A stretch of 64,000 nt of DNA from Porphyra umbilicalis. Taxonomy: Eukaryota > Rhodophyta > Bangiophyceae > Bangiales > Bangiaceae. Of this stretch, positions 1 through 64,000 are shown piece by piece. Numbering within the stretch: position 1 is the first letter of the stretch; the number at the start of each line of letters is the position of its first letter. The DNA is taken from positions 1 through 64,000 of the forward strand of contig KV918920.1 of NCBI GenBank assembly GCA_002049455.2, written 5' to 3'. The notes under the pieces were generated by a model that worked only from the letters and a program-made list of their open reading frames with translations, was not told the origin of the DNA and did not search any database. The translations under genes and the position numbers were made by a program.

Positions 1-2139
1 TACGACCGGTGCCACAGGAGGACGACCAGGCCCGGCCCGAGAATACTGTGCTGCACCGAGCACGGCTTGAGCTTCCGGCATCCAACAGGCAGCCGGGAAG
101 ACGTTCGGGTTGCGCGTGCGGGCTGCAAGCCGCTCAGCAAGGGCGTTGCTAGCGGCCGCCCTTTCCGCCGAAGACTGCGCCACCGAAGAGCCAGCACCCG
201 TGGAATACCCAGCCGGTGCCGAGCGCATGCGAGAATTGCCCACCGCAGATGAAGTCAAGGGCGAGGCCACACTGTTGGCCGGACCCCATGCGGCCCCGGC
301 GATTCCCATAGAAGGAGCGCCGGTGCTCACACCAGCGTTAATCTGCGGCAACGGAAGTGTCGCTGCAGCACCGTCCGTGTAGAGAGGGTAGCTACGAGAA
401 TTCCCGGGCACCGACACGGCACGACGCTTGGCCGTCGGACCAAAAGCCGCCGAGTTCCCTGTCATGGCCACCGACATGGCGGCGCGCACGTCTGCGCCCT
501 CAGTCGCAGACAAGACCCCGTTGTCCGCAGCACCATCGCCAATGGCATCGCCAACATCGGCTTGGTCGTCTTGTACGACATCGTCAGGACCGCCACCGAG
601 ACGGGGACCGATGTCGTCGAAATCTTGGTCATTGACGGAATCAGCGCCGTCATCGTCGGACTCGTGTACCGACGGAGGCGTGTCGGGATCAGCACACGTG
701 CTTGCCACTTGCATAACGGCTGCCTTGCGCACAAACGTCCGCCGAGGGCGACGAGGCAAGCTACTGTAGTGCTTTGTAGAGAACGGGGACCGCTGAGGCG
801 GAGGCATCCCCATCGTGCGTTGCTGCGAATGCACCAATGATATGGTCGAAGCGGGGCCGCCCACCCGCCGGAAGAACGCAGCCGGCGGTTCAACCACCGA
901 CGCGGCGGGCGGCGGTGCTTGTCCGTCATCCTCACGACACGAAGATGGCGCCGTCTCGTTCGGCACCGACGGGGGCCACGCCATGCTTAGCCGCTCTTCG
1001 CGGTCAGCGACGACAGCCGCAGCCACCACGTCTCGCGCCCGAGAGGCGTCGCCCATTCGGGCCTTGACCTCTGCCATGGCAGCCGCCGTCGCCTCGGACA
1101 GAGTCACGCGCCCACCGACGCGCGCCGCTCCACAAACCGGCAATTCCCCAGCAGCAGACGCTGCCCCGTTGACGCGCACCGCCTGTCCAACGGGCGCCTG
1201 CTCGCCAGCAGGCGGCACCCCGCCATCAGGAGGCGCCCCACCACTAAACGGCTCCTCGCCAGCGGGTGCCGCCCCGCCGACGGGCGCGCGCCCGCCAAAG
1301 CACCCCATCCCGCCGACGGGCGCCGCCCCGCCGATGGGCGCCACCCCGCCATCGGACGCCACCTCGCCGACGGGCGCCGCCCCGCCAACGAGCGCCACCT
1401 GACCGACGGTGTCCACCCCGCCGACGGGCGCCAACCCGCCAACGGTCACTGCCACGCCGACGGGCGCCGCCCCGCCGAGATGCACAGCCCCGCCGGCGGG
1501 CGCCGCCCCGCCGACGGGCGCCGTCCCGCCAACGGTCACCGCCCCACCGACGGACGCCGTCCCGCCGACGGGCGCCACCCCACCAACGGTCGCCACCTCG
1601 CCGACGGGCGCCGCTGCGCCAACAAACATGTCCATGCCAGCAGGCGCCGTCCCGTCTACGGACGCCGCCTGGTCGGCCAGCACGAAGGTAGACGTTGCCC
1701 CACCGACTGCGGCCGCCACGCCGTCCGGTACCGGGACAAAAGCCGCGGCAGCGACAGCCGACGCGTCCTCGTGTAGGACCTCCATTTTTTGCTCGTAGAG
1801 GGCCACACCGAGGGCGCCCTTGAACTTGAGCAGCGGCTGCTTCGTGCCGGTGCCGGGGGCACCGCCCGACGCGACGGGAAGTGCCAGCGGGCGCGTCGGC
1901 GAGCTCTTGACGCCAAAGTGATCGCCGACGTGGCTTGTGGCGCCAGCCGGACCCTTGCCGTTGCCCGACAGCACGACGTCGACGACCTCAACCGCGTCCA
2001 CGTCGATGACCTCCACCACACCCACGTCAACGACCTCGAGGGCGTCCACGTCGATGACCTCGTTCTCCGCCGCCGTCGCCATAAGCGACGGTGAGACGTC
2101 ACCCACGCCCGAGTTGCCACTGCTGCCACGAGCCGCCAT
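1..2139 (-). CDS. Hypothetical repeat-rich protein, C-terminus beyond window
   Basis: Reading the minus strand from the ATG at 2137-2139 gives 713 uninterrupted codons to base 1, so the 3' end lies outside the window. No in-frame ATG was seen in the 40 or so bases just upstream. Residues 27-57 hold four 8-residue repeats of the type EVIDVDAL/EVVDVGVV, which resemble SUMO-interacting motifs (hydrophobic core next to acidic residues). A region of about 150 residues (DNA about 1175-1630) is made of some 25 hexapeptides such as VGGVAP and VGGTAS, fitting the [LIV]-[GAED]-x-x-[STAV]-x rule of left-handed beta-helix proteins. The rest is Ala/Ser/Pro-rich with an acidic stretch (SDDDGADSVNDQDFDD) and a short basic patch (RRPRRTF). 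I recognise no enzyme domain. The function is unknown, and SUMO binding or a beta-helix fold is inference. Introns cannot be excluded. Confidence 0.6.
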   Translation of the reverse strand, partial: MAARGSSGNSGVGDVSPSLMATAAENEVIDVDALEVVDVGVVEVIDVDAVEVVDVVLSGNGKGPAGATSHVGDHFGVKSSPTRPLALPVASGGAPGTGTKQPLLKFKGALGVALYEQKMEVLHEDASAVAAAAFVPVPDGVAAAVGGATSTFVLADQAASVDGTAPAGMDMFVGAAAPVGEVATVGGVAPVGGTASVGGAVTVGGTAPVGGAAPAGGAVHLGGAAPVGVAVTVGGLAPVGGVDTVGQVALVGGAAPVGEVASDGGVAPIGGAAPVGGMGCFGGRAPVGGAAPAGEEPFSGGAPPDGGVPPAGEQAPVGQAVRVNGAASAAGELPVCGAARVGGRVTLSEATAAAMAEVKARMGDASRARDVVAAAVVADREERLSMAWPPSVPNETAPSSCREDDGQAPPPAASVVEPPAAFFRRVGGPASTISLVHSQQRTMGMPPPQRSPFSTKHYSSLPRRPRRTFVRKAAVMQVASTCADPDTPPSVHESDDDGADSVNDQDFDDIGPRLGGGPDDVVQDDQADVGDAIGDGAADNGVLSATEGADVRAAMSVAMTGNSAAFGPTAKRRAVSVPGNSRSYPLYTDGAAATLPLPQINAGVSTGAPSMGIAGAAWGPANSVASPLTSSAVGNSRMRSAPAGYSTGAGSSVAQSSAERAAASNALAERLAARTRNPNVFPAACWMPEAQAVLGAAQYSRAGPGRPPVAPVV
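1175..1630 (-). repeat. 18-bp coding minisatellite
   Basis: The plus strand repeats variants of CCGCCGACGGGCGCCGCC about 25 times with substitutions but no frame loss. On the minus strand each unit is one hexapeptide of the left-edge gene. The absence of indels that are not multiples of 18 suggests selection for the coding frame. Confidence 0.8.
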
Positions 2140-3969
2140 TACGGATGCCAAACTCAGCGAGGGTCTGCGACAAAGAGGGGGGGGGGGGGGCACGCGACCA
2201 GGTCGCGCGCCAGGAGAAAGTACGTATGGGACAAAAGGACGGCGGGGAAGGTGGAGACAGGCGGCGGACCAGGAGGGGAGCAACAGAACTCAGACGCAGA
2301 CCAAACCGCGACACCGCGGCTACATGTACTCGTCGCGCCGAGTGGGGAACCACCCGATAGCCGGGGCCGAGGAGGTCCGCGCGAGGACCCCTGCAACGCA
2401 TCAAGCCCGGCGAGTAGCAGTGAGTGTCGCGGCAAGACACAGGCGCCTCCCCCCACCCGGCCGTCACGCCAGGACGCACCGCCCTTCCCGATGCGCACCC
2501 GCGACCACCGGAAGGACACCAACTGTCTGTCGCCCATGCCCACCCACCACCTCGCCTAGCCCTCCAGCCATGACCACTGATGACCCATGTGGGCGCCGGT
2601 GCGCCTCCACCAATCACACCCACCGGAAAGCGACGGTCATGGGCGTACACCCACCCGATGCGGTACGGGCGGTGCGGGAGCAAGCCCAGGCCACCGCCAT
2701 AACTGGCTGCGGTGTGCCCTCCCCGTGGGTGGTTCAGGCCGAGGGTACGGCACAGCAGCGTGAACTGTGCGCCGTACCGGGAACGAAGGGTGTGCCAGGC
2801 ACCCACCGACGGTCCCGCCACCGTAGACGCCATACGGGACGACGCAGCATCCACTCGCGGGCGCCACAGATCGGGGGGAAGGGGGGGCGGGACGTGGCAT
2901 GCCCCGGGGCACTGGCAGACGCCGGTGCAGAGTGGGGATGGCACCGCAAACACAAGGACAGTGCCACGGTCACATGGAGAGCGTCGGGGGCGAAGCGAGG
3001 GAGCGTGGGGTGGGGGGGCACATGCACACAGAGAGTGTCGTTGGACCGACGAAGGTGGATGTCGGGAACGTACACGAGAGGGGGGGGCGGCGACCTTGGA
3101 AGCATTGGGGAGGGGGGAGCGAGAGCACCCGAAAGGGAAAGGGGGGCCGCCTAGCTCATGGGGAGCGGTCGGCGTGGGTCGCACGCGGTGGGAGGCGGCG
3201 AAGGGGGCTCGCCGGCTTGGGTGAGGCGGCCGACGTGGAAGGCTGTCGGCGGCCACGGTCGAAAAAGCTTCCCAGAGAATCGTACCATAAACTGTCTTTC
3301 CAAGTGCAATTTGTTCTCCGCAGTCCAGAGAGGGCGACGCCCGCATCGTCTCAGCCGGGCAGGCTATATGTGACAGACACAGTGATATGCGCCAATGAAG
3401 TGACACACGGCCAGATTACCGAAACCGAGGCAAATTTTCACATTCGATGTACTGGTGCTACAGGGGCTCGCCACCAATATTGTCACTAGAGTTGTCGGCG
3501 GAAGTCCATGCCTCTTTGGGCAACTGTCTTACTGCGGGAGCCACGTGCTGTCCAGAAACGAGTCTCTCCCAGCCTGGACGTCGACTAGAACCCGATGCAC
3601 TCGCCGAAGACAACGTGCGCTTACTCGCCGCCCCGAGCTGGCTCCCGGTCGCCGGCCACTTAGCAGTCCGAGCACATTGTACGTTCAAGTTCTGAGCCTG
3701 CATTTCGTCGTGACCGCCTGCAGGAGATGGGGACGTCCGACGGTTTTTGGAGCACGGATTGGGTCGACGTTTGTTGTGACGCGCGTCCTCGCATGCCACG
3801 CTTTGCTCGGCAGTCAGTCGACAACAGAGACTGACTCGCACTGTTTTGTCGGTCGATCACTAGCGACTGACACTCTGTACGATGTACCAGATGCCCGAGC
3901 TTCTCTGAGCTACGGCCGCTTCTCCCTCCCGCCCCCGCCTCCCCACCGCCCCCCCGTCCACCACGCAAC
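2140..3969. other. Intergenic spacer between divergent genes
   Basis: The spacer is GC- and G-rich, with a run of about 12 G at 2178-2189. Long open frames exist on both strands, but they overlap each other, are arginine- and proline-rich and show no domain, as expected from few stop codons in GC-rich DNA. The two flanking genes point away from each other, so promoters for both probably lie here. I saw no clear core promoter motif. Confidence 0.4.
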
Positions 3970-6900
3970 ATGGATGGAGGTGTGGACGCCGACGATGCTG
4001 GCGTCCGGTGGAGGTGCTGGTTTTGTATTCGGGAGTTCGCCGCCAAGGCGACCCGGAACCACCATATGAGCGCCCGGCACCCACATTGCAACCGGTTGGT
4101 GCCCCCGCAAGGGTTCATTGACCTACACCTGCAGTACTCGGCCGTCGAGCACCGTCGCGGCGCGGTAGTCGGCGAGTCGTCTGTTGCCCGCGGTGTTATC
4201 GACGTCGGCGCCGGCGCCGCGTCGGTGACGTCGCCCGCCCCGGGCATGCCACCGGGTCCTGGTGACTGTGTCGAGGACGGGCCATCTTCTACGACAAATC
4301 CTACTCTCGGTGGCCTGGGTGTCGTTCGTGTGCCGGTGGATGGGTATACGCGCGGGACGCTGCCGGTGCGCAGGCCGCGCACTGTCTTCCAAACCTCTAC
4401 CGTCGCACGCATTCGAGCGTATTACGAGGCAATGCCCGAGGCGAGCCGGACTAAGCGCATTGTGCCCCCGTCTGTCGGGGAACTTCCATCTCGGTTCAAC
4501 ACGCCGCTGCTACGGCAAATTCTAAAGTTTGCCCTGAGCGCTGGGGGAGCTGGGCTGTCGCAAGCAGACCAGCGTTGGTACGCTTCGGTGATGTTGTTGG
4601 TGGAGCGAGGGGGTGTGCCACGCCCCCCGCTGGACGAGCGTCACGATGGCGGTCGTCGGCGGAAGCGTACTCGTGGTGCCGCGCTGGTCGGCAACGCATG
4701 TCGGTCGCCAACAAACGGCGGGGGCGACGACATGGGCTCGACTGGCAGGGGAGGGGAAGCCTCTGGGAACGAGGTAGGCGAAGTCGAGCGCAACTTCCCG
4801 ACCAAGATTGCGTTCGTCGCCGCTGTGCGCGACGAGCAGCGGCGTGTCTTGTCAAAGCTTTGCTGGGACGAGACCCCCCTGGTGGTGGAGGGGGCGTCCT
4901 ACCTATTCTACTCCCGGGACCTGCTCATTGTCGCGCTGGACCTGCTGAAGAATGCGCGGCACGTGCAACTCTGGGGCGAGGAGCTTGGCGTGGGACCTGA
5001 TGGGACGCGGCTCCGGTCAGACATGATGGACAGCGACCTGCTTCTGTCGGAGGAGGTCATCGTGCGCCGTCGCCACGGGTCAAACTCCTTTGTCCTGGCC
5101 GTCCAGCTCTTCATTGACGAAGCCGTGGTCTCGTGGTCCGGTGCACACTACATATACCCTGTTCGGGCCCGCGTGCTCAACGTTCGTGACCGGGCGGTGC
5201 AGTGGGTTACGGTCGGTTATGTGCCCCATGTCGGAAAGCCGGTCGCCCGCACGGCGGCTGCTCGCCGCCGTGCAAGCGACACCCGCAACGGCGTCCTGCA
5301 GCGGTGCATTGCCGTTCTTTTGCGGCGGTTTGTGGGAGCAAGCCAAGACGGCGTCGCCGTCGAGTTCCCCGGCCGACGTGCGTTGACCGCTGTTCCGCGC
5401 TTCGTGGGCCTGGTCACCGACCAGCTCGCCGAGCGTTCCCTCGTTTGTCTTATTGGCAACGCCTGTGAATTTTTCTGCTCGCATTGCGTTGTGCGCCGTG
5501 ACGTGGCGGGTGGGCCAAACGGCGTCGGTGCAGCGGCTCGCGACGTGACAGCCGTGTTGGACGCCCAATTGCAAGGAGCAATCGCGCGTGACGCTGACCC
5601 GCGCCCGTCACTTCGCAACCAGTTGCGGGCGGCGCATAGCGCACTTGCTTTTGTGCCTGCTATCGGCGCAGTGTGGGGCATGGCGACCGACAACAAGCGG
5701 CTGTACGACGTCATATCCTTTGACCTTCTACACGTGTGGAAGCTCGGCGTCGTGCGGACGGTGACGCAACGCTTACCCTCCTTCTTGGGTGTCGCATGTG
5801 CGGGCCAGGACGCTCGTCTCGGTCCGGTGCCATCGGTTTTGGAGGCCCTCAATCTGCGGGCCTGGGAGATGGGGCATCTTTGTGTACCGTCCCCGACACC
5901 TCCTGGGTACGTACTCGCACTCTCTTCTCTCTCTTTGGCTGGCCTCTGGTGTTCAGCACATGCCCTATGGCCTTAACAGCGGGACCGTCGCACCACCAGA
6001 GGTGTCACAATGAGGGTGGGAGCGGGGAGTCATTGTGACGATCGTGGCTCTGCGGCGGTTCCCATGACCATACCTGCAGTACGCGTTGCCTGTGGCGTGT
6101 GGCTACCCACTTGGATGGGTGACAGGCTTGGGCGAGTGCATCACGACACAAGCAACTGACACTCTCTTGTGCTACTCAAGTATCTCGTTCCTCCCCATCA
6201 TCTGCTCTGTTCGATCTGTGTACAGCTTTTTTGTGCCACCGGAAGAGAAGCAGCTACAAATGACGGGCAGGCAGTGGCGGTACGGCCTGGTTATGATGCC
6301 TCATATGCTTGCAGGGGTTGGCGGACCCGCAGAAGGGCGCCCCGCGCGACACGCGGATGCCGCGCCAGCACAAGTGGCGGCGGCCTCACACCAATCGACC
6401 GGTGACACCGACGAGCTCGATGACGGCCACGGACCGGATGGTGCCGTGCTAGAGCCGGCCGACGAGGTACTACCAGACCCAGTTGTACCAGACGTGACCA
6501 CTTCCACCAGGTACCGGCAGGTGTATGGCAACATCCCGTTGCACCGCGCGGTGTTGGACGTCTTCTGTCGGATGGCTGTGCTCGGGGGGCGGTTGATGGG
6601 TGACAACGTGGCTGATACAACCAGAATGACAGAGCAGCAGATGCGCGACCTCGCCGACGAGGCGTGCGACCTCATCATCAACCGTGTGGACCTCCTGTTC
6701 GGGCCGATGCACACGTCCAAGGCCCATCGACTGGCCAACCACCTTCTCGTGGCCCTCCTACGCAACGGGAACTTGTGGGAGGGCGACACCAGCGAGAACG
6801 AGAGTCTCCACGGTCCCTGCAAGAGAATGTACTCGCGCACCAACAAGCGCGGGCCCACAATCGTGTTGCAGATGATGCGGGCCAGCGAGACCCAAAACGA

Positions 6901-7633
6901 GGTGCTACGCGAGCTCAAAGACCTGGAGGACGAGACGAGGGAAGAAGATGGCGGTTTGTTCGACCTGCTCGACGGGAATGTCGACGAAGGCGACGAGCCG
7001 ACAGAGTCGGTGCATCTGCTGCCAAGGTCCGACCGGGGCCAGCGGCTCACGGTCTCAGACGTCCAGGCGCTACCGGGTATGGGGGCGCTTGGCGAGCTGC
7101 TCGACAAGAACCCCGACTGCTCCCTCGTGGTGACCTCGTCCTTCTCGTTCTACTGCACCTTTGAGTGGGGTGCTCCTTCGGTAGTCCAGACGGCGTGCGC
7201 GAGCGACAGCTACCTCGGCAAGCCGCGGTACGACTACATCTGGTACACAGACATGGACGGACAACGGGAACTGGGCTGGGTACGCCTCGTCGTGCGGATG
7301 CTGGGCGGAGCGCAGGACGACTTTGCCGTCGTGCGGCGCCTCGAGCCGGTTGCACCCATAGCACAGTGCGCTTTGTCGCGGTCGGGCTGTAGGCGAATGG
7401 CGTGGCGCTTTGACACCCCTGCTGATGACTGGCCTTTGCTTCACTGTGTGCCCCTGTGTCAAGTGCTACGCATTGAGCATGTCGTGCCGGACTTTGAAGA
7501 CCTGTGTGATCGTCACGGGCTCCGCGCTGTGCCATCCAACACGCCTGATACCGCTGCCGAGCGTCATGCGCAGCGCTTCTTCACCAACAGCTTCTACCCG
7601 TTCACGTCCCGCGTTCTCAACCCTAGCAGCTAG
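3970..7633 (+). CDS. CACTA/Plavaka-type transposase, two exons
   Basis: Transposase of a cut-and-paste DNA element in the CACTA (EnSpm) superfamily, closest in pattern to fungal Plavaka proteins. Exon 1 (3970-5906) starts at an ATG in good context (AACATGG). It has an N-terminal C2H2-like finger (CWFCIREFAAKATRNHHMSA), a central region with VQLFIDEAVVSWSGAHYIYP, a cysteine motif CEFFCSHC, and the family-typical FDLLHVWKLGV. Exon 2 (6226-7633) carries PMHTSKAHRLANHL and TSENESLHGPCKRMYSRTNK, matching the family block with N-E-x-x-HGP-x-K, and ends in a charged C-terminal domain. Joining the exons gives about 1,114 residues, within the family's usual size. The frame is open, so the protein may be functional. 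I found no convincing terminal inverted repeats, so the element boundaries are unknown. Family assignment is by motif memory. Confidence 0.72.
5907..6225 (+). other. Predicted intron of the Plavaka-type gene
   Basis: A strong donor (CTGG|GTACGT) at 5907 and a pyrimidine-rich acceptor (TGTGTACAG|C) ending at 6225 bound a 319-nt intron. Splicing joins GG+C into a glycine codon and keeps the frame from ...PTPPG into FFVPPEEKQLQMTGRQWR. Without splicing the first frame stops at 5976, cutting off the conserved NE-HGP block. The exon join is inferred from sequence only. Confidence 0.65.
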
Positions 7634-7649
7634 TACACGTCCTACGGTG

Positions 7650-8210
7650 GCGGGGGAGGGCGTTGGCGGCGGGGGAGGGCGACGGCGGCGGGGGAGGGTG
7701 CTACCCGGTGAGCGACGGTAGCGCTCGTGGGTGTTGGCGGCGCCGGTCGGCATTAGCGGCGGGGCAGGGCGGCGGTGGCGCCGGTCGGTGTTGGTTGTGC
7801 CGGCGGGCGACGGTGGCGCCGCCGGGTGTTGGTGGCGCCGGTGAGTGTTGGCGGCGCCGGTGCGTGTTGACGGCGCCGGTGGGAGTTGGTGGCGCTGGCG
7901 GGAGTTTGTGGCGCCGGCGGGAGTTTGTGGCGCCGGCGGGAGGTGGTGGCGCCGGTGCGTGTTGGCGGCGCCGGTGGGAGTTGGCGGCGCCGGTGGGAGT
8001 TGGTGGCGCCGGCGGGAGTTGGCGGCGGGGGAGGGCGGCGGTGGCGCCGGTCGGTGTTGGCGTCGGGCGAGGGCGCCGCCGGTGGGAGTTGGCGGCGGGG
8101 GAGGGCGGCGGTGGCGCCGGTCGGTGTTGGCGTCGGGCGAGGGCGGCGGTGGCGAGTGCAGGAGTTGGCGGCGGGGGAGGGCGGCGGTGGCGCCGGCATC
8201 AATGTCAGCA
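7650..8210 (+). repeat. 19-bp GC-rich minisatellite
   Basis: Tandem variants of GGCGGCGCCGGTGGGAGTT (19 bp), mixed with GGCGGGGGAGGGC blocks, begin just after the transposase stop. A 19-bp period cannot keep a reading frame, so the long open frames across it are not coding. The G-run spacing could allow G-quadruplex formation. It may be a subterminal region of the preceding transposon. Confidence 0.8.
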
Positions 8211-8235
8211 AGGGGGGTGTGAACGCTGTCGGTAG

Positions 8236-8933
8236 GGAGGTGAGCGTACGCGAGCATCTATCAGCTGGCTGCTTCAGCGTGTTGAGCGAATTTGTGTCCA
8301 TGGGGGGTGGCACCAGCGCCGGTGTGGCGGTGGCGGTGGTGGGGGTGGCGGTGACACTGCTACCGCCGCCACGACCACCACATCTGTGGAGGCGCTGAGC
8401 AACCTACATACCAACTTCGCGTGTGTCTCTTCAGTCCCACCGCTCGCCGCCCATGAAAACTAAAACGGCCATACCATGGCGTCGACAAAGCTGCTTTTCT
8501 TATGGTGCAGAAGCACAACCAAGCGCTGCGATGAAGGCAAAGACAGTGCCGTACCTCGGCGCGGTCGAAAGACGTAGTGTCCTGTTCTCTTTTAGCATGC
8601 TGGTACGCGCTCTCTCGAAAGTTTCAAACTACTCCGGCGTCATTGGCGCCGTCGGGTGGGGTCGCGTCTGCAGGCAGTGCCGCTGGGCGACTTCAAGTCT
8701 CGTCAGGCTCTGCTAAGGATCCTAATACAGGACAAACAGCCTACTACCCGTCTTAACACGGACGAGCCACACGAGATCCACACGAGGTCGACGAATCTGC
8801 ATGGCCCCTTCTCGAGAGTGACCAACAGAGACGCCCAATAGAATCGCGGTTTATCGGGGGTTTGTCGCCCGAACTGACGTCTCAACAGATGGGCGATTGT
8901 TGTCGTGTTGCCAAACAAGCAATTTCATTCGCC
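8236..8933. other. No gene seen
   Basis: About 700 bases of mixed composition with only short open frames and no recognisable domain, repeat or RNA gene. A GTAGTG at 8574-8579 could be a decayed CACTA-type end, but the match is too short to support. Confidence 0.4.
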
Positions 8934-9705
8934 GTTCTGTTGAGCTTCCCCGTGCAGCGACGACCGCCGCGACGGGTCGACGCGGCCGCACCCCCCCCGA
9001 CGGGGGGCCGTCTGCGAGGGGGGGTGCCCCCCGCCCCCGCCCCCGCCGCCGCCGCCGCCGCTTGCGGGGGCGCCCACACGCGGCGCACGTCGGCACGTGC
9101 GCGCGGGGGGCCCCCCCTCGGGTGCCCCCGGAAGGCGCGCCGACCGCGGCCGCGCGGGGGGGGCGAGGCGGGACCGCCCGCCGCCGCGGCGGCCGCGTGC
9201 GGTCGCCCGGTCGGCGCCGCCGGGGCGGCGTCGCACGGGCGACGCGTGGCGCTCGGGGGGGGGGGGGTGGCGCCCCGCCGCGCGCGTGCAGCACCGGCCG
9301 CCGAGGGGGCGGGGCAGCGGGGGGGGGGGGGGGGGGGGGGGGGGGCGACGACCCGACACCCCAAAACGCCCGCGCGGCGCGTCGCTGGGAGCCGCGTCGA
9401 GGGCGCGGGGCGGGGCGCGCGGCGCCGCGTCGGCGGCCGCGCCGCGCCGCGCGTGCGCGCGCGCGCGCGCCGCGACGGCGGCGGGTCGGGGCGGCACCCC
9501 GGGGGGGGGGGCGCCCGGCGGGCGGGCGGGGGTGGTTGCTGGTGCCCCCACCGTGCGCGCGGGGGCTGGACGCAGGGCGGGCGCGCCGCCACGGCTTGGC
9601 GAGAAAGGGAAGGGAGGGACCGGGGGGGGGGGGGGGCGGGTGGGCGTCGGCGGGGGGGCCGACGCGCCCGCCACGCGCCCCCGCTTGCGCGCCCATGCGC
9701 GTGAA
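8934..9705. other. Extreme-GC island with long G runs
   Basis: Nearly pure G+C with many homopolymer runs, the longest 27 G at 9319-9345, plus alternating CG/GC stretches (about 9453-9470). All six frames are open for long distances only because stop codons cannot form. The encoded peptides are Arg/Pro/Gly/Ala-rich and unsupported as proteins. Assembly accuracy here is doubtful. Confidence 0.75.
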
Positions 9706-9922
9706 GCAAGCTGTGACTAAAGTTTCGGCTGGCTACAGTAGCTAGCTAGTAGGAGCAAACAAAACAAACCCATCATCCGTCGGTCCGCCATGACCATTGG
9801 CGGCGGCGGCCGCTACAACCGGGCTCGGCGCACGTGGGGCACCCCGCGGGTCACGGGAAGGCGGGGTGGCTGATCACCAACCCCACCCCCCGCCACCCCT
9901 CCCTGTGTGCGTCTCAGCCTGC

Positions 9923-10288
9923 TCAATCATCGTCTGACTCTGGCATGGGCGGCCGCCCGCCACCGTGCTTCGCGTCCCCCATGGCCGGCCACACCAGGGT
10001 CATCCGCACGGTCGTTGCGAACCCCCCTTCCGGGGCATCCTCGAAAAACAAGACCCCCGTCGCCGTGCCCTCCGCCGGCGGGTGGATGCTGTCATCCAAC
10101 ACCGTGTCCGCGGCGATCGCGCAGCCGCCCGACGGCGCGCACAGGAGCGGCGCGCGGGTGGCCAGCCGCGCGATGGTCGGTGCCGCGCCACGCTGCCCCG
10201 GGAAGACGACGTAGGAGTAGAGGAGGATGGATTCGCCCCCCAACCTGACGCCTTTGCGGCCGCCCCACGCGCCGCGGAGGGTCAGGTT
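9923..10288 (-). CDS. C-terminal exon of putative secreted protein
   Basis: A minus-strand frame entering at about 10288 reads NLTLRGAWGGRKGVRLGGES, continues through YVVFPGQRGAAPTIARLATR and TVRMTLVWPAMGDAKHGGG, and ends PESDDD at the TGA at 9923-9925. It follows a possible splice acceptor (CTCTCCTCATAG). The alternating hydrophobic pattern suggests a beta-rich domain. It lies on the same strand as, and downstream of, the duplicated internal exon (10848-13392) and the signal-peptide exon (13765-14365), so these could be parts of one gene. I recognise no family. Exon linkage is inference. Confidence 0.4.
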   Translation of the reverse strand, partial: NLTLRGAWGGRKGVRLGGESILLYSYVVFPGQRGAAPTIARLATRAPLLCAPSGGCAIAADTVLDDSIHPPAEGTATGVLFFEDAPEGGFATTVRMTLVWPAMGDAKHGGGRPPMPESDDD

Positions 10289-10321
10289 ACTACTATGAGG
10301 AGAGAGAGCCCGCGGATGCCA

Positions 10322-10785
10322 TGTGACGTTGTCTTTAGTTGTTGAGCTGCAGACGAAATAAAACATAAATCCGGAAACGTCCAGAAGAAAGAGTAAGTAC
10401 AAAGAGAGTCCTCGCTTGTACGAAAAACAATGGGTTGTGCGCACGGGGGCGCACTCTCCGTCCCGGGGTGGGAGGGAGGGAGGGCGGAAAAACAGCGGAC
10501 GTGGGGATCCCAGGGAGTGTTCGGGAGTGCCGCGGGCGGCGTCTCCTTAAGCCGACTGGAGGCGGATCCGGACACCCCGGCCGTGTGGCTACGGGCGAGG
10601 GGCTGCTCAGGGCAGCTGAGTGCCACAGGAAACGGATTTCCTGTGGGATCCGATCCTCTCAGATATCCCCTGTGGGGAATGGGAACGAGCCCATTCCCCT
10701 GTCACGATGCTAAGTTCTTTCGCCCCACCCCGCGTTAGTCGACGCCCGTGGTATTAAATAACCGTCGGACAAGACAATACGGAGG
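10322..10785. other. 464-bp insertion between 37-bp direct repeats
   Basis: The 37 bases at 10285-10321 (GGTTACTACTATGAGGAGAG...) recur exactly at 10786-10822, bracketing 464 bases. Removing the insertion and one repeat would leave a short intron-like joint in the secreted-protein gene. The right half (10483-10785) is the first copy of the 0.3-kb repeat that also occurs at 11968 and 13454. Confidence 0.6.
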
Positions 10786-10847
10786 GGTTACTACTATGAG
10801 GAGAGAGAGCCCGCGGATGCCAAACAGAGAGAGTACGCCCGCCGGCA

Positions 10848-11906
10848 CTATCGGGGGAGCAGGCGGGCGAAGAAAAACCGATCATAGGCGGATGGGACCG
10901 TGAGCGCCGTGATGTAAGATGCCGCCAGCGTCGGCTCGGTCGTGGCGCTCAGCGCCGCGATGGCGCCCCGGGGGACGCCCGCGGCGTTGGCGGACGTGGC
11001 GCCCCCCGACTTGAGGGAGAGTTTCTGACGCCGCTGTGTCGTGCGTGGCCAGGGTGATGACCTTGTACCGCGCTGACACCAGCGCAAAAAGCTGGTGCAG
11101 CGCCACACGCGTGTTCACGTCGAACGCGGACGGCGTCGAGCCGTTCTCTTCCGTGGCCTCCTCTCGGCTGAGCACCCGGTTGTGCAGGCGCTGCACCCAA
11201 GATGCAACGTTGTACACAAACTCGAGTTCTTGGGCGGGCTTTCCCGACAGCTTCGACTGGACCTTGAGGTAGCGTGTGTCGCCGACCACGTCGAACGGGT
11301 GGGGGTAGCGCGACTGCACGTCGCCCTCGGGCGGCAAAAAGAAACCACGGATGACAGGCCGCACGTTGCGGACGCGACGAATCTCCGAATAATCGAAGGC
11401 GCTGCGGTACGGCTCCACGCGCCCGTTGATAGGCGCGAGGTCCTCGTGCTCCGACTTGTCGTCCAGGTCGTCGTCGTCGTCGTAAGCGTCGTCGTCAGGG
11501 GGATCGGGGCCGCCACCGCCACCACCGCCGCCACCGCCACCACCGCCGCCTCCCCCACCGCCACTGCCGCCACCGCCGCTTCCACCGTTGCCGGCGCCGT
11601 TGTCCCGGGTGGCGTCGGAGCCGTCCTCGGACCCTTCGTTGGCAGAAGGTGGGGGGGTGGCGGGTCTGGGTCGCCGTCCGCTGCGGAGCCAGAGGCGGAT
11701 CCCGCACCCTTGGTCTTACGACCACCACCGCCACGCGCGAAAGTGGCAACCGGTGGGGAGCAGAACACGGAGAGCAATAACAGGACGCAAAGGGGGGGGG
11801 TTGATACCCCCGTCGTAACCGTCGCCCGATGAGGGGCCGGCGCGGCGAGACAATAGTCAAAGAAGCCGCTCCCCGCCAGGGGGGTAGGCGCCGAGATCGA
11901 CGCCAT
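10848..11906 (-). pseudogene. Duplicated internal exon, copy 1 (frameshifted)
   Basis: Copy of the 12333-13392 exon-like region. Translation from the ATG at 11904-11906 follows copy 2 through the Pro-rich part, then leaves frame because the G tract at about 11651-11657 has one base fewer. The conserved downstream part (YSEIRRVRNVRPVIRGFFLP onward) is still readable in another frame from 11418. Copy 1 is therefore probably non-functional, or the homopolymer length is miscalled. Confidence 0.5.
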
Positions 11907-12332
11907 GAGGTCCACAGCTCCGTCACGCCCACCAATGATCGGTGGACGCCGTTTTTACGCCTGTGAGGGCGGAAAAACAGCGGACGTGGGGATCCCAGGG
12001 AGGGTTCGGGAGTGCCGCGGGCGGCGTCTCCTTAAGCCGACTGGAGGCGGATCCGGACACCCCGGCCGTGTGGCTACGGGCGAGGGGCTGCTCAGGGCAG
12101 CTGAGTGCCACAGGAAACGGATTTCCTGTGGGATCCGATCCTCTCAGATATCCCCTGTGGGGAATGGGAACGAGCCCATTCCCCTGTCACGATGCTAAGT
12201 TCTTTCGCCCCACCCCGCGTTAGTCGACGCCCGTGGTATTAAATAACCGTCGGACAAGACAATACGGAGGGGTTACTACTATGAGGAGAGAGAGCCCGCG
12301 GATGCCAAACAGAGAGAGTACGCCCGCCGGCA

Positions 12333-13392
12333 CTATCGGGGGAGCAGGCGGGCGAAGAAAAACCGATCATAGGCGGATGGGACCGTGAGCGCCGTGATGT
12401 AAGATACCGCCAGCGTCGGCTCGGTCGTGGCGCTCAGCGCCGCGATGGCGCCCCGGGGGACGCCCGCGGCGTTGGCGGACGTGGCGCCCCCCGACTTGAG
12501 GGAGAGTTTCTGACGCCGCTGTGTCGTGCGTGGCCAGGGTGATGACCTTGTACCGCGCTGACACCAGCGCAAAAAGCTGGTGCAGCGCCACACGCGTGTT
12601 CACGTCGAACGCGGACGGCGTCGAGCCGTTCTCTTCCGTGGCCTCCTCTCGGCTGAGCACCCGGTTGTGCAGGCGCTGCACCCAAGATGCAACGTTGTAC
12701 ACAAACTCGAGTTCTTGGGCGGGCTTTCCCGACAGCTTCGACTGGACCTTGAGGTAGCGTGTGTCGCCGACCACGTCGAACGGGTGGGGGTAGCGCGACT
12801 GCACGTCGCCCTCGGGCGGCAAAAAGAAACCACGGATGACAGGCCGCACGTTGCGGACGCGACGAATCTCCGAATAATCGAAGGCGCTGCGGTACGGCTC
12901 CACGCGCCCGTTGATAGGCGCGAGGTCCTCGTGCTCCGACTTGTCGTCCAGGTCGTCGTCGTCGTCGTAAGCGTCGTCGTCAGGGGGATCGGGGCCGCCA
13001 CCGCCACCACCGCCGCCACCGCCACCACCGCCGCCTCCCCCACCGCCACTGCCGCCACCGCCGCTTCCACCGTTGCCGGCGCCGTTGTCCCGGGTGGCGT
13101 CGGAGCCGTCCTCGGACCCTTCGTTGGCAGAAGGTGGGGGGGGTGGCGGGTCTGGGTCGCCGTCCGCTGCGGAGCCAGAGGCGGATCCCGCACCCTTGGT
13201 CTTACGACCACCACCGCCACGCGCGAAAGTGGCAACCGGTGGGGAGCAGAACACGGAGAGCAATAACAGGACGCAAAGGGGGGGGGTTGATACCCCCGTC
13301 GTAACCGTCGCCCGATGAGGGGCCGGCGCGGCGAGACAATAGTCAAAGAAGCCGCTCCCCGCCAGGGGGGTAGGCGCCGAGATCGACGCCAT
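12333..13392 (-). CDS. Duplicated internal exon, copy 2, secreted-protein gene
   Basis: Starting at the ATG 13390-13392 (MASISAPTPLAGSGFFDYCL), the frame passes a hydrophobic stretch (PPLCVLLLLSVFCSPPVATF), a polyglycine tract, an acidic run (DDDAYDDDDDLDDKSEHED) and a conserved-looking part with YSEIRRVRNVRPVIRGFFLP and TRYLKVQSKLSGKPAQELEF. Near 12505 the likely coding frame changes, since the better continuation is QKLSLKSGGATSANAAGVPR to FFFARLLPR ending at 12333. Both copies share this change, so it predates the duplication or marks an intron I cannot define. Polyglycine length is unreliable. Function unknown. Confidence 0.4.
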
Positions 13393-13764
13393 GAGGTCCA
13401 CAGCTCCGTCACGCCCACCAATGATCGGTGGACGCCGTTTTTACGCCTGTGAGGGCGGAAAAACAGCGGACGTGGGGATCCCAGGGAGGGTTCGGGAGTG
13501 CCGCGGGCGGCGTCTCCTTAAGCCGACTGGAGGCGGATCCGGACACCCCGGCCGTGTGGCTACGGGCGAGGGGCTGCTCAGGGCAGCTGAGTGCCACAGG
13601 AAACGGATTTCCTGTGGGATCCGATCCTCTCAGATATCCCCTGTGGGGAATGGGAACGAGCCCATTCCCCTGTCACGATGCTAAGTTCTTTCGCCCCACC
13701 CCGCGTTAGTCGACGCCCGTGGTATTAAATAACCGTCGGACAAGACAATACGGAGGGGTTCTCG

Positions 13765-14365
13765 CCTTCCGCCACCCAGCCACCAAACCGGGCCACCGAG
13801 TCCCCGCAATCGACGCGGCCTTTGGAGTTGGCAATGATCGGCAAGTCGAGCTTGAATTCAAAGGGCGTCAACACGACGGCCCCATCTTTGCTCGTGACGT
13901 TCCATCCCGGCCCAGACGAGGTGCCGGCGTCGGCTGGGGGCGCTGGAAAGCGGATGCCGTAGGTCTCGTGGAAGAACTCGCGCGCCGCCTCGGCCGACGC
14001 GCGCACCTCCCGCCGCCGCAAGCCGAGGGTGTCGGTCAAGAAGGCGCCCGACGGGTCGTCAATGATTACATCTTCGGGGTTCCCCACCGCGCTGCCGACG
14101 ATCGTGACGGCGCGGCCAAACGGCGCTTCCACCCGGCACTTGGGGGGGGGGGGGGGTCTGCCTCCCGAACCAACGGGTGGAGGGGCCACAGTTCGCCCGC
14201 CGGGGAGACGCCCGCCGGGTCGTGCGCTGCGGGCCAGGGGCTGCGGCGCCGCGTGCCGGCGGAGGTGGCCCGGGCCGTGGTGGGTGTGCGCCACCCCGAG
14301 GCCGGCGCCGCCAGCAGAAACACCGCCGCAGTGGCGAGCACCCAGAACAACGTCGGGCGGGCCAT
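13765..14365 (-). CDS. Signal-peptide exon of putative secreted protein
   Basis: The ATG at 14363-14365 sits in strong context (GGCGACCATGGCC). The first residues, MARPTLFWVLATAAVFLLAA then PASG, form a classic signal peptide. Downstream, after a run of 15 C (minus strand; 14142-14156), a different frame reads KCRVEAPFGRAVTIVGSAVG, then DDPSGAFLTDTLGLRRREVR and FELKLD-like beta-rich sequence to FGGWVAEGE at the junction with the 0.3-kb repeat at 13764. The frame change falls at the homopolymer, so a miscounted C run, a true frameshift or an unrecognised intron are all possible. Predicted extracellular or secretory-pathway protein of unknown family. Confidence 0.42.
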
Positions 14366-16126
14366 GGTCGCCGCTCCCGCGGCTCGAGCTGGGGCGGCTT
14401 GAAGGGTGGTGCGGGCGACACAGCGCCGCGCAGCCACGGTCAGCGGGGCGTATAGGGCGACAAGGAGCTTGACCCGCCCGGCTTGGCGGGACAAGGAAAA
14501 CAACGTCTGTGCGCTGCCGGTGGGGTGGGAGTGTTGGCTGGGACGCCCCGCGGGTCGTAACCCGGTTGTGGGATGGGGGTTCGTTCAAGGCACAAGCAGC
14601 ACTGCCGCCGGCGTGGTCGTACAAAGGGTAGTGAGGGGCACTCGCTCGGGACCCACGTCGCCTCGAGGCTTTTATAGACGACAAACCGAGGCCCCGTCTC
14701 CTCCCCCGTTCAGAACACGGCGCCCCCAGCATGCGGCGGCGGTCGTGCGCCACGAGTCAATGCTTGCTCGCCGCTTTCGTCGCGCCCTCATGCCATACCG
14801 CTCACTACCTGGCGCGCCCAACTGATGTCCGCCCAATGCCCGTGGTGTTCATGGCGACCACCTCCCACCGCCGCACGAAGTGCTCTCTCCCCCAGCCGAC
14901 CGTTGTGATGTCGGGCCTTTCCACTGCCGGATCAGCCCGTCGGCGGGCAGCCGAAGCCGTCGGGCGGACCGTCGGCACGCGCCGCCAGGCCAAGGCTCAC
15001 GGCCGCCTGCAGCAGATGGCCGCCACTCAGGAAACCACCCCCTGATCCTTTCCCCCGACAGCGGCCAACCGCGGCACCGGTTGGCATCCACGACAGGTGT
15101 ATGTCTATGGGAGGAGCGCCACCGCCCCAACCGATGACGGCGGGAAGTCCGCGGTCACCCGTCCAAGATTCAGACCCAAACGACGCCCAGCCACCAGACG
15201 CCTCACTCTCAGACAGAGAACCCTCTCATTCCATTGCAGCTGACTGTCATGCCCACTAGATCGGCACCGATCATTCCGAACGGCTCACGACGACCCGCCC
15301 ATCCTATGCCGCCGTATTGCCGCGGATCTGCAATGACTCAATGGCGCGCGCCACGTGGTACCTCCCAGTTCAGGGCGGACATTAGGATCTGAACACGTTT
15401 CACCATTACAGTCCACACGAAAATAATTTGTGCCTTTCGCAGACGTCTTGCAACAACGAAGTCGAGCGCCTACGAGCCGCCGCGCCCCCTGTCCCCCCAT
15501 CTCTGCGCAGCCGCTGAGTGATCATGCGGCTTCCACAGGGACACGTCTGTACCCCCCGTGATCTGAGTATGTTTTTTCGCGCCCGGTAAGAGCATTGTCA
15601 ACAACTCAGGCTATCTCTATCGGCTATTCCATTCTAGAACCAAGTCCGCGTCCTTAGACAGCTACATGTACGACAGCGGTTGGCTGCTTTCCTGTCATGA
15701 GCCTAAGTACCTGCAGGATCCCTTACACCACGTCCTTTCTTGGCCCGATCAGGACGATATTTTCCGCCAGGACTTGATTCACTGCAGCGGCAGTTGACAA
15801 CTGTGGTGAGCAGCCGTATCAACCATAACGAAGGCGCAGAGAACGCTCGTCGGCAGACGGACAAAGAAACAGGTCAAAATGTGCAGCGCTTGATGACGTC
15901 CACGCCTAGAAGGGCGTCGCTGTAGGATCATTGCCATGTACGACAGCTCCTGCGGACGTTCCGGAACAGCGACCATCTCTGCCCAGAAGGAACTGGCAGT
16001 CAATCTTGCAGACGTGGCACACACGCGTCAGCCACGTGATACTATTTGCTGTGAAACGGGTCGTTGATCCATTACATGGGCCAATCAGAGACTCCCGTGA
16101 GATAGCCTCGGCTATCCTAAAAGCTA
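14366..16126. other. No gene seen
   Basis: The left part (to about 15.5 kb) is GC-rich and probably includes the promoter of the minus-strand secreted-protein gene. The right part drops to near-neutral composition. Only short unsupported open frames occur. Confidence 0.35.
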
Positions 16127-17389
16127 TGGTGCGTGTCCCAAAAATGAGACATGCGCGTTTTCTGAAGGACTGACACATCACTGCACGGGGGCAGGCGGCG
16201 TGGGGTACGAGAAAATTCTCGACTGGCCTCCATGGAAAGAGCCTCTCCCGACGCGTGCTTGGCTGACAACTCCTTAATACCCGCCTGTGGGCCCTGTTCT
16301 GTGGACCTCTCAGATTGCCCCGATCTTGGAGCCAGTCTTTTTCAGGTTCTTGGGGTTAAAGGTTTGCAACGCCAAAGCTCATGTGCTAACTGGAGCTTCG
16401 ATGAGGGGTGTCCCAAATCGTGTTTTCCTCATAAGGGGCTACTTGGCGATCTTTTTCACGTTTTTATTGGTATGGTGCGTCTCCCAAAAATGAGACATGC
16501 GCGTTTTCTCAAGGACTGACACATCACTGCACGGGGGCAGGCGGCGTGGGGTACGAGAAAAGTCTCGACTGGCCTCCATGGAAAGAGCCTCTCCCGACGC
16601 GTGCTTGGCTGACAACTCCTTAATACCCGCCTGTGGGCCCTGTTCTGTGGACCTCTCAGATAGCCCCGATCTTGGAGCCAGTCTTTTTCAGGTTCTTGGG
16701 GTTACAGGTTTGCAAGGCCAAAGCTCATGTGCTAACTGGAGCTTCGATGAGGGGTGTCCCCAATCGTGTTTTCCTCACAGGGGGCTACATTGTGGTCTTT
16801 TTCACGTTTTTATTGGGAAGGTGGTGCCCTTTTCTTGGTGCACAAATTGTCAGCACATGCCTGCTCTAGTATCTGTGCTTTTGATTGGGCCGCGTGATCG
16901 TCACCTGTCGAAGTTGCAATGAATGTCACTTTCCCCCATGACACGTCAGGATGTGCAGCCTCTGCTAACACTGGCAGGGGCTGTTCTGGAAGCATAGAGG
17001 GACCGAGTGGGTCACATTACATTATCGGACCGTTGCAGAAGGCCAGTTGGCCGAGAAAAAATGAAAAAACCGCCATGTCTCATTTTTGGGACACGCACCA
17101 TAAGGTGGTGCCCTTTTCTTGGTGCACAAATTGTCAGCGCATGCCTGCTCTAGTATCTGTGCATTTGATTGGGCCGCGTGATCGTCACCTGTCGAAGTTG
17201 CAATGAATGTCACTTTCCCCCATGACACGTCAGCATGTGCCGCCTCTTCTAACACTGTCAGGTCAGGGGCTGTTCTGGAAGCAAAGTGGGACCGAGTGGG
17301 TCACATTACATTATCGGACCGTTGCAGAAGGCCAGTGGGCCGAGAAAAAATGAAAAAACCGCCATGTCTCATTTTTGGGACACGCACCA
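16127..17389. mobile_element. Non-autonomous TA-flanked foldback transposon
   Basis: Perfect 27-bp terminal inverted repeats (TGGTGCGTGTCCCAAAAATG... at 16127-16153 and its complement at 17363-17389) are bordered by TA at 16125-16126 and 17390-17391, the signature of Tc1/mariner-superfamily insertion. Both ends are duplicated internally. A second left end (one mismatch) begins at 16473, giving a 346-bp left tandem unit. A second right end lies at 17074-17100, giving a right tandem unit of about 289 bp. No transposase is encoded, so it would need one in trans. Confidence 0.88.
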
Positions 17390-17391
17390 TA

Positions 17392-18402
17392 TTCCGACTC
17401 GAAATAGAAAAGCGATAGCCGCACAGCTATTCTTGGTTAGCGGAAGCCAGAATCAAGTAGGTATTTCGATTTCCATGGCCCGAACAACAAAAGGGCTTCT
17501 TCGTCTAAAAAGTGGTGTTACATCGGACTTCAGGTGCTGAATGGGACACGTTGTGCAACGTGGCGTGAAGATGACGATCGCATCTCATTTTTAACAATGC
17601 TCTAACCCACAGACATGGCGTCGTTAGCCTGCCTACCTTCTTCACCGCCTTGCTCCCAGTGATACCTGCACGTTCGTCAAAAAAGGAATAAAAAAGCAAC
17701 ATGAAATACCCCTGTTCTTTACCGCACCTGAGAGAGGAGCTCATGGGGTACCACGGGCCCCGCGTGGGTCTGCTGTGCTGACCTCAACTTTTTAGGTGCG
17801 GTCGCTGCGGCTATCTTGTCCTTCTGCATGGTGCATTTGTGTCTGGCTCTTTCGTCCGGCTGTCCACAACGACTCCGGTTCAGCCTCTCTGCGCACTCTT
17901 TTCCGTCAGCAGACCACGTATTTGTGCGTGGGTCGTGTCACCCAGTATGTCTGAACAATAACGCAGCGGCGGAGGCGTCGCTAGCAAGGTGGGACTTCGG
18001 GCCGTTGAAGAGCGCTGCTATAACAAGTGCACGTTTCTTTTCGCAATGCTCCTACGCCGGTGCAATGTAGGGGGCTGGAAAATGTCCAGTGGGGTGCACA
18101 GGGGTGCCTGCAGAGCGTGCTATCAGCGGATTCGCTTGAAAGAGGGTTGATGGTTTTGGACACTGTTTTGGTACCTTTTTTGCAATTCGTGTCGGCGGAG
18201 GCCCGCACAGACGCAATGGAGTGTCATAGCGTCAGACAGCTCACGTAAAAAAGACACGCCCGCAGACAGTTGATTATTTCCGTGCCACGATTGCATATCA
18301 GTGACATTTCGCTGACACCCTCAGTACCAGCCAATGGATAGCCGAAAACCCCAATGTCCGCTCTATCAGTGTATTAATTGGGGATGCCACGCGGGCCGCC
18401 AG
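17392..18402. other. No gene seen
   Basis: About 1 kb of near-neutral composition between the foldback element and the copia fossil. Open frames are short and carry no recognisable domain. Confidence 0.35.
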
Positions 18403-18467
18403 TGTCAAGTCATGCACGTTGGTCCGTTTATGCGAGTGGCTGTGGCCGCGCCACGCCCACCCCTATA
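18403..18467 (-). repeat. 3' LTR of copia fossil, distal piece
   Basis: These 65 bases match the inner end of the 5' LTR without a difference seen. The LTR resumes at 22508 after the nested transposon. Confidence 0.88.
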
Positions 18468-18978
18468 TCGTCCCTGTGCCTATTCTGGATCACTCAGGTC
18501 AAATGTGGATCACCGGAATCGTCGATTCCAGCCTATTTGCCCACTGTTTTTTCTTCCTCTGACGAGCGCTCAGTACAGAAGCACGCGGGAGGGCTATAAA
18601 CATACGAGCGGAAGCCTGAGCTGAAGGGCTTTCGAACGGTGTAGAGAAAAGCACCATGATCGAAGATAAACACGTGTTTATGTCGCATAGCCCTATCGAT
18701 CGGGCAGAACCGCCGCCAAGTCGCTTGTATTGTTACACACACACGATCGATCGAAGGCAAATTTATTTTAATCACCAACATATTGTCACTCGGTGGCCGC
18801 AAAGTCCTCCGTGGCCGTCCATCCAACCGGCGCGAGACCGCACGCAACGCCGGTGCCCCACGCACCGCGAGTGCTGCACGCACCGCACTCTCCGCACGCT
18901 CGTTTTCCCGGCTTCCGCACACACCCGCCACCCTCTCCGCCGTCCGGACAGTTTCCACTGCCCTCCCCGTTTGGTGCG

Positions 18979-20730
18979 ATGGGTCGCCGCACAGCACCCA
19001 CACGCGCAGGCCTGCGGCACCATGCCGTGAGCCGCGCAGTGTCTATTTACCGCCGCACGCCTGGCACGTCCATGCGGGAGGCGATGCGACAAGCGAACAT
19101 TGACGAGGGTAAGCACACGAGGGTGACTTTCGGAGCGCTGCAACGCGCCCTTCACCCCCCTTCAGAGCCGCCAGCGCCGGCTGGGAGGCGCACGTTGATT
19201 GACGCTACCAACGAGTTGAAGCTGAAGGAGGCCATCCTGTTCTACCAAAGTCGCGGATTTAACATCACTAAGGAACACCTGCGCGAGGCGGTGGGGGGCA
19301 TCATTGCGGATTTACCTGAGGCCGAGCGCGCCAAGTGGAAGCACGACAGGCCGAGCGAGGCCTGGGCGCGCGCATTTTGCGAGCGGCACAACCTGCGGTT
19401 CATGGCGGAGAATCGTGTGGATGCTGCACGTGCGCGCGCTACGACCAAGGAGAATTATGGTAAACATTTTTCTGTTTTATCTCACCTTGTCAAGACCCAC
19501 AAGATTACCCCAGAAAGGCTCTCCAACTGGGATGAGAGCGGCTACTCATTTGAGAAAATGACGGTGGGCAAGGCCAAGGTCATCGTGTGCAAGGAGCTGG
19601 GGCGAGCGGTCACGCGAGGCGTGAACGTCGGTTCAGACGCGGAGAACATCACGTTGGGGGCATCCATTACCGCAAGCGGTCATGCCTACCCGCCCATTTT
19701 CGTGCTACCCGGGACCCAGGCCAAGTACCGGGTTCTGGAGGGGGGCCGGGTCCAGACACCGGACGACTACCTCCCTCGTGGCTCCCTGGTGTACTACCGA
19801 ACACCAGCCGGTGTCGACTCAGATATCATGGTGGATTGGACGCGCTCCTATTTGAAGGAGACGGAGGAGCTACGGCGAACAGGGGCCACCATGATTATCT
19901 TCGACGGATACGCCAGCCATTTGTCGCTACGAGTGTTGGGCATGCTACGAGACGGTGGCGTGGTGGTCTACGCCCTTCCAAGTCATTCTTCTCATTTTAC
20001 GCAGCCACTGGACGTAACTGTGTTTGGGCCGCTGAAAGAGAGAGCCAAGCAGCGCGTGTCAACCTACGTGAACAACCCTGCCAACGCCCAGTCCAAGTTT
20101 ACGGTGTACACCGCATGCGAATTTCTTTCGGTGGCCTACAACCAGGCTATGACGCCTGGGAACATCAAGGCGGGCATTGAAAAGACGGGCATCCACCCAC
20201 TCAACCCCGATGTCTTCACGGACAAGACGTTTGGGGTGGGCGCAGTTTACGCTGAAAAAGACACGTCGGAGCCGTGGGCCGATGTCCACAAGCGGTTTTT
20301 TAAGGACGGGGCGTCTTTGGCAAACAGCGCCCCTGTCACCAAGACAGGCACCCTCGACACCACGGCTGGTGCTCACGTCACCAATGCCGCCGTGTCGGCA
20401 GTATTGCAGAGGCGGTACCAAGAGAAGAAGGAGAAAGAGGCCGCCAGCGTGGTTTTGGCGAGTGAGCGGGTGCGCAAGAGAGGGGAGCGCGACGACCAGC
20501 GCTTCAGGGCGTCTATCAACGCCGCTATCAAGGCCGGGGACCGCGCTGTGGCCGAGGCAGTGAGGATGCTGGCTGCGGCGGACCGCCAGGCCGAGCGAGA
20601 GGCCGCGAGGCTTGCACGCCTGGAGGGCACTCCTGTCCAGCTGGCCATAAGGCGCCGTCAGCGGCAGCGGGCAGCACGCCCACTTGCTGTGCGTCGACGG
20701 ATTGCGAGAGAGCGGCGAGCGAGTCGTTGA
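18979..20730 (+). CDS. pogo/jerky-family DDE transposase
   Basis: Cut-and-paste transposase of the pogo branch of Tc1/mariner, 583 residues from the ATG at 18979. The frame is open upstream to 18793, but only from a GTG, so the ATG is preferred. Order: a basic N-terminus with a helix-turn-helix region, a CENP-B-like DNA-binding part (WARAFCERHNLRF), then the DDE_1 catalytic core with NWDESGYSF (first Asp), IIFDGYASHLS (second Asp) and SSHFTQPLDVTVFGPLK (third Asp), giving a 35-residue second spacing typical of pogo elements. A charged, Arg-rich helical tail ends the protein. No break is seen, and length is normal for the family. Confidence 0.9.
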   Translation: MGRRTAPTRAGLRHHAVSRAVSIYRRTPGTSMREAMRQANIDEGKHTRVTFGALQRALHPPSEPPAPAGRRTLIDATNELKLKEAILFYQSRGFNITKEHLREAVGGIIADLPEAERAKWKHDRPSEAWARAFCERHNLRFMAENRVDAARARATTKENYGKHFSVLSHLVKTHKITPERLSNWDESGYSFEKMTVGKAKVIVCKELGRAVTRGVNVGSDAENITLGASITASGHAYPPIFVLPGTQAKYRVLEGGRVQTPDDYLPRGSLVYYRTPAGVDSDIMVDWTRSYLKETEELRRTGATMIIFDGYASHLSLRVLGMLRDGGVVVYALPSHSSHFTQPLDVTVFGPLKERAKQRVSTYVNNPANAQSKFTVYTACEFLSVAYNQAMTPGNIKAGIEKTGIHPLNPDVFTDKTFGVGAVYAEKDTSEPWADVHKRFFKDGASLANSAPVTKTGTLDTTAGAHVTNAAVSAVLQRRYQEKKEKEAASVVLASERVRKRGERDDQRFRASINAAIKAGDRAVAEAVRMLAAADRQAEREAARLARLEGTPVQLAIRRRQRQRAARPLAVRRRIARERRASR

Positions 20731-22507
20731 TTGTTTCTTTTTACGTGCAAAAAAAACGAGTAAAACAGAGTCTGTATGTCCGTTCACATCTACAAGCACA
20801 ACAGATACATGAGATGAATAGGTGTGGAAAAGTGCAAGTCCGGGAAGAAAACCAGCAGGCACAGAGGCAAAGATTTCATTCGGTAACGATGGAACAAAAA
20901 CATAAGAAGCACACAAAGATACATTTAACAGTCGAGGGGGCGGGGGGGGAAGGCGGGCACGGGCCCGAACGGAACAGCCGACCCGCGGGGGGAGGGGGGG
21001 GGGGAGGGGGATTGGCCACTCCCAGGAGGGGGGGGGGGTGGGCGGGGGCTGGCCCGGGCCGAGAGGGGGGGGGGGGAGCGGGGGCTGGCCCGCGCCGCAG
21101 GGGGGGAGGAGGGCAGGGGCTGCCGTGGGCCCGCGCTTGCCCCCCCCCCCCCCCCCGCAGGCGTAAAGCACTGCCGTTCGCTCCGGCCCCCGCCCCGCAA
21201 AGACGGCCCCGCCCACCCCTCGAGCTCAACACCGCCCTGCCTAAAAGACCAGGCCAAGAAGCGTTCACACCAGTACCACCCCCTCCCCCCAAACACAATC
21301 CCACACTCGGACCCCACCGCGCACGGTACGTGCTCACCCCGCCCCACTGACGCACCTGGCTCGGTGGTGCCATTCCGGAGCAGCCAACGTTCTATCTTGC
21401 CATCTTGACCGTTGGTAGAGAAGGCAGGCGACGCGTGAGGAGGGTGAAGGATGACGTCCGCAATAGACATGGATGACAACGGCCCGGGCGCGACCAGAAG
21501 GAGAGTCACAATCCAAGCAGGGGCAATACAATACAGAGCAGAGGGAGGCAAGGAAATGAGCTCGGATGGGCCTCACCGTGGGGTGTCAATAGATGTGCAG
21601 CAAAGCAGCGCAGGTGTGCTTGTGAAACAGGCGAGAGGTAAGCACGCATACAGACCCAGGCTGCATACCGTGCGGGAACGTACGCATGTAGCGTCACGAC
21701 GGAGGGCACACTGCCCGGGGGCGGATGGGTGGAAGGGGGGTGGGGGGGGGGGAGTAGCTGCGCGAGAGAGCAGGGACGGGGGGAAGGGTGCACCAAGAGC
21801 CGGGGCACTGCAATAGAGAACAGGGTGCAGTGGGAATGTAAAGGAGGGCGGGGCACTGGGACAATACACACCGCGGGGGGGTGGCCGGGCCAGCAATATA
21901 GGACGGGTCTGTGGGACAGGGAACCGGGGGGGGGGTGGAGATGCAACAGGGGGGGGGGGGGCTGCGACAGAGAACCGGCCCCGCGGGGACAATGGGAGAG
22001 GGCGGTTGCAACGCCGTCCCCTGGTGCGAGATCCAGGGCCTGGGGGGAGCACAGCAATTAGAATCGGGGCAGTGCGGCAGAGATCCACTGGATGGGCGTC
22101 AAGCGAATGCACGTCCACAGAGCGTGACCAGGCGCGGCTACGTCGCTGGCCTCAGATGGCCGAGACACAGTATTGTTCCCCGTTGGGCAGCAAGGATCCT
22201 ACAATTACTCTTTCATCGTGTCTTCGTGTGTCCTTTTTCGATCGATTGCCGTCGCGTGGTGTGAAACGATCCGACGATCGGTGATCCAGAGATGCCGCTG
22301 GATGGTAATTCTACGTCACACTGGAGAGCGCTATAGAAGAGCAGAAAAGAGTAAGAATACATGCACAAAACGTATTACTTCTCGCGTGGCGTTTGTAGAG
22401 AAACTCACAGGCTTTCCAGTGCACTCGCGCAACCCGTGCTCTGATGGACGTTGCCTTCTCTGAGCCCAGAAAAGGACAAAAGTGATCCATATTTGACACA
22501 GCGACGT
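20731..22507. other. Non-coding G-rich 3' part of pogo element
   Basis: From about 20935 to 21970 the plus strand is crowded with runs of 5-15 G, with a C run near 21140. Composition returns to neutral toward the right end. No supported gene. The G-rich tract lies inside the transposon ends, so it moved with the element. Confidence 0.6.
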
Positions 22508-22711
22508 TATCTCCCCCCAGACAGCCCAGCGGACCGACCGGGAATCTCACGTCACCAATCGCGGACCCTCGCTGACACTCGTCACAACTCCCGCGCAGTC
22601 CGTGGTCACAAGTCGCCCACGCAATCCATCCACGACCAATCTCCCCGTCGACCCGCCCGCGGCGGGTGGCACGTGCCGCCGTTGGGCACGGCCGTCAGGC
22701 GGTGCGTAACA
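22508..22711 (-). repeat. 3' LTR of copia fossil, proximal piece
   Basis: These 204 bases complete the interrupted LTR: 65 + 204 minus the duplicated TA equals the 267 bp of the intact 5' LTR. A purine-rich tract (GTGGGGGAG, minus strand) directly precedes it. Confidence 0.88.
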
Positions 22712-25700
22712 CTCCCCCACGGCCGTGGCCATCTCGGTCGGTCGGGTCAGCGCCGCAATGCCCTAAGGCTGGCGCGAGCCGACTACCCCGCCGCCCCGTC
22801 CCCGGTGGTGCCCACGCCCATACGTGAGTGAAAGGTGTCGAAGGCTAGCGTGGGCAACGCCTTCGTCATTCTGTCGGCTAGCACCTCAGCGCCCGGTGTG
22901 TAGGTAAACTTCACCTCCCCCATCGCCACGCGCTCACGCACCATATGGTGAGCGATGTCGATGTGCTTCGCTCGCCCGGTGGTCTGGGGGTTCGCAATGA
23001 GAGAGATTCACGCCTGGTTGTCCTCAGCCATGTCGATGGGCGCCGCCGGCTGGCCCAGGTCCACCATGAGCTTGCGCACCCATAGCTCCTCACGTGTAGC
23101 CACCGCGGCCGACACGTACTCGGCTTCCGCGGTGGAGGTCGACACGGTGGGCTGCCGCTTGCTCCCCCAGGAGATGGCGGCGCCGTTCCAAGTGAAGACC
23201 CATCCGGTGGTCGACCGCCTCGTCTCCGGGCAACCACCAAAGTCAGCGTCGACCGCGCCGGCCAACGCCTCGCTGCCACCGTAGCACAGCCCGTAGTTGA
23301 CCGTCTCGGCAAGGTATCGAATGTCGCCCTTGGCCGCCGTCCAATGCTACTCCTCAGGGTTGCTCATGTAGCGCGCCAGCAGCCCAGAGGCGTAGGCGAG
23401 GTCGGGCCGCGTAGTGGTGGAGAGGTAGAGGATGCTCCCCACCAGTTACGCGTACGGCGAAGTGTCCACCAGCGGTTGTTCCCCCGTCCGCCCCAGAGAA
23501 GCTTTGGCCGGCAGCGGGAGCTTGTTGGGACGAGAGTCGCTCATCCCAAACTGCTGCAGCAACGCCACGGTGACGCGAGGGCAGCTTAGCGACAGCGTGC
23601 CCGCCGCGCGGTCGCAGCAAACACGCATGCCGAGGAAAGTGTCGGAGGCTCCCAGGTCCCGCCCCTTGTAGGTGGACAGCAACACGTCCTTGGCCGCCGA
23701 TACGCCCGCCAGCGTCTTGGCCGCGATGGCCATGTCGTCCACATGGACGAGGATGAGGATCGGCCCATGCACCGCGTGCCGCCACACGTACATCGTCGGG
23801 TCCGCCATTGACCTCTCGGCGCCAAAGTCCGTTAGCGTCTTGTGACAGTGGTTTCCCCACAGACGCCTTTCCTGTTTGCAGCCATAGAGGGCGTGCCGCA
23901 GGCGGGCGACGGTCCCCGGAGCGCCCACCTCGTAGCCCTTCGGCTGCTGCACATATACGTCCATGTCCATGGGGGCGTTCAAGTAGGCCGTCTTGATGTC
24001 AATGACATGTAGTTCGAGGTCGTCGGCGGCGACCATCGCCATCACCGCGCGCACCGTTGCGCGCGCTGGGCATGGTGCTCACACGTCCATGTAGTCCACA
24101 CCCGCCCGCTGGGTGTAGCCGTGCGCGACGTATCGTGCCTTGTAGCGGGTCACGGTGCCGTTGGCGTCGCGCTTAAAGTCAAACACCCAGCAGCCCCCGG
24201 TGGTGGTGGCACCCGCGGGCAGCGCCAAGAGCTCCCACGCGTTACGGTCGCGCAAGGAGGCCATCTCGTCGTCCATTGCCTGTTGCCACAGGCGCGCGTC
24301 ACGGCGGGTGAGGGCGTCGGTGCGGGTCTTGGGCGGCGTGGCGCACCACTCGGGGTGAGACACGGCGTCTACGACCGTCATGGAGTGGAGCGGCGCTGGC
24401 TTCGGGGGCACATGCGCCAGGGCGGTCAAGGCGGACGCGATGGGCGTGTCGGAAGCCACCCTGTGGCGCAGGAAGTAGCCGTGGCCCGGTGGCCCGTCGT
24501 CGCGCAGGCCGGCAGCCCCCGGCGCGGCCGCGCCCGTTGTGTCGGCTATGTCGGCGCCCGGCACATCGTCGCCCGGGACGTCCCGCCCCATGCCGGCGCC
24601 CGGAACTTCGTTGCCCGGCACGTCCCCCCCGCCGCCGTCATTACCCCGGGTGCTGCTCGCCGGGGTATCGATCGACCAGCCCTCGGGCAGGAAGAGGGGG
24701 ACAGGCAGCGCGATGGGATGCACGGGCGTAACGGGCACCGTCTCGTCGGCCACGAAGTCACGGCGGATGAGGATTTTCCCGGTGACAGCCGACTTGATGC
24801 GGAAGGCGTGGCCGCCTGCAGCGTAGCCGACGATCGTTCCCAGGAGCGTCTTTGCGTCGAGCTTGTTGTAGGTGGTGCTCGGCTTGAGCGCATACGCGGG
24901 GCTGCCCAACACGCGTAAGCGGGCCACGTCCGGCTTCGCGCGGTAGAAACGTTCATAGGGGGTGGCCTGGCCGTCGGCATTGGGCGAGCGGTTGCGTACG
25001 AAAAAGAGCGCCATCAGCAGCTCCGCCCACAGCGACCGCGGCAACTTGTACTCCAACAGCACCGCCCGCAGGCGCTCCATGATCGTCCGGTTCAGGCGCT
25101 CCGCCTTGCCATTCATCTGGGGATTGTAGGGCGCCATCGTCTCCGCCTTGATGCCTGCCTCATTGGAGAACGCAATCATGGGGGCGCTGTTGACGAGCTC
25201 CCCCGCGCCGTCGCAGCGGATTATCTTGACTTTTAACTTCGTCTGCTTCTCGAGGTTGGCGACCCAGACGCGCAGCGCCGGGCCCGCCTCGTCCTTGGTC
25301 TTGATGGGGGTGGCGAACCCCATTTCGGTCGCGTCGTCTAGCGCCGCCATGAAGTGAACGGCGCCCCCGTCGGACGGGTCAAGCGGCCCCACGACGTCGA
25401 CATGCAGCTTCTCCAGCTTGGAGGTGTAGGTCGTGGTGTCGTCGTGGGGGCTATGGGTTAGCCGGGCCTGCACGCAGGGCACGCAGGGGACACCCTCGGT
25501 TGTCGCCACGTCGCCCGGCTTGAGGGTCACGCCGGTCGTCAGTTTGGCAACCTTGGCGACATTGGCCAGGCCAAGGTGCCCGAATCGTCGGTGCCACAGG
25601 TGCCCAACGTCACTGGCACGGCCGTACGCCACCGCTGCACCTGCCGGGGCCGGCGAGGGTTGCGCCGTGAGTGCCGCGGACTCCACGGTGGTACCGTCAA

Positions 25701-27089
25701 GGATGTCCTGCTCGCTTGTGTCCACGTGCCCCGTTCCCACGACCCGCCCGTTCTACTCGATGGTGCACACGTCGCCCTCAAACGTCACCTTGCCGCGCTT
25801 GGCCATGGCGCGAACGGACAGCAGATTGGCCGTGATGCCCGGCACGTAGAGCGCGTGGCCGAGTGACACCGTGCCGCCGAGGGAGGTGGACAGGGCGAGC
25901 GAGCCGTGCCGCGGCGAATGCACCGAGAAGCCATTGGCGACGGTCACCTCGGACGCCTCGGGGTTGTCAGTACAAAAGCCCCCGCGGCGGGTGTGCATGT
26001 GGTTCGCTTCATCCACGCGGCGCCCGCCTGGGCGCCAGCGCGGCCCCCGGCCACCGATGCAGACGCCGCGGGTTGGGTCCCCTGTGCACTGGGTGCCCCA
26101 AGCGCATCGTTGCTGGAAGCCACGCGCTGTCCACCCGCCCACGTGCCGGTCGCCATGAAGGCAGAGGACGGTCCCCCTCCGGTGCCGGAGCGGTCGCCAT
26201 TCCCCTTCGCGGACTTCCGCTGATAGTGCCCCTTGATCCCGCACGCCCAGCATACCACCCGACGGCGACGCTTCTCCCGAGGCATGGGCACATCCCGCGG
26301 CCCCCTGGTGCCGCCCTGGGCAGTTAAGGCACCGACGGGGGTGCCCTCCTTGTCGGTGATGCTGTCGATGCGCTCGTTCTCCACGGGGTACAGCATGGGC
26401 ATGAACTCGTCCTAGCGCATGGCGGAGCCGTTGTTCGTAAGCAGCTTCTTCTCCGTCTTGTAGTCGTCGCCCAAACCGTTGAGGAAGTGGATCAACATGG
26501 TGTTGTCGTCGTACGGGTGGCCCGTGGCCGCCATCTCCAGCTGTAACTGCTTGGCCCGCCCCGACTAGGCCAACAAGGTCTCTCCCGGCTGGATCTTGAG
26601 AAGGGCAAAGTCCTGCGTCAGCTGCAGGCGCCGGGCGTTCATCTTGGCGGTAAAGACGCCCGCCAGCGCGTCCCACGCCTCCTTGGCGCTTGAGCACGAC
26701 TGCATCGTCGGGAGGTGGTGCAGTGCGACGCTCATCTTCAGGCGCCCGAAGGCGGGCTGGTCCTTCTTGGCCCACGTGGCCGCCCCAGTCGGGTCAATCT
26801 CCGCGTCGGGCTGCGGGTCGGCGATCGCTTCCCACAGCTCCTTGTCCTCCAGGGTTGTCTGGAATAGTATCGCCCATGTGGCGTAGTCGTTGTCCAATTT
26901 CTCGACCCGGAACTCAATGGTCTCCACCGGGTCAGTCATCGGGGCGGGGTCTGTCAAATCCGGATCTGGTCTCCTGTCTTTGTCGGTCAACGGGCAGGGG
27001 TTTGAACGTGCGGGGTAATGCGTCGAATCGCGCGCAGCGGTAGGGACGGAGGCGTTTGAATCGCCGCCGTCAGCACTGGGCTCATAACC

Positions 27090-27356
27090 TGTCAAGTCAT
27101 GCACGTTGGTCCGTTTATGCGAGTGGCTGTGGCCGCGCCACGCCCACCCCTATATCTCCCGCCAGATAGCCCAGCGGACCGACCGGGAATCTCACGTCAC
27201 CAATCGCGGACCCTCGCTGACACTCGTCACAACTCCCGCGCAGTCCGTGGTCACAAGTCGCCCACGCAATCCATCCACGACCAATCTCCCCGTCGACCCG
27301 CCCGCGGCGGGTGGCACGTGCCGCCGCTGGGAACGGCCGTCTGGCGGTGCCTAACA
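27090..27356 (-). repeat. 5' LTR of copia fossil
   Basis: The 267-bp LTR begins TGTTAG at 27356 on the minus strand and ends TTGACA at 27090. It is bordered outside by GCCAG and inside by a possible primer-binding segment (GGTTATGAGCCCAGTG). Confidence 0.88.
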
Positions 27357-27605
27357 GCCAGGGCCCGGTTGTGCCATGCAGTAATCGAGAATCATCCATG
27401 TCTGCCAGAATTCTGGCAGGTGGGGTCGAATGCTGGCGTTTCAGCGCTCCTCAGCGGATCGGGCGACGCACCATCGTGGCCACACGTGGCCGTATTGATT
27501 TCAACCCCAATTTTCAGGCCCTCCCGTTTCTAGACTGTTGGCCAGGGCCCAGGTCCGGGCCCAGGCCTCTCTAGCGTCAGATGACAGTGCTCTGATCTAT
27601 TTATA

Positions 27606-27648
27606 TTGCTGATCCCCCAATTCTGTCCTGGCGGCCAGAGACAGAGAC
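27606..27648 (+). repeat. Left terminal inverted repeat, 43 bp
   Basis: Exact inverted match to 39595-39637; the sequences diverge immediately inside base 43. A TA dinucleotide lies directly outside. Confidence 0.92.
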
Positions 27649-28130
27649 AACTGTTGTTTTCAACTAGGGATGAAAAGTCGACCAACTTTTGCCGCGAAGC
27701 GATGCAATACGGATAAATTTCGTAAAGGGCATGCTTTAGTCGCTCTCCTTGGATAATAAGGGCGCGCTCGGCTGCTGTCGTCGCGGTGAACGACCACCTA
27801 AGCGATGTCAGCTTCCGTCCATGTCCCATCCCAGGAAGATATCACTGTTTGTCCCCTTTAACATTCGATCCGTGCCTCCCGGACAGCTGTGATTGATCGG
27901 GGAAGTCGGAGACTCACTGTTTATTGCCATTTTTTTCTTTTTCTCGGCATTCCCAGACCTGATCAAGTGGCGCCCTGCACACGCGTGGGCCACCTTTTTC
28001 GGTTGGCTTTCGTGTTCGAGGGCCGCAGGGAGCAGACCACCTTTCTCTGCTTGTGTTGTCCTCGAAGGCCGCAGGGCGCGGGAGCACGCCGTGGCAGCAA
28101 GGTGCGTGGAGTGAGCACACTACCGGCGCA

Positions 28131-29144
28131 ATGAAGGCGGCGGACCTTCGCCGGCTCGCCGTCTCCTTGCATCTGGACGACGGGCAGAGCCTGGAGACAG
28201 CGGCACAGAACACGCGCATGTCCCGTAGGTCCCTAACTAGGTTTTTGTCCTACGTGGCGGAGACTGGTGATGTGCATTACGCGCCAGAGAAGTGGAACAC
28301 TCATGCCGACAACTTTTTGAGGTGTCCAGATCTGCGCTCCGCGGTCCTGTTTGCTGTGGAGCAGTGCCCGGAGGCTTTTCTGGATGAGATTTCTGACTTC
28401 GTCACTCACCTGCATCAATTGCTTGGTGATGACTTCTCCATCTCTCCCTCCTCGGTTTCTCGCGTTCTTGCCGCACATGGCTTTACACGCAAGGTGATTG
28501 AGTCTGCATTCATTTCACGGAACGAGCTGGCACGCGCGAGATGGGTCCACGACCAATGGGACATCCCTTTGCGGGCGCGCGTGTACATCGACGAGGCCCA
28601 CCGCTGTGGTCGGTCCGCCGACCGCAAGTGGGCCTGGTCCCTCCGTGGCGCGCGGGCAGAGTGCTACCTTTCCAACGCTCGGGGAGTGAGCACGAGTTTT
28701 TTCGTTGCCATGAGCCACGACGCGGTGTTGGACTGGAAGATCACTCAACCACCACCAGGCCAATCCTCGGTTGACTTCCTGCTTTTCACGCTTGAGAACT
28801 TGCTTCCTCATCTGAATGCTTATGATCCAACCTTGCCGTGGTCTGCGCAAGACGAGCGGTGCGTCTTGGTTTTGGACCATGCTCGTGTGCATGACCAGGC
28901 CGCCATCGCTTTGCTTGAGGCCCGAGGTGGGCTTGTGCGCTTCTTGCCTCCCTACAGTCTGGACTTCAACCCCATTGAGGACGTCTTCTCGGTCGGGAGC
29001 AGTTGGCTTCGTCGGCATGTGGAGCCTGAGCAGTTCAATGCATGGCCGTTCTACACCATTGCTCTGATGCTAGCCTCCATCACGCCCGACATGTGCCGCG
29101 GCTTCGTACGCGCAGCCGTGCGCAACTACAGCCTGTATATCTAA
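28131..29144 (+). CDS. Tc1/IS630-type DDE transposase
   Basis: 337 residues from the ATG at 28131 (GCGCAATGAAGG). The frame is open further upstream, but without an earlier ATG. The N-terminus (MKAADLRRLAVSLHLDDGQS) is a helix-turn-helix with a second HTH around MSRRSLTRFLSYV. The DDE_3 core shows YIDEAHRCG (first Asp), VLVLDHARVHD (second Asp) and FLPPYSLDFNPIED (Glu), the last being the hallmark PPYSPDLNPIE block with small changes. The second spacing counted from the codons is 33 residues, one fewer than the usual DD34E. The frame is uninterrupted. As the only transposase in the 12-kb element it probably mobilises it. Confidence 0.87.
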   Translation: MKAADLRRLAVSLHLDDGQSLETAAQNTRMSRRSLTRFLSYVAETGDVHYAPEKWNTHADNFLRCPDLRSAVLFAVEQCPEAFLDEISDFVTHLHQLLGDDFSISPSSVSRVLAAHGFTRKVIESAFISRNELARARWVHDQWDIPLRARVYIDEAHRCGRSADRKWAWSLRGARAECYLSNARGVSTSFFVAMSHDAVLDWKITQPPPGQSSVDFLLFTLENLLPHLNAYDPTLPWSAQDERCVLVLDHARVHDQAAIALLEARGGLVRFLPPYSLDFNPIEDVFSVGSSWLRRHVEPEQFNAWPFYTIALMLASITPDMCRGFVRAAVRNYSLYI

Positions 29145-29224
29145 CGCAAGAGTAAGTTGCTTCGTTCATCTGCATCCCGCTGGTCTCTAAACTGGAGTGC
29201 CCAACGACGGGCTCCAAAACGTGC

Positions 29225-30800
29225 AAAATAAAACAACGCGTTGACAATCCCTCTTTTCTGTCGCTTCCCGTGTCTTTTTTGGGCTTTTCTGCTGGTGCCT
29301 CTGAACCGAGCAGGGGTGAAAACGCAAAGGACGGCGGCGGGCGCTCGCTGCCGGGCCGCGTGCAACCAATTGTTGCACGCGGGTCGGCGGCGTGTGGCCC
29401 GCGCGCCCACCAGCGTGCACGCATCGGCGGCGGCGGCGTCGTGCGTGAGAGGTGGGACTGAGGGTAGGCGTGGCTCTGGTTGGCGTGGCCTCGCGCTGCG
29501 CGGGCTTTTGGGTTGACTCTTGTGGTACGTGCACGCATTCGTCCGGGACGTCAGCCTGTAGTGTGTTTCGTGTGCATCTTGTGAGTGCTGAGGAGCGTAC
29601 GGATGGCAGTTGAGGACGGGGCGAGCCGTTGGCGGGCTCGGGGGTGGTGGCGACACTGTTAACGATGGGCACGGGAGCCGCCGCAGACGTGGGAGACGGC
29701 GGCGACGCCAAAATGTGGACACTGACGCAACGCGATGGCAATCCCTCTTTTCTGTCGATTCCCGTGTCTTTTTCGGCGTTTCTGTTGGTGCCACTGAACC
29801 GGGCAGGGGTGAAAACGCAAAGGACGGCGGCGGGCGCTCGCTGCCGGGCCGCGTGCAACCAATTGTTGCACGCGGGTCGGCGGCGTGTGGCCCGCGCGCC
29901 CACCAGCGTGCACGCATCGGCGGCGGCGGCGTCGTGCGTGAGAGGTGGGACTGAGGGTAGGCGTGGCTCTGGTTGGCGTGGCCTCGCGCTGCGCGGGCTT
30001 TTGGGTTGACTCTTGTGGTACGTGCACGCATTCGTCCGGGACGTCAGCCTGTAGTGTGTTTCGTGTGCATCTTGTGAGTGCTGAGGAGCGTACGGATGGC
30101 AGTTGAGGACGGGGCGAGCCGTTGGCGGGCTCGGGGGTGGTGGCGACACTGTTAACGATGGGCACGGGAGCCGCCGCAGACGTGGGAGACGGCGGCGACG
30201 CCAAAATGTGGACACTGACGCAACGCGATGGCAATCCCTCTTTTCTGTCGATTCCCGTGTCTTTTTCGGCGTTTCTGTTGGTGCCACTGAACCGGGCAGG
30301 GGTGAAAACGCAAAGGACGGCGGCGGGCGCTCGCTGCCGGGCCGCGTGCAACCAATTGTTGCACGCGGGTCGGCGGCGTGTGTTCCGCGCGCCCACCAGC
30401 GTGCGCGCATCGGCGGCGGCGGCGTCGTGCGTGCGCGGTGCGACTGGGGGTAGGCGTGGCTTTGGTTGGCGTGGCCTCGCGCTGTGCGGGCTTTTTGGAT
30501 GACTGTTGTGGTACGTGCACGCGTCCGTCGCGGACGTACGGCTGTGGTGTGTTTTGTGTGCTTCTGGGGAGTCCTGAGGAGCGTATGGATGGCAGTTGTG
30601 GACGGGGCGAGCCGTTAGCGGGCTTGGAGGTGGTGGCGACACAGTTGAGGATGGGCACGAGAGCCCATGCAGACATGGGAGACGGCGGCGACGCCAAAAT
30701 GTGTACACTGCCGCAACGCGATGGCAATCCCTCTTTTCTGTCGATTCCCGTGTCTTTTTCGGCTTTTCTGAGGGTGCCACTGAACCGCGAAGATGAAAAT
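29225..30800 (+). repeat. 493-bp tandem repeats, left arm
   Basis: The block AACGCAAAGGACGGCGGCGG recurs at 29321, 29814 and 30307, exactly 493 apart, with a diverged partial unit after 30700. Since 493 is not a multiple of three, long open frames through the array switch frame every unit and are unlikely to be genes. Confidence 0.88.
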
Positions 30801-31689
30801 ACACCATTGATGGAGGCGCGCTGTCGGGTTTTCGGGGACGGACGCGTTGACTTTGAAGGAGGGCAATTGCGGAGCGGAGAGCAGGCGGTGTCGTCGCGTC
30901 TTCTCTGGTGCAAGAGTGGCGCCAGAGAGGGGTGTTTTTGATCTTTGTTTGCTATTGATGCCGCTGTCACCGCCTGCTCGTTCTCTGCGTCACTGTTCTG
31001 TGTCGTTTTGTTTGTTGTTTTGTGCCGTGCTGTTGTCTTTTTCTCCTCTACATTGTGCGCTTGTCGCGCCGACGCTGGGGCTTTGTTTGCTTTCGGTTGC
31101 TCTTTTTTTCTTTTGTAGTCGTTGTGGGACCTTGTTTTTTTGCGGTCCGCGTGGGACCTTTCTTTTCGCCTTTACCTGCACGACGCTCTCCTGTTGTGGT
31201 TCGTGGTGGGGTTTTCTCGTTGGGGATGGGCAAAACGGGCTGCTTTGACAGCACAGTGCCGCATCCATCACACTGCCGCATCACATCCGAGGGGGGTTTG
31301 GACAGCGGATTTTGACTCAGCGGGCCCACGTTGCCCAGACAGGAGTAGGGGGAGGTCGGAAGACAGTATTTCTGGGGGTGCTGACCCCCTCGGCCCATTG
31401 GAAGCGTACGACTGGATCCGGTCGGGTTGAGAAAAACGCTCGTATCTCTGGCCCCGCGCGTGCTCGATCATGGTTCTTTGGCTCTTTGCATCCGGAACGA
31501 GCTCCTCTTCGTACTGCATACGCAAGCGCAACGAATCATGGACGGAGAAAACAGACAGGCCCGAGGCCCCTTCCGCGGAGTTCTCTGCCTGCGGGGCTGG
31601 CTCATACGATGGGAACACGTCCAATACCTTTTCTGAAAGCAGCTTCCAACTCAGCGTGCCCAATTTGCATGGGAAGGAGTAGGGGGAGG

Positions 31690-33010
31690 TCGGCAGACAG
31701 TGCTGCTGGGGATGCCGACCCGACTGACAGCTCGGAAGCGCCACGGATCTGAGCAGGTCCAAAATGGAACGCCTATAAATCTGCTTGTACGTATGCGTTT
31801 GACCTGTTCTTTGGCTCATTGTCTACGGCAGAAGCTTCTCTTCAGTTGCCATACACGGGGGGAGCGTTTTATTGTGGCAAAAGAGGTCCACGCCCGGTGC
31901 CCCTCGAGGGGCGCCATGTTTCGTGTGAGGCCCGCTCATATCGCGGGAACACGTTGGAACGCTGCTTTGACCGCGGAATACGACTCAGCCGACTCATATT
32001 ACCTAGGTAGGCATAGGGGGAGGCCATCGAACAGGCGCTCTCGGGGCACGGAGCCCCTTCCTCTGATAGAGTCCAGGACCTGCCCCACCGCGGCACCACG
32101 CGTTCCATCCGACACCGGCGGCACCTCCAAATCGAGCCTCCATCCGGAGGACAATGTCAAAATTGGCACAGGAAAGGGCAACCAAAATTTGATCTAGAAT
32201 TCCAATGCGACGAGGGTGGCGACATTTTCTCCGACCGGGCCGACCGGACTGACAGCTCGGAAGCGCCACGGATCTGAGCAGGTCCAAAATGGAACGCCTA
32301 TAAATCTGCTTGTACGTATGCGTTTGACCTGTTCTTTGGCTCATTGTCTACGGCAGAAGCTTCTCTTCAGTTGCCATGCACGGGGGAAGCGTTTTACTGT
32401 GGAAAAAGAGGTCCACGCCCGGTGCCCCTCGAGGGGCGCCATGTTTCGTGTGAGGCCCGCTCATATCGCGGGAACACGTTGGAACGCTGCTTTGACCGCG
32501 GAATACGACTCAGCCGACTCATATTACCTAGGTAGGCATAGGGGGAGGCCATCGAACAGGCGCTCTCGGGGCACGGAGCCCCTTCCTCTGATAGAGTCCA
32601 GGACCTGCCCCACCGCGGCACCACGCGTTCCATCCGACACCGGCGGCACCTCCAAATCGAGCCTCCATCCGGAGGACAATGTCAAAATTGGCACAGGAAA
32701 GGGCAACCAAAATTTGATCTAGAATTCCAATGCGACGAGGGTGGCGACATTTTCTCCGACCGGGCCGACCGGACTGACAGCTCGGAAGCGCCACGGATCT
32801 GAGCAGGTCCAAAATGGAACGCCTATAAATCTGCTTGTACGTATGCGTTTGACCTGTTCTTTGGCTCATTGTCTACGGCAGAAGCTTCTCTTCAGTTGCC
32901 ATACACGGGGGAAGCGTTTTACTGTGGAAAAAGAGGTCCACGCCCGGTGCCCCTCGAGGGGCGCCATGTTTCGTGTGAGGCCCGCTCATATCGCGGGAAC
33001 ACGTTGTAAC
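31690..33010 (+). repeat. 525-bp tandem repeats, left arm
   Basis: CTGACAGCTCGGAAGCGCCA recurs at 31724, 32249 and 32774, a period of 525. The third unit runs into the palindrome centre. Although 525 is a multiple of three, no domain is visible in the short frames inside. Confidence 0.88.
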
Positions 33011-33269
33011 GCTGCTTTGACCGCGGAATTTGACTCAGAAGACTTATTATACCCACGAACGTATAGGGGGAGGTCGATGAACAGACTCCAATGCGTCACT
33101 GGGACACAATTTGTCCGACGAGCAGCCGCGACGTGGCGCAGCAACGCTGCAAACGAAGTCAACCAGAGTCGCCTATGTGCAAAGGAGAGGAACATAGATG
33201 CTGCCAGCACTTGTGTTGGCTGGGCTCCCCCAGTGCCTACCTGGGTAATATGAGTCTGCTGAGTCGTAT

Positions 33270-34600
33270 TCCGCGGTCAAAGCAGCGTTCCAACGTGTTC
33301 CCGCGATATGAGCGGGCCTCACACGAAACATGGCGCCCCTCGAGGGGCACCGGGCGTGGACCTCTTTTTCCACAGTAAAACGCTTCCCCCGTGCATGGCA
33401 ACTGAAGAGAAGCTTCTGCCGTAGACAATGAGCCAAAGAACAGGTCAAACGCATACGTACAAGCAGATTTATAGGCGTTCCATTTTGGACCTGCTCAGAT
33501 CCGTGGCGCTTCCGAGCTGTCAGTCCGGTCGGCCCGGTCGGAGAAAATGTCGCCACCCTCGTCGCATTGGAATTCTAGATCAAATTTTGGTTGCCCTTTC
33601 CTGTGCCAATTTTGACATTGTCCTCCGGATGGAGGCTCGATTTGGAGGTGCCGCCGGTGTCGGATGGAACGCGTGGTGCCGCGGTGGGGCAGGTCCTGGA
33701 CTCTATCAGAGGAAGGGGCTCCGTGCCCCGAGAGCGCCTGTTCGATGGCCTCCCCCTATGCCTACCTAGGTAATATGAGTCGGCTGAGTCGTATTCCGCG
33801 GTCAAAGCAGCGTTCCAACGTGTTCCCGCGATATGAGCGGGCCTCACACGAAACATGGCGCCCCTCGAGGGGCACCGGGCGTGGACCTCTTTTTCCACAG
33901 TAAAACGCTTCCCCCGTGCATGGCAACTGAAGAGAAGCTTCTGCCGTAGACAATGAGCCAAAGAACAGGTCAAACGCATACGTACAAGCAGATTTATAGG
34001 CGTTCCATTTTGGACCTGCTCAGATCCGTGGCGCTTCCGAGCTGTCAGTCCGGTCGGCCCGGTCGGAGAAAATGTCGCCACCCTCGTCGCATTGGAATTC
34101 TAGATCAAATTTTGGTTGCCCTTTCCTGTGCCAATTTTGACATTGTCCTCCGGATGGAGGCTCGATTTGGAGGTGCCGCCGGTGTCGGATGGAACGCGTG
34201 GTGCCGCGGTGGGGCAGGTCCTGGACTCTATCAGAGGAAGGGGCTCCGTGCCCCGAGAGCGCCTGTTCGATGGCCTCCCCCTATGCCTACCTAGGTAATA
34301 TGAGTCGGCTGAGTCGTATTCCGCGGTCAAAGCAGCGTTCCAACGTGTTCCCGCGATATGAGCGGGCCTCACACGAAACATGGCGCCCCTCGAGGGGCAC
34401 CGGGCGTGGACCTCTTTTTCCACAATAAAACGCTCCCCCCGTGTATGGCAACTGAAGAGAAGCTTCTGCCGTAGACAATGAGCCAAAGAACAGGTCAAAC
34501 GCATACGTACAAGCAGATTTATAGGCGTTCCATTTTGGACCTGCTCAGATCCGTGGCGCTTCCGAGCTGTCAGTCGGGTCGGCATCCCCAGCAGCACTGT
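33270..34600 (-). repeat. 525-bp tandem repeats, right arm
   Basis: Reverse-complement copy of the left-arm 525-bp array, with the matching block near 33523, 34048 and 34573. Confidence 0.87.
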
Positions 34601-35479
34601 CTGCCGACCTCCCCCTACTCCTTCCCATGCAAATTGGGCACGCTGAGTTGGAAGCTGCTTTCAGAAAAGGTATTGGACGTGTTCCCATCGTATGAGCCAG
34701 CCCCGCAGGCAGAGAACTCCGCGGAAGGGGCCTCGGGCCTGTCTGTTTTCTCCGTCCATGATTCGTTGCGCTTGCGTATGCAGTACGAAGAGGAGCTCGT
34801 TCCGGATGCAAAGAGCCAAAGAACCATGATCGAGCACGCGCGGGGCCAGAGATACGAGCGTTTTTCTCAGCCCGACCGGATCCAGTCGTACGCTTCCAAT
34901 GGGCCGAGGGGGTCAGCACCCCCAGAAATACTGTCTTCCGACCTCCCCCTACTCCTGTCTGGGCAACGTGGGCCCGCTGAGTCAAAATCCGCTGTCCAAA
35001 CCCCCCTCGGATGTGATGCGGCAGTGTGATGGATGCGGCACTGTGCTGTCAAAGCAGCCCGTTTTGCCCATCCCCAACGAGAAAACCCCACCACGAACCA
35101 CAACAGGAGAGCGTCGTGCAGGTAAAGGCGAAAAGAAAGGTCCCACGCGGACCGCAAAAAAACAAGGTCCCACAACGACTACAAAAGAAAAAAAGAGCAA
35201 CCGAAAGCAAACAAAGCCCCAGCGTCGGCGCGACAAGCGCACAATGTAGAGGAGAAAAAGACAACAGCACGGCACAAAACAACAAACAAAACGACACAGA
35301 ACAGTGACGCAGAGAACGAGCAGGCGGTGACAGCGGCATCAATAGCAAACAAAGACCAAAAACACCCCTCTCTGGCGCCACTCTTGCACCAGAGAAGACG
35401 CGACGACACCGCCTGCTCTCCGCTCCGCAATTGCCCTCCTTCAAAGTCAACGCGTCCGTCCCCGAAAACCCGACAGCGC

Positions 35480-37720
35480 GCCACCATCAATGGTGTATTT
35501 CCACCTTCGCGGTTCAGTGGCACCCACAGAGAAGCCGAAAAAGACACGGGAAGCGACAGAAAAGAGGGATTGCCAACGCGTTGTGTCAGTGTCCACATTT
35601 TGGCGTCGCCGCCATCCCCCACCCCCTGCGGCGGGTCCCGTGCCCATCGTAAACAGTGCCGCCACGCCCCCCGCGCCCGCCAACGGATCGGCCCGTCCAC
35701 AACTGCCATCCATACTCTCCTCAGGACTCCCCAAAAGCACACAAAACACACCACAGCCGTACGTCCCCGACGGATGCGTGCACGTACCAGAACAGTCAAC
35801 CGAAAGGCCCGCGCAGCGCGCGGCCACGCCAACCAAAGCCACGCCCTCCCCCAGTCCCACCGCGCACGCACGACGCCGCCGCCGCCGATGCGCGCACGCC
35901 GGTGGGCGCGCGGGCCACACGCCGCCGACCCGCGTGCAACAATTGGTTGCACGCGGCCCGGCAGCGAGCGCCCGCCGCCGTCCTTTGCGTTTTCACCCCT
36001 GCCCGGTTCAGTGGCACCAACAGAAACGCCGAAAAAGACAAGGGAATCGACAGAAGAGAGGGATTGCCATCGCGTTGCGTCAGTGTCCACATTTTGGCGT
36101 CGCCGCCGTCTCCCACGTCTGCGGCGGCTCCCGTGCCCATCGTTAACAGTGTCGCCACCACCCCCGAGCCCGCCAACGGCTCGCCCCGTCCTCAACTGCC
36201 ATCCGTACGCTCCTCAGCACTCACAAGATGCACACGAAACACACTACAGGCTGACGTCCCGGACGAATGCGTGCACGTACCACAAGAGTCAACCCAAAAG
36301 CCCGCGCAGCGCGAGGCCACGCCAACCAGAGCCACGCCTACCCTCAGTCCCACCTCTCACGCACGACGCCGCCGCCGCCGATGCGTGCACGCTGGTGGGC
36401 GCGCGGGCCACACGCCGCCGACCCGCGTGCAACAATTGGTTGCACGCGGCCCGGCAGCGAGCGCCCGCCGCCGTCCTTTGCGTTTTCACCCCTGCCCGGT
36501 TCAGTGGCACCAACAGAGAAGCCGAAAAAGACACGGGAAGCGACAGAAAAGAGGGATTGCCAACGCGTTGTGTCAGTGTCCACATTTTGGCGTCGCCGCC
36601 ATCCCCCACCCCCTGCGGCAGGTCCCGTGCCCATCGTAAACAGTGCCGCCACGCCCCCCGCGCCCGCCAACGGATCGCCCCTGCCACAACTGCCATCCCT
36701 ACGCTCCTAAGCACTGCCCAAAAGCACACAAAACACACCACAGCCGTACGTCCCCGACGGATGCGTGCACGTACCACAAGAGTCAACCGAAAGGCCCGCG
36801 CAGCGCGCGGCCACGCCAACCAAAGCCACGCCTTCCCCCAGTCCCACCGCGCACGCACGATGCCGCCGCCGCCGATGTGCGCACGCCGGTGGGCGCCCGG
36901 GCCACACGCCGCCGACCCGCGTGCAACAATTGGTTGCACGCGGCCCGGCAGCGAGCGCCCGCCGCCGTCCTTTGCGTTTTCACCCCTGCCCGGTTCAGTG
37001 GCACCAACAGAAAAGCCGAAAAAGACACGGGAATCGACAGAAAAGAGGGATTGTCATCGCGTTGCGTCAGTGTCCACATTTTGGCGTCGCCGCCGTCTCC
37101 CACGTCTGCGGCGGCTCCCGTGCCCATCGTTAACAGTGTCGCCACCACCTCCAAGCCCGCTAACGGCTCGCCCCGTCCACAACTGCCATCCATACGCTCC
37201 TCAGGACTCCTCAGAAACACACAAAACACACCACAGCCGTACGTCCGCGACGGACGCGTGCACGTACCACAACAGTCATCCAAAAAGCCCGCACAGCGCG
37301 AGGCCACGCCAACCAAAGCCACGCCTACCCCCAGTCGCACCGCGCACGCACGACGCCGCCGCCGCCAATGCGCGCACGCCGGTGGGCGCGCGGGCCACAC
37401 GCCGCCGACCCGCGTGCAACAATTGGTTGCACGCGGCCCGGCAGCGAGCGCCCGCCGCCGTCCTTTGCGTTTTCACCCCTGCCCGGTTCAGTGGCACCAA
37501 CAGAAAAGCCGAAAATGACACGGGAATCGACAGAAAAGAGGGATTGCCATCGCGTTGCGTCAGTGTCCACATTTTGGCGTCGCCGCCGTCTCCCACGTCT
37601 GCGGCGGCTCCCGTGCCCATCGTAAACAGTGCCGCCAGCCCCCCCGAGCCCGCCATCGGCTCGCCCTGTCCACGACTGCCATCCGTACGCTCCTCAGCAC
37701 TCATCAGAAGCACAAACCAT
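35480..37720 (-). repeat. 493-bp tandem repeats, right arm
   Basis: TCCTTTGCGTTTTCACCCCT occurs at 35981, 36474, 36968 and 37461 (spacings 493, 494, 493), inverted relative to the left arm, with partial units at both ends. The array has about one more unit than the left arm. A plus-strand open frame of over 800 codons crosses it but alternates between translations from unit to unit. Confidence 0.87.
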
Positions 37721-37914
37721 GCGACACATCCGTCCCCGCTTGAGGAGTGCGCGTACCTCCGCAGTCATCCAAAAAGCCAGCACAGCCTGCGGCCACGCTG
37801 ATCGGCTCCTCACCGATCTTTCGCTCAGCTTCTATTGGGTGGGCGCCCACTGTGATGTCAGTTAACAGGTATCCAGCTGAGCAGGATAAGATTCGTTGTC
37901 AGTCCTTCTGCTCT

Positions 37915-39060
37915 TCACTTCGCACAGCACGGGTAAGTGTCTCGGCTGCTGTGTCGCCCGCCGTCCCGTCGACGCACCTTGAAGTACAGCTGCATTGCGT
38001 CGTTCCCATGACGGAGCTCCGACAAAAACTGAGTCAGCACCGCCCGGGTCCCGAGGGTCTTCAGTTTGGCACCGTCGGCGCACGCCATCATGACGCCCAC
38101 AAGATCAGCTGTGGAAAGCGACTCGGCGGTCAGTGCTTGCCCGTAAAAGTGGTGAGGCGCAGTAAAGAAGGCGTTCAACGTGTCCCTCACTTGCGTGGCG
38201 ATGACAGGGTCAGTGATATTCGCAAATTTCAAAGCAGCCGCGCGGAGCTGAACACCCGAGCGAATAGAGAAAGGGTTCTCGGACCCGTATATCTCGGCGT
38301 TCGCACCCGCACGGCGGGCATGCACCCCAACCGTCCGCAAAACATCGCTCATGCTCTTGCGCTTGGCGGGGGTGAACTTTGGCTGCTGCATGGACCGGAA
38401 GACTTTGTCCATGCTAGCCAAAGCCGCCGCCCGAGCCTCGTCCACGGTTCCGCCGGCACACGCGGCTTGAGCGGGAGCAACAGGTGGCGCCGGGACGTCA
38501 CGGTCGCCATGACGGGCACGGTCCGCAACAAGGGCGCCGGCCAGACGGGCGCCGCCTGGTGTGGCACCCGCGTCGCGGGCGGCCGCAATTGCGGCGTCCG
38601 CCGCTCGGGCCCGTGGCTGGGCCGCCGCCCCTCCCAAATCTTCGTCATCCACAATCGCGCTGCGGGCAACGTGGGCCGCCACATGCGAGCCGGCGAAGGA
38701 TTCACCCGCCGTCGCAGCTAGACTGCTCTTGGCCCGTGCGCGCTGCTCCTTAAGTTGTCGAGGCGCTTGGGCCCGATCGGCTAGGATGACCCGCAGCCGT
38801 CCATGCATTGCGGCCATGTCATGCTTTTCACAAACAAACTTGGCCGCCTTTCTTGAACGTGTCGGGATGGCACACGACCTCATGTCCTCCGTGTGCCCCC
38901 GCACCCTGCAGGCTCCGCATGCCACAGCACACAGGGTACACGTCGTCTGCCCGCAGGCATCAACGCATGGATACTTCGGGCTTTGCACGAGCGGGCAAGT
39001 GCGCGTGTCGTGTCCATCCATGTTGCAGGCACTGCACCGACGGACACGCGTCTCGGCCAT
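37915..39060 (-). CDS. Zinc-knuckle protein carried by the 12-kb element
   Basis: 381 residues from the ATG at 39058-39060. The frame is open further upstream, but the cysteine region begins right after this Met. Near the start is a CCHC knuckle, CSACNMDGHDTRTC (C-x2-C-x4-H-x4-C), then a second cysteine cluster (CGQTTCTLCAVACGACRVRG). The middle is Ala-rich, and the C-terminal half (FSIRSGVQLRAAALKFANIT, FFTAPHHFYGQALTAES) looks globular and helical. Such knuckles bind single-stranded nucleic acid. The gene is convergent with the transposase and lies inside the terminal repeats, so it is probably an accessory gene of the transposon. I recognise no specific family. Confidence 0.68.
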   Translation of the reverse strand: MAETRVRRCSACNMDGHDTRTCPLVQSPKYPCVDACGQTTCTLCAVACGACRVRGHTEDMRSCAIPTRSRKAAKFVCEKHDMAAMHGRLRVILADRAQAPRQLKEQRARAKSSLAATAGESFAGSHVAAHVARSAIVDDEDLGGAAAQPRARAADAAIAAARDAGATPGGARLAGALVADRARHGDRDVPAPPVAPAQAACAGGTVDEARAAALASMDKVFRSMQQPKFTPAKRKSMSDVLRTVGVHARRAGANAEIYGSENPFSIRSGVQLRAAALKFANITDPVIATQVRDTLNAFFTAPHHFYGQALTAESLSTADLVGVMMACADGAKLKTLGTRAVLTQFLSELRHGNDAMQLYFKVRRRDGGRHSSRDTYPCCAK

Positions 39061-39594
39061 GCCTGCAAGGGATAAAACAACCATGTTTGCAGAAAAAAAA
39101 TCAACCGTACAATGCACTGCGCCGTTAGAATATTGAGATGAGTGGAGTGGGCCAGCCGCGTCCATGAAATCGTGCCATTCCGACAACAAAGTGCGCCACA
39201 CGAAGCAGACGCGTGTCACGTACCAGCCAGTGGTGGCGAGCCTGTACCCACGGGGGCGTCTGGGGCTCCCGAGCGCGAAGCGGTGCCCTCCATGCGTCAC
39301 GGGAACGGTGAGCAGAAACCGTAGTGTGAGCGGACACGCGACCTCGTTGCGGGGCACGGGGACAGTGACGGGAATGGCGACAGTGATGAGCCCCGTGAAG
39401 ATGACGAGTGAAGCTGTGCCCGCGGACAGCTGGTCGAGGGCGGCCACGGCAGTCGATTTCCTGGACAGGTTGTCACTCTCCAAATCCAATCGACTTGACA
39501 GGAAATGCTGCACTTCCTCATGGATCTCGTCTTGAAAGGCGCCGAAACCAACCCTAACATTTCGTTTGAATGATTAACAGTGATGTAACTGTCG

Positions 39595-39637
39595 GTCTCT
39601 GTCTCTGGCCGCCAGGACAGAATTGGGGGATCAGCAA
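39595..39637 (-). repeat. Right terminal inverted repeat, 43 bp
   Basis: Exact inverted match to 27606-27648, followed by TA at 39638-39639. Confidence 0.92.
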
Positions 39638-39675
39638 TAGATAGACGTTTCGCTACTGAGAGCATCTCCACCAAT

Positions 39676-40828
39676 CGTCACGGCCGGCAGAATCCCCATC
39701 CAAACGGGTTTTAGATGGGCCTTGGATGTTGCCTCGTCACTCTTTGGTTGTTGACGGATGGGCTTCTCCTGCTGATTCAAGCCCATCCACCAGAGTTTTG
39801 GATGGGATACCTCTGGGCTTTGGATGGGATTTCGATGTGCGCTTCCAGCCGATGGCGTGGTCCCCAGTTCCACCCGGGAGTCCTTCGTGTGGAGGTGACC
39901 CGCTCGAGAGACACCGTGTGATCCTCGGCAGGCTCGGCCGTTTCATATTCAGAAAGCCGGTGTGAAACCAAAAGGCCATGTGATTGGCTACCAGTCGCAC
40001 GTGGAGTGGCCACACCGCGCAGCAGTTTGGGCCAATCCAATTGGTCTTCTGGAAGTATAAGTATTCTGTTCCAAAGCATGCCAATTGCACGGGCCTCGCT
40101 TAGAGCCGGCCGTCCTCACGACCGACTCTGAATTCGACGAGGTGAAGTCGCGGCGGAGGCATAGTTGCAGCGTTCGTGACTCCAGTGCCGCGTTGTGTGG
40201 GCGGGGGTCCTCGCGGGAGTCAGGGGTTCGAGACAGTCTCTCAACACACTGTGCAAGTGACGGAGTTTTTGCACTCTCGAAGCGAATAGCGGAGCGCAGC
40301 GTGGAGCACGTCGTTTCGCGATGTCACCGACTCATTGCAAGTTTCAAGGTCAAGTCATCTTCTGTCGCTGTCTGTCGGCGTGAAAAAGACGACCGTCGGC
40401 TTGGTCGTGACGTGGACGGGGTGGACACAATCTACAAGATTTGAATCCCAAGTACTGAGAAATATGGGAGTTTTATCGCAGAAAAGCAAGGGTCGACCTC
40501 GTGCCGCGGACGCCGCTGAGCAGATGGAACAAATGGGAGCAGTACGGTGGCTACAATTAGAAAGGGCCCGGCACAAGAGTAGAAATGATGCTGGCCCAAT
40601 CAGGTGTCGTGATTCTTCCGCGGACGTGACGAGGGCCGAAAAGAAACGGCTGTGATGCACAAAAGAGCGGTGAATTCTGTCTGGCCTCGGTCGAGGAAGC
40701 CCATCCCAGTAACTCTTTGGATGGGGATTCGAGGGGCCCTCACAGACGTCCAAACCGCCCATCCGTCACAGTTTTGGATACGAATAGGCTTTGGATGGGG
40801 ACAGATGGGGATTCTGGCGGCCGTGATG
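39676..40828. mobile_element. Small foldback-like non-autonomous element
   Basis: CGTCACGGCCGGCAGAATCC (39676 onward) and the complement of 40804-40828 form a 25-bp inverted repeat with two mismatches. Both ends carry several TTTGGATGGG motifs (39797-39830 and 40716-40800) facing into the element. No transposase is visible. GAGCATCTCCACCA just outside the left repeat recalls PIF/Harbinger-type MITE ends, but no target duplication was established. Confidence 0.5.
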
Positions 40829-41380
40829 ATGGCTCCAACCGTCCAAACAGCCAAACGTGGCACCGTTCGGCCAACGAGGGCACTGGGGGAGAAAGCGAGG
40901 TCCAAAACTAGTGTTTGACGGTGGTGTGACGGCCCAAAAAGAGCACTTCACACAATTCTAATTCTCTACTGCATCTCGAGTTCCGAACGCGCGACTGCCC
41001 CTGTTGTGGAGCTTCAACGGTCCAAACAGGCCTGTTTGGCGCCGCTTTAAAGTGTTTAGCCAAAGCATGGTTCCATTTTCGCCAACCTTATTGCTGTCTT
41101 CCCAATTTTGGCCGATCCCGTCGGTGTCAAGAGGGGTGATCAACAGTGCGAAACAGCGTCTCAGCCATCCACTCGGCCGGATAGAGTCGATTGACCAATG
41201 GGCAGTTAACTCAGACCCCTTCTTGACTTTGACCTTATCGGCCAAAATTGGGAAAACAGCAATACGCCAATGCAATGCGTGACCCGTGGCGGGCGCACAA
41301 TCTCGAGAGGCGCCGCGATCGAAAGAGGCGCTTGACTTGTCCCGATCGATCGCACTTACAGGGCATGACAGGATAATTCT
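40829..41380. other. No gene seen
   Basis: Near-neutral sequence between the foldback element and the 759-bp duplication, with no recognisable gene, repeat or RNA. Confidence 0.35.
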
Positions 41381-42140
41381 CCCAACACAGAGCCCGTCGC
41401 TGCGAGAAAGCAGAAGAAAAACATCGAGACAAACATGCGCTAAACAGTTTTCTTCGCCTCCCCACACCTAAGGGACCGCTTCACCGGTCGACGATGGGCG
41501 AGGTCCGCGGCGAGGGGCCGCTCAATGAGGCCTTGAGCGGCCGCAAAGGCCGCGTCGAGGCACACCTTCTGCGCGCGTGCAGTGGCGCGCAGGAGACACA
41601 GGTCCTCCTCTGCCCCGCTCGTCCCGCGGCGGTCCGCAACAACGGAGACCGCAACGCCGCCAGCCGCCGCCTCAGCTGCATGCTGAGCGACGACGCGCCG
41701 CCACGCCATGACGGCGTCGACGGCCGCCTCCCGCGCAAAGACGAACTCCGCCGGCCGCAGCACAGCTAGTGTGTTAAGGGGATCGTCCAAGATCGGCGTG
41801 CAGCTCGACACGTACGAGTGTACAATCATGCACAATCGGTGCGGGATCATCTGCAATCGACTCTACTAGGCCGGCGGTCGATTGTCAGCAGCAGAGCGAC
41901 CGGCCGGATTGCATGCTTGTAAGCACCCCCCTCTGGGAAGCACACTCCAGAGCCTGGAATGCGAGTCGGGTTTCCCAGACCCCTCTATCCCCAAGTTATT
42001 GAGCCAGCTCGAACCGAGATAGCGGGCTTTGAAAATTGTGCAATGGAAAGTCGCCGGGGTTGACCCATGCAAGAGGGCCACCATGGGGGGGGCTCCATTG
42101 ATGCCAGTTGGATGATTTGCGCCTGTCGCGGAGACTGCGG
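41381..42140. repeat. 759-bp direct duplication, copy 1
   Basis: Matches 43668-44427 at a constant offset of 2287 with only a few substitutions noticed. It contains a GC-rich minus-strand frame of 138 codons (41440-41856) identical in both copies, but that proves only that the duplication is recent. The frame has no recognisable domain. Confidence 0.88.
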
Positions 42141-43667
42141 TCACAACCACCGCTCTTTCCAGTGCGCATGCGCGTTGCACCTGGACACGGCTTCAGAAGC
42201 TGTAACACCGCCGCCCACCGCACACCGGCTGCGCCCCACCACTTGACGTGGTCCGCAGCTGCGGGCAGGCGCTGTTCTTCTTGTGGTGGTCTGCGACCGG
42301 CGTGGGTGCCGAAACATTCATGGTGGCCCTCCGCTGATAGCGGTGGGCCCGCTTGTGGTTGTTAGAAGCGGGTAGTGAGGTTCGTTTGCACCACCTCGGT
42401 GGTTTGCGGACGGTTGTGTGCTGAGTGGCATTGTTCAGTGGTCCCAGGACGACCGCGCTTTTGTTCGGAGGTTTGCGAGCAATAGGACGTTGGCTTCACC
42501 TCGTTGGCCGCACGTGGCTTCTCCCCACTGAGCTGCCACTTTGTTTTCTCGTTCTCTTACTGCTCTGACATCCTTATCAACACCTGTTCCCCACTGCCTT
42601 CCCCTTCTCATTCTCGTGCCGCATCACGCCTCACTTGGCACCTAGGCACGCTCGTGTTCCGTTTGGCTTGCTTGGTTTTCGTATCCGTGTTGGCGTGCGC
42701 GGGAGTGAAGCGGGTAAAAGCTTTGAGCTGCGGCTGCCAACAGCGCTCTGATGCACCGTTGCTGACACATGCTATGCTTTATCGTGTTGCGCTTTCACGT
42801 TGTTATCCACGGATGTTTGCTTTCTTTTTTTGAGCTACTGTACGTCAATTTGGCATGTGGAATGAATGTGCGGCCTTCTCATTTGCTGTTTCTGTCCGAG
42901 CAGATACGGATTCGCTGCCTCAAGCTGCGCGCGACGTGGTCGCATTCATGGCCATGAGGATCTCGGAGTCGTCGTGGGCGGCCGTGGCTGTGGCGGCGGC
43001 CGTGTTCCTCGGGCTGTCCGCTCTGCAGCCTGGACAGCAGCTTCCCGGGGAGCGTGTCGTCACCTTTTTCTCTTTTGTGCTCACGTTCTCGCACGCAGGT
43101 TGCCCCCTGCTGCTGGGCCAGAGCGCTCCAGAGATCCCGGTGCAGTGGATGGCCTCGACCTCCTGTCTGCTCGGTGCAGAAGGCAGAGACGAGCAGCTGG
43201 TTGCAGCGGCATCGTGTTTGGCTGACGCCGACGCGCAGACGTGGGGGCGCCTGCGCCGTGTCCTTTTCTGGGTTCTGGTCTGTATTTAGTCGCTTGCATT
43301 TTCAGAGGGCTCCATCGTCTTTCTCGTTCGGCGTTTGACTGCACGCGTAGTGGTCCACATGAGCCAGGTGTTGGCGTGGTGGCGCCGCGGGTACGCTGAG
43401 GGTGACGCTTTGCCTGCTCCGCAGGGATTAGGCAATCTTGGGCCTGCTTTAGAGCAGGACGCTGCTGCTTTTTAGATGTGCTTGGCATTCTTATTTCTGT
43501 TTATTCCTCTTTGTTCCATTGTGCTTGCACAGCCTCATGCGGCGAGCCATGTCTGTTTTGTCATCGGGGTAAAACAAGCTCCAGTGGCTCAGCAGTTTCG
43601 TACTCTCGTGCTGTGCTCAGATAGTCTGTCTGGAACGCTACAGACACGATGATGCCAGGTTTATTAT
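42141..43667. other. 1.5-kb unique segment between direct duplicates
   Basis: Mixed composition. A plus-strand frame of about 144 codons at 42855-43289 is hydrophobic in part but has no domain or homologue I recognise. Nothing firmly supported. Confidence 0.35.
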
Positions 43668-44427
43668 CCCAATACAGAGCCCGTCGCTGCGAGAAAGCAG
43701 AAGAAAAACATCGAGACAAACATGCGCTAAACAGTTTTCTTCGCCTCCCCACACCTAAGGGACCGCTTCACCGGTCGACGATGGGCGAGGTCCGCGGCGA
43801 GGGGCCGCTCAATGAGGCCTTGAGCGGCCGCAAAGGCCGCGTCGAGGCACACCTTCTGCGCGCGTGCAGTGGCGCGCAGGAGACACAGGTCCTCCTCTGC
43901 CCCGCTCGTCCCGCGGCGGTCCGCAACAACGGAGACCGCAACGCCGCCAGCCGCCGCCTCAGCTGCATGCTGAGCGACGACGCGCCGCCACGCCATGACG
44001 GCGTCGACGGCCGCCTCCCGCGCAAAGACGAACTCCGCCGGCCGCAGCACAGCTAGTGTGTTAAGGGGATCGTCCAAGATCGGCGTGCAGCTCGACACGT
44101 ACGAGTGTACAATCATGCACAATCGGTGCGGGATCATCTGCAATCGACTCTACTAGGCCGGCGGTCGATTGTCAGCAGCAGAGCGACCGGCCGGATTGCA
44201 TGCTTGCAAGCACCCCCCTCTGGGAAGCACACTCCAGAGCCTGGAATGCGAGTCGGGTTTCCAAGACCCCTCTATCCCCAAGTTATTGAGCCAGCTCGAA
44301 CCGAGATAGCGGGCTTTGAAAATTGTGCAATGGAAAGTCGCCGGGGTTGACCCATGCAAGAGGGCCACCATGGGGGGGGCTCCATTGATGCCAGTTGGAT
44401 GATTTGCGCCTGTCGCGGTGACTGCGG
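43668..44427. repeat. 759-bp direct duplication, copy 2
   Basis: Second copy of 41381-42140. Its right edge coincides with the outer edge of the copia 3' LTR at 44428, whereas copy 1 continues into unrelated sequence at 42141. Confidence 0.88.
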
Positions 44428-44827
44428 GTTTTCGAGTGAGCCGTAGCTGGTTGGATGCGTTTTTTCACTCGAGAGTTGTCTCAGGCGCGAGGCCGGCAGG
44501 CTTTCAACACCTTCGTGTGCCTCTCTCGCCACGTCGTGCCGGGGCACCCCCCGCGTGCGCAGTACTTCTTCCCTTGGAGGGTAGCTGCTCTTACCATTCC
44601 ACAAATCGCGACTCCCCTCGAGGAGCCCACGAAAATTCCTCCGAGCTCAGCTTCAAAGTGAGCTGCCCTCGATATACAAGTACAAGTAACTACGCCACAT
44701 CCTTACAGCACTGCATGTCAATGGGCCAGCCAAACACTCCGATGACCGCTTCAGTACTCCTGAAATTGTCCAGGCAGTCCACGGTAGCTCCGACTTACCT
44801 GCGCGGGCTTTGGGGGCTGCCGCAGCA
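44428..44827 (-). repeat. 3' LTR of older copia fossil
   Basis: About 400 bp aligned end to end with 49929-50324, sharing blocks such as GTGTGCCTCTCTCGCCACGT and CCTCGATATACAAGTACAAG with many differences. A purine-rich tract (GGGGAGAG, minus strand) precedes it. Confidence 0.75.
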
Positions 44828-47800
44828 CTCTCCCCAGCACCCCGCAGTCCGCGCCATGTACGCCACTGCGCGGCCACATCCCGCCCTGACCGAGGCGACA
44901 TCTCCCGCCAAGTTTCGTAATCGAGAAATAGCCCAAGTCGATCACCATGTCGCAGGTGTTTCACCAGCAAAATCGACCTCCGCCAAAATCACCAAAATCA
45001 CGATCGATGTGAAGCAGACGTCGAGGGGAGTGCAACGCACTAGGGCGCGTTTCGACCGGAGACGATCCGGCGCATCGGCGGCCCGTCAAAGTGCGGGCGT
45101 ACACGCAGCTTATTGACTTTGCCGACATTCGGCTCGACCCGTCGGAGCAGTACGCCTACAGCTCCCGGCCAAAACCGGCCAAAATCGACTTGCACCAAAT
45201 CGATTCGGGCCCGACCGGCCGACTCGGTCCAAAGCTGGAGACTTCCAGATCCGGGCCGAAGACCACAAAAGAAATCGACTTCACCAAGATCGACTCGACC
45301 CGCCGGAGCTGTCTGCCTACAGCTCCCGGCCGAAATCGCCCAAAATCGACTGAAGCCAAATCGAGTCGGGCGATCGCCACGAACCCGCGGCTGCGCCACT
45401 GATCGGCCCAAGTGGCGTCACAGTGCCCGAGGACGGTCCCAACCGGCCGTCTCCCCAAGGCAACAGCGCCCTGTTGCCGGCCCCAAGCAAGTGGATGGTA
45501 GCGCAACCGTCCACAGCCGGCACCGGGCCGCGGGAAGGTCGACGGAGGTCGCTGCCGCGAATTCGTGGCTGCACCACTGGACGCCTCCAGTGGCGCCATG
45601 GTGCCTCAGCACTCTCCCAAGAGGGGGTCGCCAAGCCCGGCACCCCGCGCAGCCACGCCCAGATCTTCACCAACCCCGACGGCAGCCCGAAAAGCCGTGA
45701 ACGCCGGCGACGGCAGCGGCTTGGTGAGCCCATCTGCCGGCATGTCGGCGCTCGGGAGGAAGTAGAGGGCCATATCTCCGCGCGCCTGGAAACCACGAAC
45801 CATGTGGTGGGCGACGTCGACATGCTTGGTCCGCCCCGTCCGCTCGGGGTTGTTAACCAGCGCCAGTCAGGACTGTTTGTCATCCCCCATCGACACGGCT
45901 CCGCCGTCGACGCCCAGAGCCGCCAGCAGTTTGCGCAGCCACAGCGACTCCTTGGTCGCCATTGCGGCGGCCACGTACTCGGCCTCGGCCGTCGAGGTGG
46001 AAACGGTCGACTGTCGTTGCTTGCCCACGAAATCGGCCCGCCATTGCAAGTGAAGACGATAACGGTTGTCGACCGACGACCGTTGATGTCGCCAGCCCAA
46101 TCGGCGTCGACAAACCCTTTCAGCGGCTCGCTGCCGCCGTACACCGCCCCCAGGCGAGTAGTCCAGCGCAGGTGGCGCAAAAACCCCTTGGCGTTGCGCA
46201 TGTGGTTCTTCTCAGGGCAGGACATAAAGCGCGACAGCACCCCCACGGCAAAGGCAATGTTTGGCCTCTTCGTGGTAGACAGGTGGCGGAGGGATCCAAC
46301 CAACTCTGCGTAACGGTTGCCTTCCGGCAGCAGGCTCGCCCCTGTCTTGGTCAGCTTGACTCATGACGCCATCGGTGTCTTGTTTGGCGTCGCCTTGTCC
46401 ATCCTGATTGCCTCCAGCACCGTGGCGGTGTGCCCCGGGTTGCTCAACGTCAGAGTCTTGGCCGCCCGGTTGAGCATGGCCCTCATGCCGAAAAAGTCCT
46501 TGACCTCCCCCATGTCGCGCACCTCAAACTTGGCAGACACGCAGCGCGTAACCGCCTCGACCCCGTTCAGCTTTTCGCCCGCCACTATAGGGTCTTCAAC
46601 AGCGACTAGGATGAAGACGCGCCAGTGAACGGGGTGCAACCACTCGTAGAGGCACGGGTCCACCTTGTACCGGACCGCCCCCATTTCCTTGAGCTCTTTG
46701 TCGAGCTTGAAGCCACAAAGCCGCCCCGCCTGCTTTGTCTCGTAGAGTGACAGATTCAGTCGACACATCTCCTCCACGCCCTTCGGATCGACACAGTCGG
46801 GGGGTTTGATCTACATATCCTTGTCCATCTTGGCGAGGAGGAAGGCTGTCTTGACGTCGACATGATGAGCCCCCAAGCCCGTAGCTGCAGCCACAGAAAA
46901 GAGAGCTCGTGTCATAGCCGCGCTGGGCACCGGCGCCCATGTCTCATCGAAGTCGCGCCCCGGCACTTGGTTGAAACCTTGGGCCACAAATCGGGCCTTA
47001 TTCCGCGTCATCTTCCCTCCGCGTCGTGCTTGATGTCGAACACGAATCTCGTCTTGATCGCCTTGTGCTTCTTGTTGTTCCCCTTAATATTGGACCAGGT
47101 GCCAAGCTTCTTGTGTGCTGCCACCTCCTCCTTGATAGCTTGCTTCCATCCAGGCCAAACAGGGCGAGCACGCGCCTCCTTCTCAATTTCAGGCGGTTTG
47201 TGCGAGTCCCAGCTCGCCTCAGCCGCGGACGCGGTGCCGCTAGCCAGGTACGCCTTGGGTTCCTTCTCCCACCATGTGACATTGGGAGCTGGCTTGCGCT
47301 TCGAGCGGCGAGGCCTAGGTGCGACGCTGTCACTGGCCACAGGTGCTTGACCTGCCCAGGGTGTCAAGTCACCGTCGCCATCATCCTCCTCTCTCTCGCT
47401 CTTTGCAGCAAGGGAAGATAACTGCCATCTTCGTCGCTTGTGGAAGTTTTGTCGGGAGCGTACTTCTTCCCACGCCCGCCTTCGGCGTCGAGCATGTCCA
47501 TTTCCCCCTCTGTGGCGTCGACGCTGTCGGCGTCAGCCTCCGCAGTTAGCCGGGTACCAGCGCTTGGCCCGACCACCGACGTCTCGACCTTAGCCGGATT
47601 CTCCTCCATCAGCACGTCTCGACGCTCGAAGACTTGGTTCGTCTCATCCTCGAGAATGCGGTAGGCCTTGCCACCGACAGTGTAGCCGAAAAAGTGGCCG
47701 ACGTCGGTCCTTGGCTCCAGAATACGCTGCTCCTTCTTGTGTTTGAGCGCCCAAGCCCGATTCCCCCAAATGCGGAATCCCGCGATGTCGGGGCGTCGAC

Positions 47801-49928
47801 CCGTAAGAGCCTCCAGCGGCTTACGTCCAGCCCCGCCTTGGGGGACCGGTTAAGATCATGAACTACTGAGGCCAACGCCTCAGCCCACAGCTCTTCCTCT
47901 GCTCCGGCATCGAGCAGAGCAGTACGCACGCGCTCCATCAGCGTGCGGTTAACCCGCTCCGCTTTGCCGTTCTGCTGTGACTTGTACGGCGCCGTCATCT
48001 CCGATGTGACGCCTTTGTCCTCGTACCACGCCTTGAGACCCTTCGTGACGTTCTTCTTGGCACCATCATGACGGACGCGCTTGACCTTGGTCCCCGTCAG
48101 TGTCACATGCTGCGTGATACGCGTCTTGAGCACGTCCAGGGCCATCCCTTCTGTCTTGATAGGCGTAGTTGTGATGAAGCCCGTGGAGTCCTCCAGCGCC
48201 GTCATGAAGCAGATGGAAGCACCCAACGACTCATTGAGCGGGCCACCAATGTCGGTGTGCACCAGTTCTCACTTGGTTCTTGCTGTCGACGAGCGGGGGC
48301 TCGGCGACTGGACCATCTTGCCGTCCACACACGGCACACACACAGTACCAATGACGCGCTTGGCGTCTGCCACTGACGACGGCATGCCGTCGACCATTGT
48401 GGCCGCCCGCTTGAGGTTCTCCAACCCCAAGTGGTTGAAACGACGGTGCCACAACTCCGCCTTCCCAGCTATGCGCGTGGATGCCGCGGTAGCCAACCCC
48501 TGTACCGGCGTCACCTTGATCACGTACTGCTCCAGGTCGTTCACCTTGCCGACCACCGAAGCCTTGTCAAGCACCCCGCTCCAGTGAACAGCATCCTCGT
48601 CGCTGAGCATGTAACAGGCGTTGTTGACGAACACCACCGCACCTCTATTGCGGTCTACCGCTCGAATCGACAGCAGGTTACTGGTCAGGTTCGGAACGAG
48701 CATGGCCTCCGCGAGTAACACTCGCGTGTTGGTTTTTCCTTTGCCAACGTCCATGGAGACGTGGCCGTGCCCCTTGATGGGCACCTTATCGCCGTTGGCC
48801 AAGGTGACGTCGGCCCCGCTTCCCGACGTCCGGACGGTGAAGCCCTCATCCCCGGCGGCCATGTGGTTGGTTGCGCTTGAGTCGAGCACCCCAGTTTATG
48901 AGCAGAGGGTGCTCCCGTGAGCCTTGCTGCTCCTGGTATTGCCAATAGAAGCAGTGTAGGCCAGAGCGGCACCCGCGTGGGGCCCGCTGCCGTGGCGGCC
49001 TTCACGACCACCACCGCCGGGCTTGCTCTTGGCCTTCGCCTCGTGCACCTTCTTCTTGTAGCAGTCGCGCTGCATGTGTCCCTTTTTGTTGCAGTAGAAG
49101 CACACGACCGACTTCTTGTCAAACGGCTTCTTAGGCGCCGCTGCCGCAAAGGCTTGTGACTTGACACTGCCAGAAGGCTTGGAAGCGCCGAAAAAACTGC
49201 TCCGCTGCTCGACTTGAAGCAACTTAGCCGTCACGTCCGACATGACGAGCTTAGTGTCCTTGATCCCCAACGTCGTCCTGAGCATCCCGTACTCTGCCGA
49301 GAGCCCTGCCAGGACACGCAGCACAAGCGTGTTGTCGCCCACCGGACTGCCGAGCATGGCGAGCTCGTCCCGGGTCATATTGGCGCGCGACGCAAACTTG
49401 ATCATGTTCTCGTCGGCGCCCTTCTTCAGACTGCTCAGCTCGTCCATGAGCCGCAACAGCTGCGCGTAGTCACGTGCCTCGAACATGACCTTGAGCGCGT
49501 CTCACGCCTCCTTGGCCGTGTCCACCGACGAGAACGTGTTGAGATGCACGGGCTTGACCGGCATCTGGATGGTCGCTAGCGCCGCCTCGTGCATGTCGTC
49601 GCACGCGTCGACCCCCGGGTCGGACTTCTTGTCGTTGGACGAAGATGCCGGTCGGTCCGTCACGACCGCCGCCCAGAGCTTCTCCTTCTTGAGCTGCGCC
49701 CGCTGGTACGCTGCCCACATCTTGTAATTGTCCTCCGGCTGCGCGAGCCGGGGGCCACCAAAGCGGCCGTAGTCTGCCATGTTGACGACCTCGGCGCCAC
49801 ACAGCGCCGCACTAACGACGTAGAGAGCAGAACACGCCCGCCCGATGCAGGAACACACTGCAAGGTCGACTCGCCAGCGACCGCAGGGAAGTCGACGGAT
49901 ACCACCAGCGACAGCTAGGCCCATAGCC

Positions 49929-50324
49929 TGTAAAGTGAGCGGTTGCTGGGTGGATGCGTTGCTTTACTCCAGAGCGGTCTAAGGCGCGAGGCCAGCAGGC
50001 ACTTGACCCGTCCGTGTGCCTCTCTTGCCACGTCCTGCCGGGGCACCCCTTGCCAGCGCAGTGCTCCCTCCCTTGCAGTATAAATGCTCTCACAACCCCG
50101 CAAATCGCACCGCTCTGAGGAGCCCACTAGAATCTCGCTGAGCTCAGATCCAGAAAAAGCCGCCCTCGATATACAAATACAAGTAATTACATCACAGGCA
50201 TACAGCAGTGCATGTCCATGGAACAGCATAACAAGCCGACGACCGCGTAAGTACTCCTGGACCTAGCCAGGCAGTCTGCGGTAACTCCGACTTACCTGCG
50301 CGGGCTAGGGGGGCTGCCTCAACA
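49929..50324 (-). repeat. 5' LTR of older copia fossil
   Basis: 396 bp on the minus strand from TGTTGAGGCAGCC to ACTTTACA, upstream of the gag region. It contains a TATAAA-like box (GTATAAATGC read on the plus strand; its complement is GCATTTATAC). Confidence 0.75.
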
Positions 50325-51970
50325 CAGGTAAATGAAAGACAAGTTCAACTATGGGGCGGTCAGGGGTCCCACAGTTGGGAGGGGCGTGGCCCTCCAGCTG
50401 TGATCAGCACACCCCCGGTGGCCGCTCCAAACTATCCCAATTCGGGCCAGCACGGAAATGACCTGTCCGGATCTCGATGAGATCGGATTTGGTCGGGGGC
50501 GGGGCTTTTACCCTGTGGTTTTCCAAACTCCCCTACTACTTGTCTAAAATCTTCGCTTTGGAGGGGTTTATCTGTTTGGCGCATTTGGGCCGGTTACTTT
50601 GGCCGCCGGCGTTCGGGATGGGGAGGGGTTATTATTCGTGAGGACGCCGTCCCCGTTGCCGTTTGATACAAGCAACTGTGCTTTGGACTGAGATTCCCCC
50701 CTGGGCTTCGCCGTAATGCTCTCCTCCCTTTCGGGGAAGGCTGGGCTGTGGGTCGATTTCGAGGGCAGTTCCTTCGACGGGCCGAGCTGATCAAGAGGTC
50801 ACTTCGGCTGGACGACGAACTAACGTGGTGGTGCCTAGAACCGCTACAAACTATCTGTCGTTTCAGTGCCTGTCAAGCCATGCATTCGTGGGCTCAACTT
50901 GGTCGTCAAATTGTTGTAGGTTCATAAGAAGGGTCGCGCACCTCAACATTACCGTACAGTTCGTTCCCACTGCTCTTGCTTTGCCTTCGCACTCTTGCCC
51001 ACAGCCCCCCTATTTGCCCTCGAGCCGTCGTGCACCGGCACGGTTTGGTAGCTAAGCGGCAGGAGCGCGAGCGCCTGGGCGATCCGCGGGTCCATCTGGG
51101 GGTCAATTCCACTCTGTACGCACGTGCTTGACAAACTGACCATTACATCCCACTCCTGGAGCGTGAAGCTGCATAGAGCTTCGAACTGCCCCAACTTATC
51201 GTGTGCACGTCTAGCGGCATATTGCTGACGACGACGATTGTGCAGCATTCCTGGGGCGTGCTAAATGGCACGCCTGATGCGTGAAGCTGCCCGACTTCGG
51301 GGTGTGCCACACCCTGCGGGCCAAAACTTGATTGAGCACGACCGGAATTTGATCAGCATACACATCAGCATGCCAACCGAAGCAACAGTAGAGGGTCCTG
51401 AATGGCACGTGAGGAGGGCGCCGTGTAGTTCTTGGAGGTTGCGTTCATCTGAAGTGATTCTTTTGGACGTTAAGCTCGGATCTTGGACCGGGGCGTGCTT
51501 TCCAGGTTTCCGTGCCGAAGGGCGTGATCGGGGTCGCATCGCCCTCCGCCCCCTCAAAATGAGGGCGTGATGCACAGCTCGGCCGACGACCCAACACGCC
51601 ACGGTGGGTCCACCCCATGTAGAGGATGCCAGCGCCCGGGCCAGTTCTGCAGTCGGCAGGTACTCGTTTTGGTAGGTTTGTTGAACTTTTGTAAAGTTCA
51701 TGGCAGATCCTGTGGTTAAGCAGAAAATGCCTTTCAAGGGCAATAACAAACTGCAGAACTCCTGTCCACGTGTTTTACTATCACTTGTCTCTTGTTTTAA
51801 CAACGACGGTCCTGTTTTTTCTTATATCGCATTATAAGGGATAAAGATGCATAACAGGCTTATGTTAACAGCCCTATTTACCGCTATACTACAGTATATT
51901 TACGTCATGACGTCCTCCCTGATTCTCATAAGTCTGCCGGATTGAAGCTTAAGGAAGCTTCTATCCGAAT
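50325..51970. other. No firmly supported gene
   Basis: 1.6 kb separating the old copia and the gypsy element. A minus-strand frame of 99 codons with an ATG at 51246-51248 (MLHNRRRQQYAARRAHDKLG...) and neighbouring short frames might be remnants of a gene or transposon, but no domain is recognisable. Confidence 0.3.
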
Positions 51971-52363
51971 TGTAGCATATCTCTGCTACCAATTGGCAAT
52001 TAGCCACGGGTAGCCCCCTTGACTGGCCGAATCCACGGATGTGTGTGACTCGGCTTGTGGCATGCCCTTTGGGGGGTTACTTCCGCATTGTTTATTTTTT
52101 ATTGCTTGTTTGCTTGCCTGCCTTATCTGTCTGCCGGCACTCATTACGATCGCTTGATCGGATGGTCGATCGACCAGTGCCGTTGTTTGTATTGAACCAC
52201 CGTGGGTCCGGGGTCGCCGTCGTGGGCACCACCCGGCTCCCCATCGGATGCCCTTCAACAAAAGGTCTTCTTCCTCGCCGCGACGGCGATAGAACTCGCT
52301 TTATTGCTTGGCTACGGTCGGTCTCAGTACACTGGTAATTGAACTAACGTTATTAATACCACA
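51971..52363 (+). repeat. 5' LTR of gypsy element
   Basis: 393 bp, TGTAGCATATC...TAATACCACA, preceded by CGAAT. The following segment, TTTGGTGGAGCAGCAGGGG, may contain the primer-binding site. Confidence 0.95.
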
Positions 52364-52593
52364 TTTGGTGGAGCAGCAGGGGATACCCTCGCCTTCATCG
52401 TGCCTCGCGGCACGGTGTCCCCGAGAACTTTCTCGCTGCCTTGTGGCATTGTGACGGTGTCGATACGGTCGATTGGCGCGCGGGGCGTAAGCCATTTGAC
52501 TTGTGGGCGTGGTGCCGGGGGCATCACGGTTGAGATCTCCGACGTTGGCGCGCAGGGCGTAAGCCAAGTCGGAACACTTGTTCAGGTCCCAGT

Positions 52594-54237
52594 ATGTCTA
52601 CTGGTGGTACCTGCGGCACTCGGCGAGCCAGAGACGGCAAGTTGCCATCTGGCTACCGGCCGCCGGGCGGGGGACAAGGCACTCCTGCCGCCTCCGACGC
52701 CCCCACGGACGGTGCTCCAACTCCTCCCATCCCTGCGGATCAAGCCGCCTCTGGGCAGATGCAGGTGGTGGAGAGCCTGAAGGCGGCCGTTGAAGCACTT
52801 CAGCGACGCCTAACGGCCCAAGAACAGACTAACGAGTCTCTGGCGCGAGCCAATGACAAGTTGGTCGACGACGTTGAGGCCCTGCGCAAGGTCGACTCCC
52901 ATGAGGAGGAACGCCGTGTGGCTAAGTCTCGCCGCCAGTCGGGCGACAAGACCAAGGACGTCAAGAAGACGAACAAGGTGATCAAGGACAAGTCCGTCCG
53001 CAAGGACGCTCCGGCTAACGCCGCGCTTTCTTCATCTTCCGACGATTCCGCGTCTGGGTCAAGCCCGACGTCGTCAGACGACGACAACAACGCGACGGAC
53101 ACGTCCTCTTCGGACGATGGCCACGGGCCCCCACACCCGCCGTCGCCCCCAAGTGGGTCCTCGCCGAGCGAAAGCCCGAGCGAGTCGGACGCGGCCGCGC
53201 GCAAGCGCCCGACGCCCCCCACCAAACGGAAGGAGCGACTTGAAAAAGCCGATAGGATCAAGGTGATCCGCCCGGCTAATAGCCGCTTCAAGGCCCTCCT
53301 GGACTACAGGACGTACTTCCTGATCCGCCGTCAACTGACGCATACGCCTAAAGAGGCACAGCGGTCGCACCGTCTCAACAAACGTTTGGACGGAGCGTTC
53401 CATGGGCAACAGCCATTCACGGGAGCCCTGCCCTTGGGCATCTTCACGTTCTTGACGACCTTTCGCCGCGCGTGCGACGCGGCTGGGCTGACGCACGGTC
53501 AAGCCCTTCCGCTTATGGTCTTTCGACTAGCCGGCAACGCCAAGATGGCCTTCTCCGGCGCGCTTAACAGCACCCTCGGACGTAAGCGTTACGCAATCCG
53601 TACCTACGGAGATGCCGTCAACTGGCTTCTTTCGAAGTATGCGACACACGCAACCATGGCTAACGCCTATCAAGACATCATTACGATGAAGCAACAAGAC
53701 AACGAGGCGCCCACGGCCTTTGGCCATCGCGTGGAAACGCAATGCGACCTCCTGAACGGTTTGCTCGACATCAAAGACGTTAAGGACGTCTTCATCACTG
53801 GTCTTTCGGACCTTGTGCAAGCGCACGTACGGGTACTGAACGACCAGTTCCCCGACCGAACCCTGTCTGAGACGGTCGCCACCGCCCAGATGTATTGGGA
53901 CGGTACGAACAAGTTGCGTTTGCAACTCAAGATTACCCGCCCAACGGCGATCAAAGTCGCTTACGCGACACAAGACCAGCGGACGACGACGGAACGACCG
54001 TTCACACCGGTTCGCACCCCTCCGCCCTATCGGGCTGCCGTCCCTCAAGCCAATCGGGCTGACATCTGTTACAACTGTAACAAGCCGGGGCACTTCGCCG
54101 CACAGTGTGCCGAGCCTTATCGCCCTCGCGAGCGTCGGCAACCGCCTATCGGCGTTCATGCCCTTGCCGACGGTAACGTCGAGGAAGACGAAGTCGAGCA
54201 TCCGGCCGACGCCGTGGACGACTCGAAAAACGTCTAG
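52594..54237 (+). CDS. Gag of gypsy element
   Basis: 547 residues from the ATG at 52594. The N-terminal part has a likely coiled coil (about residues 52-95), then a Lys/Ser/Asp-rich disordered stretch, a helical capsid-like region (about residues 225-450), and near the C-terminus a CCHC zinc knuckle, CYNCNKPGHFAAQC, for binding element RNA. The arrangement is normal for the Ty3/Gypsy family. Confidence 0.88.
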   Translation: MSTGGTCGTRRARDGKLPSGYRPPGGGQGTPAASDAPTDGAPTPPIPADQAASGQMQVVESLKAAVEALQRRLTAQEQTNESLARANDKLVDDVEALRKVDSHEEERRVAKSRRQSGDKTKDVKKTNKVIKDKSVRKDAPANAALSSSSDDSASGSSPTSSDDDNNATDTSSSDDGHGPPHPPSPPSGSSPSESPSESDAAARKRPTPPTKRKERLEKADRIKVIRPANSRFKALLDYRTYFLIRRQLTHTPKEAQRSHRLNKRLDGAFHGQQPFTGALPLGIFTFLTTFRRACDAAGLTHGQALPLMVFRLAGNAKMAFSGALNSTLGRKRYAIRTYGDAVNWLLSKYATHATMANAYQDIITMKQQDNEAPTAFGHRVETQCDLLNGLLDIKDVKDVFITGLSDLVQAHVRVLNDQFPDRTLSETVATAQMYWDGTNKLRLQLKITRPTAIKVAYATQDQRTTTERPFTPVRTPPPYRAAVPQANRADICYNCNKPGHFAAQCAEPYRPRERRQPPIGVHALADGNVEEDEVEHPADAVDDSKNV

Positions 54238-54242
54238 GCCGG

Positions 54243-57200
54243 GTGCCCGACTTGGGGTTGCCCGGCGGAACGCGAAAGCGTACGGTGACAAGCCTCTTAC
54301 GTCGTGCCCTTCGGCACTATGAGATCGCAGCCACGTTAGGCCCATGCCTGCGCATAATGCGAAGTTGCCGCCCTGTCTTAGACACGGGCGCCGGGGTGAA
54401 CATAGTGCGAACTAGTGTTCTCCCTTCGAACTGGATGGCTTACGCCGAAGAGTTGACTACGCTTCCGCGCATCCGAGATGCAAACAACAATCGTCTTGTG
54501 ACGAAGTATGCCATACATCTGTATGTAGACACCGGAGGTGTGCGTCTATTTGACCGATTCCTCGTTGCCGACAACTTGTCAGTCCCGTGCATTCTTGGCA
54601 CCGAGTTCATTGAACAAAACATCGAGGGCATTCTGCCGCGCTTGCGCAAGATCGTCTGGCAAGAGCACGTGCGATGCACGGAAGAGCAACCTCGGCCAAC
54701 GCCGATCTTAGCTTGTCTTAACGACAGCGCGTGGGACCGCCACTGGCAAGATAAACCCGCTCGGGTTCGAGCCTGCAAACAGGTGCGTGTCAACGGACAC
54801 AAGGAGGAGTGGATCATGGCCACGTGCGACACGCCTGGTATGGTTACCATCACACCGAACATTCGGTTGTGCCGACACAAGTCAATGGCAGTCGCCCGCG
54901 GCATCGCCATCGTCAAACCGGACGAACCATTCCTGGTCAAGTTATGCAACTTCGGCAAGGACCAAGTCATTGTTCGCAAGAACTCTACCTTGGGGTTTGC
55001 GGAACCCTACCAAGGGCCGATGCTTTCCGCCGTCTTGGATGACAACACCCCAAAGGGTGGAACCGATAACTCATCGGACGACGCGAGTCGTGACCCACTC
55101 GAGGACCTCGACCTCAGTGAGGCACCCGAGTACCTGCACAAGCAGATTCGAGACATGCTGAAGACGCATTCGTCTATGTGGGATGGAACCCTTGGCGTCA
55201 TCCGTGCTACGGAGCACGCCATCGTCACTCCTCCCGACGCCCAGCCCATACGGGCCCAACCCTACCGCACCGGGCCGTTCAAACGGCAGATCATCGCTGA
55301 TCAGATCAACAAGATGTTGAAGCTCAACGTCATTGCCCCTAGCCATAGTGCTTGGGCAAGCCCCGTGGTAATTGTACCCAAGAAGAACGGCAAAGCCCGG
55401 TTCTGTGTCGACTATCGTCGGTTAAACAACATCACCAAGAAGGATGCTTATCCCTTGCCTCGGATGGAGGACTGCCTCGACTCCTTGGGAGATGCCCAGG
55501 TGTTCACGTCTCTCGACTGCACCGCGGGGTACTGGCAAGTACCCTTACGCAAGGACGACCAAGAGAAGACGGCGTTCACGACGCACTGTGGTATATACCA
55601 CTGGTTATCCATGCCTTTCGGCTTGACGAACGCGCCCGCTACCTTCCAGCGCGCGTTGGATATTATCCTCTCGGGTTTGAAGTGGCAGATATGCCTCGTC
55701 TACTTAGACGATGTCATCATCTTCTCCGCAAACGCGGAACAACACGTCAAAGACGTTGACACGGTACTTCACCGTCTCCGTGAAGCCGGGGTCACCCTCA
55801 ACTTGGAGAAGTGTACGTGGTTCTCCGATGAGGTCGAGTACCTAGGACACATTGTCCGCCCCGGGCAACTGCACGTGCACAACAAGAACGTGGATGCTCT
55901 GAAGCATGCCAAGTTCCCAACCACAAAGACCCAGCTGAAAAGCTTCTTGGGCATGTGCAACGTCTATCGACGGTTTGTCAAAGACTTTGCCAAACGAGCA
56001 AAGCCCCTGAACGCCCTGACTAGGGCCGAGATCCCACCGGATTTACCACCACCGACGGACGTGGCTATCGCCGCCTTCGAGGACCTTCGCAACGCACTGT
56101 TGTGCCCACCGGTACTTGCCTTGCCGAAGGCCAATCGGAAGCTCGTCGTTGACGTGGACGCATGCGCCGACCAAGTTGGTTGTACCCTCCTCCAAGAGGA
56201 GCCGGGCGAACTGCTTCACCCTGTCGGGTATTGGAGCCGAGGACTCACTGCTGCAGAGCAAAACTACTCCACCACGGAGCGAGAATGCCTCGGCGTTGTG
56301 TGGGCTGTCCTCAAGTTGAGGCACTTCCTCGACGGACAACGCTTCCTCATCCGAACGGATCACCAAGCACTTAGCTGGATCTACAGCACCACCGACTCAA
56401 GCGGACGCTTGATGCGATGGCGACTTCGCCTCTCCGAATATACATTCGATATGGTTTATAAACCAGGTGCATCTCACCACTTGCCCGACTTCCTGTCGCG
56501 CGCCTCTACGGTGGCGCCGCCAGAAGATATCCATGATGATATACCTTGTCTGGCATTGGCCGAGACGGCCAACGGCTTAAGAACGGGGAGGTACACGGGT
56601 ACCGACACACCAGAACCGGTGGAGTTCGACGACGTTGTCGAAGCACAACAAACAGACGACTTCTGCGTCGAGATGTCCACTCGCGTGGAGCGCGGAACGG
56701 CCAAGGCCTTCTTCCGCGATGAGCATCACGCCCTGTACCGCCGTGCGCCTTACGGCAAACAATTGGTTATTCCAAAGTCGCTACGCGAACGCGTGTTGAC
56801 CCTCGAGCACCACGCAACCGTGGCCGCCCATCCTGGTATGAACCGGATGTATTACACCATGCGCAAGGCATACTACTGGCCTTCAATGGTGACGGATATT
56901 CATTCGACCATCACCAAGTGCACAACGTGTGCGCAAAACCGCCTCGCCTTGCGGCGACACACCACGCCCTTGACCCTGTTCCAGGCTACCGAGCCTCTCA
57001 CGGAGCTATCCGTTGACATCTTTGGGCCCATCCCGGCCTCCAAGAAGGGCAACCGCTTCATCTTGGTTATCACCGACCGCTTCGCCAAGCTCACCAAGTG
57101 CGTCGCCTTGCGGCGAATCACGGCTATGTCAGTGGCGTCAGCCATCATCGACGCGTGGGTGTCAGCCTACGGGCCACCGGACCGAATCCTATCGGACCAA

Positions 57201-58706
57201 GGGCCCCAGTTCATGTCGAACTTCTTCATCGCTGTGATGAAAATGCTTGGCATTGAAACGGTTCGCACCACGGCGTATCATCCCCAAACCAATGGGCAAG
57301 TTGAACGGTACAACCGTACCATGGCTACGCAGCTGCGACACTACGTCGCCGACGACCCATCACGATGGGATGAGCTACTCCCGGTAATCACCATGGCGTA
57401 TAATAGCCAACCACATCGGTCGACGGGCATCGCCCGATTTGAGCTTGTTATCCCAAGGCGGATCCCCAACCTCACGATTCGCAAGTTGCCCCCGGGCACT
57501 CCGCTTACCAATAAGGGAACGCTCAAGGATGGGTCACCCCTAGCTCGCAAGCGCGAGTTCATGGCCCGCCTGCGCAAGCAGATCCCCATCGTGGTCGAGG
57601 CCTTGCGTAAGACGCAACAAAGTTACAAACGTAACTTCGACCATCGGGTCGCAACCCGCAATGCGGACGTCAAGATCGGCGACTACGTATACACGACCAA
57701 CCACGACCGGCAAAACAAGCTGCAAAGCAAAGCCATTGGACCCTTCATGGTCGTCGACGCGGACGCGGACGCCTCCACGTTTGTCATTAACATTGACGGC
57801 GAGGAGAAACGCGTCAGCAGTGACCATGTCACCCCCGCTCCTCGTCCAACGACGACGGACAAGGTTCCACACCCCTTGCTAGATGGTCTAGACCAACTCA
57901 AGTCAACCCCGGCAACTGCCGATGAGTATGTGATCGACAAACTCCTAGGCTTACGCCAGACGGGTGACAGCTATAGCGCTAAGGTGCGCTGGTTCGACTA
58001 CGGGCCGAAAGACGACACCTGGGAACCCCTGGAGAACCTCCCCCGCAACCTGGTGGTGCGTTTCCTTCGACAGAAGAAGAAGCATGTACCGGGGTACGAG
58101 TGGCAAACGCCAACACGACGAAGTCGCCGACAGGCCGGGCTCACAACCGTGGCCAACATCGTCATGGACTCCACGTGGATACCCTCTATCCAACATGTCC
58201 ATGTTACCGGTGACGGAGTTATCCATGCCGATGTCTCTTGGACAGAGTCAAGTACCGACGTTGCAATCAAGGAAGTAATTCCTGTGGCGTGGCTCAAGTC
58301 CACTCTGCCGTCCATGACGCGCAACTTTGCGTATGACCCCCAACTTGCCTTGCGGCATTTCTCTCGGCTGAACCGTGTTTACGGCCCGTACACATATGTG
58401 TGGCCGAAATCCGTACAGGCGACACTGATCGGGAGCGATCCCCCCGTACCAGTGCTCCCTAACGGGTTTCTGGTACCTCCGGTGCAACACTTGGACTCAG
58501 TCCTTCGACGCTTGGTAACAACCACAGAAGAAGCAACCGTGGTAATACCACAATGGACCAACGCCAGTTGGTACGCTACTGCCATACGTGCATGTTTCGA
58601 GTACGAAGTGCTTTTATCAGCAGACTCAAGGGATACAAATCCCACAACATGGGCCATGATGGCCTGCCACTTCCTTCATCGCTATGACGATGAGCAGAAA
58701 AACTGA
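54243..58706 (+). CDS. Pol polyprotein of gypsy element with chromodomain
   Basis: About 1,487 codons, open throughout. Order: aspartic protease (LDTGAGVNIV), reverse transcriptase with the catalytic YLDDV box, RNase H (DACADQVGC...TDHQALSWI), integrase with an HHCC zinc-binding N-terminus and DDE core, then a chromodomain near 57.9-58.1 kb (VRWFDYGPKDDTWEPLENLP). About 200 further residues follow, with a motif PQWTNASWYAT. Chromodomains of this family steer integration to particular chromatin. The first codon here is not ATG, fitting expression as a fusion with gag. Confidence 0.92.
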   Translation: MPDLGLPGGTRKRTVTSLLRRALRHYEIAATLGPCLRIMRSCRPVLDTGAGVNIVRTSVLPSNWMAYAEELTTLPRIRDANNNRLVTKYAIHLYVDTGGVRLFDRFLVADNLSVPCILGTEFIEQNIEGILPRLRKIVWQEHVRCTEEQPRPTPILACLNDSAWDRHWQDKPARVRACKQVRVNGHKEEWIMATCDTPGMVTITPNIRLCRHKSMAVARGIAIVKPDEPFLVKLCNFGKDQVIVRKNSTLGFAEPYQGPMLSAVLDDNTPKGGTDNSSDDASRDPLEDLDLSEAPEYLHKQIRDMLKTHSSMWDGTLGVIRATEHAIVTPPDAQPIRAQPYRTGPFKRQIIADQINKMLKLNVIAPSHSAWASPVVIVPKKNGKARFCVDYRRLNNITKKDAYPLPRMEDCLDSLGDAQVFTSLDCTAGYWQVPLRKDDQEKTAFTTHCGIYHWLSMPFGLTNAPATFQRALDIILSGLKWQICLVYLDDVIIFSANAEQHVKDVDTVLHRLREAGVTLNLEKCTWFSDEVEYLGHIVRPGQLHVHNKNVDALKHAKFPTTKTQLKSFLGMCNVYRRFVKDFAKRAKPLNALTRAEIPPDLPPPTDVAIAAFEDLRNALLCPPVLALPKANRKLVVDVDACADQVGCTLLQEEPGELLHPVGYWSRGLTAAEQNYSTTERECLGVVWAVLKLRHFLDGQRFLIRTDHQALSWIYSTTDSSGRLMRWRLRLSEYTFDMVYKPGASHHLPDFLSRASTVAPPEDIHDDIPCLALAETANGLRTGRYTGTDTPEPVEFDDVVEAQQTDDFCVEMSTRVERGTAKAFFRDEHHALYRRAPYGKQLVIPKSLRERVLTLEHHATVAAHPGMNRMYYTMRKAYYWPSMVTDIHSTITKCTTCAQNRLALRRHTTPLTLFQATEPLTELSVDIFGPIPASKKGNRFILVITDRFAKLTKCVALRRITAMSVASAIIDAWVSAYGPPDRILSDQGPQFMSNFFIAVMKMLGIETVRTTAYHPQTNGQVERYNRTMATQLRHYVADDPSRWDELLPVITMAYNSQPHRSTGIARFELVIPRRIPNLTIRKLPPGTPLTNKGTLKDGSPLARKREFMARLRKQIPIVVEALRKTQQSYKRNFDHRVATRNADVKIGDYVYTTNHDRQNKLQSKAIGPFMVVDADADASTFVINIDGEEKRVSSDHVTPAPRPTTTDKVPHPLLDGLDQLKSTPATADEYVIDKLLGLRQTGDSYSAKVRWFDYGPKDDTWEPLENLPRNLVVRFLRQKKKHVPGYEWQTPTRRSRRQAGLTTVANIVMDSTWIPSIQHVHVTGDGVIHADVSWTESSTDVAIKEVIPVAWLKSTLPSMTRNFAYDPQLALRHFSRLNRVYGPYTYVWPKSVQATLIGSDPPVPVLPNGFLVPPVQHLDSVLRRLVTTTEEATVVIPQWTNASWYATAIRACFEYEVLLSADSRDTNPTTWAMMACHFLHRYDDEQKN

Positions 58707-58848
58707 GAAGTGGATACGAACATGTCAAACGACAAACAACAACAAGACGAAGAAACATCAACACCCTAAAAAGGCGTAAGACCCCGACATTGTCAACCCC
58801 ACCCCCCCACCGGAGTCAACCGAGCAAGTCACTGAGCAGTGAGCCTCG

Positions 58849-60807
58849 CTACTCCTCGTCGTCACGACGACGCGAGTCCCGACGGGAATCGCGGCTCGCG
58901 CCAACACTGGCCGCCGACTCCTGCAAGACACTACGCGCACGCGTCTTGCGCGCCGAGTGCGGAACCCCCGTCGACGGGCCTCCGCCCTCGTGGGTCCGAC
59001 GACCAAGGATGCTCTGCGCGTTGAAGCGCGCCGGCGCGGCCTCCTCCTCTGGCTGTATAGCCTCGAGGTGCTGGGCGAAGCGCCCGTAGTTGGCTTCGCC
59101 GTCAACGGCGCGAGCCACGGCATGTCCAATAATGGACAAAGCCGACTCGACACCCCTTCCGTCCGCGCGCTCAACAGCGGTACGCAAGCCTGCGATCTGC
59201 TCGACCCAGGCGCTAGCCACCGCCGACAAGGCTGCCCCGCGGGGCGCGCGAACGCGTACATCGCGCGCGCGCGCCGACCCAAACAAGGCAACCGCCGCGG
59301 TTGACGACGCGCGGGTCGGCCAAGTGGCATCCACCGACCGTGGCGGAGAGGGCGAGCGATCGCGCCGCGGTGAACGCGGGCGGTAGCGGCCCTCGCGGGC
59401 GTCGCCAACGGCGTGAGCCCAGGTCCGACGACCACGACGCCACACCCCGGGATGGTTCGAAGTATTTCGAGCCATCGGGAGTGGCGCGTTCGGGTCCAAC
59501 GCCCAGTCGAAATCGACACAAGGGTGGCGCAGGCAAAAGCCGTATTCCTTGGTCGGGTCGACCGTGACCCGCACCTGCCGGGCTTCCCCGGAGTCGCGGT
59601 CGCGCCAGACGACGTCCTTAAGGACCTCCCGCCAGGGAAACGCCGTCACGGCTTGGCGCATCTTGCCGTACAAGACGTACTTGGCCTCGCCGTCGGGCGC
59701 GTCCTTCAACTTGGACGTATCCAACGCGTCAAAATGACGAAGCGTCTTCGTGTCCAAGTGGACGAAGAGCTTGTCCTCCTGCAGGGTGTGAACCCGCGCA
59801 GCAACTAAGTTGCAGTAGTACTCGGAGTACACCTCCTGCCAGACGGAGCTGTAAGCGTTGCGCAACGCGTCCGCCATGTAGGACAGCACCACGGGGGTCG
59901 CCACCCACAACCCCGTGTGGGGCTCCCAGTCCGGGATAGGCGGAAGCCAACGGGACAAGTCGAACGCCCGTGGCGCACGGAGAAATCCAGCCGCCCACGC
60001 GGTAGGCATCAACTCGCGACCGCGAAAGAAGCGCGCGTCAGCGGCCCGACGGTGGTCGGAGGGGAACATCGGCAGCCGAAAGGGGTTCGGCAACCCGGTG
60101 ACCCGCGGACTGCGGTCATCTTCGACATTGTCGTTCTCCTCGTGCTTCACCAGCGCGAGCTGCTCGAGGTACGGCTCCAGACCGGAGTCGTGCCCGAAAG
60201 GGACCGAAAGGTCCTCGGCGAGAGCCCTCTTGAGGAAGACGGCCTTCGGCCAGTTGCGCAACAAGCGACAAAACGAGTTGGCCGCTGCCTCGATCAACTC
60301 TGTACCCTTCACAGGGAACATAAGCGCATTGGCGTACACCAAGCGGTGGAACGGGTGCAACGGCAGTTGGTACCGCACGACCTCGTTGCAAAACGACATC
60401 ACCTCGTATACACGACGCTGAGGTCCCTGGTTCCCGAAGTACGGGTCCCCATGGACCTCGGCCACGCGGTCGCCCGCGTGGTCCGGCGACCCGGCTTGCG
60501 CCATCACGTCGATGAAGTCGGGCAACGCCTCGTAGTGAGCGTACACACGGCGCGTGTGCGCACGAGCGCGATTGCGTACGCACATCTCGTACAGACGGTT
60601 GTCGGTGACCCGCGGGACCCCATCGACCACCTCTACAGGGTTGGCGTGCACGTAGTACGAGCCGCGAGGCCGAAACTGGCGCAAGACCTCTGGGTCCGCG
60701 GAGCAATCCACTTCCGGATGGCCACCCGCGGCGGCATGCGCCCCGCCGATGGCCTCACCGCCACCGGCAACGCCGCCGTCCACCGCCATCGCGGCGGAAT
60801 CCGCCAT
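58849..60807 (-). CDS. Antisense ORF between pol and 3' LTR
   Basis: 652 codons on the minus strand from the ATG at 60805-60807 (MADSAAMAVDGGVAGGGEAI), facing pol tail to tail. The frame is open still further upstream through the 39-bp repeats, but without ATG. The first 500 or so residues look like a folded protein (FRPRGSYYVHANPVEVVDGV; YEVMSFCNEVVRYQLPLHPF; SRWLPPIPDWEPHTGLWVAT), and the last third is Arg/Ser-rich (RDRSPSPPRS, RDSRRDSRRRDDEE). I recognise no family. Extra antisense ORFs in this position are known in some plant Gypsy lineages, so it may be a genuine extra gene of the element. Confidence 0.62.
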   Translation of the reverse strand: MADSAAMAVDGGVAGGGEAIGGAHAAAGGHPEVDCSADPEVLRQFRPRGSYYVHANPVEVVDGVPRVTDNRLYEMCVRNRARAHTRRVYAHYEALPDFIDVMAQAGSPDHAGDRVAEVHGDPYFGNQGPQRRVYEVMSFCNEVVRYQLPLHPFHRLVYANALMFPVKGTELIEAAANSFCRLLRNWPKAVFLKRALAEDLSVPFGHDSGLEPYLEQLALVKHEENDNVEDDRSPRVTGLPNPFRLPMFPSDHRRAADARFFRGRELMPTAWAAGFLRAPRAFDLSRWLPPIPDWEPHTGLWVATPVVLSYMADALRNAYSSVWQEVYSEYYCNLVAARVHTLQEDKLFVHLDTKTLRHFDALDTSKLKDAPDGEAKYVLYGKMRQAVTAFPWREVLKDVVWRDRDSGEARQVRVTVDPTKEYGFCLRHPCVDFDWALDPNAPLPMARNTSNHPGVWRRGRRTWAHAVGDAREGRYRPRSPRRDRSPSPPRSVDATWPTRASSTAAVALFGSARARDVRVRAPRGAALSAVASAWVEQIAGLRTAVERADGRGVESALSIIGHAVARAVDGEANYGRFAQHLEAIQPEEEAAPARFNAQSILGRRTHEGGGPSTGVPHSARKTRARSVLQESAASVGASRDSRRDSRRRDDEE

Positions 60808-60840
60808 CGCGTTGGTCGTCCGGGGGGTGTTTACCCTGGC

Positions 60841-61075
60841 CGTCGCCGCCGGGCTGGCCGCGCTTGCCGCCCTTGCCGCCGTCGCCGCCGGGCTGGCCGC
60901 GCTTGCCGCCCTTGCCGCCGTCGCCGCCGGGCTGGCCGCGCTTGCCGCCCTTGCCGCCGTCGCCGCCGGGCTGGCCGCGCTTGCCGCCCTTGCCGCCGTC
61001 GCCGCCGGGCTGGCCGCGCTTGCCGCCCTTGCCGCCGCGCTCGCCGCCCTTGCCGCCGGGCTTGCCGCCTTGCCG
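60841..61075. repeat. 39-bp tandem repeats upstream of antisense ORF
   Basis: Five near-exact units, beginning GGGCTGGCCGCGCTTGCCGC at 60851, 60890, 60929, 60968 and 61007, followed by a degenerate unit. They lie just upstream of the antisense ATG, so they could be its leader or promoter region, or code an Ala/Ser-rich extension if translation starts earlier. Confidence 0.85.
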
Positions 61076-61113
61076 CCGTGCGCGCCGCCCCGCCACTCGG
61101 CGCAAACCCACAC

Positions 61114-61862
61114 TCACCGGGCCCAACACCTCGCGGTGTGCCACCTTGCGGCGACGCACCCCTACTCAACCTTGCCGTTAGGCAGCGACCTGTGCGCAAG
61201 CACGAAGACACGGGATGGCCCCGTGCCGGTAACAACGCGAACCCGCACCCCGGCTTCCGCCGTGTCGTCGGGGGAGTCAACACCCCGACGAGGGCGGCGC
61301 CTGCCGGCACAACGACAACCAGCTGGCGCTACCCCGCGCGCCCGACTCGGTGCTAACCGGCCTGGAGGTGTGAACCCCACACCCACGCTCGGCACCACGG
61401 ACCCGCGTCCCGGCTTTCGCCGTGTCGTCGGGGTAGTCAAACCCCCGACGATGGAAGCGCCACTCGGCGCCGACGACGGTTGTCCCAACGCGTGTTGCTC
61501 GACGCACCCGCTCCCCAACGGGTCTTAACCCCGACGCTGGTGGCCTGTCAACCGGCCGTCTGGCCACCCCGCCGACGCCGACGCCGACTCCCCTGCGAGG
61601 GCGCGCGTACGCGCAAGCGCCGGTCGGATCCGCAGCGCCAGCTGCCCGCCACCCATGCCCACGCGTGTGTGGCGGGACGGTCGCGACCGACGACGGCGAA
61701 CCGCCACCTCCCCCCAATCGGGACTGGGCGGCGCGCCCCCCCCACGGCTCCCACCGCCTGGGCGGTTGCGCCCGCGCGGGCCCGTAAGGGGCCGCGATCG
61801 CCCAATCGGGTTTCACCATCCTCGGCTCTCACCGGGACGGTTCGAATCTCGCGTTGGAGGTA
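61114..61862. other. Gypsy 3' region upstream of LTR, no gene
   Basis: GC-rich sequence with two similar segments (about 61250-61290 and 61400-61455, sharing CCGCCGTGTCGTCGGGG and similar strings), suggesting old internal duplication. It may hold the promoter of the antisense ORF. A short purine-rich stretch (GTTGGAGGTA) borders the 3' LTR. Confidence 0.4.
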
Positions 61863-62255
61863 TGTAGCATATCTCTGCTACCAATTGGCAATTAGCCACG
61901 GGTAGCCCCCTTGACTGGCCGAATCCACGGATGTGTGTGACTCGGCTTGTGGCATGCCCTTTGGGGGGTTACTTCCGCATTGTTTATTTTTTATTGCTTG
62001 TTTGCTTGCCTGCCTTATCTGTCTGCCGACACTCATTACGATCGCTTGATCGGATGGTCGATCGACCAGTGCCGTTGTTTGTATTAAACCACCGTGGGTC
62101 CGGGGTCGCCGTCGTGGGCACCACCCGGCTCCCCATCGGATGCCCTTCAACAAAAGGTCTTCTTCCTCGCCGCGACGGCGATAGAACTCGCTTTATTGCT
62201 TGGCTACGGTCGGTCTCAGTACACTGGTAATTGAACTAACGTTATTAATACCACA
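61863..62255 (+). repeat. 3' LTR of gypsy element
   Basis: 393 bp, identical to the 5' LTR except for two substitutions, followed by CGAAT. Confidence 0.95.
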
Positions 62256-62260
62256 CGAAT

Positions 62261-63424
62261 CGCTGTAGAAATTCGAGGCCTTCACACTGTGTTGCGGCGG
62301 TTCGGCTTTCGAGGCTTACTTTCAGTCTTATCGCGTACGGATGGACCGCGAATGGCGCCGTCACCATCCTAATTAGTTATGTGGCAACGTCCCCCACTGC
62401 CCCAGCACGGTTTTCTCGGTCAGAATCGTGAGACCTATACCTGTCGCCTCACTCCGTCCTGACGTTGTCTGATGCAGGGCCGATCTATCCCACACCACTA
62501 GGCCCCGCACCACCAAGTTTGAAACTCATAGAAGCGGTCCGCTCCAGGAGCCATAGCTTGTGAACAGCATCTGGCGTCTCAAGTCGTTACCCAGCGGGCA
62601 TGTGATCTACCCCAACTTTCGGTTCATTTCGCACAAGTCTCTTGCATCCGTGGACGTTACATCAAGAATGCTCCGTACAGTGCGTTCTCGTTGTGATTGA
62701 ATCGTGTACAAGAGAATATTGGTGGCAAGTCCTGCATTCCAGTCCGTGTAGGCCACATCCATTGATATTCCGCTGAATCAGCCGTCTCTTACATTGATAA
62801 CCTTCAAAAAAGGGCGGTTGCAGAGAGAAGGGAGGCAGAACCGACTATAGGTGCTAGAAATGAGGTCAGATTTGCTGTTCGACAAGCCACGATCGAACCA
62901 TTGGCTGAGAGCCGATAGTAATCTTGCGAGCAAATCATTGTGTCCTGGAGGAGTCACGCAGAGCCATTGGAACCTACGATGAAGTGTCCTGAGAGTTTTT
63001 GGCCCCGTGCTTGGCTGAAGTAGGCATGGTGAACGTTTCGGGCCAGACCTGTGATTTATCATGACATCAACAGTTTTCTTCAGACTGCTCAACATGCAAA
63101 GGTGCGTTTCCACCGCTCAGAGCTGTATGGGGAGACTTTGGAAAAAACAAAAATAATTCCTGGTCTTTCCAGCGGTCCATGTACGCCTGTTGAATGAATG
63201 CGACCACTCTGCAACCACCATTTTTCGGTGCTCAGCAATAACATGAACGCACTGTACCGCTGGCCATCAGCACGGTTCTGAAGGGAGATGCATTTTGAGG
63301 TTGTGCAGGGGGCCAATATGGAACTCTGCGAGGGCCACGCTAAGTGTCGTGTAGCTAGAAATCACAGATTTATTCCGTGGTCGTGTGTTTAGCCAGGTAC
63401 ACCGCGGCCGCAGCCGCACACGGG
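62261..63424. other. No gene seen
   Basis: Near-neutral composition and only short open frames. The left edge, after the CGAAT target repeat, continues the pre-insertion sequence that ends at 51970. Confidence 0.35.
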
Positions 63425-63434
63425 AAAAAGAAAA
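63425..63434 (-). terminator. Pol III T-run terminator
   Basis: Directly 3' of the tRNA, the minus strand reads TTTTCTTTTT, a standard RNA polymerase III stop signal. Confidence 0.8.
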
Positions 63435-63508
63435 TACTCCCGCCGAGGCTCGAACTCGGGACCTCCAGCATGTTAGGCTGGCGCTCTAACCAACTGAGCT
63501 ACGGAAGC
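63435..63508 (-). tRNA. tRNA-Val (anticodon AAC)
   Basis: A 74-nt cloverleaf on the minus strand. Acceptor GCTTCCG pairs with CGGGAGT (two G-U pairs). The D arm holds the A box (TAGCTCAGTTGG). The anticodon stem CCAGC/GCTGG carries loop CTAACAT with anticodon AAC, reading GUU. The T arm is CCGAG-TTCGAGC-CTCGG and supplies the B box, and the discriminator base is A. No intron. CCA is not encoded, as expected in eukaryotes. Confidence 0.95.
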
Positions 63509-64000
63509 TCCACGGAAAGCCAAATTCGTCTGGTATAAGTACACAGTTTATCACGCACCAAAGCCGGATGGTAAATCCCGGCACCGTCCGAACTCACCGA
63601 GCCCCTCATCCAAGTGCCTCTGAGGAGAGATTTTTTGGGACACGTGCGCCGTCAGTGCTCTCTCTCAGTCTCAACGAATAATGTTTCCGCAGCACAAGAA
63701 CTCTCCAGTCCATTTGTTTCGCGCGGCCGAACCTGCTCATCTGAAAGCTCTGGAGGCCAGATCAAGTTCTTGAACAGGTTGGTTCGCCACTGATGCGAGC
63801 CAGCCAAACATGAGACAGCATTACTGGGTGCCCTCGGCTTAACCACGAGTGGGCCACCGCCACTCCAGAGGCGTCGCTGATGATTCGACAGCCTGCACGG
63901 CAATGTGCGCCACGCCCGCCCAGTAGAGGAACGCCAACGTCGTCCACAGCGACGGGTATCTGAGAGCGCCACGTAGGCAAACGTGTTTTAATTTGATGGG
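63509..64000. other. No gene seen
   Basis: Right edge of the window. Open frames on the minus strand are short and without a domain. TTTTTTGGGACACGTGCGCC at about 63628 loosely resembles the ends of the foldback element at 16127. Confidence 0.3.

Follow-up and report, generated by a model that had tools for sequence, protein, structure and literature searches.

A 12-kb IS630-type element with two convergent genes and a large internal palindrome

We analyzed a 64-kb stretch of DNA (hereafter, the window) and found at positions 27606–39637 a 12-kb element consisting of a transposase gene, a convergent zinc-knuckle ORF and, between the two genes, a palindrome of 8.6 kb. With a probability of about 0.58, we consider it a giant, autonomous-looking two-gene element of the IS630-Tc1-mariner group in which the intergenic region has turned into a foldback-like palindrome, its arms kept alike by exchange. 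The initial annotation had proposed a single mobile element of IS630/Tc1 type in which a palindrome separates two convergent genes, and the ends, the transposase and the overall anatomy support that proposal; the cruciform, binding-array and double-stranded-RNA roles it suggested for the arms would be conjecture. The element was read from a single copy within the window; its mobility is presumed, and its palindrome may or may not be typical. Its parts, with the evidence for each, are as follows.

27606–27648, plus strand: left 43-bp terminal inverted repeat (TA before it; exact inverted match to 39595–39637)
28131–29144, plus strand: IS630-type transposase, 337 aa, catalytic residues D154/D249/E283 (DDE_3, IS630 profile, alignment, Foldseek)
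29214–30787, plus strand: left 493-bp array, three full units and an inner partial unit (self-BLAST, TRF, unit alignment)
30788–31713, plus strand: left arm, about 0.9 kb outside both tandem arrays (self-comparison; a motif is repeated at 31347 and 31681)
31714–33084, plus strand: left 525-bp array, about 2.6 copies (self-BLAST, unit comparison)
33085–33213, no strand: unique central spacer, 129 bp (flanked on either side by a 525-bp array)
33214–34583, minus strand: right 525-bp array (self-BLAST, unit comparison)
34584–35509, minus strand: right arm, mirror of 30788–31713 (arm comparison)
35510–37798, minus strand: right 493-bp array, four full units with outer and inner partial units (TRF, self-BLAST, unit alignment)
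37915–39060, minus strand: zinc-knuckle ORF, 381 aa from the ATG at 39060 (two CCHC motifs, codon score, frame length)
39595–39637, minus strand: right 43-bp terminal inverted repeat (TA after it; exact inverted match to 27606–27648)

The perfect terminal inverted repeats with flanking TA, as originally described, were recovered in full: the two ends match at 43 of 43 bp and TA lies outside both. A 23-base end probe, allowing at most three mismatches, hit only these two ends in the 64 kb, while the mean over 100 shuffles was 0.00. As in the IS630-Tc1-mariner group, the terminal inverted repeats are thus flanked by TA, and from its presence at both ends of the single copy we infer a TA target duplication. 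A comparison of the flanks (TATA on the left, TAGA on the right) did not support a longer duplication, and a Sailor-type TATA target was rejected as the flanks match in TA only. Annotation of the neighborhood gave transposons and one tRNA. Probes made from the ends, the hairpin described below and the 525-bp unit had no exact matches in IMG/VR.

The transposase frame is open, as had been claimed, its length being counted from the first in-frame ATG (a GTG at 28053 is also present), and has a codon score of 0.084. The protein matches Pfam DDE_3 (E 1.5e-12) and the NCBIfam IS630 profile (E 2.8e-21, yet under the curated cut-off of that profile), and its three catalytic residues are invariant in alignments of 5 and of 16 sequences. 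The spacing from the second D to the E is 33 residues. In Tc1 proper this spacing is 34 residues, and we therefore filed the protein in the IS630-Tc1-mariner group, assigning it neither to DD34E/Tc1 nor to any other named DDxE family. An AlphaFold2 model (mean pLDDT 74.6) shows N-terminal helices ahead of a core of mixed strands and helices and has Mos1 and Sleeping Beauty as its best Foldseek matches (E 2e-9 to 3e-7), although the global superposition on the best PDB matches is weak (query TM 0.40–0.46 for the first nine). Helix-turn-helix matches in Pfam fell under the curated cut-offs, the best being HTH_23 (E 0.0015). Taken together, the profiles, alignment, model and Foldseek matches identify a DDE transposase of this family with an N-terminal helix-turn-helix region. 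The 526 plasmid records matching the protein all show less than 60% identity. Judging from the anatomy, the transposase would most likely cut and paste the 12-kb unit at its 43-bp ends into TA sites.

The second, convergent gene of the initial annotation was likewise found, as a minus-strand ORF that faces the transposase gene and encodes two knuckles of the form C-x2-C-x4-H-x4/5-C (CCHC). The frame stays open back to a GTG at 39513; at 532 codons it is longer than the open frames of all 2,000 random sequences (99th percentile, 372). Measured against a reference of only three neighboring transposon ORFs, the codon score is positive in the ORF's own frame alone among the six but small (0.048), and upstream of 39055 it is −0.012; a first exon at 39293–39248, joined through a GT-AG intron, is possible. 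Searches of Pfam, NCBIfam, PHROGs and plasmids found no match to the protein, neither a kinase nor any other Pfam domain being detected. A search for viral relatives of the two proteins gave 8 and 12 pattern matches, none of them confirmed. The only match among solved structures, a 31-residue exoribonuclease chain, was not significant (E 1.2), and the structure model was dropped as unusable (mean pLDDT 40.4).

Between the genes, 29234–33055 pairs with 37064–33242 over 3,825 columns at 97.0% identity, and the computed center, 33148.5, agrees with the symmetry about 33,148 noted before. An inverted repeat of about 8 kb made of 493- and 525-bp units had been described; both arrays are present, but about 0.9 kb of each arm belongs to neither of them and the centermost 129 bp are unique. 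The whole repeat region spans 29214–37798 and is lopsided, with about 1.5 more 493-bp units on the right: the right array extends 734 bp (one unit and 241 bp) past the mirror point of the left start. The arms had also been called near identical. This holds for the inner 2.2 kb (30788–33006), with seven substitutions in 2,219 bases (0.3%), but not for the outer 493-bp arrays (29234–30787), which differ from their mirror by 91 substitutions and 17 gap columns, or about 6%. A blastn self-comparison (word 14, E 1e-5) listed no inverted repeats longer than 60 bp starting outside 29–38 kb. An 824-aa frame at 35327–37801 was rejected as a gene, its codon score being negative in all six frames, its GC content flat by codon position and Pfam matches absent; its stop-free run, 767 codons within the array, is nevertheless rare: among 1,000 simulated tandem arrays built from first-order random units, one reached it. 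In the two-gene reading, what separates the two stop codons is an inverted duplication of paired tandem arrays, so that both genes run into the same 3′ flank.

The similarities among the units are informative about how the arms have evolved. Within the first 300 bp of the 525-bp units, mirror partners differ by one position (L1-R1) or none (L2-R2), while tandem neighbors differ by five (L1-L2) and four (R1-R2). Furthermore, a perfect patch of 461 bp at 29781–30241 lies inside an array whose overall divergence is about 6%. The likeness of mirror units and this patch suggest sequence exchange between the arms. The mirror rule has exceptions: it is broken by the innermost truncated 525-bp units (12 differences for L3p-R3p; two each for R3p-L2 and R3p-R2) and fails in two of the three pairs of 493-bp units (53 differences for L1-R2 and 45 for L3-R4). 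Whole 493-bp units differ by up to about 11% and fall into three types, two of them found in both arms (L1, L2 and R3; L3 and R1), which also speaks for exchange, and one in the right arm only (R2 and R4). With just 0.3% divergence, the inner arms might instead reflect a young duplication rather than ongoing exchange. For the two-gene element with exchanging arms, the pattern is consistent with gene conversion or unequal exchange, in repair or replication, keeping the arms alike, and the palindrome would most likely be a by-product of repeat turnover, outside the chemistry of transposition.

One part of the 493-bp unit does not vary. An 87-bp block is identical in all seven full units and folds into a hairpin of 19 pairs, with z-scores of −3.86 as RNA and −4.93 as DNA. 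Although 87 of the 493 columns vary, the 87 columns of the block are adjacent and invariant; permuting the columns 20,000 times produced no invariant run longer than 71, under an assumption of independent sites that mosaic exchange violates. The near-palindromic core of the hairpin, CGTGCAACCAATTGTTGCACG, occurs in each of the seven full units and nowhere else in the window at up to three mismatches. A known structured RNA in the element was rejected, with no Rfam matches up to E 1. The seven copies lie as follows:

29310–29396, plus strand: 87-bp hairpin block, copy 1
29803–29889, plus strand: 87-bp hairpin block, copy 2 (the copy used for the RNA and DNA folds)
30296–30382, plus strand: 87-bp hairpin block, copy 3
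35916–36002, minus strand: 87-bp hairpin block, copy 4
36409–36495, minus strand: 87-bp hairpin block, copy 5
36903–36989, minus strand: 87-bp hairpin block, copy 6
37396–37482, minus strand: 87-bp hairpin block, copy 7

The constant hairpin most likely would serve as a site present many times over in the 3′ flank common to both genes, for the ending or processing of transcripts or for the binding of an element protein; with equal standing, it may be the starting point of exchange. A rival reading makes the arrays a multi-site platform: the zinc-knuckle protein or the transposase would bind the hairpins, and this would aid or regulate transposition, a role proposed for the tandem repeats of Galileo and other elements. 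It appears unlikely. The constant core and its confinement to the full units fit such a platform, as does the presence of the knuckle gene in the same element, and the available part of PMC3573991 describes secondary transposase sites in the Galileo tandem repeats. Those repeats sit in terminal repeats, however, whereas the ones here are internal; apart from one T-rich run, no 12-bp word of the intergenic region recurs in the terminal 525 and 582 bp, and the unusable model of the knuckle protein lends the idea no help. We regard as quite improbable the broader proposal of a distinct giant IS630-type lineage in a GC-rich eukaryote, in which the element's own zinc-knuckle protein would recognize the hairpins, either in the DNA or in RNA from the common 3′ flank, and the palindrome would be a working part, controlling transposition or handling the double-stranded RNA of the element.

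It is similarly doubtful that the palindrome acts through RNA, with transcripts crossing it folding into a hairpin that could reach about 4 kb and yielding double-stranded and small RNAs by which the element would be silenced or tuned. The geometry of the arms and the direction of both genes, pointing into the palindrome, would allow this. Precedents come from maize, where, in the portion of PMC3440606 consulted, an approximately 4-kb hairpin RNA is proposed for Mu killer, an inverted duplication of part of MuDR that is not internal to an intact element, and failed termination between the convergent MuDR genes yields antisense RNA. The same source, however, finds shorter transcripts and also puts forward another model of how Mu killer works. 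In our element, the arms lie outside both reading frames, and for small RNAs from them to match the transposase message, the 3′ end of that message would have to reach the array; an AATAAA at 29227–29232, downstream of the transposase gene and just before the left array, suggests that the message may stop earlier. Downstream of the knuckle gene, no AATAAA was found in 315 bases (37915 to 37601). Nor is CpG depleted in the arms (0.96–1.23 vs. 1.07 for the window; a right-arm boundary of 35490/35491, 19 bases off, had no material effect).

Nested insertion, a foldback-type element comprising both arms having entered a smaller IS630-type transposon at a point between its genes, is very doubtful. 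The arms do lie entirely between the genes, and tandem units also occur inside the inverted arms of foldback elements (PMC4079207, available part). On the other hand, the outer ends of the arms are unlike and out of phase, given the 734-bp overhang on the right. Across the junction stretches (29191–29245 and 37761–37860), no target duplication was found: the longest direct repeat is 7 bp and lies 24–30 bp inside the end of the right array, and no inverted match of at least 6 bp was listed. Large palindromes are a known artifact of long-read chemistry, but a fold-back read or misjoin is highly improbable here given how the arms differ from each other (in total, 105 substitutions and 17 gap columns), the unequal unit numbers, the unique spacer and the different genes beyond each arm within one matching pair of terminal repeats. 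The unit numbers themselves could nevertheless be misassembled.

The initial annotation knew of no described family with this layout. No description of the full layout was found in the literature searched, weak evidence given that most subscription papers were outside the coverage, but foldback elements, MuDR and the ciliate TBEs each show part of it. With the IS630-Tc1-mariner group (bacterial IS630; eukaryotic Tc1/mariner and Sailor), the element shares the transposase family and fold, the D-D-E residues, the short terminal inverted repeats and the TA target. It is unlike typical Tc1/mariner elements in its 12-kb length, two genes and internal palindrome; according to the available part of PMC8533490, those are 1.3–2.5 kb long and the autonomous ones usually have one ORF. 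If other copies share the layout, a Tc1/IS630-type transposase can move a load roughly five to nine times as long as usual with an internal 8.6-kb palindrome; a single copy would be a curiosity of repeat turnover.

MuDR belongs to the Mutator superfamily, whose elements carry a MULE transposase; ours is of the DDE_3/IS630 type. Maize MuDR resembles the element in having two convergent genes, for a transposase and a protein of unknown function, but has terminal repeats of about 215 bp instead of 43 bp (PMC3440606, portion consulted). The TBEs of Oxytricha, as far as described in the available text of PMC4724952, are Tc1/mariner elements with more than one gene, one of which encodes zinc-finger and kinase domains, but they have three ORFs, an ANT target duplication and telomeric repeats in their ends, and that text mentions no palindrome. 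Our element has two recognized genes and a knuckle protein with no kinase match; if its layout recurs, the TBEs are no longer the sole multigene case among those named. Foldback-type Galileo and Tetris come closest to the palindrome, with inverted arms containing tandem units of varying number (PMC3573991 and PMC4079207, in the parts available). The long, internally repeated inverted arms are found here as well, but theirs are terminal repeats, while ours are internal to short IS630-type ends. A recurring layout would mean that foldback-like arms can arise internally in a two-gene element, and would offer a natural case for studying arm-to-arm exchange and the constant hairpin.

We found the 43-bp inverted repeat to be exact at both ends of the segment 27606-39637, with TA directly outside each end, and a self-comparison recovered an inverted repeat within it (29234-33055 against 37064-33242; 97.0% identity over 3,825 columns); the coordinates that the initial annotation had given for a 12-kb Tc1/IS630-type transposon built around a giant palindrome are correct. 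A 23-base end probe, allowing up to three mismatches, matched the window twice, in both cases at the element ends (shuffles, mean 0.00). The element is known from one copy, in the 64-kb window, and what we say of its function we infer from its anatomy. Its parts are as follows:

28131-29144, transposase reading frame from the ATG at 28131, 337 aa
About 29214-33084, left arm of the palindrome
33085-33213, central spacer, 129 bp, unique
About 33214-37798, right arm of the palindrome
Outer parts of both arms, arrays of 493-bp units (TRF)
Between the two kinds of array, about 0.9 kb per arm
Inner parts of both arms, arrays of 525-bp units (self-comparison)
37915-39513, minus strand, open frame of the second gene, 532 codons
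From the ATG at 39060, minus strand, reading frame of the second gene, 381 aa

The window is rich in mobile elements. A copia-type retroelement (22508-27356, end positions approximate), lying between 204-bp direct repeats 97% alike and with its coding region broken into several ORFs, stops 249 bp before the element. A chromovirus-type gypsy retrotransposon (51971-62255) encodes reverse transcriptase, RNase H, integrase and a chromodomain between 393-bp direct repeats that are 99.5% alike and have TG...CA ends, and CGAAT on each side forms the target duplication. The 3.06-kb segment 41365-44427, with 776-bp direct repeats 99% alike and no ORF of at least 250 aa inside, is perhaps a non-autonomous LTR element. 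Transposase-like ORFs lie at 3970-5976 (Plavaka, E 5.6e-7) and 18793-20730 (DDE_1, E 7.6e-14), the latter presumably pogo-like. A direct repeat of about 1.8 kb with overlapping copies 99.8% alike (10480-13760) reflects a duplication, either recent or introduced by the assembly.

The transposase matched DDE_3 in Pfam (E 1.5e-12) and the IS630 model in NCBIfam (E 2.8e-21; 76.2 bits, below the curated cut-off of 100), and a phmmer search of PDB sequences up to E 1 gave no match. Among 72,556 plasmid records searched with tblastn, 526 matched, every one below 60% identity; the first eight listed were 27-29% identical over 91-99% of the protein, and 12 of the 15 listed carried the annotation IS630 family transposase. 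Scanning prokaryote genomes gave at least 591 pattern matches, of which at least 435 were confirmed as relatives, and the best segments of the 80 kept were 24-32% identical, with one short segment at 43% (L051). D154, D249 and E283, separated by 94 and 33 other residues, were invariant between the transposase and the 15 kept loci aligned with it, several of them partial, in a sample biased by search patterns themselves close to the catalytic residues. An AlphaFold2 model built from this 16-sequence alignment (mean pLDDT 74.6, pTM 0.56) had its best PDB matches in the Mos1 and Sleeping Beauty transposases (E 2e-9 to 3e-7); the global TM scores were modest, at 0.40-0.46 on the query for the first nine matches. 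The profile matches, the invariant D-D-E and the fold therefore identify a transposase of the IS630-Tc1-mariner type that has its catalytic triad intact and whose activity we infer.

In 2,000 first-order random sequences of the region, no open frame was as long as that of the second gene (99th percentile, 372 codons). The protein carries two knuckle motifs, CSACNMDGHDTRTC and CGACRVRGHTEDMRSC, and had no match in Pfam, NCBIfam, PHROGs or plasmid records. With three neighbouring transposon ORFs as the codon-score reference, its frame was the sole positive one among six over 37915-39052 (0.048; transposase, 0.084) and slightly below zero upstream of 39055; a short first exon (39293-39248) joined via a GT-AG intron is possible. 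The first knuckle motif resembles a solved 31-residue exoribonuclease chain at E 1.2, which is no evidence of kinship, and a structure model from the single sequence was unusable.

Divergence between the arms is uneven. The inner arms (30788-33006) differ by seven substitutions in 2,219 bases (four in 2,192 without the first 27), the outer arrays (29234-30787) differ from their mirror by 91 substitutions and 17 gap columns, and seven differences fall in the last 49 bases before the palindrome centre. Numbering the units within the left (L) and right (R) arms, mirror partners of the 525-bp units are closer over their first 300 bp (L1-R1, one difference; L2-R2, none) than tandem neighbours (L1-L2, five; R1-R2, four). 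The truncated innermost units break this rule (L3p-R3p, 12; R3p-L2 and R3p-R2, two each). The 493-bp units, partial ones excluded, fall into three types, L1/L2/R3 (4-10 differences), L3/R1 (18) and R2/R4 (19), with 34-55 columns differing between types; one mirror pair of three is near-identical (L2-R3, four differences; L1-R2, 53; L3-R4, 45), and a perfect 461-bp stretch (29781-30241) lies amid the diverged array. In the simplest account, an inverted duplication would have given the palindrome, its inner part would have undergone sequence exchange between the arms, and the outer arrays would have seen turnover of units. A young duplication with arrays shuffled later is a viable alternative.

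On the plus strand, an 824-aa frame (35327-37801) stays open through the 493-bp array, though 493 is not a multiple of three; it has no codon signal, and its stop-free length was reached in one of 1,000 random arrays. On the strand that carries on from each gene in its sense direction, the outer arms (29214-31713 and 34584-37798) are rich in G+T, with a GC skew of 0.12 to 0.22 and an AT skew of -0.21 to -0.31.

Across the seven full 493-bp units, 87 of 493 columns vary, yet a single stretch of 87 columns is free of variation; in 20,000 column permutations the longest such run averaged 25.5 and reached at most 71. With one representative per type, the longest run grows to 126 columns (permutation maximum, 95) and 58 columns are variable. 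Because the permutations treat sites as independent, they overstate this evidence. The invariant block includes GCTGCCGGGCCGCGTGCAACCAATTGTTGCACGCGGGTCGGCGGC, a hairpin of 8 + 11 pairs with one mismatch between and a 5-base loop, in three exact copies on the left and four on the right, and folds more stably than 200 of 200 shuffles (z -3.86 as RNA, -4.93 as DNA). In 60-base pieces taken every 10 bases on the plus strand, the left-arm copies rank near the top of the window in fold strength, below pieces of a region of 82% GC (about 9.1-9.5 kb). GC content is 82% across the kilobase 9001-10000, which also contains 27 consecutive G and is predicted to fold very stably. The block, seen in one copy of the element, may be retained for a function or be a mere start point of exchange.

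The palindrome might act via double-stranded RNA by analogy with Mu killer (PMC3440606), but neither gene's reading frame extends into the arms, and these show no CpG loss. By analogy with Galileo (PMC3573991) the arrays might form a binding array, but no 12-bp word is common to ends and arms, a T-rich run excepted. Insertion of a separate element between the genes is less likely, given that the arrays are out of phase at their outer ends and that no target duplication turned up there. How the differences between the arms are distributed speaks against an assembly artefact, as do the differing numbers of units in the arms, the unique central spacer and the different genes that a single pair of terminal repeats encloses.

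The transposase, the ends and the TA place the element in the IS630-Tc1-mariner group, and we assign it to no named DDxE family. Typical Tc1/mariner members are 1.3-2.5 kb long, usually with one ORF (PMC8533490), and the element departs from typical group members in size, gene number and internal palindrome. Parts of the layout are known from other systems: ciliates have multi-gene Tc1/mariner elements (PMC4724952), MuDR has two convergent genes (PMC3440606), and the inverted arms of foldback elements contain tandem units (PMC3573991, PMC4079207). The literature searched turned up no IS630-type transposon combining two convergent genes with an internal palindrome.
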